From NCBI GenBank assembly GCA_017512885.1, contig JAFWEP010000005.1, forward strand, positions 1-62,519: a stretch of DNA of 62,519 bases. Direction: 5' to 3'. Both the position numbers and the translations under genes were made by a program. The notes under the pieces were generated by a model that saw only the letters and a program-made list of their open reading frames with translations, searched no databases and was not told the DNA's origin. Of this stretch, positions 1-62,519 are shown piece after piece (position 1 is the first letter of the stretch; the number at the start of each line of letters is the position of its first letter). This DNA is from Erysipelotrichaceae bacterium (GTDB lineage Bacteria > Bacillota_I > Bacilli_A > Erysipelotrichales > Erysipelotrichaceae).

Positions 1-131
1 AGACTCTTGATGACAAGAGTGATGAACTGATCCAGGAGATATTCGACAAGATCAATAAAAGGCCACGCAAATGCCTCGGCTACAGAACACCTTATGAAGT
101 CCATTATTCAACAGAGTTGCGATTGATTTGA
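1..131 (+). CDS. IS30-family transposase, C-terminal fragment (5' end outside window)
   Basis: The reading frame begins at base 3 and runs to TGA at 129-131. It gives about 42 residues ending in a basic segment, KINKRPRKCLGYRTPYEV, which is the typical C-terminal signature of IS30-family DDE transposases. The rest of the element lies left of the window, so I cannot tell whether the transposase is intact. The terminal inverted repeat should lie just after the stop, around 125-145, but only one end is visible so it cannot be confirmed. The element converges on trxA and marks the left edge of the conserved genes seen here. Confidence 0.85.
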   Translation, partial: TLDDKSDELIQEIFDKINKRPRKCLGYRTPYEVHYSTELRLI

Positions 132-145
132 CAATTCAAGATGAA

Positions 146-173
146 AAAAGTCCCTTCCGCAGAAGAGACTTTT
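146..173 (-). terminator. Rho-independent terminator downstream of trxA, possibly bidirectional
   Basis: A 12-bp stem (146-157 with 162-173, one G-T pair) closes a 4-base loop. On the minus strand it ends in a run of T after the stem, as expected for the end of trxA. The plus-strand side also ends in TTTT, so it may stop transcription from the transposase too. Confidence 0.75.
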
Positions 174-192
174 CGTGTTCTTTACAGAGCGT

Positions 193-498
193 TTACTTTG
201 CCCGGGCGATGAAGTCCTTGATCGCTTCTGCCGGCTGATAACCGACGAAGTGAGACACTTCCTGGCCGTCCTTGAAGAGGAAGACGCAGGGGATGGACAT
301 GATGCCGAATCTCTGAGCCAGTTCTCCGTTGTCGTCAACATCGACCTTGACGAAGTTGACCTCCGGCATCTCATTGCTCAACTGTTCGAGCAGCGGGCTC
401 AGCATCTTGCAGGGACCGCACCAGGTAGCGAAGAAATCAACGACGGTGATGCCTTCCTTGATCTCGTTTTCGAATTCGTTCTGATTGATCTGTTTCAT
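193..498 (-). CDS. trxA: Thioredoxin
   Basis: This 101-residue protein is a single-domain thioredoxin of usual length, a cytoplasmic dithiol reductant for protein disulfides. The active site WCGPCK is at about residues 26-31, after FFAT, and the cis-proline loop is SIPC near residue 70. A cysteine directly follows the cis-proline, where most thioredoxins have Thr; this gives a third cysteine near the active site. The ATG at 498 is preceded by an AGAGGT ribosome site. A good promoter overlaps the end of the upstream nagB, so it can be transcribed alone, and a strong hairpin follows the stop codon. Confidence 0.95.
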   Translation of the reverse strand: MKQINQNEFENEIKEGITVVDFFATWCGPCKMLSPLLEQLSNEMPEVNFVKVDVDDNGELAQRFGIMSIPCVFLFKDGQEVSHFVGYQPAEAIKDFIARAK

Positions 499-524
499 AA
501 GAGTACCTCTTTCCGTTCGCTCTT

Positions 525-552
525 ATTATAGCGGAGCCTTACTTCTTCTCAA
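525..552 (-). promoter_or_regulatory. trxA promoter (TTGAGA, 16 bp, TATAAT)
   Basis: On the minus strand TTGAGA (547-552) and a perfect TATAAT (525-530) are separated by 16 bases. The -35 lies in the last codons of nagB. About 26 bases separate the -10 from the ATG, leaving room for the AGAGGT ribosome site, so this is a conventional leadered promoter, unlike several others in this window. Confidence 0.7.
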
Positions 553-1264
553 GCAGTTTGCCCGCCGCCTCATCGATGATGACGATGGTGCTGGGATGCT
601 GCTGCAGGACAGAAGCGGCGCATTCCGTGGAGACCGGACCTTCGATCAGGCCTTTGACCGCTTCGGCTTTATTCTCACCGGTAGCGATCAGTAAGACGTT
701 TCTGGCAGCCATGATGGTCTTGAGACCCATGGTGACCGCCTGGGTCGGAACCTCTTCACCCAGATCCTTGAAGAAACGCAGATTGTCCTTACGGGTCTGT
801 TCCGTCAGATCGGTGACATGCGTACCGGAATCAAAGGGCGTGCCCGGTTCATTGAAGCCGATATGACCGTCAGCGCCGATGCCCAGCAGCTGGATATCGA
901 CCGGTTCGTCGGCGATCATCTCGTCATACCTGCGGCAGTTCTCTTCGAGATCGCCGAGGCCCGACGGGACATGGGTATTCTCTTCCGGGATGCCGATATG
1001 ATCGAACAGATTGGCATGCATGAAAGAGTAGTAGCTTTCACGGTGGTTCAGCGGCAGACCGACATATTCATCCAGGTTGTAGGTATGGATGTCCTTGTAG
1101 TCGGTACCGTTCTTTTCATGGTCTTCGATCATCAGCTTGTATAAGCCGAGCGGCGTGGAACCGGTCGCCAGTCCCAGTACCTTGCCCGGCTTCAGATAGT
1201 CCTTCATGACTTCAAAGGCTTTCTGTGATGCTTCTTCATAATCTTTAACAACGATCACTTTCAT
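539..1264 (-). CDS. nagB: Glucosamine-6-phosphate deaminase
   Basis: This 241-residue enzyme converts glucosamine 6-phosphate to fructose 6-phosphate and ammonia in the cytoplasm, linking amino-sugar use to glycolysis. The phosphosugar-binding motif ATGSTPLGLY is near residue 36, and the catalytic signature GIGADGHIGFNEPG is at about 125-139, with the Asp and His expected for ring opening and proton transfer. The length matches the short bacterial NagB form without the allosteric C-terminus. The ATG at 1264 has an AGAGGAAAAG ribosome site. It sits between trxA and an unrelated ATPase gene and has no nagA partner here. Confidence 0.95.
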   Translation of the reverse strand: MKVIVVKDYEEASQKAFEVMKDYLKPGKVLGLATGSTPLGLYKLMIEDHEKNGTDYKDIHTYNLDEYVGLPLNHRESYYSFMHANLFDHIGIPEENTHVPSGLGDLEENCRRYDEMIADEPVDIQLLGIGADGHIGFNEPGTPFDSGTHVTDLTEQTRKDNLRFFKDLGEEVPTQAVTMGLKTIMAARNVLLIATGENKAEAVKGLIEGPVSTECAASVLQQHPSTIVIIDEAAGKLLEKK

Positions 1265-1314
1265 AGTCTTTTCCTCTTTTCTGTTTCAATTTTACTATTC
1301 TGTCTATTCGGTTT

Positions 1315-2577
1315 CTACATTTTCTTCAGCAAAAACTTCCAGAGCGGCAGTACTTCGATCCGGTATCCGTCCTTCTCGATCACCGTCTCTTCACTCATGG
1401 TCAGGATCAGCAGACGTGCATCCGATCCCGATCTTGCGAGTTTCAGCAGATTGTCGATTTCTCTATGCTCAGCGCTGTCGGAAAGAGATACAGTGATCTG
1501 GATCGCCGTAGCCACCTCCGGAAGATAGAAGTCGATATCGATCCCGGTCTTCGCCGAACGCAGACAGTACAGTTCCTGGTATTTCTGTTTCAGATAGATC
1601 GCTGCACAGTTCTCAAACAGAGCGCTGTCCTTATCGACCAGAAACAGGTTCAGGAGACCGTTATCATTGAAATAATAGCGGGGAGAACTTTCCCGTTCTG
1701 CAAAAGCTGCGTAGTAGTTCTTCACGGTAAACAGCAGGTAGGCATCCTTCAGGTAGGAGACATAATCGATCAGGGTATCTTTGCTGATCGAAGCACCGAC
1801 ACTTTTCAAGGTATTGTGAAGCTTGCTGTAGGAGATTTCGCTGCACACCGACTCCGCGATCTTCTTCACCAGCAGGCGCAGTACATTCTCATTGCGGATC
1901 TGATTGCGGGCAGCCACATCGCCTAACAGCACTTTCTGATAAATATTGGAAATACACTCTCTTTTTGTCAGCAGATGAGCCGCTTCCGGAAAACCGCCAT
2001 AATGCAGATATTCATCAAACCAGTGAAGGATCCTGCCCTGTTGCGCCGTAGAAAGCAGCTCGTCTTTTATCAGTTCCGGATCCTTTGCCTGCAGGAATTC
2101 CGAGAAAGAATAAGTGCCTACATAACGAACTATATATCGACCGCCAAGTATCGTACTGATCTCCCTGCTCAGCATCCTGGCATTACTGCCAGTGATACAG
2201 ACCCTCTGCTTCTCATCGGCCATGCGCCGGGCAAAACGCTCCCAGCCGTCTATATTCTGGATCTCATCAAAGAAATAATAAGCCGGTTTATCGGTCAGCT
2301 CATTCTTGACCAGGAGGATATCCTGAAAGTCTGATAACGAAAACCCGATTAGACGTTCATCTTCGAAATTGATATAAATGATCTGTTTCCAGTCGATCCC
2401 GTTTCGGATCAGATCCTGTACCAGACTGTAAAGCATCGTTGTCTTTCCTGCACGGCGCAGCCCTACCAGTACATAGTTCAGATCTTTCTCCAAAACACAT
2501 TCTCTGGATATGATCTTCATGTTTCGGATCACTTCATGTTGATCAAACAGGATCGTTTTTAAAACCTGATGGTTCAT
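1315..2577 (-). CDS. DUF4143-type AAA ATPase
   Basis: The protein (about 420 residues) has an N-terminal AAA domain with Walker A GLRRAGKTT near residue 43 and Walker B YYFFDEIQN near 105, followed by a C-terminal DUF4143 restriction-endonuclease-like domain (about 190-420). Proteins of this family are common in Bacillota and their role is poorly known. An upstream in-frame start at 2598 exists, but the ATG at 2577 has a perfect AGGAGG with 6-base spacing, so I chose it. The upstream region has a good promoter overlapping two palindromic repeats (2622-2671), which suggests repression by a dedicated or self-encoded factor. It has no visible functional link to the glycan locus. Confidence 0.85.
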   Translation of the reverse strand: MNHQVLKTILFDQHEVIRNMKIISRECVLEKDLNYVLVGLRRAGKTTMLYSLVQDLIRNGIDWKQIIYINFEDERLIGFSLSDFQDILLVKNELTDKPAYYFFDEIQNIDGWERFARRMADEKQRVCITGSNARMLSREISTILGGRYIVRYVGTYSFSEFLQAKDPELIKDELLSTAQQGRILHWFDEYLHYGGFPEAAHLLTKRECISNIYQKVLLGDVAARNQIRNENVLRLLVKKIAESVCSEISYSKLHNTLKSVGASISKDTLIDYVSYLKDAYLLFTVKNYYAAFAERESSPRYYFNDNGLLNLFLVDKDSALFENCAAIYLKQKYQELYCLRSAKTGIDIDFYLPEVATAIQITVSLSDSAEHREIDNLLKLARSGSDARLLILTMSEETVIEKDGYRIEVLPLWKFLLKKM

Positions 2578-2598
2578 ATATTTCCTCCTATCGATCAT

Positions 2599-2627
2599 AT
2601 TCTATAATTTAGCGCATTTTTTGTCGA
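2599..2627 (-). promoter_or_regulatory. Promoter of the DUF4143 ATPase gene (TCGACA, 17 bp, TAGAAT)
   Basis: On the minus strand TCGACA (2622-2627) and TAGAAT (2599-2604) lie 17 bases apart, each one mismatch from consensus. The -10 ends about 21 bases before the ATG at 2577. The -35 lies inside the first palindromic repeat, so a protein bound there would block RNA polymerase. Confidence 0.6.
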
Positions 2628-2671
2628 GTATATTCGATAAGATATCATGTTTTTGTCAAACATATTCGACA
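2622..2671. repeat. Two 18-bp imperfect palindromes, likely operators
   Basis: TGTCGAGTATATTCGATA (2622-2639) and TGTCAAACATATTCGACA (2654-2671) are direct repeats of one another and each is an imperfect palindrome of the type TGTC(G/A)A-N6-TTCGA(C/T)A. Each is flanked by a T run on the same side. Their starts are 32 bases apart, about three helical turns, which would place two dimers on one face of the DNA. One copy covers the -35 of the ATPase promoter. Confidence 0.6.
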
Positions 2672-2674
2672 TTT

Positions 2675-3172
2675 CTATTTCTCTGCCCAGAGTCCCCTTT
2701 TCTGCTGTACTGCTTCATGATAAGCAGCTTCAAAAGTGACCCGATAGGCATCATTGGGGGAAATGATCAGCGGCTGCGCATAGCCGTCTCTTAAGATCTT
2801 CTCGTTGACCAGCTCTTCCTTCAGCCAGACATAAGCCAGACTGCGGCCGTATTTGTCTTTCTCTTCGATCCCGTACTGCAGAGTGATCTCTTTTCCCTGC
2901 AGCAGATCCTGCAGGTATTTGCGGGAGAGCTGTCCCTCCTCTGTATCCTTCTCCGGGGCGTCGATGCCGATCAGACGCAGATCTTCTTCCGTTTCGCCTT
3001 TGCGGATGATGAGCGTATCCCCGTCTGTCACATAGACAACAGTATAAAGACCCTGCTTCTCCCTTCTCTCCTGCAGCCATTCGCGGATGAACGGAAGCAG
3101 TAAGACCAGGATGACCAATAGTGCCATGACATAGGCGTAACGTTCTCTGACGGTCGTTTTCCGGCGTTTCAT
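2675..3172 (-). CDS. Membrane-anchored thermonuclease (SNase-like)
   Basis: This 165-residue protein has a basic N-terminus, one membrane helix (about 11-31) and an extracytoplasmic staphylococcal-nuclease fold. The calcium-site and substrate motifs VTDGDTLII (about 46-54) and RLIGIDAPE (about 63-71), and EEKDKYGRSLAYVWL further on, are the diagnostic SNase blocks, including the catalytic Arg of RLIG and Arg of YGR. It probably degrades DNA or RNA outside the membrane. A TTG at 3187 is in frame, but that codon and the next two overlap a TATAAT (3179-3184), so I use the ATG at 3172, which lies six bases after the hexamer. The gene has its own promoter directly after the LCP gene terminator. 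Confidence 0.88.
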   Translation of the reverse strand: MKRRKTTVRERYAYVMALLVILVLLLPFIREWLQERREKQGLYTVVYVTDGDTLIIRKGETEEDLRLIGIDAPEKDTEEGQLSRKYLQDLLQGKEITLQYGIEEKDKYGRSLAYVWLKEELVNEKILRDGYAQPLIISPNDAYRVTFEAAYHEAVQQKRGLWAEK

Positions 3173-3178
3173 ACTCCC

Positions 3179-3184
3179 ATTATA
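3179..3184 (-). promoter_or_regulatory. -10 element giving a probable leaderless start for the nuclease gene
   Basis: A perfect TATAAT lies exactly six bases before the ATG at 3172. Transcription would begin at or next to the A of the start codon. No consensus -35 is visible 16-18 bases upstream, where the LCP terminator hairpin lies. Confidence 0.5.
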
Positions 3185-3185
3185 C

Positions 3186-3216
3186 AAAAAGACAGAGGCC
3201 CCAAGGTCTCTGTCTT
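3186..3216 (-). terminator. Rho-independent terminator of the LCP gene
   Basis: On the minus strand a stem of about 10 bp, AGACAGAGACC pairing with GGCCTCTGTCT (one bulge or mismatch), is followed by TTTTTG. It starts 10 bases after the LCP stop codon. Confidence 0.85.
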
Positions 3217-3226
3217 CGTGTGATGT

Positions 3227-5761
3227 TTATTCGCCTTCGGAGGTCTCCGGGGTCTCCGGGGTCGGGTCCGGAGTCGGCTCTGAAGTCGGTTCTGAAGTCG
3301 GTTCTGAAGTCGGTTCTGAAGTCGGTTCCGGTGTCGAAGTCGATTCCGGGGTCGGCGTCGGTTCCGTTGTCGGGGTCGGCGTGGTCTCCGGTGTCGGAGT
3401 GGGCGTCGTTTCCGGGGTCGGGGTCGGGGTGGTCTCCGGAGTCGGAGTAGGCGTCGTTTCCGGAGTCGGGGTCGGGGTGGTCTCCGGAGTCGGAGTCGGA
3501 GTAGTCGTCGGTTCCGGCGTTGCCTCGGTGCCCTTGGAAACCGTTACCTTGATCGTCGCATAGGGCTTGGCACTGCCTTCCGTCTGCGCGATAACGATGC
3601 CCTTCGCTTCCTTGGAATCCGCCTCTGTTACGGAGATGTTGCTGAAGCCGGCATTTTTCAATGTCGCAACAGCATCGGCCTGAGCCAGACCGGTAACGTT
3701 CGGGATCGGGATCGCCGGAACATTGTAGTACTTGACGGTCAGAGAACCGGCATTCTTATTGGAACCGGCAGCCGGAGTCTGGGCAAAGACCAGACCGTCC
3801 TTGGACGGATCGACTTCGTCCTGCGCTTCTGCGGTGAAGGCTACGCCATTCGCTGCAGCCCAGGATTCAGCTTCCGTAACAGGTCTGTTGAAGAAATCCG
3901 GGACCTTGTCTTCTTCGCTGATCGAGCCCATGACGGTCAACGTACAACCGCCGTTAACAGCCAGCGCACCATATCTGCAGGACTGAGAGACAACGAGTCC
4001 TGCGCTGCCTTCGCTGTAACCCGGATCACCGTTATTGATGTAGTTCGGGCTGGCAAAGTAAGAAGCGCCGATGCTGGCTACTGCCTCATCATAGGTAAGA
4101 CCAACATAGTTGCGGTAGAATGCCGGCATCTGTTCGTGTTCCTCTGCCTCATTGAAGTATTCACTGTAGGCCGGACCGCGCTGATACGGGTATTCGACGA
4201 AGAACTTGAAGTAGTCTTCCTGCTGGATCTCGCTGTCATCGATCTGATCGAGGACCAGACGGGAAGTTTCCTTCGCTTCAGCGATGGAACCATTGTAGAG
4301 CTTGTAGATCCATAACGGCAGCTGCAGGCTCATATCATAATGCCAGGAGGCATAACCGGTGATACGGGTACCGATGATGTCGATGGTCTGGAAGGTCGAG
4401 AGACCGGTATAGTTCGGCGTGCTGACCATATAGTTGAAGATCGCCGTCAGCTGGTTCAGGGACAGGTTGGTGGAGAAGTTCTCACCGGCTGCTTCCATGA
4501 CATCCAGCGCTTTATTGACATCGCGCAGAGCGATCAGTCTTTCGACGATCTGGGCGATGACTTCCTTCTGATGCTGCTGACGGTCGAAGTCGCCGTTGGG
4601 CATCAGTTTTCTTTCACGGGCAAAGGCCAGAGCCTGTTTGCCGTCAGCCCACTGTCCGCCGGCACCGACCCATACGGTGTAGTTGCCGCGGATATCGGAA
4701 GGATCCTGACCGACGAATTCGATCGGGGAATCGATCCAGATACCGCCTAAGGCATCGACGATATCGACGACGCCCTGGAAGTTGACTTCCATGTAGAAGT
4801 CGACATTCGTATCCATCAGATCACCGACGGTCTCCATCAGACAGGCGCGGGATTCACCGCGGGCTGCATTGATCTTGGTCTTGCCGCCGTTGTAGCAGGA
4901 GATCGGGACATAGGAGTCACGGGCGATGGAGGTCAGCGAGACCTGCATCGACTGCGGGTTGACCGAGGCGAGGATGATCGCATCGGCCAGGCCGTAGTTT
5001 CCACCTGGTTCCGGAGCGAAACCAATTAAAAGGATATTGAAAGGCGTGACCGAGATATCCAGCCGGGAGCTGGCATTGTCCGCTGTCTTGACCTTTTCTT
5101 CAAAGGTCAGGATATCGGTCATCTTCTCCAGATATTCATCATAGCCCTCTTCGTTGCCGAACATCTGACGGTAGGATGACTGGAAAGCACCGGCATCGAC
5201 TTCTCCTTTGACCAGAGCCAGGAACAGGTCGTTGGCCGTGTCGTAAGGAATATAGGTGGCCGTTACGCCTTCGCTCTCGATCTTCTTCTGAGCCAGAGCA
5301 GCCACGGAGTTTTCGGCCGTTGAAGCGATGATGCCGACTTCCCTGCCGGACAGGTCCGTGACAGACTGGATGGCGTCATCGTAGGCAGCCAGTGAGATGT
5401 AGACGGTCTCGTACTGTTCTTCGCCTTCGTTTTCAATGACGTTGTCGACGACCTTGTTGAAGCGGCGCAGATAGAGCGCACCGGTCGCGGAAGTGATCAG
5501 TAAGAGGAAAGCCAGCACACCGGTCACGATCTTGATGCCGAAGTCACGGAAACGGTATCCTACATAGAACAGGATATCCATGATGATGACGAGGCAGATG
5601 ATCAGACCTGCGACGCTGAATAAAGCCTTCTGGGACAGACCGTAGTAACGGTAGGACCAGAGGATCAGTAATACGACGCCCACATGGGCTAAGACCGTCA
5701 GGACTGCAGTGACGATGCTGAAGGCCTGTTTTCCGACCTGGTTATTCACATTCTTGCTCAT
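3227..5761 (-). CDS. Giant LCP-family cell-wall polymer ligase with SBP-like and PASTA domains
   Basis: LCP enzymes move glycopolymers from undecaprenyl diphosphate to peptidoglycan outside the membrane. This protein has 844 residues, about twice the usual length. Order: three membrane helices (about 13-101); a region resembling a periplasmic substrate-binding lobe (about 115-225); the LCP catalytic domain (about 235-410) with the Asp of GLADAIILASVNP, the Arg of SIARDSYV and the Arg of FARERKLMPNGDFDRQQ; two or three PASTA-like repeats (about 560-744, clearest from PIPNVTGL to VTVSKG); and a Pro/Thr/Glu-rich tail of about 100 residues. PASTA domains bind peptidoglycan fragments, which fits attachment to the wall. 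It is cotranscribed with the gene 8 bases upstream. The ATG has a GAGGTGA ribosome site. Confidence 0.9.
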   Translation of the reverse strand: MSKNVNNQVGKQAFSIVTAVLTVLAHVGVVLLILWSYRYYGLSQKALFSVAGLIICLVIIMDILFYVGYRFRDFGIKIVTGVLAFLLLITSATGALYLRRFNKVVDNVIENEGEEQYETVYISLAAYDDAIQSVTDLSGREVGIIASTAENSVAALAQKKIESEGVTATYIPYDTANDLFLALVKGEVDAGAFQSSYRQMFGNEEGYDEYLEKMTDILTFEEKVKTADNASSRLDISVTPFNILLIGFAPEPGGNYGLADAIILASVNPQSMQVSLTSIARDSYVPISCYNGGKTKINAARGESRACLMETVGDLMDTNVDFYMEVNFQGVVDIVDALGGIWIDSPIEFVGQDPSDIRGNYTVWVGAGGQWADGKQALAFARERKLMPNGDFDRQQHQKEVIAQIVERLIALRDVNKALDVMEAAGENFSTNLSLNQLTAIFNYMVSTPNYTGLSTFQTIDIIGTRITGYASWHYDMSLQLPLWIYKLYNGSIAEAKETSRLVLDQIDDSEIQQEDYFKFFVEYPYQRGPAYSEYFNEAEEHEQMPAFYRNYVGLTYDEAVASIGASYFASPNYINNGDPGYSEGSAGLVVSQSCRYGALAVNGGCTLTVMGSISEEDKVPDFFNRPVTEAESWAAANGVAFTAEAQDEVDPSKDGLVFAQTPAAGSNKNAGSLTVKYYNVPAIPIPNVTGLAQADAVATLKNAGFSNISVTEADSKEAKGIVIAQTEGSAKPYATIKVTVSKGTEATPEPTTTPTPTPETTPTPTPETTPTPTPETTPTPTPETTPTPTPETTPTPTTEPTPTPESTSTPEPTSEPTSEPTSEPTSEPTPDPTPETPETSEGE
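3240..3530 (-). repeat. Tandem repeats coding the Pro/Thr-rich LCP tail
   Basis: Two repeat types lie in frame. Five or so copies of a 24-base unit encode TPTPTPET, and about four copies of a 12-base unit encode EPTS. The tail is low complexity and probably spans or embeds in the wall. Such arrays commonly vary in copy number by slippage, and both unit lengths are multiples of three so the frame would be kept. Confidence 0.9.
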
Positions 5762-5769
5762 AAGTCACC

Positions 5770-6453
5770 TCAGTATGCCTGCACGATCTCGAAACGGCCT
5801 TCGCTGTTCTTGATGATCGTGAAGTTCTCTTCTGTACGGAATTTGGAAGTATCGAATTTGGCAGACGGTTTGTATGTCCAGCGTACCGTTACATAGTACG
5901 TATCATAGGAGACATCGTCCACGGCATAACGGTCCGCGTCACTGAGCTGACTGCCGTTCGCTTCGATCGTGTCGACTTCCAGCAGATTCTCTCTGCCGTA
6001 TTCGTTGATGTAATGGGAAAGATAATGGTAGAAACCATCTCTTGCCTGGGAATAGATATTGATACGGCTGGGCGAGTAGACATAATACATGCCGCCGATA
6101 TCAGACTGTCCGGACTTGTTGGTCCAGGTATAGAAATCCGCCACGAAGTTCTTGGCGACTGCCGTCGCCGTAGCGACGTCGTCCTTTTCTTCTCCTTCGG
6201 CGTCGGCTTTCTCCTGCAGTTCCTTGAAGAGATCTTTCTGCAGATCGGTCGCATTGCCGCGCAGGTGGTAGTCCATCGAGATGATATCCGAATAGGACTG
6301 GTTCGCCGCCGGATCATTGGTGATGGTGCCCATCATATCTTTCAGGCCCCGGAAGGCCACAAAGCCCAGGATACACACAAGGATCACAAAGGGCAGGATC
6401 AGCAGGATCAGATTTCTGTATCTTCCCTTTTTATTCGCAAATAGTTTTTTCAT
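5770..6453 (-). CDS. Membrane-anchored protein of unknown function, LCP partner
   Basis: I do not recognise this 227-residue protein. It has a basic N-terminus (KKLFANKKGRYR), one membrane helix at about 15-36, an acidic helical stretch (about 65-95) and an extracytoplasmic domain rich in Tyr that ends with strands such as YYVTVRWTYKP and NFTIIKNSEGRFEIVQAY. The end looks like an NTF2- or cystatin-like beta sheet, but that is only an impression. It is the first gene after a good promoter and lies 8 bases before the LCP gene, so the two probably act together at the cell surface. Its ribosome site is AAAGGATA. Confidence 0.75.
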   Translation of the reverse strand: MKKLFANKKGRYRNLILLILPFVILVCILGFVAFRGLKDMMGTITNDPAANQSYSDIISMDYHLRGNATDLQKDLFKELQEKADAEGEEKDDVATATAVAKNFVADFYTWTNKSGQSDIGGMYYVYSPSRINIYSQARDGFYHYLSHYINEYGRENLLEVDTIEANGSQLSDADRYAVDDVSYDTYYVTVRWTYKPSAKFDTSKFRTEENFTIIKNSEGRFEIVQAY

Positions 6454-6479
6454 GGCAATATCCTTTCGTAACGGTTAAT

Positions 6480-6508
6480 ATCATACTCTTTTCTGTATGA
6501 CTTGTCTA
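6480..6508 (-). promoter_or_regulatory. Promoter for the LCP operon (TAGACA, 17 bp, TATGAT)
   Basis: On the minus strand TAGACA (6503-6508) and TATGAT (6480-6485) have a 17-base spacer, each one mismatch from consensus. It lies in the 66-base gap between the SGNH gene and the LCP operon, so the ligase can be expressed apart from the acylation genes. A leader with a ribosome site follows. Confidence 0.65.
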
Positions 6509-6519
6509 ATCGATATACT

Positions 6520-7968
6520 TTACCGTGAGAATAAAGTTTCGTAGTTGTAGCCGCCGTATTTCCAGACCTGTTCCCGGTATTCGACATCCAGGAAGGAACG
6601 GTAGATGCCGTTTTCCGAGAGATAGGCAAGGCTCATCAGTCCTTCTCCGTAGTGCTCGGTATCTCCCAGACGGACCCATTCCGGACCGACGCTGACCTTC
6701 AGTCCGGCCGCTTCGGCAGAGACTTCTTCGTGTCCGGAAACAAGGATCTCCCCGTTATGCAGGATCGCGAAGTAAGGCTCGTTGTAGTCGAAATCGGTGA
6801 AACCGGCCAGACGCAGAGAGGAGCGAAGTTCTTCGGAAGGAACGTAGGAACAGGGAAGATAGCGCAGGAAGACATAGGCGGAAGAGTGCCGCAGTCTTAA
6901 TAAGACTTTCAGCGGATCGTCCTCGAAGTTCACATCATAGCCGGTATAGGGCTGAGCGGAAGTCCGGTAGAGATCGTCCAGTTCTTTGTGCGGCGTATGG
7001 GTGAAGGCCAGGTTCATCTCCTGCAGTTTCAGGGCCAGGGTATCGGTCGCTACGGCAGCTCCGTTGACATAGGTATGGAAACCGTCGGAGTGCACCTGCA
7101 TATAGTAGCCGAGGTCTTCGGCCTGCGTGAGGAAATCATAATAAGGAACACTGTGATCCTCAGCCCACTTCCAGAGAGCCTTCAATGAGGCATAGTCTTC
7201 TTCGCTGATGCCGTCGATCGGTGTCTTATAGAGGAAGAGCTGGATCCCGTGCTCCTGACAGATCTCATAGATCTCGTTCAGCGACTGTTCATCCAGCGGA
7301 GCCAGCTGTCCTGCTTCCACATCCCAGAGCCGGGGTCCCCAGAAGTTGCTGATGGGGTAGATCGGTTCGGAATAGACATAGCCGAAATCGGAACTGACGC
7401 CGTGCTCTTCCGCCAGAGCTTTCTGCGGCAAGAAGATGTCCCAGTCTTCCAGTGTCTTCCAGTCATTGTGGTAAGCCATGTAGTCGTTGTAGTAGGTCTC
7501 TGCCTTCTCTTCCGGCAGGTAAGAGATCGTCTTGTATTTTTCGTCGCCGCGCATCTGGTATTCGGCGGTGACATAGCAGCTGTCCGCCAAACACATATCG
7601 ATGTGCTGGGGCAGAGCGGTGTAACCCTCTAAGAAGACCAGTTTCGGACTCTGCGTCTTCAGTGCTTCCTTCAGCATCTGCACACTGACTTCCAGCGGCT
7701 GGCAGGCGCTGCCTAATACATAGGAATAGAGTCCGGTATCTTCATAGAAGAAGCCCGGCTGGAAGGAATACTGGGCATGCGAGGAACCGATGACCAGGAC
7801 ATCCATACTGTTCTCCGGCAGGGAGTGGAAGGAGGTCCCGCGGTCGACATCGCGGTTATAGAAGACCTTATTTAAATAGGTGAAGCAGCCGCAGAAGAGG
7901 ACGACCACCAGGACCGTCTTCAAGAGGATCTGCAGGACATTCAGAAAACTTTTACCGATATTCTTCAT
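6520..7968 (-). CDS. SGNH/DltD-like partner of the MBOAT acyltransferase
   Basis: This roughly 482-residue protein has one N-terminal membrane helix and an extracytoplasmic SGNH-hydrolase-like domain. The block I motif VIGSSHAQYS is at about 57-66 with the candidate nucleophile Ser, and the Asp/His block HSDGFHTYVNGA is at about 292-303. Proteins of this type (DltD, AlgJ/AlgX, PatB) receive an acyl group from a membrane MBOAT and place it on a polysaccharide or teichoic acid. It follows an MBOAT gene by 10 bases, the classic pairing. A GTG at 7977 is in frame, but the ATG at 7968 has a better-spaced GAGG site. Confidence 0.8.
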   Translation of the reverse strand: MKNIGKSFLNVLQILLKTVLVVVLFCGCFTYLNKVFYNRDVDRGTSFHSLPENSMDVLVIGSSHAQYSFQPGFFYEDTGLYSYVLGSACQPLEVSVQMLKEALKTQSPKLVFLEGYTALPQHIDMCLADSCYVTAEYQMRGDEKYKTISYLPEEKAETYYNDYMAYHNDWKTLEDWDIFLPQKALAEEHGVSSDFGYVYSEPIYPISNFWGPRLWDVEAGQLAPLDEQSLNEIYEICQEHGIQLFLYKTPIDGISEEDYASLKALWKWAEDHSVPYYDFLTQAEDLGYYMQVHSDGFHTYVNGAAVATDTLALKLQEMNLAFTHTPHKELDDLYRTSAQPYTGYDVNFEDDPLKVLLRLRHSSAYVFLRYLPCSYVPSEELRSSLRLAGFTDFDYNEPYFAILHNGEILVSGHEEVSAEAAGLKVSVGPEWVRLGDTEHYGEGLMSLAYLSENGIYRSFLDVEYREQVWKYGGYNYETLFSR

Positions 7969-7978
7969 TTCCTTCACC

Positions 7979-9466
7979 TCAGAACCATTGATAGATAAAG
8001 TCGGAAGCGGAAACGCTGCCGCCGAAGACGCCGAAGACCAGGAAGACCAGGATCAGGACCGCATAACCCAGCCAGCGCAGCGGGAAGAAGAGCCTGCTGT
8101 AGGCTTTGACCATGTCCCATTTGTCGCGCAGGATATCGGTCACGATGACGGTGATGAGGATGAAGAAGAGCCACTTCACTTCGTTGGCCGTCAGCCCCAT
8201 CAGTTCAAAGTCCAGTTTCTGCGGCGTACGCAGGGCCTGCCAGACCCCGGCCAGCTGTCCCATGTCGCTGTACTTGAAGAGCTGCCAGAGGATGGTGACG
8301 AAGAGGAAGTTGATCAGGATACCGAAGATGCGGAAGACGAGCGCAAAGGGCTTCTTCAGTTTCATCTTCCTGAAGGGCGACAGGATCAGTTCTTCAATGA
8401 TCTGTAAGATGCCGTGACCCAGTCCCCACCAGACAAAGTTCATGGTGGAACCGTGCCAGATGCCGGAAAGCAGGAAGACCGCCAGGATCGCCAGATACTG
8501 ACGGACTTTTCCCTTGCGGCTGCCGCCTAAGGGGATATAGACATAATCCCGGAAGAAAGAACCCAGGGAGATATGCCACCGGCGCCAGAATTCCTTGATG
8601 GTGGCTGCCAGATAAGGGGTATTGAAGTTCTTGGGGAACGAGAATCCCAGCAGTTTGGCACAGCCGATCGAGATGTTGGAATAGGCATCGAAATCCAGAT
8701 AGATCTGGAAGGAATAGAGGATGATCGCCAAGAGCGTATTGCCGCCGGTCATGCCTGCGGCCGAAGCTCTGGTCACGACGGAGGCGATGAAGTCGCAGAA
8801 AACGATCTTCTCAAACATGCCCAGCATCATCTGGAAGCCGCCGTTCTTGGCTTCGCTGTAATCAAAGGGCTGATCCTTGGTCAGGACGTCCTTGAAGTAG
8901 GCATAACGGTGGATCGGACCGGCAGTGACAGCCGGGAAGAAGAGCGCATAGTTGAAATAGACCAGGGGGTTGCGAACATCGATCTCGCCCTTATAGGCAT
9001 CGACCATCGCCGAGATGATCTTGAAGGTCACGAAGGAGAGGCCTAAGGGCATCAGGATGCTCTGACCGAACAAGGGAGCGAACTTGAAGGTGCCGAGGAT
9101 CACGACCGGTACCAGTATGCTTCCTAACAGAGCCCATTTGTTCTTCAATAACTGGTTCAGCAGAGCCAACAGCCAGCCTAACAGCGCCAGGAAGAGCAGC
9201 GATCCCAGATGGTAAGTCGAGAAGGAATATAAAAAGAAGAGATCTGCTGCCAGCAGGACGAAGGGTCTCAGTTTTCCCTTGAACGGTCTGGCCAGGCAGA
9301 AGACCAGGAAGACAAAGAGGATGAAGGCGAATGATAAAGGGGTCAGCTGAGGCAGTTTCTCCGGGAAGCGGAAGTAGTAATCTCCCAGGATGGCATAGCC
9401 ATCACCCAGAGAAAAAGTCCCTTCTCCCAGCAAGCCGTTCAGCCAGGCAAAAAGACTTTCGATCAT
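7979..9466 (-). CDS. MBOAT-family O-acyltransferase (first of two)
   Basis: This 495-residue polytopic protein has about ten membrane helices and the MBOAT core. The invariant His is in SGIWHGSTMNFVWWGLGHG near residue 338, and EFWRRWHISLGSFFRDYVYIPLGG, split here as EFWRRWHISL and FFRDYVYIPLGG, is the DltB/AlgI-type conserved loop. It would pass an acyl group, usually acetyl, from cytoplasmic acyl-CoA across the membrane to an SGNH partner. The partner is the next gene. Its start overlaps the upstream glycosyltransferase stop by 4 bases (ATGA), so translation is coupled. Confidence 0.92.
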   Translation of the reverse strand: MIESLFAWLNGLLGEGTFSLGDGYAILGDYYFRFPEKLPQLTPLSFAFILFVFLVFCLARPFKGKLRPFVLLAADLFFLYSFSTYHLGSLLFLALLGWLLALLNQLLKNKWALLGSILVPVVILGTFKFAPLFGQSILMPLGLSFVTFKIISAMVDAYKGEIDVRNPLVYFNYALFFPAVTAGPIHRYAYFKDVLTKDQPFDYSEAKNGGFQMMLGMFEKIVFCDFIASVVTRASAAGMTGGNTLLAIILYSFQIYLDFDAYSNISIGCAKLLGFSFPKNFNTPYLAATIKEFWRRWHISLGSFFRDYVYIPLGGSRKGKVRQYLAILAVFLLSGIWHGSTMNFVWWGLGHGILQIIEELILSPFRKMKLKKPFALVFRIFGILINFLFVTILWQLFKYSDMGQLAGVWQALRTPQKLDFELMGLTANEVKWLFFILITVIVTDILRDKWDMVKAYSRLFFPLRWLGYAVLILVFLVFGVFGGSVSASDFIYQWF

Positions 9467-10377
9467 AATCTCTCCTTAATAATGTAAGACGGACGGCGCT
9501 TGGTCTCGACATAGGTCTTGGCCAGGTATTCCCCGATGACCCCTAAGACCAGCAGCTGGATCCCTCCCAGCAGCGTAATGATCACGATCAGGCTCGGGAA
9601 ACCGGCGACCGGATCGCCGAAGATCAGGGCTTTGAGGGCAATGTAGATCATATAGAGGAAGCCAAAACCGGAGATGAGCGTTCCGGTGATCGTGGCGATG
9701 CGTAAAGGAGCGGTGGTAAAACCGACGATCCCTTCGATCGCATAACCGAACAGTTTCCAGAAGGACCATTTGGTCTCTCCGGCCACTCTTTCGACATTCT
9801 CATATTCCAGATACTTGGTGCGGAAACCGACCCAGGCAAAGATGCCCTTGGAGAAACGGTTCACTTCCTTCATGGAGAGGATCGCTTCGACCATCGCCCG
9901 TTTCATCATCCGGTAGTCACGGGCGCCGTCGACGATCTCCACATCGATCATCTTATTGATCAGCTTGTAGAACCTCCGGGCAAAGAAGGAACGGATGGGC
10001 GGTTCGCCCTTGCGGTCGACCCGGTAGGTCGCCACGCTGTCGTATTCCCCGCTCTGCACGATCTGTAACATCTCCGGCAAGAGCTTCGGAGGATCCTGCA
10101 GATCGGCATCCATGATGACGACATAGTCGCCTTTCGCTTCCGTCATCCCCGCCAGCATGGCGGCTTCTTTCCCGAAGTTGCGGGAAAAGGAAAGGATGAC
10201 GATGTGTTCGTCCTTCGCTTTCAGTTCTTTCGCTTTCTCGACGGTCTTGTCGGCAGAGCCGTCATCGACCAGGATCAGTTCGTATTCTCCCACCTGAGGC
10301 AGGTATTTCTCTAATTCCGCATAATAAAGAGGCAGTGCTGCTTCTTCGTTATAACAGGGAACGATAATGCTTAACAT
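9463..10377 (-). CDS. GtrB-type polyprenyl-phosphate glycosyltransferase (GT2)
   Basis: The 304-residue protein has a GT2 domain beginning MLSIIVPCYNEEAALP, the DPM1/GtrB motif MDADLQDPPK near residue 87-96 and two C-terminal membrane helices (about 230-300). This family transfers a sugar from a nucleotide sugar to undecaprenyl phosphate on the cytoplasmic face, supplying GT-C enzymes outside. Several GT-C-like proteins are encoded nearby. A longer frame exists upstream, but the ATG at 10377 has a perfect AAGGAGG with 6-base spacing. It sits exactly between the two MBOAT genes. Confidence 0.9.
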   Translation of the reverse strand: MLSIIVPCYNEEAALPLYYAELEKYLPQVGEYELILVDDGSADKTVEKAKELKAKDEHIVILSFSRNFGKEAAMLAGMTEAKGDYVVIMDADLQDPPKLLPEMLQIVQSGEYDSVATYRVDRKGEPPIRSFFARRFYKLINKMIDVEIVDGARDYRMMKRAMVEAILSMKEVNRFSKGIFAWVGFRTKYLEYENVERVAGETKWSFWKLFGYAIEGIVGFTTAPLRIATITGTLISGFGFLYMIYIALKALIFGDPVAGFPSLIVIITLLGGIQLLVLGVIGEYLAKTYVETKRRPSYIIKERL

Positions 10378-10396
10378 GATTCGCCTCCTTGGGGTC

Positions 10397-10405
10397 ATTA
10401 TATCA
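10397..10405 (-). promoter_or_regulatory. Candidate extended -10 promoter before the GtrB-type gene
   Basis: The minus strand reads TGATATAAT, a TGn extension plus a perfect -10 (10397-10402), starting in the stop codon of the upstream MBOAT. A 19-base gap with AAGGAGG leads to the ATG. No clear -35 is seen. It could add transcription of the second half of the acylation operon. Confidence 0.45.
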
Positions 10406-11785
10406 GAAATGGAAATAGATGAAGGGATTGTAGGAGTTATTGACGAGATAGAGCACACAGAGGAAGAAGACCAGGAGACTGCCGATGTCTCTGAGGACTT
10501 CCGCCCTCTCGCTCTCGCCCAGAGCCTTGGAGATCTTCTTCGGCAGCGGTGTGCAGAAGAAGACGCCGGCCAGGAGAGCGGGCGCCAGGGAAAGGAAGCC
10601 CATCTTCAGGAAGAGTCCGGCAGGCCAGGACGGCCGGCTGAACATCGCCTTCAGGAAGGCAACGATCTGGTAGCGTCCGGCTGAATTGAAGATGACCCAG
10701 CCGATGATCACACAGAGCAGCGTATACACCCGGTTCAGTACCGGCAGTTTCTTCAGGACTTTTAACAGGAACAGTTTCTCCAGCACCAGCAGGAAGAAGA
10801 ACCACAGTCCCCAGAGCACGAAGGTCCAGGCTGCTCCGTGCCAGAGTCCGGTCAGGGCCCAGACCACGAAGAGGTTGAAGATCTGCCGCAGCAGTCCTTT
10901 GCGGCTGCCGCCTAAGGGGATATAGACATAATCACGGAACCAGCTGGACAGTGAGATATGCCAGCGGCGCCAGAAGTCAGTGATCGAATCCGCCTGATAG
11001 GGATCGTTGAAGTTCTCCAGGAAGTGGAAACCGAAGATCCTGCCCAGACCGATCGCCATGTCGCTGTAGCCGCCGAAGTCGAAGTAGATCTGCAGGGTAT
11101 AGGCCAGCGCTCCGCTCCAGGCGGTCGCAAAGGTCAGCTCTTCCAGGGGAAGGGTGAAGATCTTGTTGGCGATGACTGCGGCGCTGTTGGCCAGGATGAC
11201 TTTCTTGCCCAGACCGTAGAAGAAACGGCGGAAGCCTTTGGAGGCATCTTCCCAGTTCTCTTTCCGTTCGGTCAGCTCCCGTTCGACATCCGCATAGCGG
11301 ACGATCGGTCCGGCGATCAGCTGCGGGAATAAAGAGACATAGCAGGCAAAGCGCAGCAGTTTCTTTTGCGGCTGCACCTTTCCCCGATAGATATCAAAGA
11401 GATAGGAAAGGATCTGGAAGGTATAGAAGCTGATGCCGATCGGCAGGGCCAGCTGCGGCGCTTCCAGAGAGGTATGCAGGATGCCGTTGATGTTGCGTAC
11501 GGCGAAGTCCGCATACTTATAGACGCCCAAGACCCCCAGATCCAGGAGGATCCCCAGGATCAGCCAGAGCGTCTTCTTCTCTTTGACCAGCTGAAATCCG
11601 ATCAGCCAGTTTAAGACGATCATACCGATCATCAGGAAGACATAGAGCGGTTCGCCCCAGGCATAGAAGATCAGTGAGAAGACTAAGAGCACCAGATTGC
11701 GCTGATCCCTTTCCTTCAGCAGGAAGTAGATCAGCAGCAGCGGCGGCAGGAAGGCAAAGAGAAAACTGAAACTGCTGAACAACAT
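10403..11785 (-). CDS. MBOAT-family O-acyltransferase (second of two)
   Basis: This 460-residue polytopic protein of the AlgI/PatA type carries the invariant His in LTGLWHGAAWTFVLWGLWF near residue 315 and the loop DFWRRWHISLSSWFRDYVY with IPLGGSRKG. It probably exports acyl groups for glycan O-acylation. The partner is the DHHW protein encoded one base upstream in the same operon. It is clearly a paralogue, not a duplicate, of the MBOAT at 7979-9466: the conserved loops match but the rest differs. Confidence 0.92.
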   Translation of the reverse strand: MLFSSFSFLFAFLPPLLLIYFLLKERDQRNLVLLVFSLIFYAWGEPLYVFLMIGMIVLNWLIGFQLVKEKKTLWLILGILLDLGVLGVYKYADFAVRNINGILHTSLEAPQLALPIGISFYTFQILSYLFDIYRGKVQPQKKLLRFACYVSLFPQLIAGPIVRYADVERELTERKENWEDASKGFRRFFYGLGKKVILANSAAVIANKIFTLPLEELTFATAWSGALAYTLQIYFDFGGYSDMAIGLGRIFGFHFLENFNDPYQADSITDFWRRWHISLSSWFRDYVYIPLGGSRKGLLRQIFNLFVVWALTGLWHGAAWTFVLWGLWFFFLLVLEKLFLLKVLKKLPVLNRVYTLLCVIIGWVIFNSAGRYQIVAFLKAMFSRPSWPAGLFLKMGFLSLAPALLAGVFFCTPLPKKISKALGESERAEVLRDIGSLLVFFLCVLYLVNNSYNPFIYFHF

Positions 11786-11786
11786 A

Positions 11787-12986
11787 TCAGTTCCCCCTTC
11801 CTATCGCATAGGACTCATAGGAGGCCATGAAGTAATTCTCGATCGTATACATGAAGAGGATCTTATCGACAGGATGTTCCTTTAAGAAAGCGTCATAGTT
11901 GAGAGGATCTCCCTCCGGACGCAGGATCCAGGTGTGATGGAAGTGCGAAGCCAGCAGTTCCGCAACGGCCTGGGTATAGGAATCTCCGACGATCAGGATC
12001 TCCCCTTCTCCCTGTTCGTTGGTGATCAGGGTGTGATCGCCATACGTAGAGTAAGCGGCATTGTAGTAGTATTCGTCTTCGGCCAGTTCGGGATCGGAGG
12101 CAAAGACGTTGGGATTCAGGATATCTTCGATCTTCTCTCCGTCCCAGGTCGTGACCGAAAGAGGCGGAAAGTCAAAGGTATAGACGCAGAAACGGTCTCC
12201 CGGCAGTACCCTTCCGGTCGCATTGCCGTGGGTGCCGTAGAAGGGCTTCTCTGCCGGCAGGCAGAACTCTTCCTTCGGTGACAGCGGATCGCTGACGCCC
12301 ATCAGCTGCAGGATCTCGGTATAGCCGCGGTAAGCGCCCTTGTAGTTCCAATGGTGGTCGGAAGCGTAGAAGAGCTGCTTGTAGTCATCCAGATCAACGA
12401 TCTGCAGGAAGGCGACCGGTACTTCCGCCTTCTCGGCCAGGAGCCGATTGTATTCCTGACCTTTGGAGACGATCCCATTAGCTTCATCGAAGAAGTTCAA
12501 TTCCTGAGCCTGATAGGGACGGTAGATATACATATCGACCTCAGGATAGTCCCTGGCCAGCTCATTGATCTCTTCGACTCTCTCCAGGATGTGCTGCAGG
12601 GTCGTTTCGTTCTCGGTGATCGGGTAGTAGATCATGTAGTCGCTGCTGCCGAGCTGCCAGCGGTTGCCGGTCTCCATCGGGGTCAGCAGAGTTTCCGGGT
12701 CGCCCTTGGTGCTGCCACGCAGCAGCCGGGTGACCGTAAAGTCCACCTTCTTCTTACCCTGCACGAGCGCATCCCGCAGCGGGAACTGGTCGATCAGCAG
12801 ATCTTCCAGGGTATCCTGGAAGGAGGCATCGAGGAAGCTTGTCTGTAATAAGGAAGAACGGGTCGTCAGGGCCCGGTTCTCGGTCACGGATACGCTCTTC
12901 TGCGGACGCAGGAATACGAAAAGAGAGAGACCGGCCAGCAGTCCGACACTGATGAGGGTAAAGATCTTTTCTCTTTTCTTGTTCAA
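11787..12986 (-). CDS. DHHW/AlgJ-like SGNH protein, partner of the second MBOAT
   Basis: This 399-residue protein has one N-terminal membrane helix (about 8-28) and an extracytoplasmic SGNH-like domain of the DHHW family. The name-giving motif SDHHWNYKGAY is at about 208-218 and the Ser block ILIVGDSYTQ near 328-337, giving Ser, Asp and His candidates. AlgJ/AlgX-type relatives carry out the final acyl transfer to a polysaccharide. The start codon is TTG, with AAGGAGA eight bases or so before it. One base separates it from the MBOAT gene downstream. Confidence 0.85.
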   Translation of the reverse strand: MNKKREKIFTLISVGLLAGLSLFVFLRPQKSVSVTENRALTTRSSLLQTSFLDASFQDTLEDLLIDQFPLRDALVQGKKKVDFTVTRLLRGSTKGDPETLLTPMETGNRWQLGSSDYMIYYPITENETTLQHILERVEEINELARDYPEVDMYIYRPYQAQELNFFDEANGIVSKGQEYNRLLAEKAEVPVAFLQIVDLDDYKQLFYASDHHWNYKGAYRGYTEILQLMGVSDPLSPKEEFCLPAEKPFYGTHGNATGRVLPGDRFCVYTFDFPPLSVTTWDGEKIEDILNPNVFASDPELAEDEYYYNAAYSTYGDHTLITNEQGEGEILIVGDSYTQAVAELLASHFHHTWILRPEGDPLNYDAFLKEHPVDKILFMYTIENYFMASYESYAIGRGN

Positions 12987-13004
12987 AGCGGTCTCCTTAA
13001 AAGT

Positions 13005-14012
13005 TCAGAACAGGACCTGCAGCGGTCTCTGCAGGAGGGCGATCCCCTTGTGGAAGAGGATACCAAGCAATATCGTAGCGATCGTCAGCGGATACCAGAC
13101 GATATCCCAGCCGATGCAGCCGGCCAGCCAGATCGCTGCCGGATCATTGAAGGTCACGTTCAGCAGGTAGATCTCCAGCGAAGCACTGCCGCAGAGCAGC
13201 AGGAAACGCTTCAGCAGATTCCTTTCGGATAAGCGGTTCAGTCCGAGGGCCAGCAGATAGCAGAGGCCGGGGACAGCGATCAGGAAGGGATACCAGTACA
13301 TGCCGTAGGTGAAGAGGCAGTCCTTCAGATAAGTCTGCGTCAGCGGCAGAGCGATGACACCGATGACCGCAGTCAATAACAGCACAAGGAACGGAATACC
13401 GCTCTCTTCTTCCTTCTTCGAAGCGAAGACCATGCCCAGCAGATAGACCGGGATGCGGCTGTACAGCATCATCTTCCCGCCGTCGCCGATCCCGTCGAAG
13501 TACACCAGCAGGATGTAGGGGATCAGCAGCAGGTAAGCCTTCTTCCGCTTCACCAGCGCATAGAAGAGCGGGCTCAGCAGATACATATAAAGGATAAAGA
13601 AGAGGTACCAGTTGAAGGGTTCCTTCCCGGTATAGAAGGCAATGCCGAAGACGTTATGCAGGAAGGCGATGACGATCTCGGCTTTGCTGAGAGATTCACG
13701 CAGGCTGCGGTAACGGGTCAGGAAGGACAAGGCCAGTACGATCAGGTAGCTGGGGTAGAGGCGCAGGATCCTCTTCTTATAGAATTCCGTGAGTTTTCCT
13801 TCCTTCTGCAGGGAATGCCAGATCCCGAAACCGGACAGGAAAACGAAAAGATCGACTCCGGCATAGCCGTTGTTCTTGACGATCGTCAGCGGTCCGAAAG
13901 AGATGCCGCTGTGATAGGCAACGACCAGCAGGATGCCGATCCCCATGATCGCCGTCCTGGCTTTGGATACGGCATGGGCAAATTCACGAAAAGATACGTT
14001 TTCTTTCATCAT
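13005..14012 (-). CDS. Acyltransferase family 3 (AT3) membrane protein
   Basis: This 335-residue protein has about ten membrane helices. The first conserved block is VAYHSG (residues about 32-37), with the His used by this family, and NNGYAGVDLFVFLSGFGIW follows (about 53-71). AT3 proteins O-acetylate surface glycans or lipids. It is one of three AT3 genes in the window, and the only one inside the MBOAT operon. It directly follows the upstream GT-C gene with no spacer. Substrate is unknown. Confidence 0.88.
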   Translation of the reverse strand: MMKENVSFREFAHAVSKARTAIMGIGILLVVAYHSGISFGPLTIVKNNGYAGVDLFVFLSGFGIWHSLQKEGKLTEFYKKRILRLYPSYLIVLALSFLTRYRSLRESLSKAEIVIAFLHNVFGIAFYTGKEPFNWYLFFILYMYLLSPLFYALVKRKKAYLLLIPYILLVYFDGIGDGGKMMLYSRIPVYLLGMVFASKKEEESGIPFLVLLLTAVIGVIALPLTQTYLKDCLFTYGMYWYPFLIAVPGLCYLLALGLNRLSERNLLKRFLLLCGSASLEIYLLNVTFNDPAAIWLAGCIGWDIVWYPLTIATILLGILFHKGIALLQRPLQVLF

Positions 14013-15521
14013 TCAGTATTTTACCATCTTCGTTTTCCCTGTGCTACGGAAGAGGCAGGAAAGACCGTAAGCGGCATAAGGCAGCAGGAACAAATGGTAC
14101 TGATAGAGGTAGATCGCCTTCACTTCCCAGAAGGCATGGAAGAGGAAACCGCCGAGAACGATCACCGCCGGCAGCAGGACCGTGAGGTCCTTCTTCTTCC
14201 GATAAGATGCAACAAAGATGAGTGTTCCCAGAGCGATCAGAGAGGAAGCGGCATCCCAGATCTCATTGGCAGCGTCATTGATCCAGCCGCTGATGATGAG
14301 CTGATTGGTCTCCGTTACCGGCAGTTCCCGGTACTGGGCAAAAGCTTCATACTCCGGATTCGCAAAGGCGACCCGGAACTTGCGGGAATAGAAGGTCAGC
14401 GCTTTGGCCGGTTCCCGTCGGAAGTCATCGAGGATCCTCTCGATGAAGTCTTCGGCATACAGCTGTGCAGCTTCGGCCGACCAGCCTTCCTGTTTGTAGT
14501 AGTCTTCGATCTCCGGGGTATAGGAGCCGGGATGATACATCTCATAGTTCAGACCGTAGGCGATCCAGGCGATCTTGGGCAGTCGGTTGTCATAGTTGTT
14601 GCCGGAACGCTCTTCCCAGTAGCGGACGACACCGCTCGTTCCCGCCCAGGTCAATAACAGCAAAGCGGCCATATAGCCGATCAGCAGCTTCTTCTTCTCT
14701 TTCAGCAGATGCAGGAAGAGGAAGATCAGCTCGGCGACCAACAGGATCAGGGAGTTGTTTTTGATGAAGATCGAAAGCGTCAGGAAGAAGGCATTGATCA
14801 GCAGTCCTGCTTTCTTTCCCTTGCGCAGATACAGCAGCAGTCCCCAGATCCCGATCATGCCGGAGGCATAGGATACCGCATTGCCGTAGATGAAGTAGCA
14901 GTAGAAGACGAACTGCAGCTGCAGGAAGAAGAAACAGGCCAGGAGATAGTTCACTCTCTCATCCTCAAACAGCAGATCGGAGATCCCGTACAGGGCGGCA
15001 TAGCCGGCCAGACAGAAAAGCAGGTTGACCAGCCGGATATAGGTGTTGGCATACTCTCCGAAGGGACGGGTGAACAGCAGGAACCAGCTCATCAGCCCCA
15101 GGTTGTTGGGATAGGTATTGATGTAGCTCTGATAGGAGAGCGGGGTCAGATCGCCCAGAGCTACAGCCTGGGCGGTATTCATGACGTTCATCGCGTCATC
15201 CTGGGTGACCAGGTAAGTGACGTTGCTGCGGATCCAATAGATGCCGATCAATAGCGAAACTGCCAGGAAGACAGCCAGCAGGATCTTGCTGTTCCCGATC
15301 TTTTTGCGATGCAGGAGATGTAATGCCGCCAGCAGGAGCAGCGTGACCAGGATATTGCGCAGGGAGATCAGCTGATAGTCAGCTTTGTAGAAGTCACCGG
15401 TGTTGTACTGGCGGACTGTAAAGAAGACGTTCGCAATGAAAAAGAGTATCGCAAAAACAGAAAAACAGAGCAGAGCTGTTTTCCTTGCGAATTCCAGAAA
15501 TCTCTCTGTTCCGTTCTTCAT
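14013..15521 (-). CDS. GT-C-fold membrane glycosyltransferase-like protein
   Basis: This 502-residue protein has about eleven membrane helices. The first large outer loop has the acidic motif TQDDAMNVMN near residue 112, in the position of the catalytic Asp of GT39-like GT-C enzymes, followed by TYPNNLGLMSWF. Such enzymes use polyprenyl-phosphate sugars outside the membrane to modify a polymer or lipid. The GtrB-type enzyme in the same operon could supply the donor. Sequence identity to a named enzyme cannot be claimed. Confidence 0.75.
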   Translation of the reverse strand: MKNGTERFLEFARKTALLCFSVFAILFFIANVFFTVRQYNTGDFYKADYQLISLRNILVTLLLLAALHLLHRKKIGNSKILLAVFLAVSLLIGIYWIRSNVTYLVTQDDAMNVMNTAQAVALGDLTPLSYQSYINTYPNNLGLMSWFLLFTRPFGEYANTYIRLVNLLFCLAGYAALYGISDLLFEDERVNYLLACFFFLQLQFVFYCYFIYGNAVSYASGMIGIWGLLLYLRKGKKAGLLINAFFLTLSIFIKNNSLILLVAELIFLFLHLLKEKKKLLIGYMAALLLLTWAGTSGVVRYWEERSGNNYDNRLPKIAWIAYGLNYEMYHPGSYTPEIEDYYKQEGWSAEAAQLYAEDFIERILDDFRREPAKALTFYSRKFRVAFANPEYEAFAQYRELPVTETNQLIISGWINDAANEIWDAASSLIALGTLIFVASYRKKKDLTVLLPAVIVLGGFLFHAFWEVKAIYLYQYHLFLLPYAAYGLSCLFRSTGKTKMVKY

Positions 15522-15524
15522 CGT

Positions 15525-17366
15525 CTATTCTTCTCCGAAATAATCCAGCTGCAGGATCTTTCCGCAGATATTGCGCTTCTGCATGAACGCATCGATTTTC
15601 TGCCGGGCTGCCTCTTCCGTTCCCTGCCGCATATGCAGGATGTCCTTGAGGGCATCATAGTAGAAATCTTCGCATTCCAGACTGTAGTCGGCATTGAAGG
15701 TCAGCGTACCGCCGCTGAAGATATCTCTGCCGAAGGCATATTCGCGCGGGTAATGGATATCCCAGAGGTTGCAGATCGTGGGCAGGAAGTCCAGCGCTGT
15801 CGCATAGGCTTCGCTCTCCTCGTGGGTCATGCCCGGGGCAAAGAGGAAGCAGGTGGTATAGCCGATCTCCGGATCCGTTTCTTCATTCCTGCCGAAGACC
15901 TGATCATAATTGCTGCCGGGACCGAGGTCGAGACCCTTCGCATGATGGTCGCCGAAGACCAGGATGACAGTATTCTCCAGTCTTCCGCTCCAGTCCATGA
16001 CGTTGATGAAGGTGCCTAAGGCTTTGTCCAGATCCATCGCCTTGGCGATGTAGGAAGCGTTCGCTTCATCGATCCCCGGATAGGTATCCAGGACCTTCTG
16101 GTAATCTGCCGGATCGACGCCGACTTCATTCTTCGTATAGGTCTGGTGTCCGCTGTAAGTGACCCAGTAGCCCAGGAAGTGTTCCTTCTCAGAGAGGATC
16201 CAGCCCAGCTGTTCGGCAAGTTCGGAGTCCGGAGTCAGGTTCTTGACGCCTAAGGCGTAGGAATCCATGAAGTGATAGCCGTATTTGGGGAAGGTCTCTG
16301 CCCGGTTGTAGTATTCGGAATAGTTGTTGTGGAAGGCTTCGGTAGTATAGCCGGCATTCTGGAATACTTCGCCCAGGGTCAGGGGGAAGGCATTGGTGAT
16401 GTGCTGGTAACAGACCGGATAACCGCCGCTGACCGGGATCATCGAAGTATTGGTCATGAACTCGGAGTCCGAGGTCGAACCGATCAGAAGAGGTGTATTG
16501 AAGTTCTTGAAGACGATCCCGTTCTGCATGTACCAGTACATGTTGGGAGTCAGTTCTTCGCTGATGGCCATGTTCATGAGAGATTCGGCCTGTACGATCA
16601 GGAGATCCTTCCCGGCAAAGAGACCGGTCTTCTCGTTGGTGTACTTTGCGGTATCAGCAGAGGCAAGATATGCAGCGATCTCTTCTCTTTCAGCTGCCGC
16701 ATCGCTGCTTTCAGTCGTACGCAGCGACTGTGCATCGCGGTAGGACAGGGTCAGTAAGCCCAGCTTCTGCACGAACTGATTGGTTGTCGGAACAGCATCA
16801 TAGAGATAGTAGTCACTCTTGTAGATATCGAAATCGGTATAGCCTTCCTTCGTCTTTTCGATCTGCGCTTCCATGGCATGGAAAGAGAAGAAAGCCAGCA
16901 GGAACAGCGGGATGCAGAAGAGACGGCTGAAACGGAAACGGACCTTCCCCTTCTGCAGTACGAAATACAGCACCAGGAAAAGGATCACGATCAGCAGCAG
17001 TACAAGGAAAGGAACGATATCCGAGAACTTCACCAGTTCCCAGGCTGCTCCTTTGACATCTGCCACTTCCTTCCTGAGACCGAGTGCGGTCGCAAAGCGG
17101 AAGTACTGATCAAAACCCTTGTGATAGACATTCTGGGCTACCAGATAAAGCGTAAAAACACCGCCCAGCAGTAAAGCCAGGATCCTGTTCGGGAACGGAC
17201 CGCTCAGTACCAGGATGCCTAAGATGATGCAGGCATAGGCCAGAAAGGCCCAGAGGTCATAGGATGCGGAAACGGAATAGGCATTCTTGATGAACAGGAG
17301 ATAGGCAAAGACAGAGACAAGGAACAATACCTCTGTCAGGATCCCGATCAGTTTCTTTTGTTTCAT
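15525..17366 (-). CDS. LtaS-like phosphoglycerol/phosphoethanolamine transferase (sulfatase fold)
   Basis: This 613-residue protein has five N-terminal membrane helices (to about 170) and an extracytoplasmic alkaline-phosphatase-fold domain. Metal and catalytic blocks of LTA synthases are present: IVQAES near 254-259, GSTSDSEFMTNTSM near 295-308 with the catalytic Thr of STSDSEF, and VFGDHHAKG near 469-477. LtaS polymerises glycerol phosphate from phosphatidylglycerol; relatives add single phospho groups. It heads the acylation operon, which suggests that the acylated product is a lipoteichoic-acid-like or other phosphopolymer. The ATG has a GAGGTA ribosome site and an extended -10 promoter at 17396-17404. 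Confidence 0.88.
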   Translation of the reverse strand: MKQKKLIGILTEVLFLVSVFAYLLFIKNAYSVSASYDLWAFLAYACIILGILVLSGPFPNRILALLLGGVFTLYLVAQNVYHKGFDQYFRFATALGLRKEVADVKGAAWELVKFSDIVPFLVLLLIVILFLVLYFVLQKGKVRFRFSRLFCIPLFLLAFFSFHAMEAQIEKTKEGYTDFDIYKSDYYLYDAVPTTNQFVQKLGLLTLSYRDAQSLRTTESSDAAAEREEIAAYLASADTAKYTNEKTGLFAGKDLLIVQAESLMNMAISEELTPNMYWYMQNGIVFKNFNTPLLIGSTSDSEFMTNTSMIPVSGGYPVCYQHITNAFPLTLGEVFQNAGYTTEAFHNNYSEYYNRAETFPKYGYHFMDSYALGVKNLTPDSELAEQLGWILSEKEHFLGYWVTYSGHQTYTKNEVGVDPADYQKVLDTYPGIDEANASYIAKAMDLDKALGTFINVMDWSGRLENTVILVFGDHHAKGLDLGPGSNYDQVFGRNEETDPEIGYTTCFLFAPGMTHEESEAYATALDFLPTICNLWDIHYPREYAFGRDIFSGGTLTFNADYSLECEDFYYDALKDILHMRQGTEEAARQKIDAFMQKRNICGKILQLDYFGEE

Positions 17367-17395
17367 AAACTACCTCACGCGAAACATACCCCATA

Positions 17396-17417
17396 ATTCT
17401 ACCACTTCCCCTATAAT
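17396..17417. promoter_or_regulatory. Divergent promoter pair between the LtaS-like gene and the plus-strand GT-C gene
   Basis: On the minus strand TGGTAGAAT (17396-17404) is an extended -10, followed by a leader of about 23 bases with a ribosome site. On the plus strand a perfect TATAAT (17412-17417) lies exactly six bases before the ATG at 17424, with no ribosome site, as for a leaderless transcript. The two -10 hexamers are ten bases apart, so the promoters share DNA and may compete. Confidence 0.55.
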
Positions 17418-17423
17418 ATAGTC

Positions 17424-19139
17424 ATGAACTCTTTATCCAGAAACCTGCTTCGTATCGGTGTTTTAGGGATCTGGCCCTTGATCCTGCTGCTGTCCTTCCT
17501 TTTCCTGCTGCGTCATCGGCAGGACAGAGAGACCCTGAAGAAATACGGCAAAAACATCCTGCTGAACAGCATCCTCTTCGCTGTCCTGCTGAGCATTGCC
17601 GTATTCCTCTTCTTCCGCATCGAAGATACCGTCTACTCTTATGACTACGCCGGACACTGGATCCGTTCCCTGCAGCTGCAGAAATGGTTCTACGAAGATC
17701 CTGCCCATATCCTGCCGGAACTCTTCCGTTCCATGAACGAGAATGACTATTCCTTCCTGCCCGGTGTGCTGTCCCTCTTCCTGACCCTCTGGCAGACTTC
17801 CTATGGCTGGTTCTGTCTCTCTATCATCTGGGCCTATCTGTTTCCCCTGACCCTGCTGCTGCAGCTGATCTACTTCCGCTTCTATACCAACAGATATCTG
17901 CCTTTACTGATCGGGATCATCTTCTATCCGCTGTGGTTCATCCTCTTTAACGGAGAGAGTGACGGCGGCGGACTGTTCTTCGTTACGATGATCCTGGCCT
18001 TACTGCTGGCAAGGCCTTACGAAGAAAGCGATCTTATCGATCATCTGGCGGTGAACCTCTATGCCTTCCTGATGATCTTCTTCCGCCGCTGGTATCTCTA
18101 TGTGCTGATCGTCTGCTACCTGCTGATCCTGGTCAGGTATCTGCTGCAGTACCGCAAAGACCTGCTTTCCAAAGAGAGCCTTCAGCATCTGCTCTATACC
18201 GTCCTGACCGGACTGCCGGCCCTGCTGGTCATCCTGATCTTCTTCCGTCCCTTTGTCGGAAGAGTGCTCGGCAGCAACTTCTCGGAAGCCTACAGTTTCT
18301 ATGACCGCAGCGGAAAGCTTGCAGCACTCATCAACTTCTTCTCGCTGCCGATCCTGCTGATCAGCCTTTACGGTCTCTACGGCCTGTATCAGAAGAAGAG
18401 ATATGCCTGGATCGCAGCGATCCTTACGGCGATCATCCTGCCGACCTTCCTCTTCTGGCGCATCCAGTCCTACGAACATCACCACTACTGCATCATCCTG
18501 CTGCCGATCTTAACAGCCTTCACGGAAGGTCTGCATTCCTTCAGTGATAAAAAGATCATCCTGCTGCCCTTAAGCATCCTACTGGCAGTACAGAGCTTCC
18601 TGATCTTCACCCCGGTCAAAGCACCGCTGCTGACTTCCGTAAAGCGGATCCCCGATACCGAGACCGCCAAGTATAAGAACGAACTGCTGCAGTTCAGTCT
18701 GCAGCTCAGGGAACTGACCTCCGGGGAAGGCATCTCCGCCTACCTGGCTTCCGGCTCCTCCGTCCTCAATGACGACATGATCCGTAACGTGTTATTGCCC
18801 GATCTCGATCAGCCGCAGATCGATACGGCCGTCCTGGACCTGCGGGACGGTTTCCCCAAGGATCTGGAGTACATCCGCTACGTGATCCTGATCGATCCCA
18901 TCCAGTACCTCAACAAAGACTACCAGCATATCTACGAAGTCATCACCGAAGCCATCCAGAAGGAACCGCTCGTCAAGGAGCTGTACCAGCCGGTCTATGA
19001 GACGAAGATCGATGAACTGAAAGTCACGGTATATGAAAGGACAGGGGATTTCTCCCCTGCCGTCAAAGAGTATTTCTATCAGAAGATGCTGGAATACTAT
19101 CCGGATAAAGCAGACTTCTTCGCCTACATCCTGGACTGA
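17424..19139 (+). CDS. GT-C-like polytopic membrane protein
   Basis: This 571-residue protein has about eleven membrane helices. After the second helix, the outer loop has SYDYAGHWIRSLQLQKWFYE (near 72-91), with acidic residues placed like the catalytic Asp of GT-C enzymes, then a C-terminal soluble domain from about 420. It is probably a glycosyltransferase that uses a polyprenyl-linked sugar. It is the only plus-strand gene in the left half and converges on 19124-20827, overlapping its 3' end by 16 bases. A plus-strand terminator lies inside that neighbour. Confidence 0.65.
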   Translation: MNSLSRNLLRIGVLGIWPLILLLSFLFLLRHRQDRETLKKYGKNILLNSILFAVLLSIAVFLFFRIEDTVYSYDYAGHWIRSLQLQKWFYEDPAHILPELFRSMNENDYSFLPGVLSLFLTLWQTSYGWFCLSIIWAYLFPLTLLLQLIYFRFYTNRYLPLLIGIIFYPLWFILFNGESDGGGLFFVTMILALLLARPYEESDLIDHLAVNLYAFLMIFFRRWYLYVLIVCYLLILVRYLLQYRKDLLSKESLQHLLYTVLTGLPALLVILIFFRPFVGRVLGSNFSEAYSFYDRSGKLAALINFFSLPILLISLYGLYGLYQKKRYAWIAAILTAIILPTFLFWRIQSYEHHHYCIILLPILTAFTEGLHSFSDKKIILLPLSILLAVQSFLIFTPVKAPLLTSVKRIPDTETAKYKNELLQFSLQLRELTSGEGISAYLASGSSVLNDDMIRNVLLPDLDQPQIDTAVLDLRDGFPKDLEYIRYVILIDPIQYLNKDYQHIYEVITEAIQKEPLVKELYQPVYETKIDELKVTVYERTGDFSPAVKEYFYQKMLEYYPDKADFFAYILD

Positions 19140-20827
19140 CGCAGCGCCTTCCCGAAGAGTACGAACCAGCAGCCCGCTGAAAGCAGCAGGGCTGCTTTTT
19201 GTATAGCCGTACCGCTATAGTAAACTAGATATTCATGATTTCCCGGTAATGTATGGAAACCGACCTGATAATACTCCGGAACAGAGAAGGTATCGATCTT
19301 TACTTTGCCGTCGGTGACATCATAGACCTGATAGCCCTTATAGCAGGTCAGCGGCAGCATCAGCACCTTCTCTTCCTCGCTGTCATAACTGAAACGGATA
19401 TGGGTGCCGTAACGGATATATTCATGGGAGTAGATGATCTCGTTATACTGTCCGTCCGGCAGGATCTCCTTGATGTGCTGCGGATCGCTCAGATAATCGA
19501 AGGATTCACTGGGCGGCAGATATTCCGCTCCGGAGAGCTGTTTCTGGTTGTAGTCCAGCCGGCCGATCAGGTCACTGTGGTCGTAAAGCTCTTCGGCGGT
19601 CTCTGTGGTGAGGAACTTCTCTGCCTTCCGGTACTGCAGATCATAGAGCAGCGGATTCAAACAGGCCAGGATGACGGCAGCGACGAGGATGACGGTCTTT
19701 GCCATGCCCTTCAGTTTCAGCTGCGGCAGAGCATATGCCAGCAAGACCGAAGCCAGCGGGAAAGCCGGCAGATAGAAACGGAAAGAGAACTGCAGTCCGT
19801 TGATAAAGGGCAGTTTATTGAAGGGAAGCACCGCGCTGACCATCGCCAGCAGCAGGATGACATTGAAGGCAACGATATTCATCACCGGTCTCTTTTTCGC
19901 CAGATAATAGTAGACCAGCGGTGAGACGCTCAGCAGAAGTCCCATACTGATCGTGGAGAAGAACTCCCTCTCTCCGGTCTGCCAGCCGGCAAAGGGGGTG
20001 AGGACGGCAGCCGGCACGTTCAGTTTATAGATATCGTAGAGACTGCCCAGATACTGATAGTTCAGCTTCTGACTCAGCATCTGCTCCAGCATCGGGAAGA
20101 GATAGAAAGCAGACAGGCCAAGAGCCAGCAGGACCGCTTTTCCGACTGTGGTCCAGAGTTTCTTCAGGGCTTCTGCGGAATGATCATGGATCATAAAGAG
20201 GACCAGGAACTCGCCGAAGAGCACACAGTATAAGGCAAAGCTCAGTACGTGGCTCAGCAGCAGCAGGGCAAAGGCTGCGCCTAACAGCAGCCAGCAGTCT
20301 TTCCTCTCGATCAGCAGCTGATAGAAAGCCAGCAGGACCAGGGGAATGAAGGCAATGGCCAGCACTTCTCCGAAGGCCGAGCGGGTATACTGTGTGATCA
20401 GATGATAGGAAGAGAAGGAATAGAAGAGCGTAAAGAGAGCTGCCTCCTTCTCTGCCGCGAAGATCTTCTTCCCGCAGACATACGCCAGCAATACCGATAA
20501 GAACGAATATACACACAGCATCCCCTTATAACAGCCGGCCAGCGGCAGTCCCAGATAGTAAAGCACGGCAAAGGGATAGAGGAAGATATCGCAGTAAAAC
20601 AGCGGCGAGGCATAGCCGTAGCCGTTATTGGCATAGGGATAGATGTGATCCAGGAGCTGGTGATCGCTGATGGTGTCCCGGATGCCGACCAGCCGGTACA
20701 TATGAAAAAGAAGATCCTGTCCCGGGGCTTCCGCAAGACCGCTCTTCAGGAGCGGCAGGCATAACAGTGTGCCTGTCACCAGCACAAAGACAGCTTCCCG
20801 GATCAGTTTCTTCTTTCTTTCGTTCAT
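19124..20827 (-). CDS. YfhO/GT-C-like polytopic membrane protein
   Basis: This 567-residue protein has about twelve membrane helices and the early outer-loop motif PGQDLLFHMYRLVGI (about 35-49) seen in large bacterial integral membrane proteins related to YfhO and GT-C enzymes. The C-terminal 150 residues form a soluble domain (KQLSGAEYLPPSESFDYLSD region) followed by a last helix. It probably transfers a sugar to a surface glycan, but the substrate is unknown. It has a -10 element six bases before the ATG and lies behind a terminator, so it is a separate unit from the long operon upstream. Confidence 0.65.
   Translation of the reverse strand: MNERKKKLIREAVFVLVTGTLLCLPLLKSGLAEAPGQDLLFHMYRLVGIRDTISDHQLLDHIYPYANNGYGYASPLFYCDIFLYPFAVLYYLGLPLAGCYKGMLCVYSFLSVLLAYVCGKKIFAAEKEAALFTLFYSFSSYHLITQYTRSAFGEVLAIAFIPLVLLAFYQLLIERKDCWLLLGAAFALLLLSHVLSFALYCVLFGEFLVLFMIHDHSAEALKKLWTTVGKAVLLALGLSAFYLFPMLEQMLSQKLNYQYLGSLYDIYKLNVPAAVLTPFAGWQTGEREFFSTISMGLLLSVSPLVYYYLAKKRPVMNIVAFNVILLLAMVSAVLPFNKLPFINGLQFSFRFYLPAFPLASVLLAYALPQLKLKGMAKTVILVAAVILACLNPLLYDLQYRKAEKFLTTETAEELYDHSDLIGRLDYNQKQLSGAEYLPPSESFDYLSDPQHIKEILPDGQYNEIIYSHEYIRYGTHIRFSYDSEEEKVLMLPLTCYKGYQVYDVTDGKVKIDTFSVPEYYQVGFHTLPGNHEYLVYYSGTAIQKAALLLSAGCWFVLFGKALRQSRM
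19168..19200 (+). terminator. Terminator for the plus-strand GT-C gene, inside the opposing gene
   Basis: AGCAGCCC (19168-19175) pairs perfectly with GGGCTGCT (19189-19196) and is followed by TTTTT. It starts 29 bases after the stop of 17424-19139. The same bases encode the C-terminus of the minus-strand protein, so one sequence serves as a terminator and as codons. Confidence 0.75.
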
Positions 20828-20833
20828 GTCTCT

Positions 20834-20839
20834 ATTCTA
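20834..20839 (-). promoter_or_regulatory. -10 element giving a probable leaderless start at 20827
   Basis: TAGAAT lies exactly six bases before the ATG of 19124-20827. No ribosome site can fit in the spacer. It lies 14 bases after the terminator of the upstream operon. Confidence 0.5.
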
Positions 20840-20852
20840 TAACAATCTCTCC

Positions 20853-20890
20853 GAAAAAACCTGCATTACGGCTTACTGTCCGAGATGCAG
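20853..20890 (-). terminator. Terminator at the end of the long glycan operon
   Basis: CTGCAT and ATGCAG (20885-20890 and 20861-20866) pair around an inner CGG/CCG stem, with a symmetric 2-base mismatch between. A GTTTTTT tract follows on the minus strand; TTTTT also follows on the plus strand. The hairpin includes the stop codon of the 54-residue gene. Confidence 0.6.
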
Positions 20891-21037
20891 TTTTTCCGCT
20901 TCCTTCTTCAGTTCTTCTTCGTCCATCTCCTCGATCCCGGCGAGATCCAGGACGGCCAGCGGAAGACCGTTGGCCATGGCTGTTCCGTAGCAGTCGCGGA
21001 GCTTTTCTTTCAGACGTTCTTCTTTTTCCTCAGGCAT
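20873..21037 (-). CDS. Small acidic helical protein, 54 residues
   Basis: This short gene starts with ATG at 21037, has GAGGAA just before it, and overlaps the end of the AT3 gene by 8 bases, so translation is probably coupled. The product begins MPEEKEERLKEKLRDCYGTA and contains AMANGLPLAVLDLAGIEEMD, then EEELKKEAEKL. It has the look of small uncharacterised Bacillota proteins with a YGTAM core and a following acidic helix. No membrane helix or metal motif is present. It is the last gene of the long operon and a terminator hairpin overlaps its stop. Function unknown; a small regulator or adaptor is possible but unsupported. Confidence 0.65.
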   Translation of the reverse strand: MPEEKEERLKEKLRDCYGTAMANGLPLAVLDLAGIEEMDEEELKKEAEKLHLGQ

Positions 21038-21998
21038 GAGTTCCTCTCTTGATGATCCTGGCGAGCACGAAGTCGACTGTCTCCTTGAGGAGCACGGCAG
21101 CCAGGAAGGTCAGCAGGATGCCGGCCAGATTGATGAGCCAGTCATAGTGGATGCCGGGACGGTACCAGTCTCCGTAGTGTTCCAGCAGTCTGTTCAGGAT
21201 CTCGATATGCAGGAGGTGATACTGGTAGGAATACCTGCCGATGAAGTTCAGCGGTCCCGCCAGGAAAGGCAGCAGATCGAAGAGCTTGCTTAAGAAGAGT
21301 GCCAGACCGGGAGAGATGAAGAGGAAAGGCACCACATAGCCTGTCCCGTTGCCGAAATGATGGTAGCAGTAGTAGATGAAAGCCCAGCCGAACACCATCG
21401 CTGCCAGCGAGAACCAGGAGACGAGGGGTACATCTTTCTTCTCACTCAGCCAGCCGTAGAAGATCCCCAGGATATAGATATTGACCCGGTAATAGACATA
21501 GACATAGTCATAGGTCGGCAGCTGTGAACACAGCAGATGGAAGAGGAGCAGTGCGAAACAGGTCGTCAGGACCGGACTGCGTCGGAAAAGCTTCATGTAG
21601 AGCGGTGTCAGGAGATAGAGGGACAGGATGAAGGAAGTGAACCACCAGATCCAGTCTGCCCGCAGATAGATGGAAAGGCCGAAGAAGTCGATCAGGAATT
21701 CCGGGAAAGTGCGCAGTCCGCACAGCAGCAGGATCACGCAGAGAGTCATACTGTAGGGAAGGATCCGGGACAGTCTCCTTTTCAGAAAGTCCGTATAGAC
21801 CGGTTCTTTCTTTGCAGCAAAGTAGATGCCGAAACCGGAAAGGAACAGGAAAAGATCCACGCCTCCGTAGCCGCAGGTGGCCAGCAGGAAGGAGACGCTC
21901 TTCAAGGGAATGGGAAAGTAGGAATGATATACCGCGATCCACAGAACAGCCAGTCCCATGAGGGCACTGCGGTATCTACTGATCAGCTTTAACGACAA
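21030..21998 (-). CDS. Acyltransferase family 3 (AT3) membrane protein
   Basis: This 322-residue protein has about ten membrane helices, the AT3 block AVYHSYFPIP (about 23-32) with its conserved His, and GYGGVDLFLFLSGFGIYF (about 43-60). It probably O-acetylates the glycan. The start codon is TTG at 21998, 27 bases after glf, with only a weak G-rich ribosome site. The family is the same as 13005-14012 and 51483-52514 but the three differ clearly in sequence, so they may act on different residues. Confidence 0.85.
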   Translation of the reverse strand: MSLKLISRYRSALMGLAVLWIAVYHSYFPIPLKSVSFLLATCGYGGVDLFLFLSGFGIYFAAKKEPVYTDFLKRRLSRILPYSMTLCVILLLCGLRTFPEFLIDFFGLSIYLRADWIWWFTSFILSLYLLTPLYMKLFRRSPVLTTCFALLLFHLLCSQLPTYDYVYVYYRVNIYILGIFYGWLSEKKDVPLVSWFSLAAMVFGWAFIYYCYHHFGNGTGYVVPFLFISPGLALFLSKLFDLLPFLAGPLNFIGRYSYQYHLLHIEILNRLLEHYGDWYRPGIHYDWLINLAGILLTFLAAVLLKETVDFVLARIIKRGTHA

Positions 21999-22025
21999 TA
22001 CCGTGACCCCCGCAAGCCTGATCCC

Positions 22026-23138
22026 TTACTTCAACAGGAGATCCGCTTTGTCCAGAGCGGCCGCAATGACCTGATCCATGTCGTAGTACTTGTATTCGCC
22101 TAAACGTCCGCCGAAGATGACTTTCTCTTCTTTTTCCGCCAGTTCCTTATACTTTGCGTAGAGCATGGAGTTCTTCTCATCGTTGACCGGATAGTAGGGT
22201 TCATCCCCCGGTTTCCACTCCGAAGAGTATTCCCGGGAAATGACGGTCTTAGGCAGATCATTGCCGTTATCGTCCTTACCGAACTCGAACCACTTGTGTT
22301 CGATGATCCGGGTCCAGGGCGTCTCCCGGTCAGTATAGTTGACTGCCGCATTGCCCTGGAAATTGGGGATATCCAGTAATTCCGTTTCAAAGCGTACGGA
22401 ACGGTATTCGAGCGTGCCCAGGCAGTAATCATAATAGGCATCGATCGCACCGGTGTAGACGACCTTCTCCGCTAAAGAATCATAGTAGTCCTTCTTCGCG
22501 AAGTAGTCCTCATTCAGCCGGACTTCGATCCCCTCCAGCATATTCGCCACCATCTTCGTATAACCGCCGGTGGGGATGCCCTGATAGAGGGCATTGAAAT
22601 AGTTGTTGTCGAAGGTCAGCCGGACCGGTAATCGTTTGATGATGAAAGCCGGCAGATCTTTGCAGTCCCTGCCCCACTGCTTCTCGGTATAGCCTTTGAC
22701 CAGTTTCTCAAAGATGTCTCTGCCGACCAGAGAGATGGCCTGTTCCTCGAGGTTCTGAGGTTCGTGATCGATCTCCTTGCGCTGTTCAGCGATCCTTTCA
22801 GCAGCTTCTTCCGGAGTTACCACGCCCCACATCCTGTTGAAGGTATACATGTTGAAGGGGAGGGAATAAAGTTCACCCTTGTAGTTGGCGACCGGAGAGT
22901 TGGTAAAGCGGTTGAAGACCGCAAACTGATTCACATAGTCCCAGACTTTCTTATTGTTGGTATGGAAGATATGGGCACCGTATTTATGGACATGGATGCC
23001 TTCCACATCTTCGGTATAGACATTGCCGGCGATATTCGGACGTTTGTCGATGACCAGGACGCTCTTCCCGGCTTTCTTTGCTTCATGAGCGAATACGGCA
23101 CCGTAGAGACCGGAACCGACGATCAGATAGTCATACAT
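22026..23138 (-). CDS. glf: UDP-galactopyranose mutase
   Basis: This 370-residue flavoenzyme converts UDP-galactopyranose to UDP-galactofuranose in the cytoplasm. The FAD motif IVGSGLYGAVFAHEA is at about 5-19, KRPNIAGNVYTE follows at about 35-46, and the substrate region has HKYGAHIFHTNNKKVWDYV and later NYFNALYQGIPTGGY. Length and motifs fit Glf well. A frame open further upstream is ignored because the ATG at 23138 has AGAGGAAAG before it. Its presence predicts galactofuranose in the polymer. It lies 58 bases after the ABC transporter ATPase gene. Confidence 0.96.
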   Translation of the reverse strand: MYDYLIVGSGLYGAVFAHEAKKAGKSVLVIDKRPNIAGNVYTEDVEGIHVHKYGAHIFHTNNKKVWDYVNQFAVFNRFTNSPVANYKGELYSLPFNMYTFNRMWGVVTPEEAAERIAEQRKEIDHEPQNLEEQAISLVGRDIFEKLVKGYTEKQWGRDCKDLPAFIIKRLPVRLTFDNNYFNALYQGIPTGGYTKMVANMLEGIEVRLNEDYFAKKDYYDSLAEKVVYTGAIDAYYDYCLGTLEYRSVRFETELLDIPNFQGNAAVNYTDRETPWTRIIEHKWFEFGKDDNGNDLPKTVISREYSSEWKPGDEPYYPVNDEKNSMLYAKYKELAEKEEKVIFGGRLGEYKYYDMDQVIAAALDKADLLLK

Positions 23139-23196
23139 AGTTCTTTCCTCTTGTTTCCTCCATGATACCCTATTTCCGCCGTTTTCGCATGATGCG

Positions 23197-24498
23197 TTAC
23201 TTCCCTTCCTCAGGCCGTTCCGTCCGGTCACGGACAGAGATCACTTCAGCCCCCTGCAGGGCGATCTTCCCCCAGTTGCGGTGATCCCAGTCCAGTTCCC
23301 CTGCCGTACGCTTCCGGCGTACCTGAAAGGACAGCCCGGGAACGTTCTCGATGTTCAGGTTGCTGCCAAGTTCATCCCGCACAAAGAAGTTATAGACCGT
23401 GATATAGGTACCGTCGGAAAACTCCCTGAGCGGATATTCCACGGTGATCTCTCTTCTTTCGTCTTTTCTTAGATCCGCCAGATCATACAGGATAAAAGTC
23501 CCTGTCGGTTCATCGAAAGGATCGCGTACTTCGATACGCAAAGACACGCCTTGAATGTCTGCTGCTGCAGAACAGTCCAGCACCAGCCGTATCTTCTCGT
23601 CATGGAAGAAGGAGGAACGTTCTTCGGCAAAATGCGCCGAATGCAGGAAAAGAGGCTGTTCCTTCAGCCAGGAAGGACGGGCGATATCACTGTAGTCGAT
23701 CGTTGTTTCTTCCCGTACCTGCTGATGCAGATAGATCCGGATCGCTTCCTCGGGATCACCGTCGAAGACGATGCGGCCCTGATCCAGGACGATGCAGCGG
23801 GTGCAGAGCTTGCGGATCTGCTGCATATTGTGGCTGACACAGAGGACGGTCCGGCCCTGTAAGGAGGAAGCCTCTTTCATATAGCGGATACACTTGTTCT
23901 GGAAGTCGTTGTCTCCGACCGCCAGGACCTCATCCACGATGATGATCTCGCTGTTCAGATTTGCCGTGACCGAGAAGCCCAGTTTCATATACATGCCGCT
24001 GGAGTAACGTTTGACCGGAGTGTCGATGAATTCGCGCAGTCCGGAGAATTCGATGATGTCTTCGATCTTCTCATCGATCTCTTCCTTCCGCATGCCTAAG
24101 AGGGTCCCGTTAAAGTAGATGTTCTCCCGGCCGGTCAGTTCTCCGTCGAAACCGGTCCCCACTTCCAGCATGGTCGTGACTCTGCCGGCGATATCGATAG
24201 TGCCTGTCGTAGGAGCGGTGATCCGCGAGATCAGCTTCAGCAGGGTGCTCTTCCCGGCTCCGTTGGCCCCGATGATGCCGACCGCTTCTCCGGCATGAAC
24301 GGTCAGATCGATATCCTGCAGGGCATAGAAAAGATCGCCGTAAGTGCCCTTGCTGCCGATCTTGCGGTTGGGATCTTCCTTTCCTCTTTTTCTGGCCCAC
24401 CAGCTCTGCAGTTCCCGCTGCAGGGTCGTGGAATTGATCTGTCCGATCCGGTAACGCTTGCTGACGCCGCGGACAGCGATCATCGTATCTTTTTCCAT
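23197..24498 (-). CDS. ABC transporter ATPase of Wzt type, with a C-terminal extra domain
   Basis: This 433-residue protein has an ABC domain (about 1-250) with Walker A IIGANGAGKSTLL (about 77-89), signature YSSGMYMKLGFS (about 163-174) and Walker B IIIVDEVLAVGD (about 181-192). Residues about 275-420 form an extra beta-rich domain, as in Wzt and TagH-like proteins. In Wzt from O9a-type systems the extra domain binds the modified non-reducing end of the glycan and so couples chain termination to export. It is one base from the permease gene. The methyltransferase/kinase-like/LicD fusion encoded four genes upstream is a candidate maker of such an end group. Confidence 0.92.
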   Translation of the reverse strand: MEKDTMIAVRGVSKRYRIGQINSTTLQRELQSWWARKRGKEDPNRKIGSKGTYGDLFYALQDIDLTVHAGEAVGIIGANGAGKSTLLKLISRITAPTTGTIDIAGRVTTMLEVGTGFDGELTGRENIYFNGTLLGMRKEEIDEKIEDIIEFSGLREFIDTPVKRYSSGMYMKLGFSVTANLNSEIIIVDEVLAVGDNDFQNKCIRYMKEASSLQGRTVLCVSHNMQQIRKLCTRCIVLDQGRIVFDGDPEEAIRIYLHQQVREETTIDYSDIARPSWLKEQPLFLHSAHFAEERSSFFHDEKIRLVLDCSAAADIQGVSLRIEVRDPFDEPTGTFILYDLADLRKDERREITVEYPLREFSDGTYITVYNFFVRDELGSNLNIENVPGLSFQVRRKRTAGELDWDHRNWGKIALQGAEVISVRDRTERPEEGK

Positions 24499-24499
24499 A

Positions 24500-25354
24500 T
24501 CACACCGTATCCATGAAGGATCGTTCGATCCGGTTAAAACAGTAGAGACCGCCGAACAGGATCAGGACCGTGAGGATCAGTGAATAAGCGATCATGCCCA
24601 CAGACACTTCTCCGACCCCGAACAGCAGATAACGGAAACATTCCATTACCGGGGTGACCGGGTTCAGAAGTACCAGGGTATAGGCCAGTCCCTGCGGCAC
24701 TTCGCTCAGCGGATAGACCACCGGGGTCGCATACATCCAGAAGCGGACGAACAGACTGACCAGCAGACTGAGATCGCGGTATTTGGCTGTCGCACTGGAG
24801 ACGATGACCCCGACGCCCAGGCCCAATGCCGCCAGCCACAGCAGCAACCCAAAAGACAGCAGCAGTCCGCCCCAGCGGATGCTGAAGGTACCGGTCAGAG
24901 CGAAATACAATGCACACAGCAGGAAAGGGATCAGCTGGATCGCATACTCGACAGTCGCGATCAGGGTATTGGCGATCGGGATGGAGAGACGGGGGAACCA
25001 TACCTTTCCGAACAGATAGGCGTTGGCTGAGAAGGTCACCGAACAGCTGGTGATGATCGCAGCCAGAAAGTTCCAGATCCCGTGTCCGGATAAATAGAAA
25101 AGCAGACGAGGGATCCCGTTCGTACCGATCCCGGCGATCACACCGAAGACGAAGAGGTTCATCAGGGCATTGATCAGCGGATTGATCAGCAGCCAGAGCG
25201 GGCCCAATATGGTCTGCTTATAACGTTTCAGAAAGTAAGACTGCGTATAAGACACGACAAAATCCCGGTAACGCCAGACGTCACCCAGATGCAGATCCAG
25301 AAGATCAGGTTTCGCATCGATATGCACATGCCGGGGATCCTGTTTTTCGTTCAT
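24500..25354 (-). CDS. ABC-2 type polysaccharide export permease (Wzm/TagG type)
   Basis: This 284-residue protein has six membrane helices and the family motif QSYFLKRYKQTILGPLWLLI split over QSYFLKRYKQ and TILGPLWLLINP (about 38-60), typical of polysaccharide and teichoic-acid exporters. With the ATPase downstream it would move a lipid-linked glycan across the membrane. It lies between the UDP-glucuronate decarboxylase gene (2-base gap) and the ATPase gene (1-base gap). No Wzx flippase is present in the window, so export here is ABC-dependent. Confidence 0.93.
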   Translation of the reverse strand: MNEKQDPRHVHIDAKPDLLDLHLGDVWRYRDFVVSYTQSYFLKRYKQTILGPLWLLINPLINALMNLFVFGVIAGIGTNGIPRLLFYLSGHGIWNFLAAIITSCSVTFSANAYLFGKVWFPRLSIPIANTLIATVEYAIQLIPFLLCALYFALTGTFSIRWGGLLLSFGLLLWLAALGLGVGVIVSSATAKYRDLSLLVSLFVRFWMYATPVVYPLSEVPQGLAYTLVLLNPVTPVMECFRYLLFGVGEVSVGMIAYSLILTVLILFGGLYCFNRIERSFMDTV

Positions 25355-25356
25355 GT

Positions 25357-26283
25357 TCAGAGGCTCCGTTCCCGGAAATAGGCGATCGTTTTCCGCAATC
25401 CCTCTTCCAGAGAAGTATGGGGCGCCCAGTTCAGTTTTTCCTTAGCCAGAGAGATATCCGGCTTGCGACGGACCGGATCATCAGCCGGAAGGCCCCGGTA
25501 AACGATCCTGGAGGAAGAACCGGTCAGACGGATGATCATCTCTGCCAGCTGAGCGATGGTCCTTTCATCCGGGTTGCCGATATTGACCGGACCTGTATAG
25601 TCCTGTTCCATCATCTTCATCAGTCCTTCGACCGTATCGTCGACATAGCAGAAAGAACGGGTCTGTGAACCATCCCCATAGATCGTGATATCCTTCCCCT
25701 GCAGGGCTTCCACGATGAAGTTGGAAACAACCCGGCCGTCATTCTCCGCCATATAGGGACCATAGGTATTGAAGATGCGTACAACCCGGATATCGACCCC
25801 GTACTGCCGGTGGTAATCAAAGAAGAGCGTCTCACTCATCCGTTTGCCTTCGTCATAGCAGGAACGCAGACCGATCGTATTGACGTTGCCCCAGTAGGAT
25901 TCTTTCTGAGGATGGACGAGAGGATCGCCGTAGATCTCACTGGTGCTGGTCTGCAGGATGCGGCAGTGATTCTTCCTGGCCAGTTCCAACATATTGATCG
26001 CTCCCAGCACACTGGTACGGGCCGTCTTGACCGGATCTTTCTGGTAATGCACCGGACTGGCCGGACAGGCCAGGTTATAGATGCGGTCTACCTCCAGGTC
26101 GAGAGGTTCTTCGATGTCTCTTTCCAGAAAATGAAAACGGCTGTTCTCTTCCAGATCAGCGATATTCGCTCTGGCGCTGGAATAAAAGATGTCCAGACAG
26201 TATACCTCGTCTCCCTGCTGCAGCAGTCTGCGGCAGAGATGAGAACCTATGAATCCGGCTCCGCCGGTGATCAGTACCTTCAT
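25357..26283 (-). CDS. UDP-glucuronate decarboxylase (UDP-xylose synthase) type SDR
   Basis: This 308-residue extended SDR has NAD-binding [12 protein letters not shown] (about 6-17) and catalytic SCYDEGKR (about 148-155, Tyr and Lys). [12 protein letters not shown] (about 71-82) and [20 protein letters not shown] (around 117-136) are hallmarks of UDP-xylose synthases rather than of RmlB or GalE. It should make UDP-xylose from UDP-glucuronate. No UDP-glucose dehydrogenase is encoded in the window. The ATG has GAGGTAACGA before it. Confidence 0.88.
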
Positions 26284-26286
26284 TCG

Positions 26287-26712
26287 TTACCTCGTATTTC
26301 TGATCTTATTGACGATCTTCGTCGTGCTCTGTGTTTCGGTATAGGGAAAGAAGACGATATCCGAGCCCTTTTTGCGCAGTTCTTCTCTTTCCTTCAGCCA
26401 GTATTCGTTATGTTCGTAGTCGTTCCCGGAAAAGAAACAGTCGAAGGGACGGCGTTCGTATTCCACCAGTCGGGAAGGTGTATCACGGATGATCACCACT
26501 TCATCGACTTCTCTTATTGCTTCCAGGATCTCTTTCCGCTCTTCGGCCGGGATATAGGGATCATGACCTTTGAACTTACGTACGAGACTGTCGGAAAGGA
26601 TCGCGACACGCAGATACCTGCAGCGGGACTTCGCATTCCGGATCAGCTTCAGATGACCGACATGAAACAGATCGAAGACACCCATCAGCAGCCCGGTATT
26701 CACTTTTTCCAT
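26287..26712 (-). CDS. TagD-like cytidylyltransferase
   Basis: This 141-residue protein is a nucleotidyltransferase of the HxGH family. GVFDLFHVGHLKLIRNA (about 11-27) holds the HxGH motif and TETQSTTKIV near the end replaces the RTEGISTT motif of TagD. TagD makes CDP-glycerol from CTP and glycerol 3-phosphate; relatives activate ethanolamine phosphate or related groups, so the substrate is open. The product could feed one of the LicD domains encoded nearby. It overlaps the upstream fusion gene by 13 bases. Ribosome site AAGGGG. Confidence 0.85.
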   Translation of the reverse strand: MEKVNTGLLMGVFDLFHVGHLKLIRNAKSRCRYLRVAILSDSLVRKFKGHDPYIPAEERKEILEAIREVDEVVIIRDTPSRLVEYERRPFDCFFSGNDYEHNEYWLKEREELRKKGSDIVFFPYTETQSTTKIVNKIRNTR

Positions 26713-29057
26713 ATATCCCCTTTCTGATCATCCACTTTGAAGACCAGATCCGTGTGTTTCCGCTGACGCACGCGCGGAAGAGCGAGATAGTTCCCGCCAA
26801 AGCGCGCTTTCAGCCACTCATGGTAGTTTTTCGGGACTATGATCTGCATATCTTCAAACGGAAGCTCTTCCGTTTCCTGCAGATCCCGGTCATCATAGAT
26901 ATTCCGGTTCTCGCCCTCGCCGTAGTAACAGCAGAGCAGAGAACGCCGTGATGAGTGCTTTACGCTGTGAAACAGCCGGTCCAGCCAATAGAAAAGCAGT
27001 CGGTACGGAAGAAGTTTCCCAAAGAAATAATACTTTATAAGTGCAGTTTGCTTCAAGTCAGACAGTACGGCAGCCGTATGATCATAAGAGCGGGCATAGA
27101 TACAGCGCTGTACCGTACGGATCTGTTTCTGCAATGTCTGAAATCCCTCTTCCGTTTCCGGACAGTAGTCCAGAGGCAGGATATCGATCGCGATCCCCCG
27201 ATGGACCGTCAGCGGAAGATTGTGTCTTTCGATCCCGAGGGAGTGTTCATCCCGCAGTTTGGCATAACCTCCGTAGAAGATCTTTCCGTCCCTTCCGACA
27301 TACTGCAGAAAGGGCACGCCCTTCCCTTTCGGATAGATCTGCAGGAGACGGTCAAAGTCTTCCCGGGGCATCGCCAGATCCAGATCATCATCCCAGGGGA
27401 TGAATCCATGATGGCGGACCGCTCCCAGCAGGGTCCCGTGGATCGCCAGGTAACACAGTCCGTTCTCCCGGCAGAAAGCGTCAAAGTATTTCAGCAGCTG
27501 AAGCTGTACCGCATGGACCTTCTCCAGCAGCGGATCTCTTTCCTGCAGGCGCCGCCGGTTCTCTTCGATACGTTCTTTTCCTATATATGTCCAGTCATTG
27601 AATCGCCGGTAGAGATCAAAGCGGCGGTTCTCCGCAACGAAACGGTCATCGACCTCCTGATATACCTTACGCAGACCTTCGGAAAGTTCGTATCTTGCCC
27701 AAAGCCGGGAAGCCGCTCCATCAAAAGAACGGCCGAAATGAAGATGGGTATAGCGGATCGCACGATACATGACGAAACCGGCCGGGCAGTCTTTCCAGGC
27801 GAATTCCTGATCGTAGTAGAGATTCGTTTCCCCCTGCAGGAAGGCATTGTAGGGGATCATATCGATAAAGGCTTCCTGCAGCAGCAGCCCGTAGTCTTCC
27901 CGCGGCGGCCAGCGCTCAGGATCCGCTTCGGCAGCCGGCTCTGAGGATCTCCGGATGTCCTGAAAGAAGCGGTCAAACACAGCGAAGATGATCTCCTCTT
28001 TCCCTTCCGACAGCGCTTTTCCAATGACTTCCAGCGTCCCCGGAGAAGTGATGCGCGGCATCCGCAGGATCCCTTCTGACAGCTCCTGGGGCACGACAGC
28101 GATCCCTCGCTTCTGTAAAGCCTGCGCATTCTCCTCTGTTTTCTGCAGAAAGGTCAGACCGGAGGGATGCAGCGCCTTTTTGTATACGCAGTCCTTCTCA
28201 AAGACCGTCAGAAAGGAGCGTTCTCCGCGGTCCGGAGACAGGATCACTCTTTCGATCGGACAGCGCTCGGGATCATCGCTCAGGAAGACCAGGTAGAAAT
28301 CGCTCTGGCGGAGCAGTGTTCCTTCAGCGATCGCTCTTTCATATTCCTCGTTCTCATTGCGGATCAATGGACTGTGAAAAGGATCATATACCCGGACCCG
28401 GTCGGCAAAAGAAGTCTGTGGCGGAGAGTCGCTGCGGTAGACCGCCTGTGTGAAGGCAAAGTCAGGGAACGGACAGTAGATCTGTTCATTCGTGAAGATC
28501 TTCGCTGCCTCGTGAAACTGCGTCAATGTCAGCAGCTTCTCGGTCGCAAACGGCTCTCTGACCCGTTCATCCAACGCTCCGCAGCTGTACTTCAGGCCGT
28601 TCCGGCTGCGGAAACCGGTGACCAGAGTGCCCTTTTCCTTCAGGTGTTCCCTGCAGAACTTCAACAGCCGGCCGGCATCTTCATACAGCCCGTCATGATC
28701 GATCAGAAAGATATAATCGTATCTTCCCTGCACTTCGCTCAGCGATCCCAGCATCTCTGCCTGCGGGAAACGTTCCTGCAGTACGGCCGCTTTCTGCGGG
28801 TCTTCTTCCAGCAGCGTGACTTCGCGGAAGGTCTTCAGAAACAGACCGCTCAAAGCGCCATATCCGCTGCCGATCTCCAGTGCGGAGGCTTCTTTGCGGA
28901 ACGGCCGCCAGCAGAGCAGCGCATGCCGCAAAGAGCTCAGCGCAAAATGAACGCCTGCCTCTTCTTCGGCGATGAGCGCATCATAGTCAATGTCGCCGTG
29001 CCGATGCACAAGATCTCTGATCACCTGATGATCATATCGTCTGTCCGGTCCAGTCAT
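26700..29057 (-). CDS. Methyltransferase / kinase-like / LicD fusion protein
   Basis: This 785-residue cytoplasmic protein has three parts. (1) A class I SAM methyltransferase at about 35-190, with ALEIGSGYGALSGLF near 59-73. (2) A middle region (about 265-475) that looks like an APH- or WbdD-type kinase: VYKKAL near 290 resembles the ATP-binding Lys strand, and FIDMIPYNAF followed by YYDQEF (about 395-420) resembles the catalytic loop and Mg-binding DxE segment. (3) A LicD phosphotransferase (about 520-760) with GTLLGAVRHHGFIPWDDDLD near 540-560, including the metal-binding Asp cluster. LicD enzymes move phospho-choline or similar groups from a CDP carrier to a sugar. Parts 1 and 3 are clear; the kinase reading is inference. 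Its position four genes from wzt suggests capping of the glycan end. Confidence 0.8.
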   Translation of the reverse strand: MTGPDRRYDHQVIRDLVHRHGDIDYDALIAEEEAGVHFALSSLRHALLCWRPFRKEASALEIGSGYGALSGLFLKTFREVTLLEEDPQKAAVLQERFPQAEMLGSLSEVQGRYDYIFLIDHDGLYEDAGRLLKFCREHLKEKGTLVTGFRSRNGLKYSCGALDERVREPFATEKLLTLTQFHEAAKIFTNEQIYCPFPDFAFTQAVYRSDSPPQTSFADRVRVYDPFHSPLIRNENEEYERAIAEGTLLRQSDFYLVFLSDDPERCPIERVILSPDRGERSFLTVFEKDCVYKKALHPSGLTFLQKTEENAQALQKRGIAVVPQELSEGILRMPRITSPGTLEVIGKALSEGKEEIIFAVFDRFFQDIRRSSEPAAEADPERWPPREDYGLLLQEAFIDMIPYNAFLQGETNLYYDQEFAWKDCPAGFVMYRAIRYTHLHFGRSFDGAASRLWARYELSEGLRKVYQEVDDRFVAENRRFDLYRRFNDWTYIGKERIEENRRRLQERDPLLEKVHAVQLQLLKYFDAFCRENGLCYLAIHGTLLGAVRHHGFIPWDDDLDLAMPREDFDRLLQIYPKGKGVPFLQYVGRDGKIFYGGYAKLRDEHSLGIERHNLPLTVHRGIAIDILPLDYCPETEEGFQTLQKQIRTVQRCIYARSYDHTAAVLSDLKQTALIKYYFFGKLLPYRLLFYWLDRLFHSVKHSSRRSLLCCYYGEGENRNIYDDRDLQETEELPFEDMQIIVPKNYHEWLKARFGGNYLALPRVRQRKHTDLVFKVDDQKGDIWKK

Positions 29058-31530
29058 CGAATCCTCTTTCCTTTAAGATCCCGTGGATCCCCTCTGCGCT
29101 GTACATCGCTGCCGCCAGAGCCGGATCGATCTCCGTCCCCGGCCGGTAGAACCGTTCCAGGAAAACCGTCACCAGTTTCCGGACCTCTTCCTGTACGACA
29201 GCGATCCTTTCCAGATCCGACGCATGTCGGACTTCTTCCGCAAACAGCGGAAGACCGTCTTCCGTAAATCCGGTCAGAGACGGTTCCGGGGAAGTCATGA
29301 TGTATTCCATCTCCATATAATGAGCAGTAAAGAATCTTTCTTCCGAAGAAAGATAATAGTCAATGTTTTCGAAGGCATCTCCGTAATAAGGCCGGGCAAA
29401 GAAATAACCTTTCAGAGAGAAGCCGGAGGACTTCCGCAGGAAGTGCAGCGTGGTACCTACCGAGACAAAATCAATGAAGATATACTCCTTCTCTGCCGAG
29501 ATCCCTTCCTTCTCCATGTAGCGAAGGGTATTCGCCCGGCAGCGTTTCGCTCTTTCCGTGATCTCGGGCCAGTGCTGAAGGATATAGTCTTCTCTGCTGA
29601 TCTGCGGATCGCTCAGCGGACGAGGCTCGGCGATCCCGTAGACGTTCCTCAAATAAGCCGGCAATGCCTGTTCTTTGCCCCGATAAGTCTCGGAGATCGT
29701 CTCCGGATCATCCATACAAGCCTGAAAGGAAGCGCGGCGGCTGGTATACAGGTAGGATCCCGGCGGACAGTCCGCATGCAGGCGCAGCCGATCATACAGT
29801 TCTTTTAACAGCCAGCCGTCCCGGGCTGCAAAGAGCACGCCGTCCTTCGCAGCAGCCGTCCCGGGCAGTTCACAGAGGAACCCCGTGATCAGCGGCGTGC
29901 AGGCCATCGCCGCAAAACGCAGCAGACGCCGGCGATCATCCAGGAAGCGGATCCCATCCTCTTCAAAAGGATCTGCGAAAGCCTCACTCAGGCAGAGACC
30001 CAGCAGACTGCGTTCCCGAAGATCCCACTCTTTGGCAAGGACGTCCCCGTAACCGCAGTCGACAGCTCTCTGGAGGGCTGAGCGCAGGTGCAGAGCTTCG
30101 CATCCCGCTTTGCGGGCTGCTGCGATATCCGCCTCCGGATCATCTCCGATATGCAGGATCTTTTTCCCGGGGTATTCCTTCTTTACGATCTCAAAGAGTC
30201 CCTGGGACTTGCTGCAGCGACAGTCGACAGAGACGAAGATCTTTTCATAGCCCTGGATGCCGCATGTCTCGAGAAGCTCAGCGATCTCTTCTGCTTTGAG
30301 ATACATGTCTGAAGTCAGGATGACGGTCTTCTTCTTTTTCTTTGCGTATTCCAGCAGTTCCGCGATCCGTTCCCGCGGCTGCAGGAAACGCTTCTCGCAG
30401 GCAAGTTCTTTTTCCGGCAGATCCGCCAGTGCAGACGGATCCCGATCCAGGAAAGCAGCGGTACGGGCATAGATCTCCGGGAGCGATGGATGTTCCCCGC
30501 TGCGCTCCGCCCGGATCCGTGCCTGCCGGAAACGTTCCGCACTGACCCCCAGCTTCTCCTGCACTTCCTCTGCCAGCCAGCCGATGACATCCTGCGGCTG
30601 CAGCACACAGCGCTGCAGCAGGGTATCGAAGACATCGAAAGAGATCACTTCACAGCTGTCGATCAGACGGCAGGCATCCGCAAACTGCAGTCTTTCCTGT
30701 GTATCTTTCTCCTGGCGATAATTCTGTATGATCGTATCCAGCGAAGCGGTCACGGAATAATAGAGACGGACCGTATGGATCCCGTAATACCGCGGGAGCA
30801 GGAATTCATTGACAAAGCCTTCCCCGAAATAGAGGACCTTCTCTCCAAGGGCAGCCGCTTTGCGGAAGGAAAGATCTTCCCCCTTCCGTTCAAACACGAA
30901 GACAGAATCTTTTTCTGCCCGGATCCCCTGAGCTTCCAGAGCTGCCAGCTGCTGCTGAGAGTCAAAGGATTTCCGCAGACTGAAGAAGATCTTCTTCCCG
31001 CTCTTCCGGGCTTTTTCGTAAAGATCCCATACCAGCCGGTTCGGCCGGCCGATCTCTCTGTTCCCCACACCGCGCATCGCAAAGAATGTATTCATCACTT
31101 CGAAACCGATGACATCACATTCCTCGATCAGGTCCTGACATGTCTGCGGATCTTCCGGAAAACTCTGTTCATAATCCCGGCGGACTTCCGTTTCATCGAC
31201 GCCGTACATATTCAGGAGAGGGATCTGCAGCTCTCTGCAGAGATCGCAGAGATCCTCATAAGCTTTTACCTCGTGACGCACTCTTTCGGTCAGGATGATC
31301 AGATCCGGCCGCAGATCAGGAAGGTCCTCCCTGACATAGACCCGTTTCCCGCAGAACTCTTTTCCGATCTCCGGATCGAGCGTCATGATTCCCTGAAAGC
31401 GAAATCCTTCATCGTACTCCTTCACGATCTCTCCCGCGTATTCACGGGTCCCATGCAAAAGGATCTTCCTGCCTTTCCAGGAAGCGAAGTGTTCAGGGAA
31501 TCTATCGATCACATAGGCAAGCTCTGACAT
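29032..31530 (-). CDS. HAD-family protein with N-terminal Rossmann-like domain (COG5610 type)
   Basis: This 832-residue protein begins with a Rossmann-like segment (GRKILLHGTREYAGEIVKEY, about 20-39), then a region of unknown fold, a HAD domain (about 290-500) with motif I ISFDVFDTLL, motif II ILTSDMYL and motif III/IV HIGDDPEADI, and a C-terminal part (about 535-830) with VLFAARDGWLLKELYD and FIDFVSVGTTLHFLRKSS as seen in predicted HAD hydrolases of polysaccharide loci. It may act on a sugar phosphate or a glycan phosphate; the substrate is unknown. The start at 31530 is preceded by GGAGGAAAG and is preferred over 31566, which overlaps the upstream gene. It overlaps the next gene by 26 bases. 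Confidence 0.78.
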   Translation of the reverse strand: MSELAYVIDRFPEHFASWKGRKILLHGTREYAGEIVKEYDEGFRFQGIMTLDPEIGKEFCGKRVYVREDLPDLRPDLIILTERVRHEVKAYEDLCDLCRELQIPLLNMYGVDETEVRRDYEQSFPEDPQTCQDLIEECDVIGFEVMNTFFAMRGVGNREIGRPNRLVWDLYEKARKSGKKIFFSLRKSFDSQQQLAALEAQGIRAEKDSVFVFERKGEDLSFRKAAALGEKVLYFGEGFVNEFLLPRYYGIHTVRLYYSVTASLDTIIQNYRQEKDTQERLQFADACRLIDSCEVISFDVFDTLLQRCVLQPQDVIGWLAEEVQEKLGVSAERFRQARIRAERSGEHPSLPEIYARTAAFLDRDPSALADLPEKELACEKRFLQPRERIAELLEYAKKKKKTVILTSDMYLKAEEIAELLETCGIQGYEKIFVSVDCRCSKSQGLFEIVKKEYPGKKILHIGDDPEADIAAARKAGCEALHLRSALQRAVDCGYGDVLAKEWDLRERSLLGLCLSEAFADPFEEDGIRFLDDRRRLLRFAAMACTPLITGFLCELPGTAAAKDGVLFAARDGWLLKELYDRLRLHADCPPGSYLYTSRRASFQACMDDPETISETYRGKEQALPAYLRNVYGIAEPRPLSDPQISREDYILQHWPEITERAKRCRANTLRYMEKEGISAEKEYIFIDFVSVGTTLHFLRKSSGFSLKGYFFARPYYGDAFENIDYYLSSEERFFTAHYMEMEYIMTSPEPSLTGFTEDGLPLFAEEVRHASDLERIAVVQEEVRKLVTVFLERFYRPGTEIDPALAAAMYSAEGIHGILKERGFDDWTGQTI

Positions 31531-31547
31531 CTTTCCTCCATACGCTC

Positions 31548-32792
31548 TCAGGAACGTCGGCGGCAATAGGACCAGTGCACGCCTTTTTCTGCCAGAAGCG
31601 GCTCGATCTCCGACAGGAGGCCTTCCCGCATGGCCACGATCACAAAGTCCTCATCTGTCAGATTTACCTCCGAAAACTCTTTTACCGGACGTCCGCAGAC
31701 GATCTCGGCACTTCCGTCCTTTTTCGTTACAAGGAAACCTTCCAGACAGATATCGCTCTGGGCAAAGATCTTGCCGGCAAAACGTCTGCCGACGATCCCG
31801 GCGCCGTAGATGTAGAGCCTTTTGTGAGAGCGGATCTGTTCCAGGATCTGCGGATCGATGCGTTCGACGAAGCTCTTCGCCCGGATATGGGCATCAAAAC
31901 ATTCATACAGCACCCGGTCCTGCGCACGCTGACTGCAGTAAGCCCGCAGCTCTTCTTCCGGCAGCTGAGCATAAAGTGAATAGGCACGTTCATACATATG
32001 TCCGATACACATCTCACTGCCGTAAGTATGCAGGCCTCTTTCGTTCACGAAACGGCACATCCTGTAGAAGTTGATCAGATAGCCATGGAAGTTCTTTGGT
32101 GCCGGCTTACTGGTCATGACCGAATTGGGACGGATACGCAGGATAAAATACTGCTTCGGCAGATACAGCGCCCGCCGGGCTGCCATGATCCCGGCAAACG
32201 CAAAAAACTCATCTTCATGTTCCGACCCTTCCGGATTCAGGATCCCTTCTTCCTTGATGAACTGACTGCGCCAGAAGATGCGCTGCGGGTAACAGGTCCA
32301 TTCCAGCTGCTTCTGAAAAGCATCCAGCAGTTCTGTTCCCTTGACGGCATGCCGGGGATACTGTCCCCTGCGGTCCTGGAAAGGCGGCATATAGACTTCC
32401 CGCAGTTTCTCATCGTCATAGACGGTCCGGGCGTCAAAGAAGACGGCATCGGCATCTTCCTCTTTTGCGCTCTTGCAGAGTTCCTCCAGGGCATGGGGTT
32501 CGATCATATCATCCGAATCCAGAAAGTACAGATACTCTCCGGAAGATCTTTCGATCCCCCGATTGCGTCCGTATCCCTGACGATGATTCTCCGGCAGGTG
32601 GATGACCTTCACCCGGCTGTCCCGCTGTGCATATTCGTCCAGGATCTTTCCGCAGTTATCCGGTGAAGCATCATCGATACAGATGACTTCGATATCCCGG
32701 AGCGTCTGCGAAAGAACACTGTTCAGGCATTCCGGAAGGTACTTCTCCGTGTTATAGACAGGGATGATGACAGAGACTAACGGCATATTCAT
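31548..32792 (-). CDS. GT2 glycosyltransferase with C-terminal Rossmann-like domain
   Basis: This 414-residue protein has a GT2 GT-A domain (about 1-230) with VSVIIPVYNTEKYLPECLNS, ICIDDASPDN and the metal motif FLDSDDMIEPHA. The C-terminal part (about 305-414) has KRLYIYGAGIVGRRFAGKI, a small nucleotide-binding-like domain also found at the N-terminus of several neighbours. It adds a sugar to the growing chain in the cytoplasm. ATGA overlap with the previous stop starts it at 32792; a second ATG at 32786 is better placed for the AGGAG and is equally possible. Confidence 0.9.
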   Translation of the reverse strand: MNMPLVSVIIPVYNTEKYLPECLNSVLSQTLRDIEVICIDDASPDNCGKILDEYAQRDSRVKVIHLPENHRQGYGRNRGIERSSGEYLYFLDSDDMIEPHALEELCKSAKEEDADAVFFDARTVYDDEKLREVYMPPFQDRRGQYPRHAVKGTELLDAFQKQLEWTCYPQRIFWRSQFIKEEGILNPEGSEHEDEFFAFAGIMAARRALYLPKQYFILRIRPNSVMTSKPAPKNFHGYLINFYRMCRFVNERGLHTYGSEMCIGHMYERAYSLYAQLPEEELRAYCSQRAQDRVLYECFDAHIRAKSFVERIDPQILEQIRSHKRLYIYGAGIVGRRFAGKIFAQSDICLEGFLVTKKDGSAEIVCGRPVKEFSEVNLTDEDFVIVAMREGLLSEIEPLLAEKGVHWSYCRRRS

Positions 32793-34090
32793 TTCTCCTT
32801 ATCGATGTTTCCGACCAGACGGTCGGCGATCTCTACAGCCATATCCAGATGCAGCTGCGGGATCTCGTAGTCTTTCGCTTCGTTCTCGTCCGGCGGCAGG
32901 AAACGGGCCATGATCGGTCCTTCGATGACCGGCAGATAAAAGACTTTCTTCTCCTTCAGGACCGGAAGATAACTGTACTTGACCCAGTTGCGGCCAAAGG
33001 TCTCGATCAGTACGGAACCTTCCCGCATATACAGGGCGTTGGCATTATTGGCACCATGGGGCGAAAGGATGACTTCAGCGTTGTAGTAGTAATTCATCTG
33101 TTCCAGCAGACTGTGCTCTTCCGGGATCATCTCTGTCATTCCGTATCTCTTTGCCAGTTCGCTGCCGTTCATCAGTTTTCGGCTGCCGATCCGACGGACA
33201 TAGAGACGCTGCGGCCAACGCTGCGGGTCCAGAGTCAGCTTCTGCTGTATCCTCTTCACGGCCCGTTTCAGGACCGGTGCGGAATGCTGACGGTCATTCT
33301 CCAGCAATTTGGGGAAGAAGACTTTTTCAAATTCATAACACTCTCCCGGTATAAGATCGGCCAGAGTCAGGATCCTTTCCCGGGGCAGGCCGTAGATCTC
33401 CAGCAGTTCTTCCAGCGGAGCTTTTTTCGGGATCACGTAATATCCGGTGAATCCCGCTTCTTCCAGCAGCTGGATACAGTCCAGTGATTCGAAACTGAAA
33501 TGGGAATAATTGAAAGCCCACAGTTTTGTCAGGATACAGTAAGAACCGGCAAGATGCTGAACGTCCGGCTGCCGGGAACGGGGCGTTACCGGCAGATCGT
33601 AGCGATGGGTCGAAGGCTGGGTGACGCCATAGGCATCCCAGTGCTCTTTCAGAGGAAAACCGTTCTCATCAAAGAGATACATGATCCCGCTGCTTTCGGA
33701 GATCATCATTCCCCGCAGATCCCGCAGGGTGTAAAGGGCATAGCCGGCCTGACCGATCTGCAGATCGGCAGCAGCCTGCGGGAAGAGTGCAGCCTCTTTC
33801 ATGTCTTCTTCCCGTCCGGGCGTGTAGAGCGGGATCGCCTGCTCTTCCAGTTCCTTCCGGATCTGCCGGTAGCTTCCTTCCTGCTGAACGGTGATCATCA
33901 TGCTTTCAAACAGGCCTTCCTTCCGGTCGGCAGCGACCGTTGCCGGGTCATAGACCGGAACTTCGCCGATCATCTTCCCGGCAAGCTTGCGGTCATAGAC
34001 CCGGGTGATCTCAGCTTCGGAACTGTATTTCCGAATGAGGCTGTACAGGGTCCGCCCGTAGGCTCCGCAGCCCCATAATGCGATCTTCAT
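32789..34090 (-). CDS. GT61/DUF563-type glycosyltransferase with N-terminal Rossmann-like domain
   Basis: The 433-residue protein begins MKIALWGCGAYGRTLYSLIR (small Rossmann-like domain, about 1-100) and continues into a DUF563 capsule-biosynthesis domain. The signature ILSPHGANNANALYMREGS is near 335-353, followed by VLIETFGRNW. GT61 enzymes add pentoses or hexoses, and in plants xylose, so it could use UDP-xylose made by the enzyme at 25357-26283; that link is a guess. It overlaps both neighbours by 4 bases. Confidence 0.85.
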   Translation of the reverse strand: MKIALWGCGAYGRTLYSLIRKYSSEAEITRVYDRKLAGKMIGEVPVYDPATVAADRKEGLFESMMITVQQEGSYRQIRKELEEQAIPLYTPGREEDMKEAALFPQAAADLQIGQAGYALYTLRDLRGMMISESSGIMYLFDENGFPLKEHWDAYGVTQPSTHRYDLPVTPRSRQPDVQHLAGSYCILTKLWAFNYSHFSFESLDCIQLLEEAGFTGYYVIPKKAPLEELLEIYGLPRERILTLADLIPGECYEFEKVFFPKLLENDRQHSAPVLKRAVKRIQQKLTLDPQRWPQRLYVRRIGSRKLMNGSELAKRYGMTEMIPEEHSLLEQMNYYYNAEVILSPHGANNANALYMREGSVLIETFGRNWVKYSYLPVLKEKKVFYLPVIEGPIMARFLPPDENEAKDYEIPQLHLDMAVEIADRLVGNIDKEK

Positions 34091-34992
34091 CTTCCGTCCT
34101 CCGTTCTCCGAAAATGAGGTCCTCCCAGAAACAGTGAACAGAGATCCAGAAGGTTGTTGCTTTGGCGGACCATCCGGTGATGCTGGTCATAGTACTTATA
34201 GCCATCTGAAGGCAGATAGATCGATCCCGGTGCAGGATCCGGGTATCTCGTAAAGATCAGTTTGCGGGCATAACCCTCCACGTTCCGGAAGAACTCTTCC
34301 TCCTGCCTGTCGTCAACGACGGCGGTCAGGACCAGAGCCTCATAGTTGATCCGCTGTTTGCGTCGCTGCCACTTGGTCAATGCATCTTCGGCTGTACGGC
34401 TGTGGTTGCAGAAGAGGCATACATCACCCAGGCGCAGGACCGGATAGCGTTCTTCATCATGTGGGCCCATCGCCTCCTGATAACGCTCCAGGATCGGTGT
34501 AAGCGCCATATACGTCCTCAGGTCACTGACGATCTTCCTGTAATCCGCTTTGTGCATGCAGAAATTGATAAAGGGCGAATCGAAAGGCAGACCCAGTGTA
34601 TGGTAAAGGAATCCGCCCAGGCAGTCGGAACTGATGAGCGTAAAGTGCTCGTTCCGGATCTGCTCATATCTGGAGAGCGTCAGGCCGGCGACATCCAGCA
34701 CCCGGCAGGGCAGGATCTTCTCCCGTGCTCCGCCCAGTTCCGTGTATTCGGCAATGATCGCCTTCTCGTTCTTATTCGCCATCATCACGACATAGTCATG
34801 TTCGGTCGTCAGGATCTGCTCCTTTTGCAGCAGAGGATAGCCGTCCAGATACTTCCCGTAAGCGATGCCGCGGTCATAGATCCCGACTACCGTGAGCTCT
34901 CCGTGTTCTTCCCGATAACGCAGGTTCAGGAGATGCTCGTTATAGATCTGTGTTGCACCCCAGATGAGGATCCGATAAGGTCTTTCGGTCAT
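34087..34992 (-). CDS. DUF1919 polysaccharide-locus protein with Rossmann-like N-terminus
   Basis: This 301-residue protein has an N-terminal segment YRILIWGATQIYNEHLLNLR with strands such as VVGIYDRGIAYGKYLDGYPLL, and a C-terminal DUF1919 domain (about 105-280) with ISSDCLGGFLYHTLGLPFDS and PFINFCMHKADY. DUF1919 proteins occur in exopolysaccharide clusters, and their reaction is not established; they may be glycosyltransferases or modifying enzymes. Overlaps of 4 bases on both sides place it firmly in the operon. Confidence 0.8.
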   Translation of the reverse strand: MTERPYRILIWGATQIYNEHLLNLRYREEHGELTVVGIYDRGIAYGKYLDGYPLLQKEQILTTEHDYVVMMANKNEKAIIAEYTELGGAREKILPCRVLDVAGLTLSRYEQIRNEHFTLISSDCLGGFLYHTLGLPFDSPFINFCMHKADYRKIVSDLRTYMALTPILERYQEAMGPHDEERYPVLRLGDVCLFCNHSRTAEDALTKWQRRKQRINYEALVLTAVVDDRQEEEFFRNVEGYARKLIFTRYPDPAPGSIYLPSDGYKYYDQHHRMVRQSNNLLDLCSLFLGGPHFRRTEDGR

Positions 34993-36575
34993 AGGATCTT
35001 TTCCAGCCTTTCTGCGATCTCCTGATTGACGATCTCATTGAGATGGGATGGAACGGCTCCGTATTCAAAGTGTTCGTCAGTGAAATACAGCGGCAGATCG
35101 CCTGTTTCGACCGTCCGGATCTCCGGATGGTTTTCCTTTACATAGCGGTAATACTCTTTCAGGATCCGGTCGGTCCTGCGGATCTCTTCGATGTTTTCAA
35201 AGTCCTTCTGTTCCTGCATGTTTCCGACCCTCTCACTGAGACAGTTCTCCAGGATGATGATCTTCAGGGTCGGACAGATCTCTCTGCTGCGCCTGCAGAA
35301 GTATTCGAAGCTCTCTTTCCACAGAGCCGTACATTCTTCACTGTCCCGAACGATCCTGAGGCCTGCGGTCTGCTGGGCAGCTCCTTCCCGGGCATCGCTC
35401 AGGGTCCGGTAGGAATCGCTCTCCAGGATATCGAAACGCTCCTCCAGAAAGTCCATGAACAGGTATGCCGGCTGTTTCTCTTTCAGCACTTCAAAATAGG
35501 ACTGCTCCTCTTCCTTCTCCAGCATCATCTGTCGGTAACGGTTCTTATGACTCAGGCTGTAAGTCTCCTTCCGTTCTTTCAGCAGACTGATCAGACTGCT
35601 GAAGTTGAAGCGGCAGGAAGGATCCTGCAGCAGCGGAAGATGGCTCAGGATACGGTTCAGGTTATAACCGCCCCACAACAGATAGCTTTTCTGTGATAGA
35701 TCCGGAAAAAGCTCCCCGATCAGTTCCCGGTAGTTCTGTACCAGAAGACGGAAGTCTTCTTCTCTTTTGCGGTGATACTGCATAGCCAGGATATCGTTCA
35801 GACGGTAGATCACGATGCCGGGCAGTACATCCTTGTAGCGTTCATAGATCCCGCAGCGCTTGAATTCGCAGACCAGGAAACGCATCGCTTCCACCCCCAG
35901 CAGAGGATCGGCACTGTAGCCGGTCTCGACCAGTGAAGCCGGTCGGAAGCGGCGGTAGTAATACAGCGCTTCCGGTACATAGGCATTCTTCCTGCTCAGA
36001 GCGAGGATCAGGGAATAGACGGCCGGTGATTCAAAGGAACAGGAAGGCATATGGATATCGTAACGATCCCAGAGTTCTTTGCGGCTCAGAGCTTTATAGG
36101 TAGCGGTCGGACCGTATCTCATGTGTTCTTCGGGAGTATAGGGAACGCCCATCCGACTGCCGCAGGAGCGGTAGATCTGCTTCCCGTTACGTCCGTCGAC
36201 CCGCCAGAGATCGCATTCCACGTATTCGGCATCCTCTTCCTGCATCTTTGCCAGGAGTTCTTCGACATAGGAAAGATCCAGCCAGTCATCCGGATCGACG
36301 AAACCGATGACTGTCCCTTTCGCCTCTTTCACCCCGAGGTTGCGGGTCCTGGCCACCCCTTCGTTCGCTTTATCGATGACTCTTACCCGGCTGTCTTTCG
36401 CTTCCCACTTCTTCAGCACGGAAAGCGAGGTATCCGTTGAACCGTCATTGATCAGCAGGATCTCCAGTTCCGGATAGGTCTGGGCACAGACCGTTTCCAG
36501 ACACTGATCGATATACTCCGCTACGTTATAGACCGGCAGGATCAGTGTGACCAGTTCCTTTTTCTTTATCCGCAT
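34989..36575 (-). CDS. GT2 glycosyltransferase with a C-terminal DUF6270/SGNH-like domain
   Basis: This 528-residue protein has an N-terminal GT2 domain (about 1-230) with VTLILPVYNVAEYIDQCLET, LLINDGSTDTS and the metal motif FVDPDDWLDL. A helical middle follows (about 250-370), then a C-terminal domain of about 150 residues (AYLFMDFLEERFDILESDSY region) ending in EHFEYGAVPSHLNEIVNQEI, which resembles DUF6270 proteins of capsule loci, possibly of SGNH fold. It would add a sugar and perhaps remove or transfer another group. Ribosome site GGAGTG. Confidence 0.82.
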   Translation of the reverse strand: MRIKKKELVTLILPVYNVAEYIDQCLETVCAQTYPELEILLINDGSTDTSLSVLKKWEAKDSRVRVIDKANEGVARTRNLGVKEAKGTVIGFVDPDDWLDLSYVEELLAKMQEEDAEYVECDLWRVDGRNGKQIYRSCGSRMGVPYTPEEHMRYGPTATYKALSRKELWDRYDIHMPSCSFESPAVYSLILALSRKNAYVPEALYYYRRFRPASLVETGYSADPLLGVEAMRFLVCEFKRCGIYERYKDVLPGIVIYRLNDILAMQYHRKREEDFRLLVQNYRELIGELFPDLSQKSYLLWGGYNLNRILSHLPLLQDPSCRFNFSSLISLLKERKETYSLSHKNRYRQMMLEKEEEQSYFEVLKEKQPAYLFMDFLEERFDILESDSYRTLSDAREGAAQQTAGLRIVRDSEECTALWKESFEYFCRRSREICPTLKIIILENCLSERVGNMQEQKDFENIEEIRRTDRILKEYYRYVKENHPEIRTVETGDLPLYFTDEHFEYGAVPSHLNEIVNQEIAERLEKIL

Positions 36576-37345
36576 CTCTTTTTACACTCCTTCAGATAAG
36601 CGATCTCCTGTTCGCTGATGCCCTGAGCGCGCAGGAAATGTTCCGGCAGACGGTTCCTTTCGTCAAACAGTTCCTCATAGATCCCGGAACGCGGGTAGAT
36701 CACCGTCTGCACTTCCGGGATTGTGCACCAGGCAGCGACTGCCAGCCGGTGCAGTCCGTCGATGACCCGCAGATCCTCATCCAGGACGAGCGGACGGCGG
36801 GGATCGAGACCGTGCACTTCTGCCTCCTGTAACAGCTTTTCCAGAGCCAAGAGACGCTTCTCAGCCGTTTCCCGGGAACTGTGCAGAGCCATAGTGCGTA
36901 CATACAGCTCCTTCTTTGCCGGATCGTTCTCTTTGATCCCGGCGATTCCGGCATAACGCACGGCAATCCAGTACTGATCCTCCGGCTGTCTCTGCCGGAT
37001 CTGAGCGGTACGGAGCAGCTCCTGACGAAGAGGTGCTCCGAAGAGCCAGTCCTTCAGGAAGGGATAGACCCGGATCATCCGGACGCTCTGCGGAAGAGAA
37101 GCGAGATTGCCGTCGTGTACGGCCAGCAGGATCGGCAGTCCCCTGCTTTCCGCTTCCTGCAGGGGCAGGACCGGGTAAGTGTGAAAGCTCTCCCCGGCTT
37201 TCGCTTCGCTGCGGCAGAAGAACCGCAGATGTTCGAGGGCTTTTTGTTTCTCCAGAGCCTTCAGCAGCATCCCGGCCACATAACCGGTGCCGAAGACGGC
37301 GTAGTCCTGCTCCTGCAGCATCTTCAGGATCTCGTTCGGATTCAT
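36566..37345 (-). CDS. Rossmann-like/ParB-like fusion protein of unknown function
   Basis: This 259-residue protein starts with a small Rossmann-like domain (YAVFGTGYVAGMLLKALEKQ, about 15-34). Near residues 175-210 it has RPLVLDEDLRVIDGLHRLAV and AWCTIPEVQTVIYP, the core pattern of the ParB/sulfiredoxin fold (VIDGxHRL). ParB-fold proteins include CTPases and kinases such as SerK, so a nucleotide-dependent phosphate transfer to a small molecule is possible, which would suit a locus rich in CTP-using and LicD enzymes. DNA partitioning is unlikely here. It overlaps its neighbours by 10 and 4 bases. Confidence 0.65.
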   Translation of the reverse strand: MNPNEILKMLQEQDYAVFGTGYVAGMLLKALEKQKALEHLRFFCRSEAKAGESFHTYPVLPLQEAESRGLPILLAVHDGNLASLPQSVRMIRVYPFLKDWLFGAPLRQELLRTAQIRQRQPEDQYWIAVRYAGIAGIKENDPAKKELYVRTMALHSSRETAEKRLLALEKLLQEAEVHGLDPRRPLVLDEDLRVIDGLHRLAVAAWCTIPEVQTVIYPRSGIYEELFDERNRLPEHFLRAQGISEQEIAYLKECKKRCG

Positions 37346-38157
37346 GGTTCCTCCGGCAGCCGTAAGGCAGAAACGGGATGGGTCTTGCGCTGTTCCGCAG
37401 GCGGCAAGGTCATATAGTCGCCGAACTTAAAGCGGAGATAGTTGTCATAATCTGCGATCCCGGGAAAGGAGATCCCTTCAAAGGAGATCTCTTTCCGTCC
37501 GGTATACCAGCGGCGCAGATAGCCGTACTCCCGGTTCGGCGTCGGAAACATCAGGATCCGCACCCAGTCCGACTTCGTCTCTTTTGCTTTGCGGATCATC
37601 TTTTCATAATGTCCGAAGATCCATCGGTCCGGGATACGTTCCAGCAGACTGTAGATGCCGCGTTTCAGTCTGTTCTTATCCGCTCTCTTTCCCACCGGCG
37701 CATACAGCATCTTCCTTACCAGGAAACATTCAAAGTTCTTTACCGTTCTTCCCAGACAGCTCTGCGGTACGGCATCCAGGGGAAAGACATCGATGAAGAT
37801 TCCCTGCTCATAGGACATTTCTTCCTGGTGTTCCCGTAAGAAGAGGCTGTCCCGGCGGCGCAGTTTGCCGTAGCCCCAGCGGTAGCCGGGGGTGACCCGG
37901 TGATCCTGGAAATAGAAATCACTTCCCAGATCTTCCTGACAGGCCTTTACGAAGCGCTCGTAATCCTCTCTCAGCAAAGCGATATCCGCATCATCATCCC
38001 AGGGGATGAAACCGCCGTGCCTTACCGCTCCTAAGAGCGTTCCGGCAATGATCACATAGGGGATCTGATGCCTGCGGCAGATGCGGTCGGCTTCCTGCAG
38101 CAGTCCGAGCTGTACGAGCTGGATCTTCCTCAGGGTCTTCTGATCGTAACGGATCAT
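37342..38157 (-). CDS. LicD-family phosphotransferase
   Basis: This 271-residue protein is a stand-alone LicD enzyme. QLVQLGLLQEADRICRRHQI leads into AGTLLGAVRHGGFIPWDDDA (about 38-57) and DIALLREDYERF, with the Asp cluster that binds metal; GIFIDVFPLDAVPQS follows (about 117-131). It would transfer a phospho-group, for example choline, glycerol or ribitol phosphate, from a CDP donor to a sugar. The start at 38157 overlaps the preceding TGA (ATGA) and has GGGGAGG upstream, so I prefer it to the longer frame. Confidence 0.92.
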   Translation of the reverse strand: MIRYDQKTLRKIQLVQLGLLQEADRICRRHQIPYVIIAGTLLGAVRHGGFIPWDDDADIALLREDYERFVKACQEDLGSDFYFQDHRVTPGYRWGYGKLRRRDSLFLREHQEEMSYEQGIFIDVFPLDAVPQSCLGRTVKNFECFLVRKMLYAPVGKRADKNRLKRGIYSLLERIPDRWIFGHYEKMIRKAKETKSDWVRILMFPTPNREYGYLRRWYTGRKEISFEGISFPGIADYDNYLRFKFGDYMTLPPAEQRKTHPVSALRLPEEP

Positions 38158-39419
38158 ACTTCGCGGTCCTCCCCGGCTCCGTAACGCAGGAAGAGCACTT
38201 TCTCTTTCTTCACCAGCAATACATCGAAACATTCCTGAGAAGCGGTATCCGGTTCCCGCAGCGGTGTACAGGTCCCGGCCGGTTTGTGATCCTGAAAGTC
38301 TTCGGGCTTGTTGGAGGCGATGCCGACGATCGGGAAGGAGCGCTTTGTATAGACGCTGTCAGCATGGTTGTGGCCGTGGATATAGGCCAGGATATCGTGA
38401 TGGCGTTTCTGATGCCTCTCCAGCACTTTCAGCAGCAGTTCGCTGTGAAAGATCTCCGGGTCCCAGTAATGCAGCTCTCCGAGCGGAGGCACATGAGAGA
38501 AGACCAGCAGGCGATGTCCCTGCGGCTTGCCGAGCAGCAGCCGGCAGAGGCGAAGGATTGTCGGCAGCGAAAAGCCATAGCGGTGCTTCCGTTTCGGATC
38601 GAAGGAAGACAGGAACAGGAGGGACAGTTTCTGCTGCGGCAGATCGATACGCCGGTCTTCCCTCTCTCCGTTCAGGTAGAGCTCTTCGTTCTCCTTCCTG
38701 CTGAAGACATCTTTGTTCCCCCGGAAGTAATTGCCGTCATGATTGCCGATGCAGAGGTATACAGGCAGACCGCTCTCCTTTAATCCGTCGAGGACCCGCT
38801 GTGCCATCTCCCGGCTGACGGCCGAAGACTGGGCGCCGTCGCTCAGATCCCCCAGATGGATCAGGGCCTGAGGATGGATCTCTTTGGCCAGTTCCTTCAG
38901 ATTTATGACCGTATCCGGAAAGGCGCAGCCGTAACCGTAATGCGTATCGCTCAAGAGCAGCAGGCAGGTGTCCCCTTCTTCTTTCTGCTGAGCGTAACGC
39001 TGCAGCAGACGCTGCTGTTCTTCCTGAAACCAGGGCTTCTGTTCCGGGACTTCCTCTGTTTCCTGCGGAAAGCGCACGAGCCGGTCGATCCTTTCTTCCG
39101 GAGAACCGAAGAAGACCAGACGGATATAGCCGTCCCGGGGAGCCTGCCACTCCCGCACCTCTTCAAATACGGACAGAGCGGGATCGTAGAGAGTGTAATT
39201 GCTGTAGGGGTCGTAGGTATAGGTATGGATCAGTTCCGGACGGATCTGCGGCAGATAGAAGTACAGACGAAAAGGACGATCGGAAGAGACCGTCTCTCCT
39301 TCATGGATATAGATCGGTTCGAAGGTCACGGACTGCAGCGGGTCATGCTGGAGCGATCCGTTCTCTCTGTCGACCGACTTTCCTTTCAGCAGGAACTGCC
39401 GTCTGGCCGGATCACTCAT
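38154..39419 (-). CDS. Calcineurin-like metallophosphoesterase with an N-terminal beta domain
   Basis: This 421-residue protein has about 130 N-terminal residues that look like a small beta domain (LRFYLPQIRPELIHTYTY style strands) and then the five metallophosphoesterase blocks: LSDTHYGYG (about 150), HLGDLSDG (about 186), CIGNHDGN (about 225), FSHVPP (about 304) and IHGHNHADS (about 349). It hydrolyses a phosphate ester with a two-metal centre. No signal peptide is seen, so it acts in the cytoplasm, possibly on a phosphodiester substituent or a CDP-linked intermediate. It overlaps the fusion gene upstream by 8 bases. Confidence 0.88.
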   Translation of the reverse strand: MSDPARRQFLLKGKSVDRENGSLQHDPLQSVTFEPIYIHEGETVSSDRPFRLYFYLPQIRPELIHTYTYDPYSNYTLYDPALSVFEEVREWQAPRDGYIRLVFFGSPEERIDRLVRFPQETEEVPEQKPWFQEEQQRLLQRYAQQKEEGDTCLLLLSDTHYGYGCAFPDTVINLKELAKEIHPQALIHLGDLSDGAQSSAVSREMAQRVLDGLKESGLPVYLCIGNHDGNYFRGNKDVFSRKENEELYLNGEREDRRIDLPQQKLSLLFLSSFDPKRKHRYGFSLPTILRLCRLLLGKPQGHRLLVFSHVPPLGELHYWDPEIFHSELLLKVLERHQKRHHDILAYIHGHNHADSVYTKRSFPIVGIASNKPEDFQDHKPAGTCTPLREPDTASQECFDVLLVKKEKVLFLRYGAGEDREV

Positions 39420-40767
39420 TTCCTCTCAGTCCTTCCCGATAGGCCAGATACTGTTCAAAGATCCCGGCCATCGTGATCGATTCTTCTCTGGTCAGATGAT
39501 AATCGGAAGTATGCCAGCCCTGCAGCCGGTCAACGAGCTCTGCGATCTCATAGCGCAGCCCTTCTCCGGCATAATCCACATGGAAGGAAGTGATATCCTG
39601 CGGATCTTCGCGGTGGATCGCAAACTCCGAGGTCTTCCACCAGGGGGAGCTGACCCGGATATAGCCTTCCGTACCGGCGATCAGCAGCTCTCCTTCGCTC
39701 TTGACGCCCAGCCCGGTCTTGCCGCAGGAAAGCATCCTGCCGTTGCTGATATAGGTCTTGGTGTAGAGGTCGATACCGTTCTCGTCCAGCAGGCTTTCAA
39801 AGCGGATGTCGAGATCTTTCGTACCCAGGATCTTCAATACCGGCAGCAGGGTATAGGAAGCCAGTTCGGTAAAGGAACCTCCGTGATCGCGGTCTCTTCG
39901 CTCCCGCAGCTGCGGATCCGTCAGCTTGGTGAAGGCGCATTCCACATCCTTCACTTCCCCGATGAAGCCGCTCTCCACGATCGACAGGAGCCGGCTGAAT
40001 CCGGGACAGTAGGCAGTCTTGACAGCCTCCATCAGGATCAGGGATCTCTCTTCCGCCAGGGCGTAAAGCTCTTCGGCTTCCGATCTACGCATAGCCAGCG
40101 GCTTCTCACAGAGCACATGTTTCCCCGCCAGCAGCGCTTCTTTCGCATAGGCATAGTGCGTCTCATGCGGGGAAGCGATATAGACGCAGTCGCTCTTTTC
40201 CAGCAGTTCCGGATAGCTCTCCGCTGCCTGCAGATCAGGATATCCTTCCGCCAGTCTGCGAGCGCTCTCCAAATGAGGATTATAGATCTCCCGGACATGG
40301 ACACCGCCGTGCACATGATCGATCTCCTGCAGGAAACGGCGTACGATCCGTCCGCTGCTGACGATCCCGAAGGAGATCGAAGGATAGGGAGCGGTGCGCA
40401 GCGAGGAAGAAGAGATGCCCGGGGTACGGGGCAGATAGACGACCTCGCACCACTTTTTCAGATAATCGAACTTCCCTTTCCAGTCATCACCGATGACGAA
40501 GACGTCGGCCCGGTATTTCTGGATATCCTCTACTTTCTGTCCGTAATGATCCTCCAGGATCACTTCATCGACATAAGGGCAGTTGCGGACATTGGCCATC
40601 CGGATATCGAGACTGTCGGCCAGCAGCAGCTTGCCGCGCTGTCTCGTGAATTCGTTGGATGTCACGCCGACGATCAGCCGGTCGCCGAGGGCTCTGGCCC
40701 GTTTTAAAAGATTCTCATGACCTTCATGAAAAAGATCGAATACGCCGTAAGTGATCACTGTCTTCAT
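39412..40767 (-). CDS. Cytidylyltransferase / Gfo-Idh-MocA oxidoreductase fusion
   Basis: The 451-residue protein joins two complete enzymes. Residues about 1-125 are a TagD-type cytidylyltransferase with TYGVFDLFHEGHENLLKRA (HxGH motif) and LPRTPGISSSSL near the end, the counterpart of RTEGISTT. Residues about 130-451 are an NAD(P)-dependent oxidoreductase of the Gfo/Idh/MocA family with SFGIVSSGRIVRRFLQEI and the catalytic-loop CEKPLAMRRSEAEELY. The pair could make and activate an alcohol phosphate, the way a ribulose 5-phosphate reductase works with a ribitol 5-phosphate cytidylyltransferase. The oxidoreductase family here differs from TarJ, so the substrate is open. Confidence 0.88.
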   Translation of the reverse strand: MKTVITYGVFDLFHEGHENLLKRARALGDRLIVGVTSNEFTRQRGKLLLADSLDIRMANVRNCPYVDEVILEDHYGQKVEDIQKYRADVFVIGDDWKGKFDYLKKWCEVVYLPRTPGISSSSLRTAPYPSISFGIVSSGRIVRRFLQEIDHVHGGVHVREIYNPHLESARRLAEGYPDLQAAESYPELLEKSDCVYIASPHETHYAYAKEALLAGKHVLCEKPLAMRRSEAEELYALAEERSLILMEAVKTAYCPGFSRLLSIVESGFIGEVKDVECAFTKLTDPQLRERRDRDHGGSFTELASYTLLPVLKILGTKDLDIRFESLLDENGIDLYTKTYISNGRMLSCGKTGLGVKSEGELLIAGTEGYIRVSSPWWKTSEFAIHREDPQDITSFHVDYAGEGLRYEIAELVDRLQGWHTSDYHLTREESITMAGIFEQYLAYREGLRGNE

Positions 40768-41609
40768 AATTCGTTCCTTATCTCTGCAGCGACCTCTTCA
40801 CTGATCTCGATGATCGCATTTTCCGCATGATGATTGACCCGTTTCTCCGTGGGCGGCATTTCCATATAGTTCCCGTACATCCTTTTCAGGAACCTGTCAT
40901 ATTCCCTGGGGATCGGGAAAGCACAGCCTTCAAAATCCCCTTCGATCATTTCCGCCCAGTCGGCATAACAGTATTTTCCTGCGAAATCCGCTGCATCGAC
41001 CGTGCCGCAGTTCTCGTGTTTCGCGGGATCAGGCCAGAAGAGCTTCTCGATCAGGATGCAGAGCCCCTTGCGCAGAGCGTCCGGTAATTTGTCCAGAAAT
41101 CGCAGCATCCCTTCATAACGGGTGACCATGGCATAGTCTGCACTTTGCCGCAGTTCCTTGCCGACCAATGCTTTCTGAAACAGCAGGGCCTTCGTCTGCA
41201 GCTTCCCCAACCAGCCTTCATAGGCGCCGACCAGAGGATAGACATCCAGCGAGATCCCCTTGTCGACCCGGCTCTTTCGTTCCTCTTCCGTACAGTAGAG
41301 CGTCCCCTTCCGGTTCAGTTTCAGCCAGGCCGTCGACGCATAGCGGTCACTGTGAGGATCACTGAGGAAATAGCGCTCCTGCAGTTCCTTTTCCGCAAGC
41401 TGTCGGAAACGGTAATAGTCTTTCAGCGGCATCATGATGTCGGCATCATCATCCCAGGGAATGAAGCCCTGATGACGGATGCAGCCCAACAGTGTTCCGC
41501 AGTACAGAAAATAACGGATGCCGTATTTCCGGCAGAGACGGTCGATATCTTTCAGGCACTGCAGTTCCGTGAGCTGAACTTCCCGCAGGCCATACTTTTG
41601 TTTATTCAT
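40764..41609 (-). CDS. LicD-family phosphotransferase, first gene of the long operon
   Basis: This 281-residue LicD enzyme has LREVQLTELQCLKDIDRLCR, then CGTLLGCIRHQGFIPWDDDA (about 38-57) with the Asp cluster, then DIMMPLKDYYRF and GISLDVYPLVGAYEGW. It would move a phospho-alcohol from its CDP carrier, possibly made by the fusion enzyme encoded next. The gene overlaps that one by 4 bases. A perfect TATAAT lies seven bases before the ATG and no ribosome site is present, so the operon may begin with a nearly leaderless message. Confidence 0.92.
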   Translation of the reverse strand: MNKQKYGLREVQLTELQCLKDIDRLCRKYGIRYFLYCGTLLGCIRHQGFIPWDDDADIMMPLKDYYRFRQLAEKELQERYFLSDPHSDRYASTAWLKLNRKGTLYCTEEERKSRVDKGISLDVYPLVGAYEGWLGKLQTKALLFQKALVGKELRQSADYAMVTRYEGMLRFLDKLPDALRKGLCILIEKLFWPDPAKHENCGTVDAADFAGKYCYADWAEMIEGDFEGCAFPIPREYDRFLKRMYGNYMEMPPTEKRVNHHAENAIIEISEEVAAEIRNEL

Positions 41610-41616
41610 AAAGTTT

Positions 41617-41622
41617 ATTATA
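41617..41622 (-). promoter_or_regulatory. -10 element of the long glycan operon, probable leaderless start
   Basis: TATAAT lies seven bases before the ATG at 41609 and three bases after the stop of the upstream gene, which has no visible terminator. No -35 consensus is apparent. The next 18 or so genes overlap or nearly touch and probably depend on this promoter. Confidence 0.5.
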
Positions 41623-41624
41623 CA

Positions 41625-43181
41625 TCAGTCCTGCCGGTTTCCGGCTCCCGCAAACAGCTGATCAAAGGAATCAAAGACATATATCCGATACTTTTCGTCT
41701 TCGTAGACCTTTTCGCCTTCCGAAAGATACACAAGATCCTTCTCCTGCCAGCTTCCGGTCAGATAGCCGATCCCGCCGCTGTAGTTCAGATGACCCTTCG
41801 GCAGCAGTACGAAGAGCGGACTCTCTCCGATCTCTTCCCGGAACTCCGTATCCATCAGCCAGTACCAGATCTGCAGTTCTTTCCAGTTCGTGACTTTCAC
41901 CATCCGGATGGAACCATTGCTGAGTTCCGTCAGTTCATCGGATGCGCCCCAGTCTCCGACCCCGTATCGCAATCCCTCCTCTTCCAGGAAGGAGATGACC
42001 GGTCTGAGGTCTGTCCTCCCGTGAGACGCTTCGTCATCGATCTGAGCGAAAGCGCTGAAAGTGTATACCAGTACCGTGATCATCAGCAGCACTGCTGTCT
42101 TCCTCTTTTCGGCAGCAAAGTACTTCCGATAGAGTCCCGGCAGGAAGAGGACCATGCTGCAGCTCATGATCAGATAGCGGGAATTCCACTGCATGTTCGT
42201 AAGGATGCCTCCGGCAGCCGTGCAGCAGAAGGAACAGATGCCGAAGAGCAGCAGCAGACGTTCTTCTTTTGCCAGTTTCGGAAAAAGCAGCAGCAGCCGG
42301 ATGCCCAGGAATGCCAGGATCAGGACCGCTGCTCCGCAAAGCAGGGAAGCGCAGTTGCGCAATGGTCCGTATTCAAGCTTATAGACACCGAGGACGACGG
42401 CAATATGGCGGATCACGGCCGGGATCCGGGAGATCTGAAACTGTAAGCGCAGATCATTCCAGACATAGTAGTGATATGCCCGTTTCAGCAGGACGGCATT
42501 GAAGACATAGCCGGCTGACGAAGACAGCAAAGCCGCAGCGGCAATGATCCCTTCCCTCTTCCCGCTGTCCCGGAAGAGGATCTTCTCCAGCAACCAGGCT
42601 GCCGGCAGAGCCGCATAGCAGGTCACGATCATCCGGATCCCTCCGGCTCCGGCCAGGAAACTCAACAGGATCAAAGCGGACCAGCCGCTGAGCGAGCGAT
42701 GCTTCTGCAGATAGGAGCAGAGACCGAGCGTCAGAAAAAGGATGCAGAGATGAGGGATATAGAAGAGGCCGTGGATGACGATATCGTGATAGACCGGTGT
42801 CAGCGGCAGCAGCAGCCAGTAAACGCATCTCCGGTATCTCCGGCCGTCCGGCAGACAGGCACAGAAAAAGAGCCAGGAAAACGCCAGCAAAGCCAGGTGG
42901 ATCCCGCTGCCCAGAGCACGCACCAGCCGCCAGTCATGGTTGAAGCGGAACAGCAGACTCATCACGATCTGGGTATTCAGGACCCTCAGTTCCGTGGAGT
43001 AGTACCAGTTTGGGCTGAGGATCCCGCCCTCCCGGGAGAGCTGTTCCGCCAGGATCATCTCCGCAGAATCATCTGCCGTCAGGTGCAGCGAGCCGTACTT
43101 ATAGCTCACCAGCATCATCATCAGGATCTCTGCCAGCAGCAGGATCACCGGCAGGATCATCGTTTTCTTCAGCGTTTTCAT
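41625..43181 (-). CDS. GT-C-like polytopic membrane protein
   Basis: This 518-residue protein has about eleven membrane helices and an early outer loop HLTADDSAEMILAEQLSREG (about 33-52), whose acidic pair fits the catalytic position of GT-C glycosyltransferases; STELRVLNTQI follows. A soluble C-terminal domain begins at about 390. It probably adds a side sugar outside the membrane from a polyprenyl phosphate donor. It lies 5 bases downstream of the GT2 gene, in the same transcript. Confidence 0.68.
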   Translation of the reverse strand: MKTLKKTMILPVILLLAEILMMMLVSYKYGSLHLTADDSAEMILAEQLSREGGILSPNWYYSTELRVLNTQIVMSLLFRFNHDWRLVRALGSGIHLALLAFSWLFFCACLPDGRRYRRCVYWLLLPLTPVYHDIVIHGLFYIPHLCILFLTLGLCSYLQKHRSLSGWSALILLSFLAGAGGIRMIVTCYAALPAAWLLEKILFRDSGKREGIIAAAALLSSSAGYVFNAVLLKRAYHYYVWNDLRLQFQISRIPAVIRHIAVVLGVYKLEYGPLRNCASLLCGAAVLILAFLGIRLLLLFPKLAKEERLLLLFGICSFCCTAAGGILTNMQWNSRYLIMSCSMVLFLPGLYRKYFAAEKRKTAVLLMITVLVYTFSAFAQIDDEASHGRTDLRPVISFLEEEGLRYGVGDWGASDELTELSNGSIRMVKVTNWKELQIWYWLMDTEFREEIGESPLFVLLPKGHLNYSGGIGYLTGSWQEKDLVYLSEGEKVYEDEKYRIYVFDSFDQLFAGAGNRQD

Positions 43182-43186
43182 ATCTT

Positions 43187-44209
43187 TCAGCCTATTCCCG
43201 CTGCCTTGCGCTTTCTTTCCCGCAGACGGGCAGCCAGGGCAAAGAGCGGATAGGCATGGACGATCCCTTCCAGCAATATCCGTTCACTGCGTTTCATCCG
43301 TTGACGGTCCGGCGGGAATTCCCGCAGATCCTTCCGAAGCTGACGGTATCCTTCCCTGTCACCGGCAACGGCACAATAGACGGCATAACCGAAGGCGGTA
43401 TCAGTCCACTGTTTCTGCATATACGGAGTCATTTCCGGACAGTTCTCCCGCAGGAAACGCTGACGGCGCCGCAGCTGCCGATAGCGCCAGTAACGGACCT
43501 GCTGCGGGTCTTTTTTGGTGATGCTTTCGGGGTGCTGGTAATAATGGTAACCGGCATAGGAGATGCTTGTGATCTTCCTTGCCCGGTAAAAGAGCTCATG
43601 CATCGTTGCCACATCTTCCCAAAGCTCTCCTTCCGGGAAAAAGATCTCCCGGAACATTCCCCGCCGGAAGAGCTTCGCCCAGACATTCGGAACGACCTTT
43701 CCTTCCAGCAGCGCCTTCAGTGCATCTTTCGGGTCGGTGAAGGAGGGCACTTCCTTCTGATGGACGAAATCAAGTGCAGGAACAGGAAAATTCAGATAGA
43801 AACCGAACAGCACGATATCCGCATCTTCCTTCTCACCGGCCTCCAGGATCTTCTCAAAGCAGTCTTCTTCCAGCCAGTCATCACTGTCCAGAAAGTAGAG
43901 CCACTTTCCTTTTGCCTCTCTTATACCGTGATTCCGGGCAGCCGAGAGCCCGCGGTTCTCCTGACAGAGCAGACGAAAACGGCTGTCTTCCTGACAGAAA
44001 CGCTCAGCGATCTCTTTTTCTTCTTCGTTTCCGCCGTCAAAAACGATCAGGGCCTCAAAGTCCCGGAAAGTCTGTTTCCGGAGGGAATCCAGACAGCGGG
44101 TCAGATATCTTTCCACGTGATAGACCGGGACGATGACCGTTAAAGCAGGTCCTTCCTGCCCTGCCGGCAGCTGTGGGAAGCTTTGGACAGGGGATTGAAA
44201 TCTATACAT
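43187..44209 (-). CDS. GT2 glycosyltransferase
   Basis: This 340-residue protein has a GT-A fold with LTVIVPVYHVERYLTRCLDS (about 23-42), LIVFDGGNEEEKE and the metal motif FLDSDDWLEED (about 110-120). The C-terminus is basic (RLRERKRKAAGIG). It is a cytoplasmic chain-building enzyme of unknown specificity. The frame is open further upstream, but the region holds the divergent promoter, so I use the ATG at 44209. A TATAAT at 44220-44225 lies ten bases before it and there is no clear ribosome site. Confidence 0.87.
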   Translation of the reverse strand: MYRFQSPVQSFPQLPAGQEGPALTVIVPVYHVERYLTRCLDSLRKQTFRDFEALIVFDGGNEEEKEIAERFCQEDSRFRLLCQENRGLSAARNHGIREAKGKWLYFLDSDDWLEEDCFEKILEAGEKEDADIVLFGFYLNFPVPALDFVHQKEVPSFTDPKDALKALLEGKVVPNVWAKLFRRGMFREIFFPEGELWEDVATMHELFYRARKITSISYAGYHYYQHPESITKKDPQQVRYWRYRQLRRRQRFLRENCPEMTPYMQKQWTDTAFGYAVYCAVAGDREGYRQLRKDLREFPPDRQRMKRSERILLEGIVHAYPLFALAARLRERKRKAAGIG

Positions 44210-44219
44210 ATACAGTTTA

Positions 44220-44234
44220 ATTATAGAGTAAAAT
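44220..44234. promoter_or_regulatory. Back-to-back -10 elements between divergent glycan genes
   Basis: On the minus strand TATAAT (44220-44225) leads to the GT2 at 44209. On the plus strand TAAAAT (44229-44234) lies exactly six bases before the ATG at 44241. Only three bases separate the two hexamers, so open complexes at both cannot coexist. No consensus -35 is visible for either. Confidence 0.5.
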
Positions 44235-44240
44235 ATACTT

Positions 44241-46817
44241 ATGAAAAAGAAACTGACGGTGATCTGGCTGAGTCTGGCTCTGCTGGCAGGGATCCTGTGC
44301 ATCCGCATGGGCATGACCCGACATCAGGAACGTTATTATAATCATTCTCTTTCGACCGGTACGATCAGCCGCATCGCTGTTGCGGACGGAGATCTGCTGG
44401 AAACGACTGTCACCTTCCCGGAAGAAACGCCTGCGCTGGCCTTGAATGTCCGCTATGCGATCGGCACGGAGACTGCCGGAAAATACCTGCATCTCGATAT
44501 CATGAACGCATCAAAGCAAACGGTCTACAGCGGAGATGCCGCCCTGGATACGGTCGGTTTCCTCGGTGACACCAATAATGACGGCTGTTTTCTCTTTTCT
44601 TTTCCGGAAGACCTGAAAGGGACTTATACCCTGCAGATCCGTACCGGAAACATCACCCCCGAAGACAATGTACAGCTCAGCCTGCAGAACAGCGCCGGGA
44701 TCGGCGATGAGGTCCTGCTGAACGGTGTGAAACAGAAGGAACGTTATCTGATGGGGAATTACTACACCCACGGAACGCCTGTATCCGTCAGCGATACCCT
44801 GCTGACCTTTTTCCTGCTGGAAGCCGTCCTGTTTGCCGGCTGGTTCCTGCTTACGCAAAGAGTTAAGGAAGAAAGGAAGCCAGTCTCTTTCTCTTTCGCA
44901 AAGAAAGATCTTCTCCTCCTGCTGAGCGTACTGCTGGCCGAGGTCCTGGTCTTTGAATACGGCTATGCCAACAGTGTACAGAACGGCATCGACGAAGTCC
45001 GGGAGATCAACGGGCGCGGGACCCGCTTTGTCCTGCTGGAACCCGGTGAGAGTCTCGAATCCTCCTTTACCGGCGAAATGAACGGTCTGGAAGCGATCGG
45101 TCTCAACACCCCCTCCTTCTATGATGAGTCCTTCTCCCTGTCTCTGCAGGTGCTGGATAAACAGGGGAATGTTGCGGCAGAAGCGCTTTACGATATGGAC
45201 GATCTGATCGATAAGCGGGCTAATGAAGACAAACGTCTCTTCTTCCCGCAGATCGAGCATTCCAAAAACCACGAATACACTCTGAAACTCAGTTATCTGC
45301 AGGGCAGCGAGACCCTGCATCTGCGCAGCAGCGAAGAAGAAGGAACGCCTTATCTGCGGGCCTTCTACCGGCAGTATCCCCTTATCGGCAAGCTCTACCT
45401 CCTGCTCTGTGCGATCCTCGCTGCCGGCAGTATCCTGCTGCTGCTGACCTTCAGGACCGGAAAGAGCCCGACGGTCTTTTTCCTGAGTGCCTTCCTGCCG
45501 CTCTTGCTGACGAGCACGCTCTTCCTGATCCCGATGTCGGTCCCGGATGAATATGCCCACTTTGATACTGCCTATGCTCTCTCCAATGAGATCCTGGGGA
45601 TCCCCGATCCTTACTACGATGCGCTTTATAAACGGGAGAGCGATCTGATCACCGACCCGGTCAGCCGTACCCGCTTCAATGGGGAGACTTATCTCCGGTT
45701 CTATACGAAGCGTTCCCTGACCGCCCACCGCAGTGATGAGCTGAAAATGGTCTACGGGCGGGATGTCCGCAGCGACTCTGCCGGTTTCTTCTACCTGCCG
45801 GCTGCACTGGGGCTGACGCTGGGGCGTCTGCTGGGAAGTGACCTCACGATGACCTTCTATCTGGCCCGGCTGGGAAATATGATCGCTGCAACAGCGATCC
45901 TGCTGCTGGCCGTAAAGAGAGCCGGCAGAGACTGGATCCAGCCGGCAGCACTGGCTCTGCTGCCGCTCAGTCTGCGCCAGATCGGTTCCGTCTCGCCGGA
46001 TGCCCTGATCATTCCGTTAGGTATCCTGCTCTGTGTCTTATTGAAGAAGATGAGCAGCGAAGAGAAAAAAGAGATGAGCGATCTGCTGGTCTCCGCTCTG
46101 GCTGCCCTGATCCTGCTGTTCTGCAAGGGCGGTGCCTATGCCCCGCTGACGCTTGCCGTCTTCCTCTTCCTGCTGCTGTTCCTGCGAAAGACCGAAAACA
46201 AAGCAGTAAGCCGGAGACTGCTGGGAATCTGTGTGCTCTTCGGCGCTTTCGCTCTGTTTCGCTGGGGACCGAAGGCATTCTCTCTCCTGAAGGGAAGCCA
46301 GAGCAGCGCCTATTCCTCCCGTTTAGGCAAATGGCTGTATTCCGGATCTTATCTCTTCTCACATCCGCTGCAGCTGCTGCGGATCGCGGAAGGAACGCTC
46401 TACAGCGTCCTGCCCGGACTGATCAGTTCTGTCATCGGTACCTCTGTAGGCTGGATCAATCATCTGACGATCAATCAGGGGATCCAGTACTTTCTGATCG
46501 CCTTTATGGCTGTGACCGTCTTCCGGAAGACAGAGAGACCTCTCAGCAGCGGTCAGCGCTGTCTGTTCGTGATCGTCTTCCTGCTGGTCGCCGGAGCTTT
46601 CGCGTGGGCCATGCTGACGGGATGGACCGCTCTGGGTCTGGAGAAAGTCAACGGTCTGCAGAGCCGCTACCTGCTGCCGGTGGTGCTGCTGCCGGTCTAT
46701 GCCCTGCAGAATAAAAGGTTCTTTGTATCCGTAAAGGATGAGCGCCGGCTGCTGATCGTTGAATATGCGCTGGTGATGCTGGGGCTGGTCAGTCTCTGCA
46801 TCGCAGCCTGGGGGTAA
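44241..46817 (+). CDS. DUF2142-family polytopic membrane protein
   Basis: This 858-residue protein has a first helix at about 5-22, an extracytoplasmic beta-rich region of about 150 residues, a second helix near 185, another outer domain (about 235-375) and then about ten helices. MSVPDEYAHFDTAYALSNEI (about 432-451) is the acidic signature of DUF2142, a family related to GT-C glycosyltransferases and found in polysaccharide loci. It may attach a sugar outside the membrane. It starts a plus-strand operon of four genes, with three bases to the next. Confidence 0.82.
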   Translation: MKKKLTVIWLSLALLAGILCIRMGMTRHQERYYNHSLSTGTISRIAVADGDLLETTVTFPEETPALALNVRYAIGTETAGKYLHLDIMNASKQTVYSGDAALDTVGFLGDTNNDGCFLFSFPEDLKGTYTLQIRTGNITPEDNVQLSLQNSAGIGDEVLLNGVKQKERYLMGNYYTHGTPVSVSDTLLTFFLLEAVLFAGWFLLTQRVKEERKPVSFSFAKKDLLLLLSVLLAEVLVFEYGYANSVQNGIDEVREINGRGTRFVLLEPGESLESSFTGEMNGLEAIGLNTPSFYDESFSLSLQVLDKQGNVAAEALYDMDDLIDKRANEDKRLFFPQIEHSKNHEYTLKLSYLQGSETLHLRSSEEEGTPYLRAFYRQYPLIGKLYLLLCAILAAGSILLLLTFRTGKSPTVFFLSAFLPLLLTSTLFLIPMSVPDEYAHFDTAYALSNEILGIPDPYYDALYKRESDLITDPVSRTRFNGETYLRFYTKRSLTAHRSDELKMVYGRDVRSDSAGFFYLPAALGLTLGRLLGSDLTMTFYLARLGNMIAATAILLLAVKRAGRDWIQPAALALLPLSLRQIGSVSPDALIIPLGILLCVLLKKMSSEEKKEMSDLLVSALAALILLFCKGGAYAPLTLAVFLFLLLFLRKTENKAVSRRLLGICVLFGAFALFRWGPKAFSLLKGSQSSAYSSRLGKWLYSGSYLFSHPLQLLRIAEGTLYSVLPGLISSVIGTSVGWINHLTINQGIQYFLIAFMAVTVFRKTERPLSSGQRCLFVIVFLLVAGAFAWAMLTGWTALGLEKVNGLQSRYLLPVVLLPVYALQNKRFFVSVKDERRLLIVEYALVMLGLVSLCIAAWG

Positions 46818-46820
46818 GTC

Positions 46821-47753
46821 ATGATCTCCGTCATCATGTCAACCTATCAGGAAGAGGAAACGATCCTGCGGGAAGCGATCGAGTCGATCAGGCTGCAGAC
46901 CTGCCGCGACTGGGAACTCGTCATCATCCAGGATGATCCGCAGAACGAGAGACACCGTCAGATCCTGCAGGAATATGTGGAAAAGGACAGCCGCATCCGT
47001 TATTTCCGCAACGAAACGAATCAGGGACTGGCCCGTTCCATGAACCGGGCGATCAAAGAAGCGAAAGGCGAATACATCGCCCGCATGGATGCCGATGATA
47101 TCGCCTATCCCCGGCGGCTGGAGAAAGAACTGCAGTATCTGCAGGAACACCGGTGTGATCTGATCGGCGGTCTGCTGCACGTCATCTCTGCCGAAAAGAA
47201 GGAAGTCTATGCCGTAGGGATCGTTCCCGAACGTAATGAGACCATCCGCCGCTGTCTGCGTTACGGCGACTGTGTAGCCCATCCTTCCTGGTTTACGACG
47301 AAACAGTTTTATCTGGACATGGGCGGTTACCGTCCGGTAGCAGCCTGTGAAGACTATGACCTGCTGCTGCGGGCTGCCCTGGCCGGCAAACGTTTCGGCA
47401 ACCTCAACGAGGAAGTCATGCATTACCGGATGAGTGCCTCCAGCATTTCCCGGGAGAACCTTTATAAACAGTATCTGACGATGCGTTATCTCTCGAAACA
47501 GTACCGGAAGAAAAAGATTCCGGAACGTTCAGAGATCGAGGGCTATCTGAAACAGAACTTTTCGGCAGAGAAGGCAGAAAACTACCTTCGGGCAGAAGAA
47601 GTCTTTTACCATGCCTTAAACAAGCTGCAGCAGAAGCAGCCCTTCTCTGCTGTCATTACCGCTGCCCGTATCCCCTTCCTCTCTCTTGCCTATACCGACA
47701 AGATCTGCCGTTTCCTGCGGCTGCATCTGGCAGCCAGAGGAGAAAGACGATGA
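46821..47753 (+). CDS. GT2 glycosyltransferase
   Basis: This 310-residue protein has the GT-A motifs ISVIMSTYQEEETILREAIE (about 2-21), LVIIQDDPQNE and ARMDADDIAYPRRLEKEL (about 90-107), typical of GT2 enzymes that build capsule-like chains. CEDYDLLLRAALAGKRFG (about 176-193) is the usual acceptor-side motif with the catalytic ED. It is cytoplasmic. It lies 3 bases after the DUF2142 gene and overlaps the GT4 gene by 4 bases. Confidence 0.92.
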   Translation: MISVIMSTYQEEETILREAIESIRLQTCRDWELVIIQDDPQNERHRQILQEYVEKDSRIRYFRNETNQGLARSMNRAIKEAKGEYIARMDADDIAYPRRLEKELQYLQEHRCDLIGGLLHVISAEKKEVYAVGIVPERNETIRRCLRYGDCVAHPSWFTTKQFYLDMGGYRPVAACEDYDLLLRAALAGKRFGNLNEEVMHYRMSASSISRENLYKQYLTMRYLSKQYRKKKIPERSEIEGYLKQNFSAEKAENYLRAEEVFYHALNKLQQKQPFSAVITAARIPFLSLAYTDKICRFLRLHLAARGERR

Positions 47754-48844
47754 GGGTGCTCTTCGTCGTGCCCGGGATGGGACCGGGCGGCTCCGAAAGA
47801 GTAACGGCCAATCTGGCCAATCATCTGGCAAGGCAGGGGCACGAAGTAGGCCTGCTGTTCTTCGTGGGAGAGAAGTCCTTCTATGAACTGGATGCACGGG
47901 TACAGTGCTTCCCGCTCAACAGCACGATGGACCGCCGTTCTTCCCTGACTTTCCTTTTCTCGATGGCCGCAAACTTCCGCAATTGCCTCAAAGCCTTCCG
48001 GCACTGCTGTGAGAGCTTCCGCCCGGACAAAGTCGTGTCCTTCCAGTTTGAAGCCGATACGGTCGTCTCTGTCTGCCGGAAGGGACGGAAATGGGCCTGG
48101 ATCTCTTCTGAGATCAACGATCCTACCAACCGCAGCCGGCTCATCTCTTATCTGACGAAACGGAACTATCGTTTCATGGATCTCTTGGTCTGCCAGACGA
48201 AGATGGTCCTCGACTTCTATAAAGACCTGCCGGTCAGGAAGATCCTGCTGCCGAATGCCGTCGATCTCTCCGTGATCCCGGGAGCTGTTGACGAAGGAAA
48301 GGAGACCGTTTTCGTCTCTGCCGGCAGACTGTCCTCTCAGAAGAACTATCCCCTGCTGATCCGTTCCTTCCACAAAGCCTGTCAGCAGTCCGCTGAACCC
48401 TGCCGGCTCATCATCTACGGAGAAGGACCGGACCGTCCGAAACTGGAAGCACTGATCCGGGAACTGCAGGCCGAAGAGATCTCACTGCCAGGTACCGCGG
48501 ATGACCTGCTGCAGAGGATCCGGGATGCGGCGGCTTTCGTGATCAGTTCCGACTACGAAGGCTGCTCCAACGCCCTACTTGAAGCAGTACTGCTGGGACT
48601 GCCGGTGATCTCGGCCGATCATCCGACCGGAGATGCCAAAGAACTGGCAAAGCGAGGATATGTCCTGACCGTCGGCGTCGGTAACGAAGAAGAGATGACG
48701 AAGGCATTGCTGTCGCTGATGAACGACCCGCAGAGACGCCGGGAGATGCGGCTGCGCAGCCGTTCCTTCCGGGAAGACCCGGAGATCGTCACATCCTGTC
48801 TGCAGTGGGAGAAGGCCATCCAGGAGGCCGGGGAGAAGCTATGA
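47750..48844 (+). CDS. GT4 glycosyltransferase
   Basis: This 364-residue GT-B enzyme has the N-terminal glycine-rich motif VVPGMGPGGSERVTANLANH (about 6-25) and the C-terminal nucleotide-sugar region with FVSAGRLSSQKNYPLLIRSF (about 184-203), IYGEGPDRPKLE and SSDYEGCSNALLEAVLLGLP (about 265-284), which holds the EX7E-type motif of retaining GT4 enzymes. It works in the cytoplasm on a nucleotide sugar. It overlaps both neighbours by 4 bases and has an AGGAGA ribosome site. Confidence 0.94.
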   Translation: MRVLFVVPGMGPGGSERVTANLANHLARQGHEVGLLFFVGEKSFYELDARVQCFPLNSTMDRRSSLTFLFSMAANFRNCLKAFRHCCESFRPDKVVSFQFEADTVVSVCRKGRKWAWISSEINDPTNRSRLISYLTKRNYRFMDLLVCQTKMVLDFYKDLPVRKILLPNAVDLSVIPGAVDEGKETVFVSAGRLSSQKNYPLLIRSFHKACQQSAEPCRLIIYGEGPDRPKLEALIRELQAEEISLPGTADDLLQRIRDAAAFVISSDYEGCSNALLEAVLLGLPVISADHPTGDAKELAKRGYVLTVGVGNEEEMTKALLSLMNDPQRRREMRLRSRSFREDPEIVTSCLQWEKAIQEAGEKL

Positions 48845-49500
48845 AGATACTGATCATCATTCCGGCCTATAACGAAGAGAAGACGATCGTTTCTCTGGTC
48901 CGCAGCATTCAGCAGCATGGCTGGGAGTGTCTCGTCATCAACGACTGTTCTACGGACAGCACCCCGCAGGTACTGGAGAAGGAGAAGATCCCCTTCCTGA
49001 ATACGGGGAAGAACAGCGGTTCGGCCAAAGCCAAACAGAAGGGCTTCGCCTATGCCCGAGATCACGGCTATGACGCTGTCATCTCGATGGATGCCGACGG
49101 ACAGCATCTTCCCGAATACATTCCGGCTCTGGCCAAAGGATTAGAAGACTATGACTATCTGATCGGTTCCCGCTTCGTTAATGAAGAAAGGCCCTGGACA
49201 GCCAGGATGGCCGGTTCCCGCCTGATCAGTGCCGCCATTAAGGAAAAGACTGGGTTTACGGTCAAGGATCCTACTTCGGGGATGTGTGCCTTACGAAGGA
49301 GTCTTTTCTGCGAACTGGCAGAAGAAAAGGAGATCGTAGCAGAGGCGGATATGCTGGTATATGCCTTGCTGCACGGCTATCGCTGCCGGGAGATCCCGGT
49401 CCGGATGGCAGAACGGAAGGAAGGTCAGAGTTATTTCTTCAAGCCTTCCCGGGCCGCACGCTTTATGTACCGGGTACTGAAGCGGATCCGTACGATGTAA
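48841..49500 (+). CDS. DPM1-like GT2 glycosyltransferase
   Basis: This 219-residue protein begins MKILIIIPAYNEEKTIVSLV, has VINDCSTDSTPQ and ISMDADGQHLPEYI (about 80-93) and ends near the end of the catalytic domain, with no membrane helix. It resembles dolichol-phosphate-mannose-synthase-type enzymes that make polyprenyl-phosphate sugars, and it precedes a GT-C gene that could use such a donor. The start at 48841 is in an ATGA overlap with the GT4 gene; a longer frame inside that gene is ignored. Confidence 0.9.
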   Translation: MKILIIIPAYNEEKTIVSLVRSIQQHGWECLVINDCSTDSTPQVLEKEKIPFLNTGKNSGSAKAKQKGFAYARDHGYDAVISMDADGQHLPEYIPALAKGLEDYDYLIGSRFVNEERPWTARMAGSRLISAAIKEKTGFTVKDPTSGMCALRRSLFCELAEEKEIVAEADMLVYALLHGYRCREIPVRMAERKEGQSYFFKPSRAARFMYRVLKRIRTM

Positions 49501-49532
49501 GTTCTTCACACTCTATTTCCATAATTCATTAG

Positions 49533-49538
49533 TATAAT
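49533..49538 (+). promoter_or_regulatory. -10 element giving a probable leaderless start at 49545
   Basis: A perfect TATAAT lies exactly six bases before the ATG of the GT-C gene. AAGG within the spacer is too close to the ATG to be a normal ribosome site. No -35 consensus lies at 16-18 bases. Confidence 0.5.
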
Positions 49539-49544
49539 AAGGTT

Positions 49545-51461
49545 ATGTTTCCGCTACTGTTATTGATACTGGGCTATGCCCTCTTCTACGTGACGATGCT
49601 GGACATCCGTTTCGGCAAAGCAGTCCCGCTGAGTCTGATCACACTGTCTTTCTTATTGTTCCTGACGAACATGATCACTTCCCTCTCGGCCATCAAGATC
49701 TCAGCGATCCTCTTTATCGTCGTGCTTCTGCCGATCTGTATCCTGACCGTGATCGTCAATAAGAAAAAGCCGGAGACCATCCTGAAGAACTATCTCTGTC
49801 CTTCCCTGGTGATCTTCGTCCTGTTCTTCCTCTACTACTACTTCGTGACCCGCAACCGCGGTCTGAGCTACATCGATGACTTCTTCCGCTGGGCACCCAA
49901 AGTAAAGGAAGCTATTGCCACCGATAAACTGTATTCCCTGAATCATTCCGATTTCGCCAAGCCGGACAAGTATCCGCCCTTCTCGACCCTGCTGCAGCTG
50001 TTGTTCAATCTCTACATCGGCGGCTACAGCGAAGGAAGTTCGCTCTTTGCGGTCGGCGTCTTCGGCGTATCCCTGCTGCTGATCTATACCGACCGTTTCA
50101 ACTGGGATCTGAAGGATCTGCCCGGCATCCTGACCTCGCCCTTCCTGATCCTGGCCCTGCTGCTCACCGTCAACAGCAATGCCTACATGGATGAAGGTCT
50201 CTCCTTCTTCAACAATACCTACGTTGACTGGATGATGGCGGTCATGCTGGCGAGCGGTTTCCTGCATATCCTGGAGTTCAAAGGAACACTGTCGGATTTC
50301 ATTGCCTTCGGAGTGTTAAACACTGCATTGATGCTGACGGACAGTATCTCCTTCTCCTTCTCGCTGATCCTGATCGCTACGCTCCTTACGGTCATGTATC
50401 TGAAGAAACAGTTCAGAAACTTCGGCTGGATGCACTTTCTGGTCTGGATGATCCTGATCCCCGGAGCCTTCTATCTGCTCTGGAGAGTCTATCTCTATCA
50501 GTACAATCCCACTGCAGCTTTCTCGATCAGCCAGTCTCTGCCCTTTGTGACCGTTTCCGAAAACAGCCGTTCACTACTAAAGTCTGCATTGACTTCACAG
50601 CGGATCCTGAATGCTACCGATACCCAGACAGGCATCTTCAAGTCCTATCTGCTGGCTCTGGTCACCGAACCTCTCTACCGTCATCCCTTCCCGCTGACTT
50701 ATATGATGGTCATCGCACTGGTCACGGCTTCTCTTCTGGTGACCTACTACTTCCACAGAAAGCAGGTCCAGATCCTTCCCATCGCTCTCTTCTTCGTAGG
50801 CGGTTCTCTGGCCTATGCCCTGGCACAGGGCTACGGCTATGCCTTCGTCCTGAAGGAATATGAAGGAGTCCGGTTAGCACAGTTCGGCAGATACCTGCAG
50901 ACCTATACCCTGCCGGGACTGATCATCGCTGTACTGACGCCCTTAAGTCTCCTGAAGAACCATCTCTGGAGTCCGGCCGGTCTGCTGGCGGCTGCTCTCT
51001 TCGTAGAACCGGCTTCCGTCAAGGAACTTACCATTCAGAAAGAGCCCTATATCTATTGGGAGAAAGAAAGAGAGATCCTGCAGGAATATCTCGATCTGGT
51101 CTATAAGAACGAAAAGATCCTGGTCGTCTATCAGAACGATCAGCGCAACCGCTATATCATCGATTACCTCTTCGGTGACAAGAGCAGTAATCTCTATTAC
51201 TACTACACCTACAAGGTCGATGACTACGATTACAAGCGTTTCATCAATCACGCCAAAGCTTCGGATTATATCCTCATAGCCGGTGCCAACGATGAATTTG
51301 TTCAGAACATCTGGACCAATATCACCGAATATGACTGTTCGAATCTCGGCATGTACAAGGTCATCGTTCATGAAGGAAAGCTTTATCTGGAAGCTTCCTA
51401 CAACTTTGAATTCCTGATCGAAGAGAACAGGACCCTGGCGGATTATCTGGGACTGGAATAA
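49545..51461 (+). CDS. GT-C-like polytopic membrane protein
   Basis: This 638-residue protein has about twelve membrane helices. The outer loop near 104-120 reads RNRGLSYIDDFFRWAPKVKE, with an acidic pair placed as in GT-C catalytic sites, followed by DKYPPFSTLLQLLF. A soluble C-terminal part starts near 505. It is probably a sugar transferase that uses a polyprenyl-phosphate donor, perhaps from the DPM1-like enzyme encoded 44 bases upstream. It has its own -10 element and no ribosome site. Confidence 0.68.
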   Translation: MFPLLLLILGYALFYVTMLDIRFGKAVPLSLITLSFLLFLTNMITSLSAIKISAILFIVVLLPICILTVIVNKKKPETILKNYLCPSLVIFVLFFLYYYFVTRNRGLSYIDDFFRWAPKVKEAIATDKLYSLNHSDFAKPDKYPPFSTLLQLLFNLYIGGYSEGSSLFAVGVFGVSLLLIYTDRFNWDLKDLPGILTSPFLILALLLTVNSNAYMDEGLSFFNNTYVDWMMAVMLASGFLHILEFKGTLSDFIAFGVLNTALMLTDSISFSFSLILIATLLTVMYLKKQFRNFGWMHFLVWMILIPGAFYLLWRVYLYQYNPTAAFSISQSLPFVTVSENSRSLLKSALTSQRILNATDTQTGIFKSYLLALVTEPLYRHPFPLTYMMVIALVTASLLVTYYFHRKQVQILPIALFFVGGSLAYALAQGYGYAFVLKEYEGVRLAQFGRYLQTYTLPGLIIAVLTPLSLLKNHLWSPAGLLAAALFVEPASVKELTIQKEPYIYWEKEREILQEYLDLVYKNEKILVVYQNDQRNRYIIDYLFGDKSSNLYYYYTYKVDDYDYKRFINHAKASDYILIAGANDEFVQNIWTNITEYDCSNLGMYKVIVHEGKLYLEASYNFEFLIEENRTLADYLGLE

Positions 51462-51463
51462 AA

Positions 51464-51483
51464 AGATCCTCAACAGAGGATCT
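51464..51483 (-). terminator. Terminator between convergent genes
   Basis: AGATCCTC and GAGGATCT form a perfect 8-bp stem with a 4-base loop. On the minus strand it is followed by TTTTTA and so ends the AT3 transcript; the plus strand lacks a T run. It begins within the AT3 stop codon and ends three bases after the opposing stop. Confidence 0.8.
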
Positions 51484-52514
51484 CATACGATGTGATACTT
51501 TTTCAGGAAGGCTCCCAGCCTTCCTTTTCTTAACAGATCTGTCCATAACAGGGGCAGGATCATTCCCGCCAGGAAGTACAGGAACCACCAGCCGCCGGAA
51601 GTTGTCTGAACGGCATCGCCTTTCATGAACTCGACGAACGAACCGTTCTTCAGGAACTGTTGGAAAGTCGTAATGACCCAGAAAGCCACAAACTGCCAGA
51701 TGACCAGATCAATGCCGCGTCTGCCGATGAAGCCCAGCAGAGCACCGATATTCTCAGTAAAGACATTGAACCATTTTGTCAGGAATACGGAGAGACTCAA
51801 AACGATATAGGTCCCCAGCAAGGAGGTAAGGATAAACTTAGGCATCGTCCGGTAGACATTAGTACCCATATTCACATGCATCCCCTGTCGCAGCCAGAGG
51901 AATAAGGCGAAAGCGAGGAGCATCGCTCTAGGGTCACAGTGTTTCTCCGGATCAAAACCAAGTCTGCGGGACAGAACGCCAGCGGCATAGAATGCTGCCA
52001 GGATCACTGTCCGGCTCTGCATGTGCGGAAGCTTGTGATAATAGGCTCCGACTGCTGCCAGTACAAAGAATACACACAGGATCAGGTGATGCTGACCGGT
52101 TCTTTTGGTTGCTGTTTCCAACAGTTTATAGATTGCAGAGACTAAGAACAAAGCGCCAAGGAACCAGGTCGCGCCCATGACCTTCCCATCTTTTTCCACC
52201 GCCAGAAGCACCCAGAAGACCTGTCTCAGTGCGGTACCGATCTTCATATTTCCAAATACAAATCTACCGGCTGTGACTACTGTGTTCCAAAATACAAAAG
52301 GGATATAGTAATTCTTCACTCTCTTCTGAATAAAGCCTTTCCATTCCGTTTCCGTATTGTGCAGATAACCGGAAAGAAAGAAAAAGAAAGGCATATGAAA
52401 AAGATAGATATACGCTGAGTGCGGGCCTTTCGCATGTGCCCAGACGACCAGGATCAGGCAGATGCCCCTGGCGATGTCGATATATGGATAACGTTCTTTC
52501 GGTTTGCTGCTCAT
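51483..52514 (-). CDS. Acyltransferase family 3 (AT3) membrane protein
   Basis: This 343-residue protein begins MSSKPKERYPYIDIARGICL, with VVWAHAKGP (about 24-32) carrying the family His and YLFHMPFFFFLSGYLH (about 38-53) next. It has about ten membrane helices. It is closest in style to AT3 proteins annotated as putative acetyltransferases of exopolysaccharide (fucose-4-O-acetylase-like). It has a weak -10 (TAAAGT) six bases before the ATG and no ribosome site. Confidence 0.88.
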   Translation of the reverse strand: MSSKPKERYPYIDIARGICLILVVWAHAKGPHSAYIYLFHMPFFFFLSGYLHNTETEWKGFIQKRVKNYYIPFVFWNTVVTAGRFVFGNMKIGTALRQVFWVLLAVEKDGKVMGATWFLGALFLVSAIYKLLETATKRTGQHHLILCVFFVLAAVGAYYHKLPHMQSRTVILAAFYAAGVLSRRLGFDPEKHCDPRAMLLAFALFLWLRQGMHVNMGTNVYRTMPKFILTSLLGTYIVLSLSVFLTKWFNVFTENIGALLGFIGRRGIDLVIWQFVAFWVITTFQQFLKNGSFVEFMKGDAVQTTSGGWWFLYFLAGMILPLLWTDLLRKGRLGAFLKKYHIV

Positions 52515-52520
52515 AGGTAC

Positions 52521-52526
52521 ACTTTA
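52521..52526 (-). promoter_or_regulatory. -10-like element before the AT3 gene, possible leaderless start
   Basis: TAAAGT with a TGT extension lies exactly six bases before the ATG at 52514. It matches the -10 consensus at four positions only, so it is the weakest member of the set. It lies six bases after the upstream stop codon. Confidence 0.35.
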
Positions 52527-52531
52527 ACACA

Positions 52532-55500
52532 TCAGGAATGAAGTTTCTTCCAGACTTTATACATCCGGGAAGATTTGATCTCCTTCAACTCTGCTTCCAG
52601 TTCCCTGATCCTCTGCCCTCTTTCTGCTTTATCGGCATAAGCCTGCTTCAATTTGGCATTGATCTCAGACTTTTCTTTGTAGGTCTGCTGAAGCTTCGCA
52701 TTCAGTTCGGATTTCTCTGTGTATGTCTGTTGAAGTCTGGTGTTCAGTTCGGTCTTTTCGACACCTTCCTGCCGGAGCTTGGCCGACTGTGTTTCGATCT
52801 CAGCCTTCATCCTTTGCAGTTTATCAGATAGATCCAGATTCTCTTTCTGCAGGGCATTGATCGTATGCTGCTGTGTCAAGGTCTCTTGCTGCAGTTCCTT
52901 TCGCTCGTTCTGCAGCCGTTTCTGCGCATCCCGAAGATCAGCCAGATCCACAGAAAGCTTCCGATTCCTTTTCTCGCTGTTTGCCTGACCGATGTATAAC
53001 TCGCTCGGTTCAATGACTTTGACACGATAATCGAAATAATCATTGCCCAGAGCCAAAGCCCTTCCTTTTTCAAAGGGGTCGAGCTTCCTGTATTCGACAC
53101 GCGCACTGCGCAGCAACAACGCAATACGTGAACTGACCGAAAACACCTGAGCAGGACCCAGACGATCTATATATCTTTCAAGCAGGTCTCCCATATACTC
53201 GTGCAGACGATGATAACTGTAAGAACTATGGAGATTCTTTGCCGATGTCATGATCGAGTCGGGATGGATACGACGAACGTAGAGCGTTTCCGGCAGGTAC
53301 GCTGTCCGTTCTGCTTCCAGCATCATCTGGAAGGTGAACTGATTGTCACTGTGTACTATGCCGGGATAGAAAGAGATATTTCCTTCCATGATCAGAGATC
53401 TCCGGTAGAAAGCGATCCAGATCGTTACCAGATATTCATTATTGCGGCAGAGACGGTCGAACATCTCTGCACCGGAACATATTCCCGGGTAATCATGACG
53501 ACGCCGGTAATTTGGCCGGAAAGAGAGTTCCTCTTCGGTGCAGTCTTCGTCGTAACAGACATCTGCATCAAAGAACAATGCATCAAGATCTTCTTCTTCA
53601 GCTTTCTGCACCAGTATCTGCAGGGCTCCTTCCTTCAGCAGATCATCACTGTCCATGAAATAGATATATTTGCCCGATGCATGCGCGATCGCAACATTGC
53701 GGGCAACGCTGACTCCTTCATGTTGCTGGGAGAATACGCTGATCCGGGGGTCCTTTTCCGCCATTTCCAGCAGGATCTGCAGCGAGCGGTCCTGTGAACC
53801 GTCGTCAACGCAAAGGATCTCGAGGTCTTCGAAAGACTGATCGAGGACCGAACGCAAGGCCGCCTCCAGGTATCTTTCAGCCTGATAGACCGGCATGATC
53901 ACGGATACCAGAGGTTCCTTCGCAAGAGAAGACTTCTTCTTGAGAACTGCTGTGCCTACCGGCTGTCCCTTCTCCGAATACTGTCTCAGTGCTCCGAGGA
54001 TCGTCTGCGCCTGTTCAGCAGCAGCCTGCGGAAGTCCTTCTGTATTGAGGTAAGAAATGAGCCACTCTCTGGTCGTGATCCCTTCCAGATAGGCATACCG
54101 ATCCTGCGGATCGAAACTGTTGCGCAGGGTACTGTACAGGAGGCCGGTGATCATCCGGCAGAAACTGCTCAGCAGTTCTTCAGACAGGCGGTCTTTAACT
54201 TGATCGATCTCTCCAAAGAAGCAGTCTGCATGATGTCCGTTTTGCAGGGACTTACTGTTGCGCATCGTATGCAGATACAGCGGTTCCGGGATATAAGTGA
54301 TCTTTTCTGCTTCCGCCATGCAGAGGCAGGAGAATGCAATATCATCGAAACAGGGATGCTCCGAGAATCTCAGATCTTTCTCTTTCAGGAATTCCGTTCG
54401 GTAAAGCCGGCTGAAGGCATAATAGGAAGTCAACTGGAACAGCCTGTCCGGTATATCCGCAGCTGAAAAGACATTTCTGTCTTTTGGAAGCAGTGTTTTT
54501 GAGAGATAGAGCTCATTCGGCATCCGTTCGCGGTTATAGCTGTCATAGCGATGGCCCGGAAAACAGACCAGATCTGCTTCCGTCTCTTCTGCTTTCGCAA
54601 CAGACTTTTTCAGCAGGTCTTTTTCTACGCGGTCATCCCCGTCAACGAAAACGATGTATTTCCCCTTTGCCTGCTGCAGTCCGCTGTTGCGGGCAGCGCC
54701 GGCCGAATCACAGTGAAGCCGGATCAGAGAGATCCGCGGATCCGCCTCCTGATACTGTTCCAGGATCGTCAGACTTGCATCGGCAGATCCGCCGTCGACA
54801 ACGATCACTTCAAAGTTGCGATAAGTCTGCAGAAGGATACTGTCCAGACAGTCCGCAAGGAACGGCTCACAGTCCTTTACCACCGTGATGATACTGACAA
54901 GGGGTCCTTCTGTGATCCTTTCTTCTTCTGAAAGCAGGCCAAGGATCTCTTTGGGCTTCGGAAGCGATCCATTCTGCAAAGGATAAGCCTCCCGGACTGC
55001 AGCCGGCAGTCTCTCATAAAAGGATCTCCAGCGTTCCCCCTGCCAGACATCCTGGTACAGCCAGGGCTTATCTGCAGAATTAAAGTGCAGGATCGCAGAA
55101 CGTTCACAGAGTTCATTCCAGTCGACTGCTGCCGGGATCCCATATTTCCGGCAGATCTCCGGAGCAGTAAAACGGTAAGTACTGGTATACATCAGATTGT
55201 CCGTGATCGGCAACAGCAAGGTATGCCCGGCAAACACCGCATTAAAGGCATCCTGATCCATGTAATGGTTTTCTCCATGCAGACGATAATCCAGTAGTTT
55301 CTGCGGGACATGGTCTTCCCGCATCTTCTTCGTATTCAGCAGCATGACTCCGGAATTGATATTGTGTTCGAAATGCACGTCGGATGTCAGTTCTGCCGTA
55401 TAGCCTTCAACAGCAGCTGCATAATGATCACCAAGTTCCGTCTCATACAGATCGCTCAGGTCCTTCAGGACCAGAATATCCGCGTCCAGATAAAGAAGTT

Positions 55501-55804
55501 TGTCGATCTCCGGAAAGCGATCGCACAATTCAAACTTATGCAGGGCAATCGGCGTTACATGTCTGCCGCCCATCGGGATCTTCCGATAGAGCTCATCATT
55601 CTTTCCTTCGACAATCTCAACGGGCAGCGGAGTACTCAATAAAACTCTCCGGTCGTCATCGGAGAGATCATCAGAGACCAGGATATAAACAGTGTATTCT
55701 GTGTTTTCCTTTCTGCTTTCATGCAGCGACTCCAGCATGACCAGCGTCGGCAGTACGTAGTTCTTATCCGTGATACAGCAGATCGGGATCTTTTTGGTTT
55801 CCAT
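52532..55804 (-). CDS. GT8-GT2-GT2 triple glycosyltransferase with a C-terminal coiled coil
   Basis: This 1090-residue protein carries three catalytic domains in a row. GT8 (about 1-280) has LLYLDADILVLKDL, HNINSGVMLLNTKKM and LHFNSADKPW. The first GT2 (about 298-530) has VSIITVVKDCEPFLADCLDS and FVDGDDRVEKDLL. The second GT2 (about 630-870) has VSVIMPVYQAERYLEAALRS and FMDSDDLLKEGA. From about 946 it is helical and polar, with units of the type LQQTYTEKSELNAK, and it ends in a basic tail, YKVWKKLHS. It could add three sugars in sequence, or two with a regulatory copy. The ribosome site is AAGGAG. No terminator follows before the AT3 gene. Confidence 0.92.
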   Translation of the reverse strand: METKKIPICCITDKNYVLPTLVMLESLHESRKENTEYTVYILVSDDLSDDDRRVLLSTPLPVEIVEGKNDELYRKIPMGGRHVTPIALHKFELCDRFPEIDKLLYLDADILVLKDLSDLYETELGDHYAAAVEGYTAELTSDVHFEHNINSGVMLLNTKKMREDHVPQKLLDYRLHGENHYMDQDAFNAVFAGHTLLLPITDNLMYTSTYRFTAPEICRKYGIPAAVDWNELCERSAILHFNSADKPWLYQDVWQGERWRSFYERLPAAVREAYPLQNGSLPKPKEILGLLSEEERITEGPLVSIITVVKDCEPFLADCLDSILLQTYRNFEVIVVDGGSADASLTILEQYQEADPRISLIRLHCDSAGAARNSGLQQAKGKYIVFVDGDDRVEKDLLKKSVAKAEETEADLVCFPGHRYDSYNRERMPNELYLSKTLLPKDRNVFSAADIPDRLFQLTSYYAFSRLYRTEFLKEKDLRFSEHPCFDDIAFSCLCMAEAEKITYIPEPLYLHTMRNSKSLQNGHHADCFFGEIDQVKDRLSEELLSSFCRMITGLLYSTLRNSFDPQDRYAYLEGITTREWLISYLNTEGLPQAAAEQAQTILGALRQYSEKGQPVGTAVLKKKSSLAKEPLVSVIMPVYQAERYLEAALRSVLDQSFEDLEILCVDDGSQDRSLQILLEMAEKDPRISVFSQQHEGVSVARNVAIAHASGKYIYFMDSDDLLKEGALQILVQKAEEEDLDALFFDADVCYDEDCTEEELSFRPNYRRRHDYPGICSGAEMFDRLCRNNEYLVTIWIAFYRRSLIMEGNISFYPGIVHSDNQFTFQMMLEAERTAYLPETLYVRRIHPDSIMTSAKNLHSSYSYHRLHEYMGDLLERYIDRLGPAQVFSVSSRIALLLRSARVEYRKLDPFEKGRALALGNDYFDYRVKVIEPSELYIGQANSEKRNRKLSVDLADLRDAQKRLQNERKELQQETLTQQHTINALQKENLDLSDKLQRMKAEIETQSAKLRQEGVEKTELNTRLQQTYTEKSELNAKLQQTYKEKSEINAKLKQAYADKAERGQRIRELEAELKEIKSSRMYKVWKKLHS
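52612..52762 (-). repeat. 42-base repeats coding the C-terminal coiled coil of the triple GT
   Basis: Three clear and one decayed 42-base units encode 14-residue units such as LQQTYKEKSEINAK. The same unit occurs in the genes at 58515 and 60149, with stretches of about 20 identical bases between genes. Confidence 0.85.
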
Positions 55805-55812
55805 TCAGGTAT

Positions 55813-57552
55813 TCACTCCTTCTTCAGTTTCCAGGACACCAGGAACTTTGCTTCCTTTCCTCTTTTGCGTAAGAGGAGCGTGTTCCTTTTCCGATCTGCC
55901 GGGTATCCGGGTGTTGAGGCAATATATGCCTCTGTTTCTGAGTCTATTATAAACTTGATCTCTAATGATTTATTGTTGCAGGCGAAAGCAATGACCGTTT
56001 CACCGTTGGCAAGGATCCTGCGGGTATCCGTAAAGAAACGGTAACTGCCCTCTGTGCCTAAGGATGCAGGCCCTGCGGGCACGGATACCGTCATTTCTCC
56101 CTCACAGTGAAAGAGCCAGTCGAAGCAGTGTTCTGCCGGTGTCACGATCTCCATACGGTCAATGACTGTATCATCCTTCACCTGCAGACTGCGTTGTGCT
56201 TTCGTGAGCCGGTTTCGGGGACTTCCTTCCACTTCCGCGAGGAATCCATTAGCAGTTTTCACTGTTCGGTTTTGCAGCCAGTCCCCGGTCTGCGCCCCAT
56301 CGATACTGACAGTATCGTGGGCCAGAGAACAACGATACCAGTCCTTGTTGATGGGGGAACCGTAACCAGGTGTTCCCAGATCGTTGCTGAAACCGTCGAT
56401 CACGATCGACAAGGCATCACGGTGCAGGTGAGTCCCCACCTGAGAGCCACTCTTCAGCAGCATTGGGACCGGACCTCTCAGCATAGCCACCCGCTCATTG
56501 AAACGGATCTCGTGCTTTTCCTCTTCAGCTTGTATGATCGGAGCAGATCGCTCTTTTACCGGCAGCAGAGCCGGATCCCGCAGCACTTCCGGATCGTTGT
56601 TTCTGATCTTATTGACCTGTTCCTTCAGATCACTGTCGCCGGTAAAGGCAGCGGCGACAGTGATCTGTCTTGCGTAATGGCTGAGATCCAATGGATACCA
56701 GCCATCGTTCAGCGAAGGCAGATGATAACCGTCAAAAGACAGGGAAAGCGGTGCTTTATACATGCGCAGAAGTGTCCTGAGCAGTTCTTCGTCATGACAG
56801 ACTTCGCAGAGATAAGTCAGTGCTTCCAGCGTGTAGTAATGGTAATGCAATGACCCTTCCCGCCAGAGACCGTCTTTTGTCAGCCCCTCCGCAAACTGCT
56901 GTCTTAAGCCGTATTCGCCTTCCAGAGCACGCTCTGTCAGCTGTGGATCGCGGAAGACCGCTCCAACCATTCCCGCAAAGCAATGTACCCAGACCGCAAT
57001 GTTATGGATGCGTTCTTCCTGAGGAAGCAGGAATTCCGCCATTGGCAGAAAAAGTTTCCGGTACCACTGTAGAAACTTCTCTTCCGGCAGGACATCTGCT
57101 GTATAGTAAACAGCCCGAAGCAGGTTCATCCCGAAGACCGCTTCGTCCAGTGACTGAGACATGATCTTCCCTTTCCCGACTCTGTCTCCGTGCATGGGAA
57201 AGTCTTCATAATGACGGGCATAGAAGTCTATATAACGGATCAGCGAATACAGGACTGCCGGGTCCTTTTTCCATACTGCCGCATCGATGATCTGCTCCGC
57301 ATGTTTCTGACGATAGATGTAGATCCAGGCCTTCCGATAGTCTTCGCCGGAAACGGTCTTCCCGCAATGAGGACAAACGAAACGATCCTGAAAGTATTCT
57401 TTCAGGTCTCCGCTGAACTGCAGTGTGGACGAACAGTCCGGACATACATAATGATGCATCCAGCCGGAGATCCACCTCGGATCATCAGTGAACTCTTTGT
57501 TCATCTGTTTCAGTCTTAAGAGAGATCTCTCCCGAAGTTTCATTTTATCCAT
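55813..57552 (-). CDS. Heparinase II/III-like protein without signal peptide, with N-terminal zinc ribbon
   Basis: This 579-residue protein has a zinc ribbon at about 36-61 (CPDCSS and CPHCGK), an alpha-barrel-like helical domain (about 65-330) with YYTLEALTYLCEV and FDGYHLPSLNDGWYP, and the C-terminal heparinase II/III beta domain with QVGTHLHRDALSIVIDGFSN (about 368-387) and LAHDTVSIDG. The family cleaves uronate-containing glycans by elimination. Neither signal peptide nor membrane helix is visible, so it may act in the cytoplasm, on failed or trimmed chains, or it may have lost lyase activity. It overlaps the upstream GT2 gene by 8 bases. Confidence 0.8.
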   Translation of the reverse strand: MDKMKLRERSLLRLKQMNKEFTDDPRWISGWMHHYVCPDCSSTLQFSGDLKEYFQDRFVCPHCGKTVSGEDYRKAWIYIYRQKHAEQIIDAAVWKKDPAVLYSLIRYIDFYARHYEDFPMHGDRVGKGKIMSQSLDEAVFGMNLLRAVYYTADVLPEEKFLQWYRKLFLPMAEFLLPQEERIHNIAVWVHCFAGMVGAVFRDPQLTERALEGEYGLRQQFAEGLTKDGLWREGSLHYHYYTLEALTYLCEVCHDEELLRTLLRMYKAPLSLSFDGYHLPSLNDGWYPLDLSHYARQITVAAAFTGDSDLKEQVNKIRNNDPEVLRDPALLPVKERSAPIIQAEEEKHEIRFNERVAMLRGPVPMLLKSGSQVGTHLHRDALSIVIDGFSNDLGTPGYGSPINKDWYRCSLAHDTVSIDGAQTGDWLQNRTVKTANGFLAEVEGSPRNRLTKAQRSLQVKDDTVIDRMEIVTPAEHCFDWLFHCEGEMTVSVPAGPASLGTEGSYRFFTDTRRILANGETVIAFACNNKSLEIKFIIDSETEAYIASTPGYPADRKRNTLLLRKRGKEAKFLVSWKLKKE

Positions 57553-58501
57553 TATCGATCCTATCCAGTTTCAGGGAATACTCCGCTTCGTTTTTAATGA
57601 ATGCCCGGAAATACAGATACTCTTCCAGAGACATTGCTTGTTCCAGCAGTTTTTTCTGATTACCGTCAAGTTTCTTGTAATGGCGGACAGCCATGCTCTT
57701 CATGACTTCTACACTTCGCCAGGCTTCCGAACTCACTTCTCCCTTCTGCAGGTAGGGTTCCAGGAAACGCAGACAGGCAATCAACCCATGAATATAGCCC
57801 AGCACGCTTTGATAACTCGATGCCGACGTCATGATCGAATCCCGACGCATCCGGCGGGCGTACAGTTCATTGCGGACGATACGCACTCTCTCCGCCAGAA
57901 ACAGTGTCTGTAAAGTAAACAGTCCGTCTTCGAAAATATAGCCCTCGCTGAAAATGATCTCGTGTTTCAGAAGAAATTCGCGTCGGACGATCCTGGTCCC
58001 GGTCGTTACGAACCAGTCCTTGTTGGAGCGGAGGGAGATAAGGGCTTCCCTGCCGGTAAGCACTTCCGGGTAATCATGATGGATCACATATCTCCCGGCA
58101 AAATTCGCATACTCTTCTTCGATCTCCGGAGTTTCAAAGACCGTCCTTCCGGAACCGATCAAGAGATCAAGATGTTCCTCGTGCATCTGTCTGCACAGGC
58201 GATACATTTCCTTCAGATTCAGGATGTAGTCATCACTGTCCAGAAAGTAAAGGAATTCTCCGCTCGCTGCCCGGATACCGACATTCCTGGTTGCGGAAAG
58301 TCCTTTATTCTCCTGTACGATCAGGGTATTCTTCCTGTTTTTCAGAGCCCACTCTTTCAGGATCGAAGAAGATCCGTCTGTGGAACCATCATCGATACAG
58401 ATCACTTCCATGTCATAAAGGTCAGCTTCTTTGACTGACTCCAGAGTATCTGCAATGTATTTCTCTGTATTGTAACAGGGGATGATGATGCTCAGCAGCA
58501 T
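57545..58501 (-). CDS. GT2 glycosyltransferase
   Basis: This 318-residue protein has LSIIIPCYNTEKYIADTLES (about 3-22), ICIDDGSTDGSSSIL and FLDSDDYILNLKEM (about 93-106), as in GT2 enzymes of capsule-like clusters. The GT-A core ends near 220 and the rest is helical. It is cytoplasmic and of unknown specificity. It lacks the coiled-coil tail of its neighbours. The ribosome site is AGAGGAAA. It is followed by the heparinase-like gene with an 8-base overlap. Confidence 0.9.
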   Translation of the reverse strand: MLLSIIIPCYNTEKYIADTLESVKEADLYDMEVICIDDGSTDGSSSILKEWALKNRKNTLIVQENKGLSATRNVGIRAASGEFLYFLDSDDYILNLKEMYRLCRQMHEEHLDLLIGSGRTVFETPEIEEEYANFAGRYVIHHDYPEVLTGREALISLRSNKDWFVTTGTRIVRREFLLKHEIIFSEGYIFEDGLFTLQTLFLAERVRIVRNELYARRMRRDSIMTSASSYQSVLGYIHGLIACLRFLEPYLQKGEVSSEAWRSVEVMKSMAVRHYKKLDGNQKKLLEQAMSLEEYLYFRAFIKNEAEYSLKLDRIDNG

Positions 58502-58514
58502 GGGTGTTTCCTCT

Positions 58515-60017
58515 TCACTTCTTCATTTTCTTTTTCAATAAACTGAATACCGTCTCCTCCTCCAGCTCTTTTTCCAGCTCCTTGATCCTCAGGCCTCTTT
58601 TTGTCTTATCGGCATAAGCCTGTTTCAGTTTAGCGTTGATCTCGGACTTTTCCGCATAAGTCTGCTGGAGTTTGGCATTCAGTTCGGATTTCTCTGTATA
58701 TGTTTTCTGCAGCTTGCTGTTCAACTCGGACTTTTCAGCATAGGCTTTCTGAAGCCTGGTATTCAGTTCAGACTTATCTTTATAAACCTGCTGGAGCATG
58801 TTGTTTATTTTGGCCTTCTCAGCAGCAGTCTGCTGAAGCAAAGTATTCAGTTCTCCTACATGAAGCCTGCATTTTGAAAGTTCATCACTCCGGGACTTCA
58901 GTTCTGCCTTTGCTCTGGCAGAATCCTCCACTGCTTCTTTCAGCTTTTCTTTAAGCTTCGTAACTTCCTGTACGCTTTCCTTGCGTCTTTGTTCCAGCGC
59001 ATCACGGTCTTTGCTGAGCCGGGCATTCCTCTCCCAGGATTCCGCCAGCTGCTGCTTTCGATGCTCCAGTTCTCCCACCAGGGAAGCGTTCCTTTTCTGA
59101 CCGGTCTTTTCCTGAATATCATTATTGTGATACATAAAATTGATCCAATGATCCAGGAAAGACTCTTTCGTCATCAGTTTGGGGAATACGTTTCTAAAGA
59201 TATGCTGCCAGCGGTCAGCGCGCTGAACATCTGAGAATACCCAAGGCTTGCGGTTATCGGCATAGTGAATGATCACCGGATCTTCGACGGCTTCCTGCCA
59301 CTCTTCTTTTGTATAACAGATCTTCAGACAGTCCGTTCGTTCGTAATCGTCAATATCCATAACGGGATATTTCGTCATCAGGTTGTATTTCGGCGGAAGG
59401 ATGGCGATCTTGCCATAACAGGCAATATTCAGGATGTCCTGATCCTGCGAACCATAGCCTTTTTCGGTCATCTTCAGGACTATTTCCTGAAGACCGTCTT
59501 CCCGGATCTTCTTCAGATTCAGCAACAAAATGCCGGCATTCACATACTGATCAAAGGCGGCGATACCCAGCTTTTCTGCTCTGTGCTGTGCTGCCTTTGG
59601 CGGATAGTAATAAGCTGCGGCTTTTACACCGGCCAGATAGTGCTCGCCCATGTCATATGATAAAAGCTCAGTAAGATCTTTACACACCAACGTATCTACA
59701 TCCATATAGAGACATGTATCGACATCCGGACAAAGTTCCGGCAGAAGGAGCCGGTAGTAAGTGGGGATGCTGGTGTGAGGGATGCTGATCGGAAGGTCTT
59801 CAAAAGAATCCTTCATTGAAAGGAATCTCGGAGGCTGTATGCGGTTCTTGAAAGCAGCCTCATTGATCAGTTCAACGAAAAAGTCAGGGAAATCTTCACT
59901 GATCAGTAAAATGAATTGCAGATCTTCTTTATTATTGCAGCAGTTCATTGCCGAGATCATTGAAATATACATCGGCAGTGCGTAATTCTTGTCTGCTGCC
60001 ATGGCAATGTGCTTCAT
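58515..60017 (-). CDS. GT8 glycosyltransferase with a long C-terminal coiled coil
   Basis: This 500-residue protein has a GT8 domain (about 1-290) with HIAMAADKNYALPMYISMIS, LYMDVDTLVCKDL (DxD motif), YVNAGILLLNLKKI and HYADNRKPWVF, typical of LgtC-like retaining galactosyl or glucosyl transferases. From about 314 to 490 it is a continuous polar helix with six 14-residue units of the type LQKTYTEKSELNAK, ending in a basic tail, SLLKKKMKK, that could bind the membrane. A gap of 131 bases (60018-60148) precedes it; I saw an AAAGGAGC ribosome site but no clear promoter in that gap. Confidence 0.92.
   Translation of the reverse strand: MKHIAMAADKNYALPMYISMISAMNCCNNKEDLQFILLISEDFPDFFVELINEAAFKNRIQPPRFLSMKDSFEDLPISIPHTSIPTYYRLLLPELCPDVDTCLYMDVDTLVCKDLTELLSYDMGEHYLAGVKAAAYYYPPKAAQHRAEKLGIAAFDQYVNAGILLLNLKKIREDGLQEIVLKMTEKGYGSQDQDILNIACYGKIAILPPKYNLMTKYPVMDIDDYERTDCLKICYTKEEWQEAVEDPVIIHYADNRKPWVFSDVQRADRWQHIFRNVFPKLMTKESFLDHWINFMYHNNDIQEKTGQKRNASLVGELEHRKQQLAESWERNARLSKDRDALEQRRKESVQEVTKLKEKLKEAVEDSARAKAELKSRSDELSKCRLHVGELNTLLQQTAAEKAKINNMLQQVYKDKSELNTRLQKAYAEKSELNSKLQKTYTEKSELNAKLQQTYAEKSEINAKLKQAYADKTKRGLRIKELEKELEEETVFSLLKKKMKK
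58596..58855 (-). repeat. 42-base repeats coding the coiled coil of the GT8 enzyme
   Basis: Six 42-base units encode 14-residue units, with motif L-x-x-x-Y/T-x-(E/D)-K-(S/A)-(E/K)-(L/I)-N-x-(K/R/M). The last unit changes to LKQAYADKTKRG and leads to IKELEKELEEE, as in the two sister genes. Confidence 0.88.
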
Positions 60018-60148
60018 ATTGCTCCTTTAGTTACAGTCACCGCAAAGAAACCACCATGTGAGCCATTCTTTTGCGTGTATTCAGGAAATTAACAATCTAT
60101 ACGGTTGAAGACAGATCCACACCTTTTCGGAAGTAAGGAATGAGGCGA

Positions 60149-62257
60149 CTATCCGTTCTTCTTACCGAAGAAACCAAAAAACCGATGTTTACGTTCCTTC
60201 ATTTCCTGCAATTCTTTTTCCAATTCTTTGATCTTTACACCGCGCTCCGCTTTTTCCTTATAGGTCTTCTGCAGTTTGGCATTGATCTCAGACTTATCGG
60301 CAAATGCTTTCTGCAGTCTGGCATTGATCGCAGATTTATCTGCATACGCTTTCTGCAGTCTGGCATTGATCGCAGATTTATCGGCATATGCCCTTTTCAG
60401 TTTCTCGGAAAGCTCATGACGCATCTGCCGCTGTGTCTGCCTTTCCAGATAGATCGCATCCATGATATCGCGGACGCTCAGATAGTTTGCTCCGTTATAT
60501 GCCGTGATCTTCCGGGTCAGCGTCTTTTCTCCATACTTACTGTCCAGGTATTCATTGATGGCCTTGATCTGAACGTCATTTCGATTCTCATCAACATTCA
60601 GGTGATACAAAGCGGTTTCTTGCGAACCGGGCAGATACTTCAGGGTACGGTTCGGTCTGGCCAGAACGACCGGGATCCCAGACATGACCTCTGCCGCTTT
60701 CAGCCACAGATCATCTGCCAGAGGGCATAACTCCTGAATGAGTTTTTCATTCAAAAAACCTTTTTCAAAGAGCTCCGGTACATATAAAGCTCCGGCTCCT
60801 CCGGTCGCCAGTAACTGCATACATGGCTGCTGAACACAGATATTCGATTCCAGGAACCAATGGTTATAGGGAAGGATGACCTGTTCCTCATCGAAGACCA
60901 TCAGATGTGCCCGCATGGCAGGAACGGAATGCGGGAATTCCAGATAGGTGAGGAACAGTTCGTTGATCGAATCCTTGTAATACAGCAGATCATCATCGAA
61001 TGTAACGATCAGATCATCGGCATATTCCGAGAATGCATAGAAGTATTTTTTATGTGCTTTCAGATCCTTACAGAAACGAATGGTTACCTTTCCTTCGTTT
61101 ACCAGTTCCATCAGATCCTCCGGCAGTCCCTCTGTTCCTTCCGGGAACTGTGAATCAGCCAGCCACAGAACGACTTCATCGGCCGGTCTGCTCTGGTCCA
61201 GGATCGAATCCAGGACCGGGCGCATGCCTTTGATACGGTCCGGGAAAGTCGTTACTGATGCAACGATCTTCCGGTCATACAGATGGAAGAACTCCTGGTA
61301 ATCATATTTCTTAATGATCCGGTACCATTTGGCCAGAGTAAGATACAAGGCTTCTTCGGCATCGTTCAGATCTTCTTCAGTGAATCTTTGATGTACATAG
61401 TTATAGAACTCTTCGGCCTTTCCCGAACGGAAATCATTCGTATACCTCTGCAGTGCAAATACATAGTTGTCCACTGCAAAACGTTGCGCTGCTCCTTTGA
61501 TCTCCGGATAATACGAGAGTTCTTTTACCTGTCGAAGAGCACTTTCCACAGCAGTGATCACGTTGCCGGTATTCTTTACCTTCGTCTTGGTGATCGTACC
61601 GCTCTGTCCTACCCGATACCTGACGAGTTCATCATGCAGGAAAGCGATACGCTCCGCTTTTGCGGCACTTACAGCCGCAAAGGTGATGTCATTCGTCGAA
61701 GAGATCTCTTCAAAATGAAGATCATTCTCCCGGATAAAGGAACTGCGGTAAAGCTTATTCCAGGGTACGGGATTGATGATGCTCATGATGTAGTTAGGGA
61801 AGTCACGATAAGAGAATACTTCCATGCCCTTCGGCATATGCTCGGTGTGGATGCCTTTCCCAGAGGTCTCAGTACCATCTTCTGTAAACTTTGTATAGTT
61901 ATAGGCAATGATATCTGCTTCAGTCTCCAAAACCCGCGTCAGTGCTTTTTCTACCAGATCTTCCTTGCAAAGATCATCAGAATCGAAGAATAACGCGTAT
62001 TCTCCTTTTGCCTGTGAAAAACCGTAATTGCGGGCTGCCCCTGCACCGGCATTCGGTCTGTCAAAAACATGGATCCTTGCATCTTCTGCGGCGCATTCCT
62101 GCAGGATCTTCAGTGAGTCATCCGTAGAACCGTCATTTACGCAAAGGATCTCAATATTGTCGTATGTCTGACTTAACAGACATCCTAAGGATTCGCGCAC
62201 ATATTCCTGTGTGTTGTAAACGGGTACGACAATGGAAACTAATGGTCTTTCGCTCAT
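60149..62257 (-). CDS. GT2 glycosyltransferase with a second GT-like domain and a C-terminal coiled coil
   Basis: This 702-residue protein has a GT2 domain (about 1-225) with VSIVVPVYNTQEYVRESLGC, LCVNDGSTDDSLK and FFDSDDLCKEDLV. A second GT-A-like domain (about 326-560) starts IVASVTTFPDRIKGMRPVLD and has IVTFDDDLLYYKDS with a DDD metal motif, as in small glycosyltransferases of capsule loci. From about 610 the protein is helical with four 14-residue units (LQKAYADKSAINAR) and ends in KHRFFGFFGKKNG, a possible membrane-binding tail. A GTG at 62263 and the ATG at 62257 are both possible starts; GGGGTG lies just before. Confidence 0.88.
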   Translation of the reverse strand: MSERPLVSIVVPVYNTQEYVRESLGCLLSQTYDNIEILCVNDGSTDDSLKILQECAAEDARIHVFDRPNAGAGAARNYGFSQAKGEYALFFDSDDLCKEDLVEKALTRVLETEADIIAYNYTKFTEDGTETSGKGIHTEHMPKGMEVFSYRDFPNYIMSIINPVPWNKLYRSSFIRENDLHFEEISSTNDITFAAVSAAKAERIAFLHDELVRYRVGQSGTITKTKVKNTGNVITAVESALRQVKELSYYPEIKGAAQRFAVDNYVFALQRYTNDFRSGKAEEFYNYVHQRFTEEDLNDAEEALYLTLAKWYRIIKKYDYQEFFHLYDRKIVASVTTFPDRIKGMRPVLDSILDQSRPADEVVLWLADSQFPEGTEGLPEDLMELVNEGKVTIRFCKDLKAHKKYFYAFSEYADDLIVTFDDDLLYYKDSINELFLTYLEFPHSVPAMRAHLMVFDEEQVILPYNHWFLESNICVQQPCMQLLATGGAGALYVPELFEKGFLNEKLIQELCPLADDLWLKAAEVMSGIPVVLARPNRTLKYLPGSQETALYHLNVDENRNDVQIKAINEYLDSKYGEKTLTRKITAYNGANYLSVRDIMDAIYLERQTQRQMRHELSEKLKRAYADKSAINARLQKAYADKSAINARLQKAFADKSEINAKLQKTYKEKAERGVKIKELEKELQEMKERKHRFFGFFGKKNG
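60235..60405 (-). repeat. 42-base repeats coding the coiled coil of the double GT
   Basis: Four 42-base units are present. Two adjacent ones (about 60308-60341 and 60350-60383) share more than 30 identical bases, so this array was probably expanded recently. The encoded unit matches those of the genes at 52532 and 58515. Confidence 0.88.
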
Positions 62258-62285
62258 ATACACCCCATCTGCTCTGTTTTTTCAG

Positions 62286-62519
62286 TTAATTCTGTTCTGC
62301 AAAATACTCTTCTGATCTCGATTCTTTGATCTTTTGATACTTCTGATATTCATGTTTGATATAGAAATACTCTTCCGGTTTCCCCTCTACCCCCAGATCC
62401 TGAAACCATTTGTCCTTCAGGGCAGTAAAGAGGACTTCTCTCTTCTCTCCCTGAATGGTATCCAGATGCCATAAGGAGAAGTGTAAAGCGTAGTTGATAT
62501 AGTCCTGTTCCAGTTCGTG
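62286..62519 (-). CDS. C-terminal fragment of a glycosyltransferase-type protein (5' end outside window)
   Basis: A frame open from the window edge to TAA at 62286-62288 encodes 77 residues, starting HELEQDYINYALHFSLWHLD and including LFTALKDKWFQDLGVEGKPE and EEYFYIKHEYQKY. This resembles the C-terminal helical segment common to GT2 enzymes of capsule loci (a LKxxWFxxLG pattern). It lacks the 14-residue coiled-coil repeats of its neighbour. It lies 28 bases before the next start, in the same direction, so the operon continues beyond the window. Confidence 0.7.
   Translation of the reverse strand, partial: HELEQDYINYALHFSLWHLDTIQGEKREVLFTALKDKWFQDLGVEGKPEEYFYIKHEYQKYQKIKESRSEEYFAEQN

Follow-up and report, generated by a model that had tools for sequence, protein, structure and literature searches.

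Why does a single operon carry two different MBOAT/SGNH pairs, and on which polymer would they place acyl groups? The question is raised by a window of 62,519 nucleotides (the whole stretch of DNA that was analysed) from an Erysipelotrichaceae bacterium, a gut bacterium related to Solobacterium. A preliminary description listed eight genes, from an LtaS-like gene to an SGNH gene, and all eight are found on the minus strand within 6520–17366, with intergenic gaps of −4 to 22 bp (Table 1). The operon is longer than these eight genes: u227 follows after 66 bp and an LCP-PASTA gene after a further 8 bp, giving a full unit of ten close-packed genes that extends down to position 3227. The GtrB-type gene probably starts at an internal ATG near 10380 and not at 10458, because the latter start overlaps MBOAT1. 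There is no excess of promoter-like sites over shuffled sequence, and no conclusion is drawn from the terminator-like sites, which do exceed it (27, versus 14.5 in shuffles, s.d. 4.6). Every enzyme type in the operon is already known; what is unusual is the presence of two distinct acylation pairs in one operon.

Table 1. Features of the acylation operon and the adjoining glycopolymer cluster, in window positions.
Feature	Position	Strand	Size and basis of assignment
LtaS-family phosphoglycerol transferase	15525..17366	-	613 aa; PF00884 E 1e-18
GT-C fold membrane glycosyltransferase	14013..15521	-	502 aa; PMT_2 E 2e-5, 25.4 bits
AT3 acyltransferase	13005..14012	-	335 aa; PF01757 E 4e-28
DHHW SGNH O-acyltransferase, PatB1-like	11787..12986	-	Pfam DHHW 23.4 bits; PatB1 homology
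MBOAT1, PatA1-like	10403..11785	-	PF03062 E 8e-30; ends FIYFHF
GtrB/CsbB/PgfS-type polyprenyl-phosphate glycosyltransferase (GT2)	9463..10380	-	PgfS model 323 bits; C-terminal TM helices
MBOAT2	7979..9466	-	PF03062 E 4e-27; ends FIYQWF
SGNH acyltransferase, extracytoplasmic	6520..7977	-	no Pfam match; one N-terminal TM; fold comparison
u227, 227-aa one-TM extracytoplasmic protein	5770..6453	-	no Pfam match; homologues beside LCP
LCP-family wall-polymer ligase with C-terminal PASTA domains and TPTPE tail	3227..5761	-	PF03816 E 1e-34, PASTA E 3e-20
YfhO-family GT-C protein	19124..20827	-	PF09586 36.1 bits, cut-off 28.5
ABC exporter (TagH-like ATPase and permease)	23197..25354	-	best matches are teichoic acids export ATPase models; ABC2_membrane
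Glycopolymer synthesis genes: three LicD, TagD/Gfo-Idh fusion, GT2s, GT61, HAD, phosphoesterase	26700..41609	-	

Both pairs appear functional, and they are distinct, as had been proposed from the window's sequence. Each MBOAT keeps the active-site His (WHG) and a C-terminal FxYxxF motif, and the shuttle Tyr is retained by all 121 full-length MBOAT genes, none of which lacks the WHG His; an acyl-Tyr shuttle mechanism has been shown for PatA/PatB (PMC12148441). A tree of 106 MBOATs places the proteins of pair 1 and pair 2 in separate, well-supported groups that track the type of SGNH partner, with fewer changes of partner label than in every shuffle. Tandem duplication as the origin of the two pairs was rejected, since the MBOATs fall in separate groups and the partner folds differ. 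The idea that such pairs normally occur once per locus proved too strong, given that 8 of 57 genomes in the family have two MBOAT genes less than 10 kb apart. Within the family the distribution of the pairs is patchy.

The partner in pair 1 is a full-length PatB1 homologue (phmmer against PatB1 5v8d, E 1e-11; family profile, E 7e-40), with a Pfam DHHW score below the cut-off of 25. Its catalytic triad is Asp210, His212 and Ser336; the first two are invariant in 17 homologues and Ser336 is nearly so, one row being cut by a contig end. Arg359 in Block II of the oxyanion hole is reported to be invariant among PatB1 homologues. In the DHHW protein this position aligns with Glu, with an Arg two residues earlier, and the Block II Arg is also absent from the two closest complete relatives (L076, L077). 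The absence of this residue from the subclade suggests that pair-1 chemistry may differ from that of PatB1. PatB1 itself O-acetylates wall polysaccharide in Bacillus cereus (PMC9487903), and in B. anthracis the MBOATs PatA1 and PatA2 each have a part in SCWP O-acetylation (PMC7759979). Type-1 pairs lie near an LtaS of the present type in 5/17 loci, compared with 2/44 for type-2 pairs (Fisher p 0.015), and pair 1 may therefore act on a glycerol-phosphate polymer.

The pair-2 partner consists of one N-terminal TM, an SGNH domain and a C-terminal beta domain, with Ser66, Asp298 and His301 at the active site. Ser and His are kept in 106/106 relatives and Asp in 91/106; a degenerate SGNH partner is ruled out by this conservation of Ser and His. 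A sequence search of the PDB returned chance matches only, and fold comparison was used instead: the AlphaFold model (pLDDT 89.5) matches GDSL hydrolases, DltD (6pfx) and PatB (7tlv) in Foldseek. The structural comparison with DltD and PatB proposed at the outset thus yields a fold of the GDSL/PatB/DltD kind, with weak similarity, while the DHHW protein was compared with PatB1 by sequence. The SGNH gene lies directly 3’ of 57 of the 63 MBOAT2-type genes, and of 44 loci with type-2 pairs, 12 have LCP close by and none has DltA. Loss of active-site residues in one partner had been named as evidence against two working pairs; Ser or His loss is not seen, but the departure from PatB1 at the Block II Arg is real.

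The LtaS-like protein matches LtaS in the PDB (4uoo, E 4e-18) and scores 105 bits against the NCBIfam LtaS equivalog model, below its cut-off of 970. The catalytic Thr298 is kept; E261, T298, H346 and R355 are present in 13/13 homologues, and H407, D473 and H474 in all 12 that have sequence at those positions. The GT-C protein, with eight hydrophobic segments in a simple scan, falls just below the PMT_2 cut-off of 26.1 bits, and the GtrB-type GT2 falls below the PgfS cut-off of 500. The GtrB/GtrA/GT-C glycosylation set is complete in the genome, with a GT2 bearing C-terminal TMs and a GT-C at the locus; GtrA homologues occur only outside it, on contig C38. The YfhO-family GT-C protein is a possible alternative partner for the GtrB enzyme. 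The AT3 stands alone, with no fused SGNH domain. Homologues of u227 number 13 and adjoin LCP; its predicted model (pLDDT 85.5) gave no confident match in a fold search.

The acceptor is most likely not lipoteichoic acid (LTA) but the wall glycopolymer of the adjoining TagH-like ABC/LicD/TagD/LCP cluster. The preliminary description had favoured an LTA-like polymer, in which the LtaS-like enzyme polymerises glycerol-phosphate and the two pairs and AT3 acylate this polymer or its side sugar. Such a scheme would fit the LtaS fold, the catalytic Thr and the enrichment of type-1 pairs near this LtaS type, and it has a precedent in B. subtilis and S. aureus, where LTA is glycosylated by CsbB/YfhO-type systems (PMC8035078). 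In addition, all five N-terminal TM helices of the protein lie in residues 1–165; this is the LtaS layout, not the long membrane domain of GacH, and it argues against the wall-polymer reading, as an enzyme so built could polymerise glycerol-phosphate as in LTA. However, the last gene of the operon encodes an LCP ligase, the neighbouring genes form an ABC-exported wall-polymer cluster, and this linkage is kept in a genome of the same genus (G003). There the order is MBOAT1, DHHW, LtaS, MBOAT2, SGNH, GtrB, u227 and LCP, and the LCP gene runs directly into LicD, TagD-Gfo/Idh, more LicD and ABC genes. Type-2 pairs lie near LCP more often than near an LtaS of this type, which is missing from the neighbourhood of most of them, and PatB1-type partners are known from wall polysaccharide. 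A second LtaS homologue, on contig C27 with a DAG (diacylglycerol) kinase gene a few genes away, is the better candidate for the LTA synthase. The LTA scheme is accordingly unlikely.

The second question is the acyl donor. The statement that DltA and DltC are missing holds for the window but not for the genome: a DltA-like ligase scoring 301 bits to TIGR01734 is encoded on contig C15, along with a DltC-like carrier, a GNAT and two SGNH/MBOAT pairs. This ligase and carrier could feed both window pairs in trans, which would then add D-alanine or another small amino acid. The C15 MBOATs also carry FxYxxF, and in genome G005 a MBOAT1/DHHW pair shares an operon with ACP, DltA and LCP. Yet C15 has two MBOATs of its own, which fall in a different tree group from MBOAT1 and MBOAT2, and G003 (88% complete) has both window-type pairs but no ligase match at E 1e-20. 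No match to the DltD family (PF04914) was found in the genome by a search that detected its controls. A canonical dlt operon was ruled out by this result and by the scores of MBOAT1 and MBOAT2 against the DltB equivalog (156 and 178 bits, cut-off 375). A separate dlt operon, earlier named as grounds for abandoning the two-pair acylation scheme, is thus found in part, as a ligase and carrier that come with their own pairs. Supply of an amino acid from C15 is improbable. The earlier view that the acyl group is probably not D-alanine is supported, for a different reason: homologous pairs persist in relatives that have no DltA-like ligase. Among the nine genomes with strong SGNH matches, a DltA-like ligase above 250 bits occurs only in G000 and G005, and among the nine with strong DHHW matches only in G000. 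This persistence supports acyl-CoA donors for the window pairs.

That the pairs O-acetylate peptidoglycan like PatA/PatB or OatA, with their operon position incidental, is very unlikely: the SGNH fold does lie near gonococcal PatB (Foldseek E 8e-4), as well as near DltD and GDSL hydrolases, but the distribution in the family is patchy and the gene-order survey suggested earlier finds that, from one relative to the next, homologous pairs recur in linkage with LCP, GtrB and glycopolymer genes.

We therefore favour, at a probability of roughly 60%, a model in which the operon adds glycerol-phosphate, a sugar and two or more separately delivered acyl groups to a wall-attached polymer. Synthesis of this polymer would fall to the adjoining LicD/TagD/GT cluster and its export to the TagH-like ABC transporter, and the LCP ligase would fix it to peptidoglycan. 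Glycerol-phosphate would be transferred from phosphatidylglycerol to the polymer by the LtaS-family enzyme, on the outer side of the membrane, while GtrB would make a polyprenyl-phosphate sugar to be attached as a side branch by a GtrA-type flippase, encoded elsewhere, and a GT-C enzyme. The acyl group, most likely an acetyl supplied by acetyl-CoA, would first be loaded by each MBOAT on the Tyr of its own C-terminal FxYxxF peptide; the dedicated SGNH partner would then take it up on the catalytic Ser and esterify a polymer hydroxyl. Being old and separate lineages, the two pairs probably acylate different positions or residues, and AT3 may deliver a third acyl group. Gene content, conserved catalytic residues, shuttle motifs, pair specificity and LCP/ABC linkage are read directly from sequence; from them we infer the donor, acyl identity, acceptor and division of labour. 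More tentatively, the pairs might place two chemically different acyl groups on one LCP-linked wall polymer, or acylate its glycerol-phosphate substituent and its glycan backbone.

If this proposal is true, a 2-Mb genome runs, with the two carrier-fed C15 pairs, four MBOAT/SGNH lines on two donor chemistries. The C15 type, in which a ligase and carrier accompany MBOATs with their own FxYxxF, is an exception to the published rule that MBOATs fed by a carrier rely on a separate DltX. In a relative (L071) a type-1 pair belongs to the same operon as a DltA-like ligase and its carrier; pairs of one kind may thus be able to change from acyl-CoA to donors bound to a carrier. The present operon takes MBOAT/SGNH acyl-shuttle logic beyond a single pair for each polymer, to partner-specific pairs stacked within one wall-polymer operon, and in a little-studied setting, the Erysipelotrichaceae, for whose wall polymers a literature search returned nothing useful. 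Such an operon is a natural system for asking whether the SGNH partner, the MBOAT or the donor sets acyl position and kind.

The closest known system is PatA1/PatB1, with PatA2, which O-acetylates SCWP in the B. cereus group. It shares the DHHW SGNH partner with its triad order of Asp/His then Ser, an adjacent PatA-type MBOAT with FxYxxF, and more than one MBOAT per polymer. Unlike that system, both pairs here share an operon with LtaS-like, GtrB, GT-C, AT3 and LCP genes, the second SGNH protein is not DHHW, and the aligned position lacks the Block II Arg. The peptidoglycan O-acetyltransferase PatA/PatB likewise has the FxYxxF Tyr, the active-site His and a separate SGNH partner with a catalytic Ser, whereas the present pairs sit in a wall glycopolymer cluster and the SGNH protein, with its extra C-terminal beta domain, is structurally only weakly similar. 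Dlt D-alanylation (DltA, B, C, D and X) follows the same MBOAT and SGNH logic, but this locus has no DltA, DltC or DltD-family genes, its MBOATs score 156–178 bits against a DltB cut-off of 375, and the shuttle motif is fused to the MBOAT instead of residing on DltX. Finally, the GacH system of the group A carbohydrate likewise combines an LtaS-family enzyme with an ABC-exported wall polysaccharide of the LCP type and with GtrB/GT-C side-chain genes (PMC12282279, PMC8035078); the membrane domain of GacH is long (aa 1–395; PMC12282279), in contrast to the short LtaS-type membrane domain found here.

The decoration operon carries two distinct acylation pairs, MBOAT1 with a PatB1-like DHHW partner and MBOAT2 with an S-type SGNH partner. 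This observation, made in a preliminary description, is confirmed and extended, and the accompanying interpretation is partly supported. All eight genes named there (LtaS-like, GT-C, AT3, DHHW, MBOAT, GtrB-type, MBOAT and SGNH) were found, the GtrB gene most likely starting at ~10380. The window is contig C36 of a genome of 2.09 Mb with a completeness rating of 100%, and the closest named matches to its SGNH come from uncultured Erysipelotrichaceae and Solobacterium genomes. The operon continues into two further genes that matter for its interpretation: u227, a conserved protein with one transmembrane segment that adjoins LCP in relatives and gives no Pfam family or confident fold match, and an LCP wall-polymer ligase whose N-terminal insert is phosphonate-binding-like and which also has PASTA domains and a lengthy TPTPE tail. 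A divergently transcribed 571-residue protein, with no Pfam family, is kept beside LtaS in the same-genus genome G003.

Coordinates of the operon and related loci
Feature	Location	Strand	Remarks
Eight named genes	6520-17366	minus	intergenic gaps -4 to 22 bp
u227	6453-5770	minus	operon continuation
LCP with PASTA domains	5761-3227	minus	operon continuation
DHHW	11787-12986	minus	
571-residue protein	17424-19139		
TagD-Gfo/Idh fusion	39412-40767		LicD genes on flanks
C15 acylation locus	L066:393-9057		DltA-like ligase (7522-9057), GNAT, DltC-like carrier, then SGNH, MBOAT, SGNH, MBOAT
Split membrane-protein gene, C15	L066:9127-10670		adjacent frames 10305-10670 and 9127-10251
Ig-like repeat protein, C15	L066:14943-20000		
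G005 locus	L071:1815-12327		MBOAT1, DHHW, carrier, DltA-like ligase, YfhO, u227, LCP; one operon
Second LtaS-family gene (C27)	L090:7468-9435		housekeeping context

The two pairs represent separate lineages. In a tree of 106 MBOATs, type 1 (DHHW partner) and type 2 (S-type SGNH partner) form groups with support of 100 and 99, respectively, partner-label changes are far rarer than in shuffles, and either pair is found without the other in relatives. Such pairs had been said normally to occur once per locus; single pairs are indeed commoner, but stacking is recurrent in Erysipelotrichaceae, as 8 of 57 genomes contain two MBOAT genes within 10 kb (41 contain any MBOAT). Among the seven with assigned types (G056 was left out), types 1 and 2 are combined in G000, G003, G020 and G055, two type 1 genes occur in G022 and G032, and two type 2 genes in G050. 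Two tandem MBOAT/SGNH pairs of clostridial type are also present in the spirochaete Brachyspira (L170, L172), falling among Lachnospiraceae sequences in the MBOAT tree.

Both window MBOATs have the WHG active-site His, and their C-terminal hexapeptides, FIYFHF (MBOAT1) and FIYQWF (MBOAT2), fit the acyl-shuttle motif FxYxxF. PatA auto-acetylates the Tyr of this motif, whereas in DltX the Tyr is aminoacylated (PMC12148441). Across the loci retrieved, some of which are repeat copies of one genome region, this Tyr occurs in all 121 MBOAT genes of full length and the complete motif in 118. Active-site residue loss in a partner had been proposed as a refuting condition; in SGNH, Ser66 and His301 are kept in 106/106 homologues and Asp298 in 91/106. 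The predicted SGNH model (pLDDT 89.5) best matches GDSL hydrolases, then DltD and gonococcal PatB, the last two with similar, weak significance, so the proposed structural comparison prefers neither and fold alone cannot choose between them.

The reported lack of DltA and DltC holds for the window but not for the genome, since contig C15 encodes both a DltA-like ligase and a DltC-like carrier. No DltX was seen at the C15 locus, and both its MBOATs carry their own shuttle motif (ends FIYGQF and FIYGKF) in company of these carrier-type loading genes. Beside the locus are a membrane-protein gene apparently split by a possible frameshift or assembly error and a very long protein built from Ig-like repeats (BIG2-type). 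DltA-like ligases (>250 bits) occur in 9/57 genomes. Nine genomes strongly match the window SGNH and nine the window DHHW, with the ligase only in G000 and G005 among the former and only in G000 among the latter; this general absence where window-type partners occur points to an acyl-CoA donor, most simply acetyl-CoA, for the window pairs. G005 is a counter-example, its PatA1/PatB1-type pair apparently being fed by a carrier protein encoded in the same operon as the ligase. In the ligases of L066, L146, L154 and L071, the F-x-G-E motif shows Ala, Ala, Ser or Val in place of the Cys of DltA, a tentative hint that they may activate an amino acid other than D-alanine.

A lipoteichoic-acid-like acceptor had been proposed, but the operon ends in LCP and adjoins a cluster encoding a TagH-like ABC ATPase and permease, three LicD proteins, a TagD-like cytidylyltransferase/Gfo-Idh fusion, UDP-galactopyranose mutase and several glycosyltransferases. 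In G003 the decoration genes lead through LCP directly into the same LicD, TagD-Gfo/Idh and ABC genes. LCP is near 12 of 44 type-2 loci, this LtaS type near two and DltA near none; this LtaS type is near 5 of 17 type-1 loci (5/17 versus 2/44, Fisher p 0.015). From this linkage we favour an LCP-linked wall polymer that would also receive glycerol-phosphate, to which pair 1 may be tied. The fusion, a glycerol-3-phosphate cytidylyltransferase joined to an oxidoreductase, suggests that the CDP-activated polyol is an unusual one. On C27, near diacylglycerol kinase (a few genes away), PhoH and Mur-ligase genes, the second LtaS homologue is probably the better candidate for lipoteichoic acid synthase.

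The locus combines known enzyme types in an uncommon way; its donor, its acceptor and the kind of acyl group are inferred. Similarity of the DHHW protein to PatB1 extends along the full sequence (E 1e-11; E 7e-40 with the family profile), with an aligned triad of D210/H212/S336. One PatB1 feature is missing: the oxyanion Arg359, reported to be essential and to be invariant among homologues of PatB1 (PMC9487903), aligns with a Glu, the window protein having Arg-Pro-Glu in place of Asp-Leu-Arg; L076 and L077, the closest complete relatives, lack the Arg as well. The idea of two MBOATs has precedent in B. anthracis, where a single wall polysaccharide is acetylated with contributions from both PatA1 and PatA2 (PMC7759979).

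What the first reader, a model, noticed from the sequence alone, without database searches (positions are those of the whole stretch)
26700..29057. Methyltransferase / kinase-like / LicD fusion beside Wzt-Wzm: a possible Gram-positive chain terminator
The sequence shows a SAM methyltransferase motif, a middle region with a strand holding a Lys (VYKKAL), a catalytic-loop-like FIDMIPYNAF and a YYDQEF segment, and then a complete LicD domain. WbdD of O9a-type systems also joins a methyltransferase to a kinase; it caps the glycan and the Wzt C-terminal domain reads the cap. Here a Wzt-like ATPase with an extra C-terminal domain is encoded four genes away. LicD in place of the WbdD coiled coil would be a new way of ending and tagging a chain. 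The kinase call and the role are inference.
Basis: partly seen in the sequence, partly recalled or inferred. Interest (0 to 1): 0.85.

Follow-up and report, generated by a model that had tools for sequence, protein, structure and literature searches.

The report
Sugar-chain capping enzyme fused to LicD
A gut bacterium encodes one protein that joins a methyltransferase, an antibiotic-kinase-like kinase and a LicD phosphotransferase beside a sugar-chain exporter; it is a new, LicD-carrying relative of the enzymes that put a methyl-phosphate end cap on bacterial surface sugars, though whether it acts on the chain end or on the group that LicD adds is still open.

Summary
ORF 26700-29057(-), 785 aa, has an intact SAM-methyltransferase motif, a middle domain and a complete LicD domain (Pfam 1e-40). 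The kinase guess is right in fold: the middle domain, modelled alone, matches APH kinases (APH(3')-Ia Z 15.4). It carries K293, D399..N404 and D416 in the kinase pattern. Its nearest characterised relative is not WbdD but the methyltransferase-kinase terminator of Klebsiella pneumoniae O7 (PMC11231755). Relatives with that layout sit beside wzm-wzt in other Bacilli, Citrobacter and Pseudomonas. The window protein is a LicD-carrying branch of that family (clade support 100/100). The exporter is four genes away, and its Wzt C-terminal domain is a divergent Wzt_C. The coiled-coil ruler and CBM are absent. The exporter link is real but loose: 8 of 14 genomes, and the Anaerovibrio relative lies beside flagellin genes with no exporter found. 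The tightest partner is the next gene, a cytidylyltransferase (10 of 11 carrier genomes, 0 of 59 others). So two mechanisms compete: a methyl-phosphate end cap, or a Lic/Type A-like pathway in which the kinase makes the phospho-group that LicD transfers. Partly supported; new variant of a known kind.

The parts
26700..29057 (-). methyltransferase-kinase-LicD fusion, 785 aa
28428..29057 (-). N-terminal SAM methyltransferase domain, about residues 1-210; motif E61-x-G63-x-G65-x-G67
27618..28340 (-). APH-like kinase domain, about residues 240-480
28179..28181 (-). codon of K293, the strand lysine (VYKKAL)
27846..27863 (-). catalytic-loop residues D399-N404 (DMIPYN)
27810..27812 (-). codon of D416 (YYDQEF), metal-site aspartate position
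26748..27536 (-). LicD domain, residues 508-770, FKRP-like; PWDDDLD motif intact
26287..26712 (-). CTP_transf_like cytidylyltransferase, the strictest genomic partner of the methyltransferase-kinase
29032..31566 (-). 844-aa protein with HAD domain, immediately upstream and overlapping; second strictest partner
25357..26283 (-). SDR-type nucleotide-sugar epimerase/dehydratase
24500..25354 (-). Wzm, ABC-2 permease of the glycan exporter
23197..24498 (-). Wzt, ATPase of the glycan exporter
23200..23715 (-). Wzt C-terminal domain, divergent Wzt_C (PF14524 found in 8 of 10 aligned relatives, not in the window copy itself)

Best explanation
The protein is a LicD-carrying branch of the O7-type methyltransferase-kinase terminator family. 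Most likely the kinase domain uses ATP to phosphorylate a hydroxyl at the non-reducing end of a lipid-linked glycan (either a sugar or the group that LicD has just added) and the methyltransferase domain methylates that phosphate. LicD adds a phospho-group from the CDP donor made by the neighbouring cytidylyltransferase. The finished end is then read by the C-terminal domain of Wzt and the chain is exported by Wzm/Wzt. Shown here: domains, folds, kinase motif, homology to terminators, gene neighbourhood. Inferred: substrates, order of steps, methyl-phosphate product, cap reading.
For: Middle domain modelled alone has the APH kinase fold: APH(3')-Ia Z 15.4, rmsd 3.2, 192 residues; amicoumacin kinase Z 12.2, the best structural match reported for the O7 terminator kinase (PMC11231755). 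Full model: WbdD is Foldseek rank 2 (E 5.6e-9, 556 columns), spanning both domains. The kinase profile matches O7-type Bacilli proteins at 99.2%, E 2e-19, and those match the proteobacterial ones at 94.5%, E 7e-8; controls stay at or below 0.3%. O7-type relatives directly follow wzm-wzt in G105, G733, Citrobacter and Pseudomonas. The fusion shares a locus with Wzm/Wzt in G000, G003, G205, G164 and G218. The Wzt C-terminal domain is class A (35-60% identity) in seven of the genomes that carry the methyltransferase-kinase, but unrelated (17%) in G164, whose methyltransferase has lost its SAM motif. LicD models on FKRP, Z 18.2.
Against: Five genomes of the genus (G191, G221, G227, G632, G265) show no matching exporter, and the Anaerovibrio copy sits beside three flagellin genes without one. 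The strictest partner is the cytidylyltransferase, not the exporter, and one genome fuses the kinase directly to it. Direct profile match to the two proteobacterial terminators alone is weak (E 0.0015, probability 17%). No coiled-coil ruler or CBM lies between kinase and LicD. No biochemistry was done.
Confidence: 0.42

Rival explanations
1. Lic/Type A-like donor pathway. The kinase phosphorylates a small molecule X (as LicA does with choline), the neighbouring cytidylyltransferase makes CDP-X, the methyltransferase methylates X, and LicD transfers phospho-X to a glycan. The product is a decoration, not a chain-stopping cap, and the exporter is only incidental.
For: Orthologous cytidylyltransferase (52% identity or more) occurs in 10 of 11 carrier genomes and 0 of 59 others, p 3e-11. 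In G265 the kinase C-terminus is fused directly to that cytidylyltransferase. The Anaerovibrio fusion plus cytidylyltransferase lies directly before three flagellins with no exporter found. C. difficile Type A and P. aeruginosa b-type flagellin glycans are made by a similar gene set: HAD, nucleotidyltransferase, methyltransferase, phosphotransferase (PMC10714395, PMC11833859). Choline kinase LicA is among the Foldseek matches.
Against: The methyltransferase-kinase pair is homologous to glycan terminators that have no cytidylyltransferase beside them and act on sugar chains (PMC11231755). The nucleotidyltransferase of the Type A pathway is of a different family, GDP-mannose pyrophosphorylase-like (PMC10714395). 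TagD-type cytidylyltransferases can take phospho-alditols from central metabolism without a kinase (general knowledge).
Confidence: 0.36
2. The three activities decorate residues along the chain or a short flagellin or wall glycan, with phosphate and methyl groups added internally and no role in ending or exporting the chain. The co-location with Wzm/Wzt only reflects that all are glycan genes.
For: The locus encodes three LicD proteins and two cytidylyltransferases, so phosphodiester decoration is abundant. No coiled-coil ruler is present. Genomes without a matching exporter exist.
Against: The Wzt C-terminal domain class follows the presence of the methyltransferase-kinase (5 of 7 class-A genomes of the genus carry it, against 6 of 63 others; p 7e-4), and related two-domain proteins directly follow wzm-wzt.
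Confidence: 0.14
3. The kinase domain is an inactive scaffold that positions the methyltransferase and LicD.
For: The glycine-rich loop and helix-C glutamate of protein kinases are not recognisable by eye in the alignment; D399 is E in Anaerovibrio.
Against: K293, N404 and D416 are invariant, and D399 nearly so, in alignments A2 and A7 that include distant relatives; the kinase is kept even where the methyltransferase motif or LicD is lost.
Confidence: 0.06

Closest known systems
Klebsiella pneumoniae O7 ORF6 N-terminal terminator (PMC11231755)
   Same: N-terminal SAM methyltransferase followed by an APH-like kinase that gives no Pfam or PDB sequence match; partner of a Wzm/Wzt exporter; amicoumacin kinase among the structural matches.
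   Different: O7 ORF6 continues with a CBM, a coiled coil and two GT2 modules; here LicD follows directly. Cytidylyltransferase and HAD partners are specific to the LicD branch. The ORF6 sequence itself was not available here; a Pseudomonas protein of the same layout was used.
WbdD of E. coli O9a (PMC3482155; PDB 4azs)
   Same: Methyltransferase then kinase in one chain; Foldseek rank 2 over both domains.
   Different: The paper describes the WbdD kinase as Src/ROCK-like; ours ranks with APH kinases. WbdD has a coiled coil; ours has none.
WsaE of Geobacillus stearothermophilus (PMC2943079)
   Same: Gram-positive multidomain protein with an N-terminal methyltransferase, fused to a chain-building enzyme, beside wzm-wzt; proposed to end the chain with a methyl cap that Wzt binds.
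   Different: WsaE carries two rhamnosyltransferase domains and makes a 2-O-methyl cap; no kinase or LicD is reported.
LicD / FKRP phosphotransferases
   Same: The C-terminal domain matches LicD (1e-40) and models on FKRP, a CDP-ribitol-dependent enzyme (Z 18.2).
   Different: Here it is the last third of a methyltransferase-kinase protein.
C. difficile Type A / P. aeruginosa b-type flagellin glycan pathway (PMC10714395, PMC11833859)
   Same: HAD protein, nucleotidyltransferase, methyltransferase and phosphotransferase encoded together; the Anaerovibrio relative lies beside flagellin genes.
   Different: Separate or differently fused proteins, different nucleotidyltransferase and transferase families, no APH-like kinase reported.

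Membership tests
O7 ORF6-type methyltransferase-kinase terminator | SAM methyltransferase domain followed by a homologous APH-like kinase domain in one chain | tested here: met
O7 ORF6-type methyltransferase-kinase terminator | catalytic aspartate in the kinase (D441 in O7) | tested here: met
   D399 aligns with the aspartate of the same motif in the Citrobacter and Pseudomonas proteins; alignment with O7 D441 itself not tested
O7 ORF6-type methyltransferase-kinase terminator | CBM and coiled-coil ruler after the kinase | tested here: not met
   the model has only short helices between kinase and LicD
O7 ORF6-type methyltransferase-kinase terminator | encoded with a Wzm/Wzt exporter that has a C-terminal domain on Wzt | tested here: met
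   met in the window and in 8 of 14 carrier genomes; not found in 6
O7 ORF6-type methyltransferase-kinase terminator | adds methyl-phosphate to the chain end | not testable with these tools
   needs biochemistry
WbdD | C-terminal coiled coil after the kinase | tested here: not met
   no long helix between kinase and LicD in the model
WbdD | WbdD-like (Src/ROCK-like) kinase domain | tested here: inconclusive
   two-domain similarity to WbdD; the lone domain ranks with APH enzymes, and WbdD not being among the rows shown proves nothing
LicD (PF04991) | full-length LicD profile and metal-binding DDD motif | tested here: met
   E 1e-40 over positions 1-227; PWDDDLD; FKRP Z 18.2
Wzt_C (PF14524) for the exporter ATPase | Wzt_C profile match of the C-terminal domain | tested here: inconclusive
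   8 of 10 members of the domain alignment match, best 1.2e-4; the window copy does not
Lic-1 / Type A donor pathway | small-molecule kinase, cytidylyltransferase and phosphotransferase acting in sequence | tested here: inconclusive
   the three gene functions are present and co-inherited; substrates unknown

The most novel reading that the evidence does not exclude
A trifunctional terminator: LicD attaches a CDP-derived phospho-group to the chain end, the fused kinase phosphorylates that group, the fused methyltransferase methylates the phosphate, and a matching Wzt C-terminal domain reads the compound cap. It would be a new cap chemistry made by one protein, with no coiled-coil ruler, and portable to flagellin glycans.
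Probability: 0.22. Interest if true: 0.75.

Novelty: new variant of a known kind. Interest (0 to 1): 0.52.

Why it matters
Methyl-phosphate terminators coupled to Wzm/Wzt are documented in Gram-negative O antigens. The data here place the same methyltransferase-kinase family beside wzm-wzt in Bacilli, and show a branch that swaps ruler and polymerase modules for a LicD phosphotransferase with its own cytidylyltransferase. That makes a testable case for how Gram-positive glycans are ended and selected for export, and for how a capping module was re-used in flagellin glycosylation.

Tried and rejected
Sequence searches of the middle domain against Pfam and the PDB gave no kinase; only modelling and fold comparison did. 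A PDB search with the Wzt C-terminal domain profile gave only chance ferritin hits. WbdD as the direct family was set aside because there is no coiled coil and the kinase ranks with APH enzymes; WbdD is absent from the 50 rows shown, which by itself proves nothing. 'The fusion is exporter-specific' was rejected by the Anaerovibrio flagellin locus and by carrier genomes without a matching exporter. The full-length fold search was filled by methyltransferases, so the middle domain was modelled alone. No literature on a methyltransferase-LicD protein with Wzt was found in the held library.

Full report
What is there. The ORF at 26700-29057(-) encodes 785 aa. It overlaps the gene before it and is followed by cytidylyltransferase, SDR, Wzm and Wzt genes on the same strand. 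The organism belongs to the family of Erysipelotrichaceae/Solobacterium genomes: the same-genus species G003 carries the same gene at 54% identity and corresponds to a record titled Erysipelotrichaceae.

Methyltransferase. Residues 58-70 read SALEIGSGYGALS. The single sequence gives only weak Pfam hits, but the family profile finds methyltransferases at E 2.5e-12 and the model aligns with them at Z 13-14. Two relatives have lost the motif: L117 in G164 and L118 in G221.

Kinase. No sequence library recognises residues 240-480, just as PMC11231755 reports for the O7 terminator kinase. AlphaFold gives the full protein pLDDT 90.1 and the domain alone 81.6, with a well-modelled core. The lone domain matches APH(3')-Ia at Z 15.4, rmsd 3.2 over 192 residues, and amicoumacin kinase at Z 12.2; the listed rows are kinases of this superfamily. 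The expected residues are present: K293 on a strand, D399-x4-N404, then D416 twelve residues later. K293, N404 and D416 are invariant in A2 and A7; D399 is nearly so. In the wider alignment with the two proteobacterial proteins, N404 stays invariant, D416 is nearly so, and K293 is no longer listed.

LicD. Pfam LicD covers residues 529-754 at 1e-40, the metal motif PWDDDLD is intact, and the structural match is FKRP, a CDP-ribitol-dependent phosphotransferase, at Z 18.2.

Relatives. A search with an Erysipelotrichaceae relative (L120) found plasmid proteins in Citrobacter braakii (methyltransferase-kinase-coiled coil) and Pseudomonas asturiensis (methyltransferase-kinase-Ig-like-coiled coil-GT2-GT2, the layout described for O7 ORF6). 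Both lie directly after wzm-wzt; domain assignments beyond the annotated ones are my reading of the sequence. Profile comparison links the LicD branch to the Bacilli O7-type proteins (99.2%, E 2e-19) and those to the proteobacterial ones (94.5%, E 7e-8); the direct step is weak (E 0.0015), with controls at or below 0.3%. A tree puts all LicD-branch proteins, Anaerovibrio included, in one clade with support 100/100. Members without LicD (L115/L116, L185/L186) nest inside it, so LicD was probably fused early and lost later (midpoint root, few rows).

Exporter. Wzt C-terminal domains vary far more than the ATPase part. A 'class A' domain, 35-60% identical to the window's, occurs in the window, G003, G205, G218, G245, G159, G634 and G287; the first seven carry the methyltransferase-kinase. 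A truncated Wzt in G282 was counted as class A from its partial domain. PF14524 recognises 8 of 10 aligned members. Of 14 carrier genomes, 8 have a Wzm/Wzt of this kind. Six have it in the same locus: same contig in G000, G003, G205 and G164, a 141-base exact contig overlap in G218, and a 93% dovetail in G159. In the 70-genome genus the association is significant (p 7e-4) but not strict, and the genomes are related and fragmented, so p-values are only a guide. G164, whose methyltransferase motif is gone, has an unrelated Wzt domain (17%), which fits cap reading but is one case.

Stricter partners. The neighbouring cytidylyltransferase has an orthologue (52% identity or more) in 10 of 11 carrier genomes and in none of 59 others (p 3e-11). 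The HAD-containing 844-aa protein is in 9 of 11 against 2 of 59. In G265 the kinase C-terminus runs straight into the cytidylyltransferase in one frame. In Anaerovibrio the fusion and cytidylyltransferase lie directly before three flagellin genes, with no Wzm/Wzt found in that genome.

Weighing. Homology and synteny of the two-domain core favour a glycan-end kinase plus phosphate methyltransferase. The cytidylyltransferase link and the flagellin locus favour a Lic/Type A-like route in which the kinase feeds the CDP donor. A compound model, in which the kinase and methyltransferase act on the group that LicD adds, accommodates both. I give the cap model (including the compound form) 0.42 and the donor-pathway model 0.36.

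Noticed in passing
L024:7530-21723: In an Anaerovibrio MAG the fusion and cytidylyltransferase sit directly before three flagellin genes and after AMP-binding, LuxE, LuxC, SDR and transketolase genes: a flagellin glycosylation setting. The start of the fusion ORF there is uncertain.
   Followed up: partly
L190:2-682: In G265 the kinase C-terminus is fused in frame to the cytidylyltransferase without LicD; the contig begins inside the gene.
   Followed up: partly
L245:8923-10872 and L246:8935-13308: O7-type methyltransferase-kinase terminators beside wzm-wzt on plasmids of Citrobacter braakii and Pseudomonas asturiensis; annotated only as methyltransferase or glycosyltransferase.
   Followed up: partly
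window 39412-40767, 38154-39419, 37342-38232: Cytidylyltransferase-GFO/IDH/MocA fusion, metallophosphoesterase and LicD in a row, kept together in relatives: looks like a second CDP-donor and transfer module.
   Followed up: no
window 29032-31566: 844-aa protein with a central HAD domain that nearly always accompanies the methyltransferase-kinase; function of its N- and C-terminal parts unknown.
   Followed up: partly
L117:10446-12698 and L118:6947-9232: Methyltransferase domains that have lost the SAM-binding glycine motif while kinase and LicD motifs stay intact.
   Followed up: partly
L115:3126-4544: Cytidylyltransferase fused to DUF1919 beside a LicD-less methyltransferase-kinase; DUF1919 may stand in for LicD as the transferase.
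   Followed up: no
L231, L232, L237-L242: Wzt ATPase domains 64-71% identical to the window's but C-terminal domains down to 13%: strong domain diversification of a Gram-positive Wzt family across loci.
   Followed up: partly
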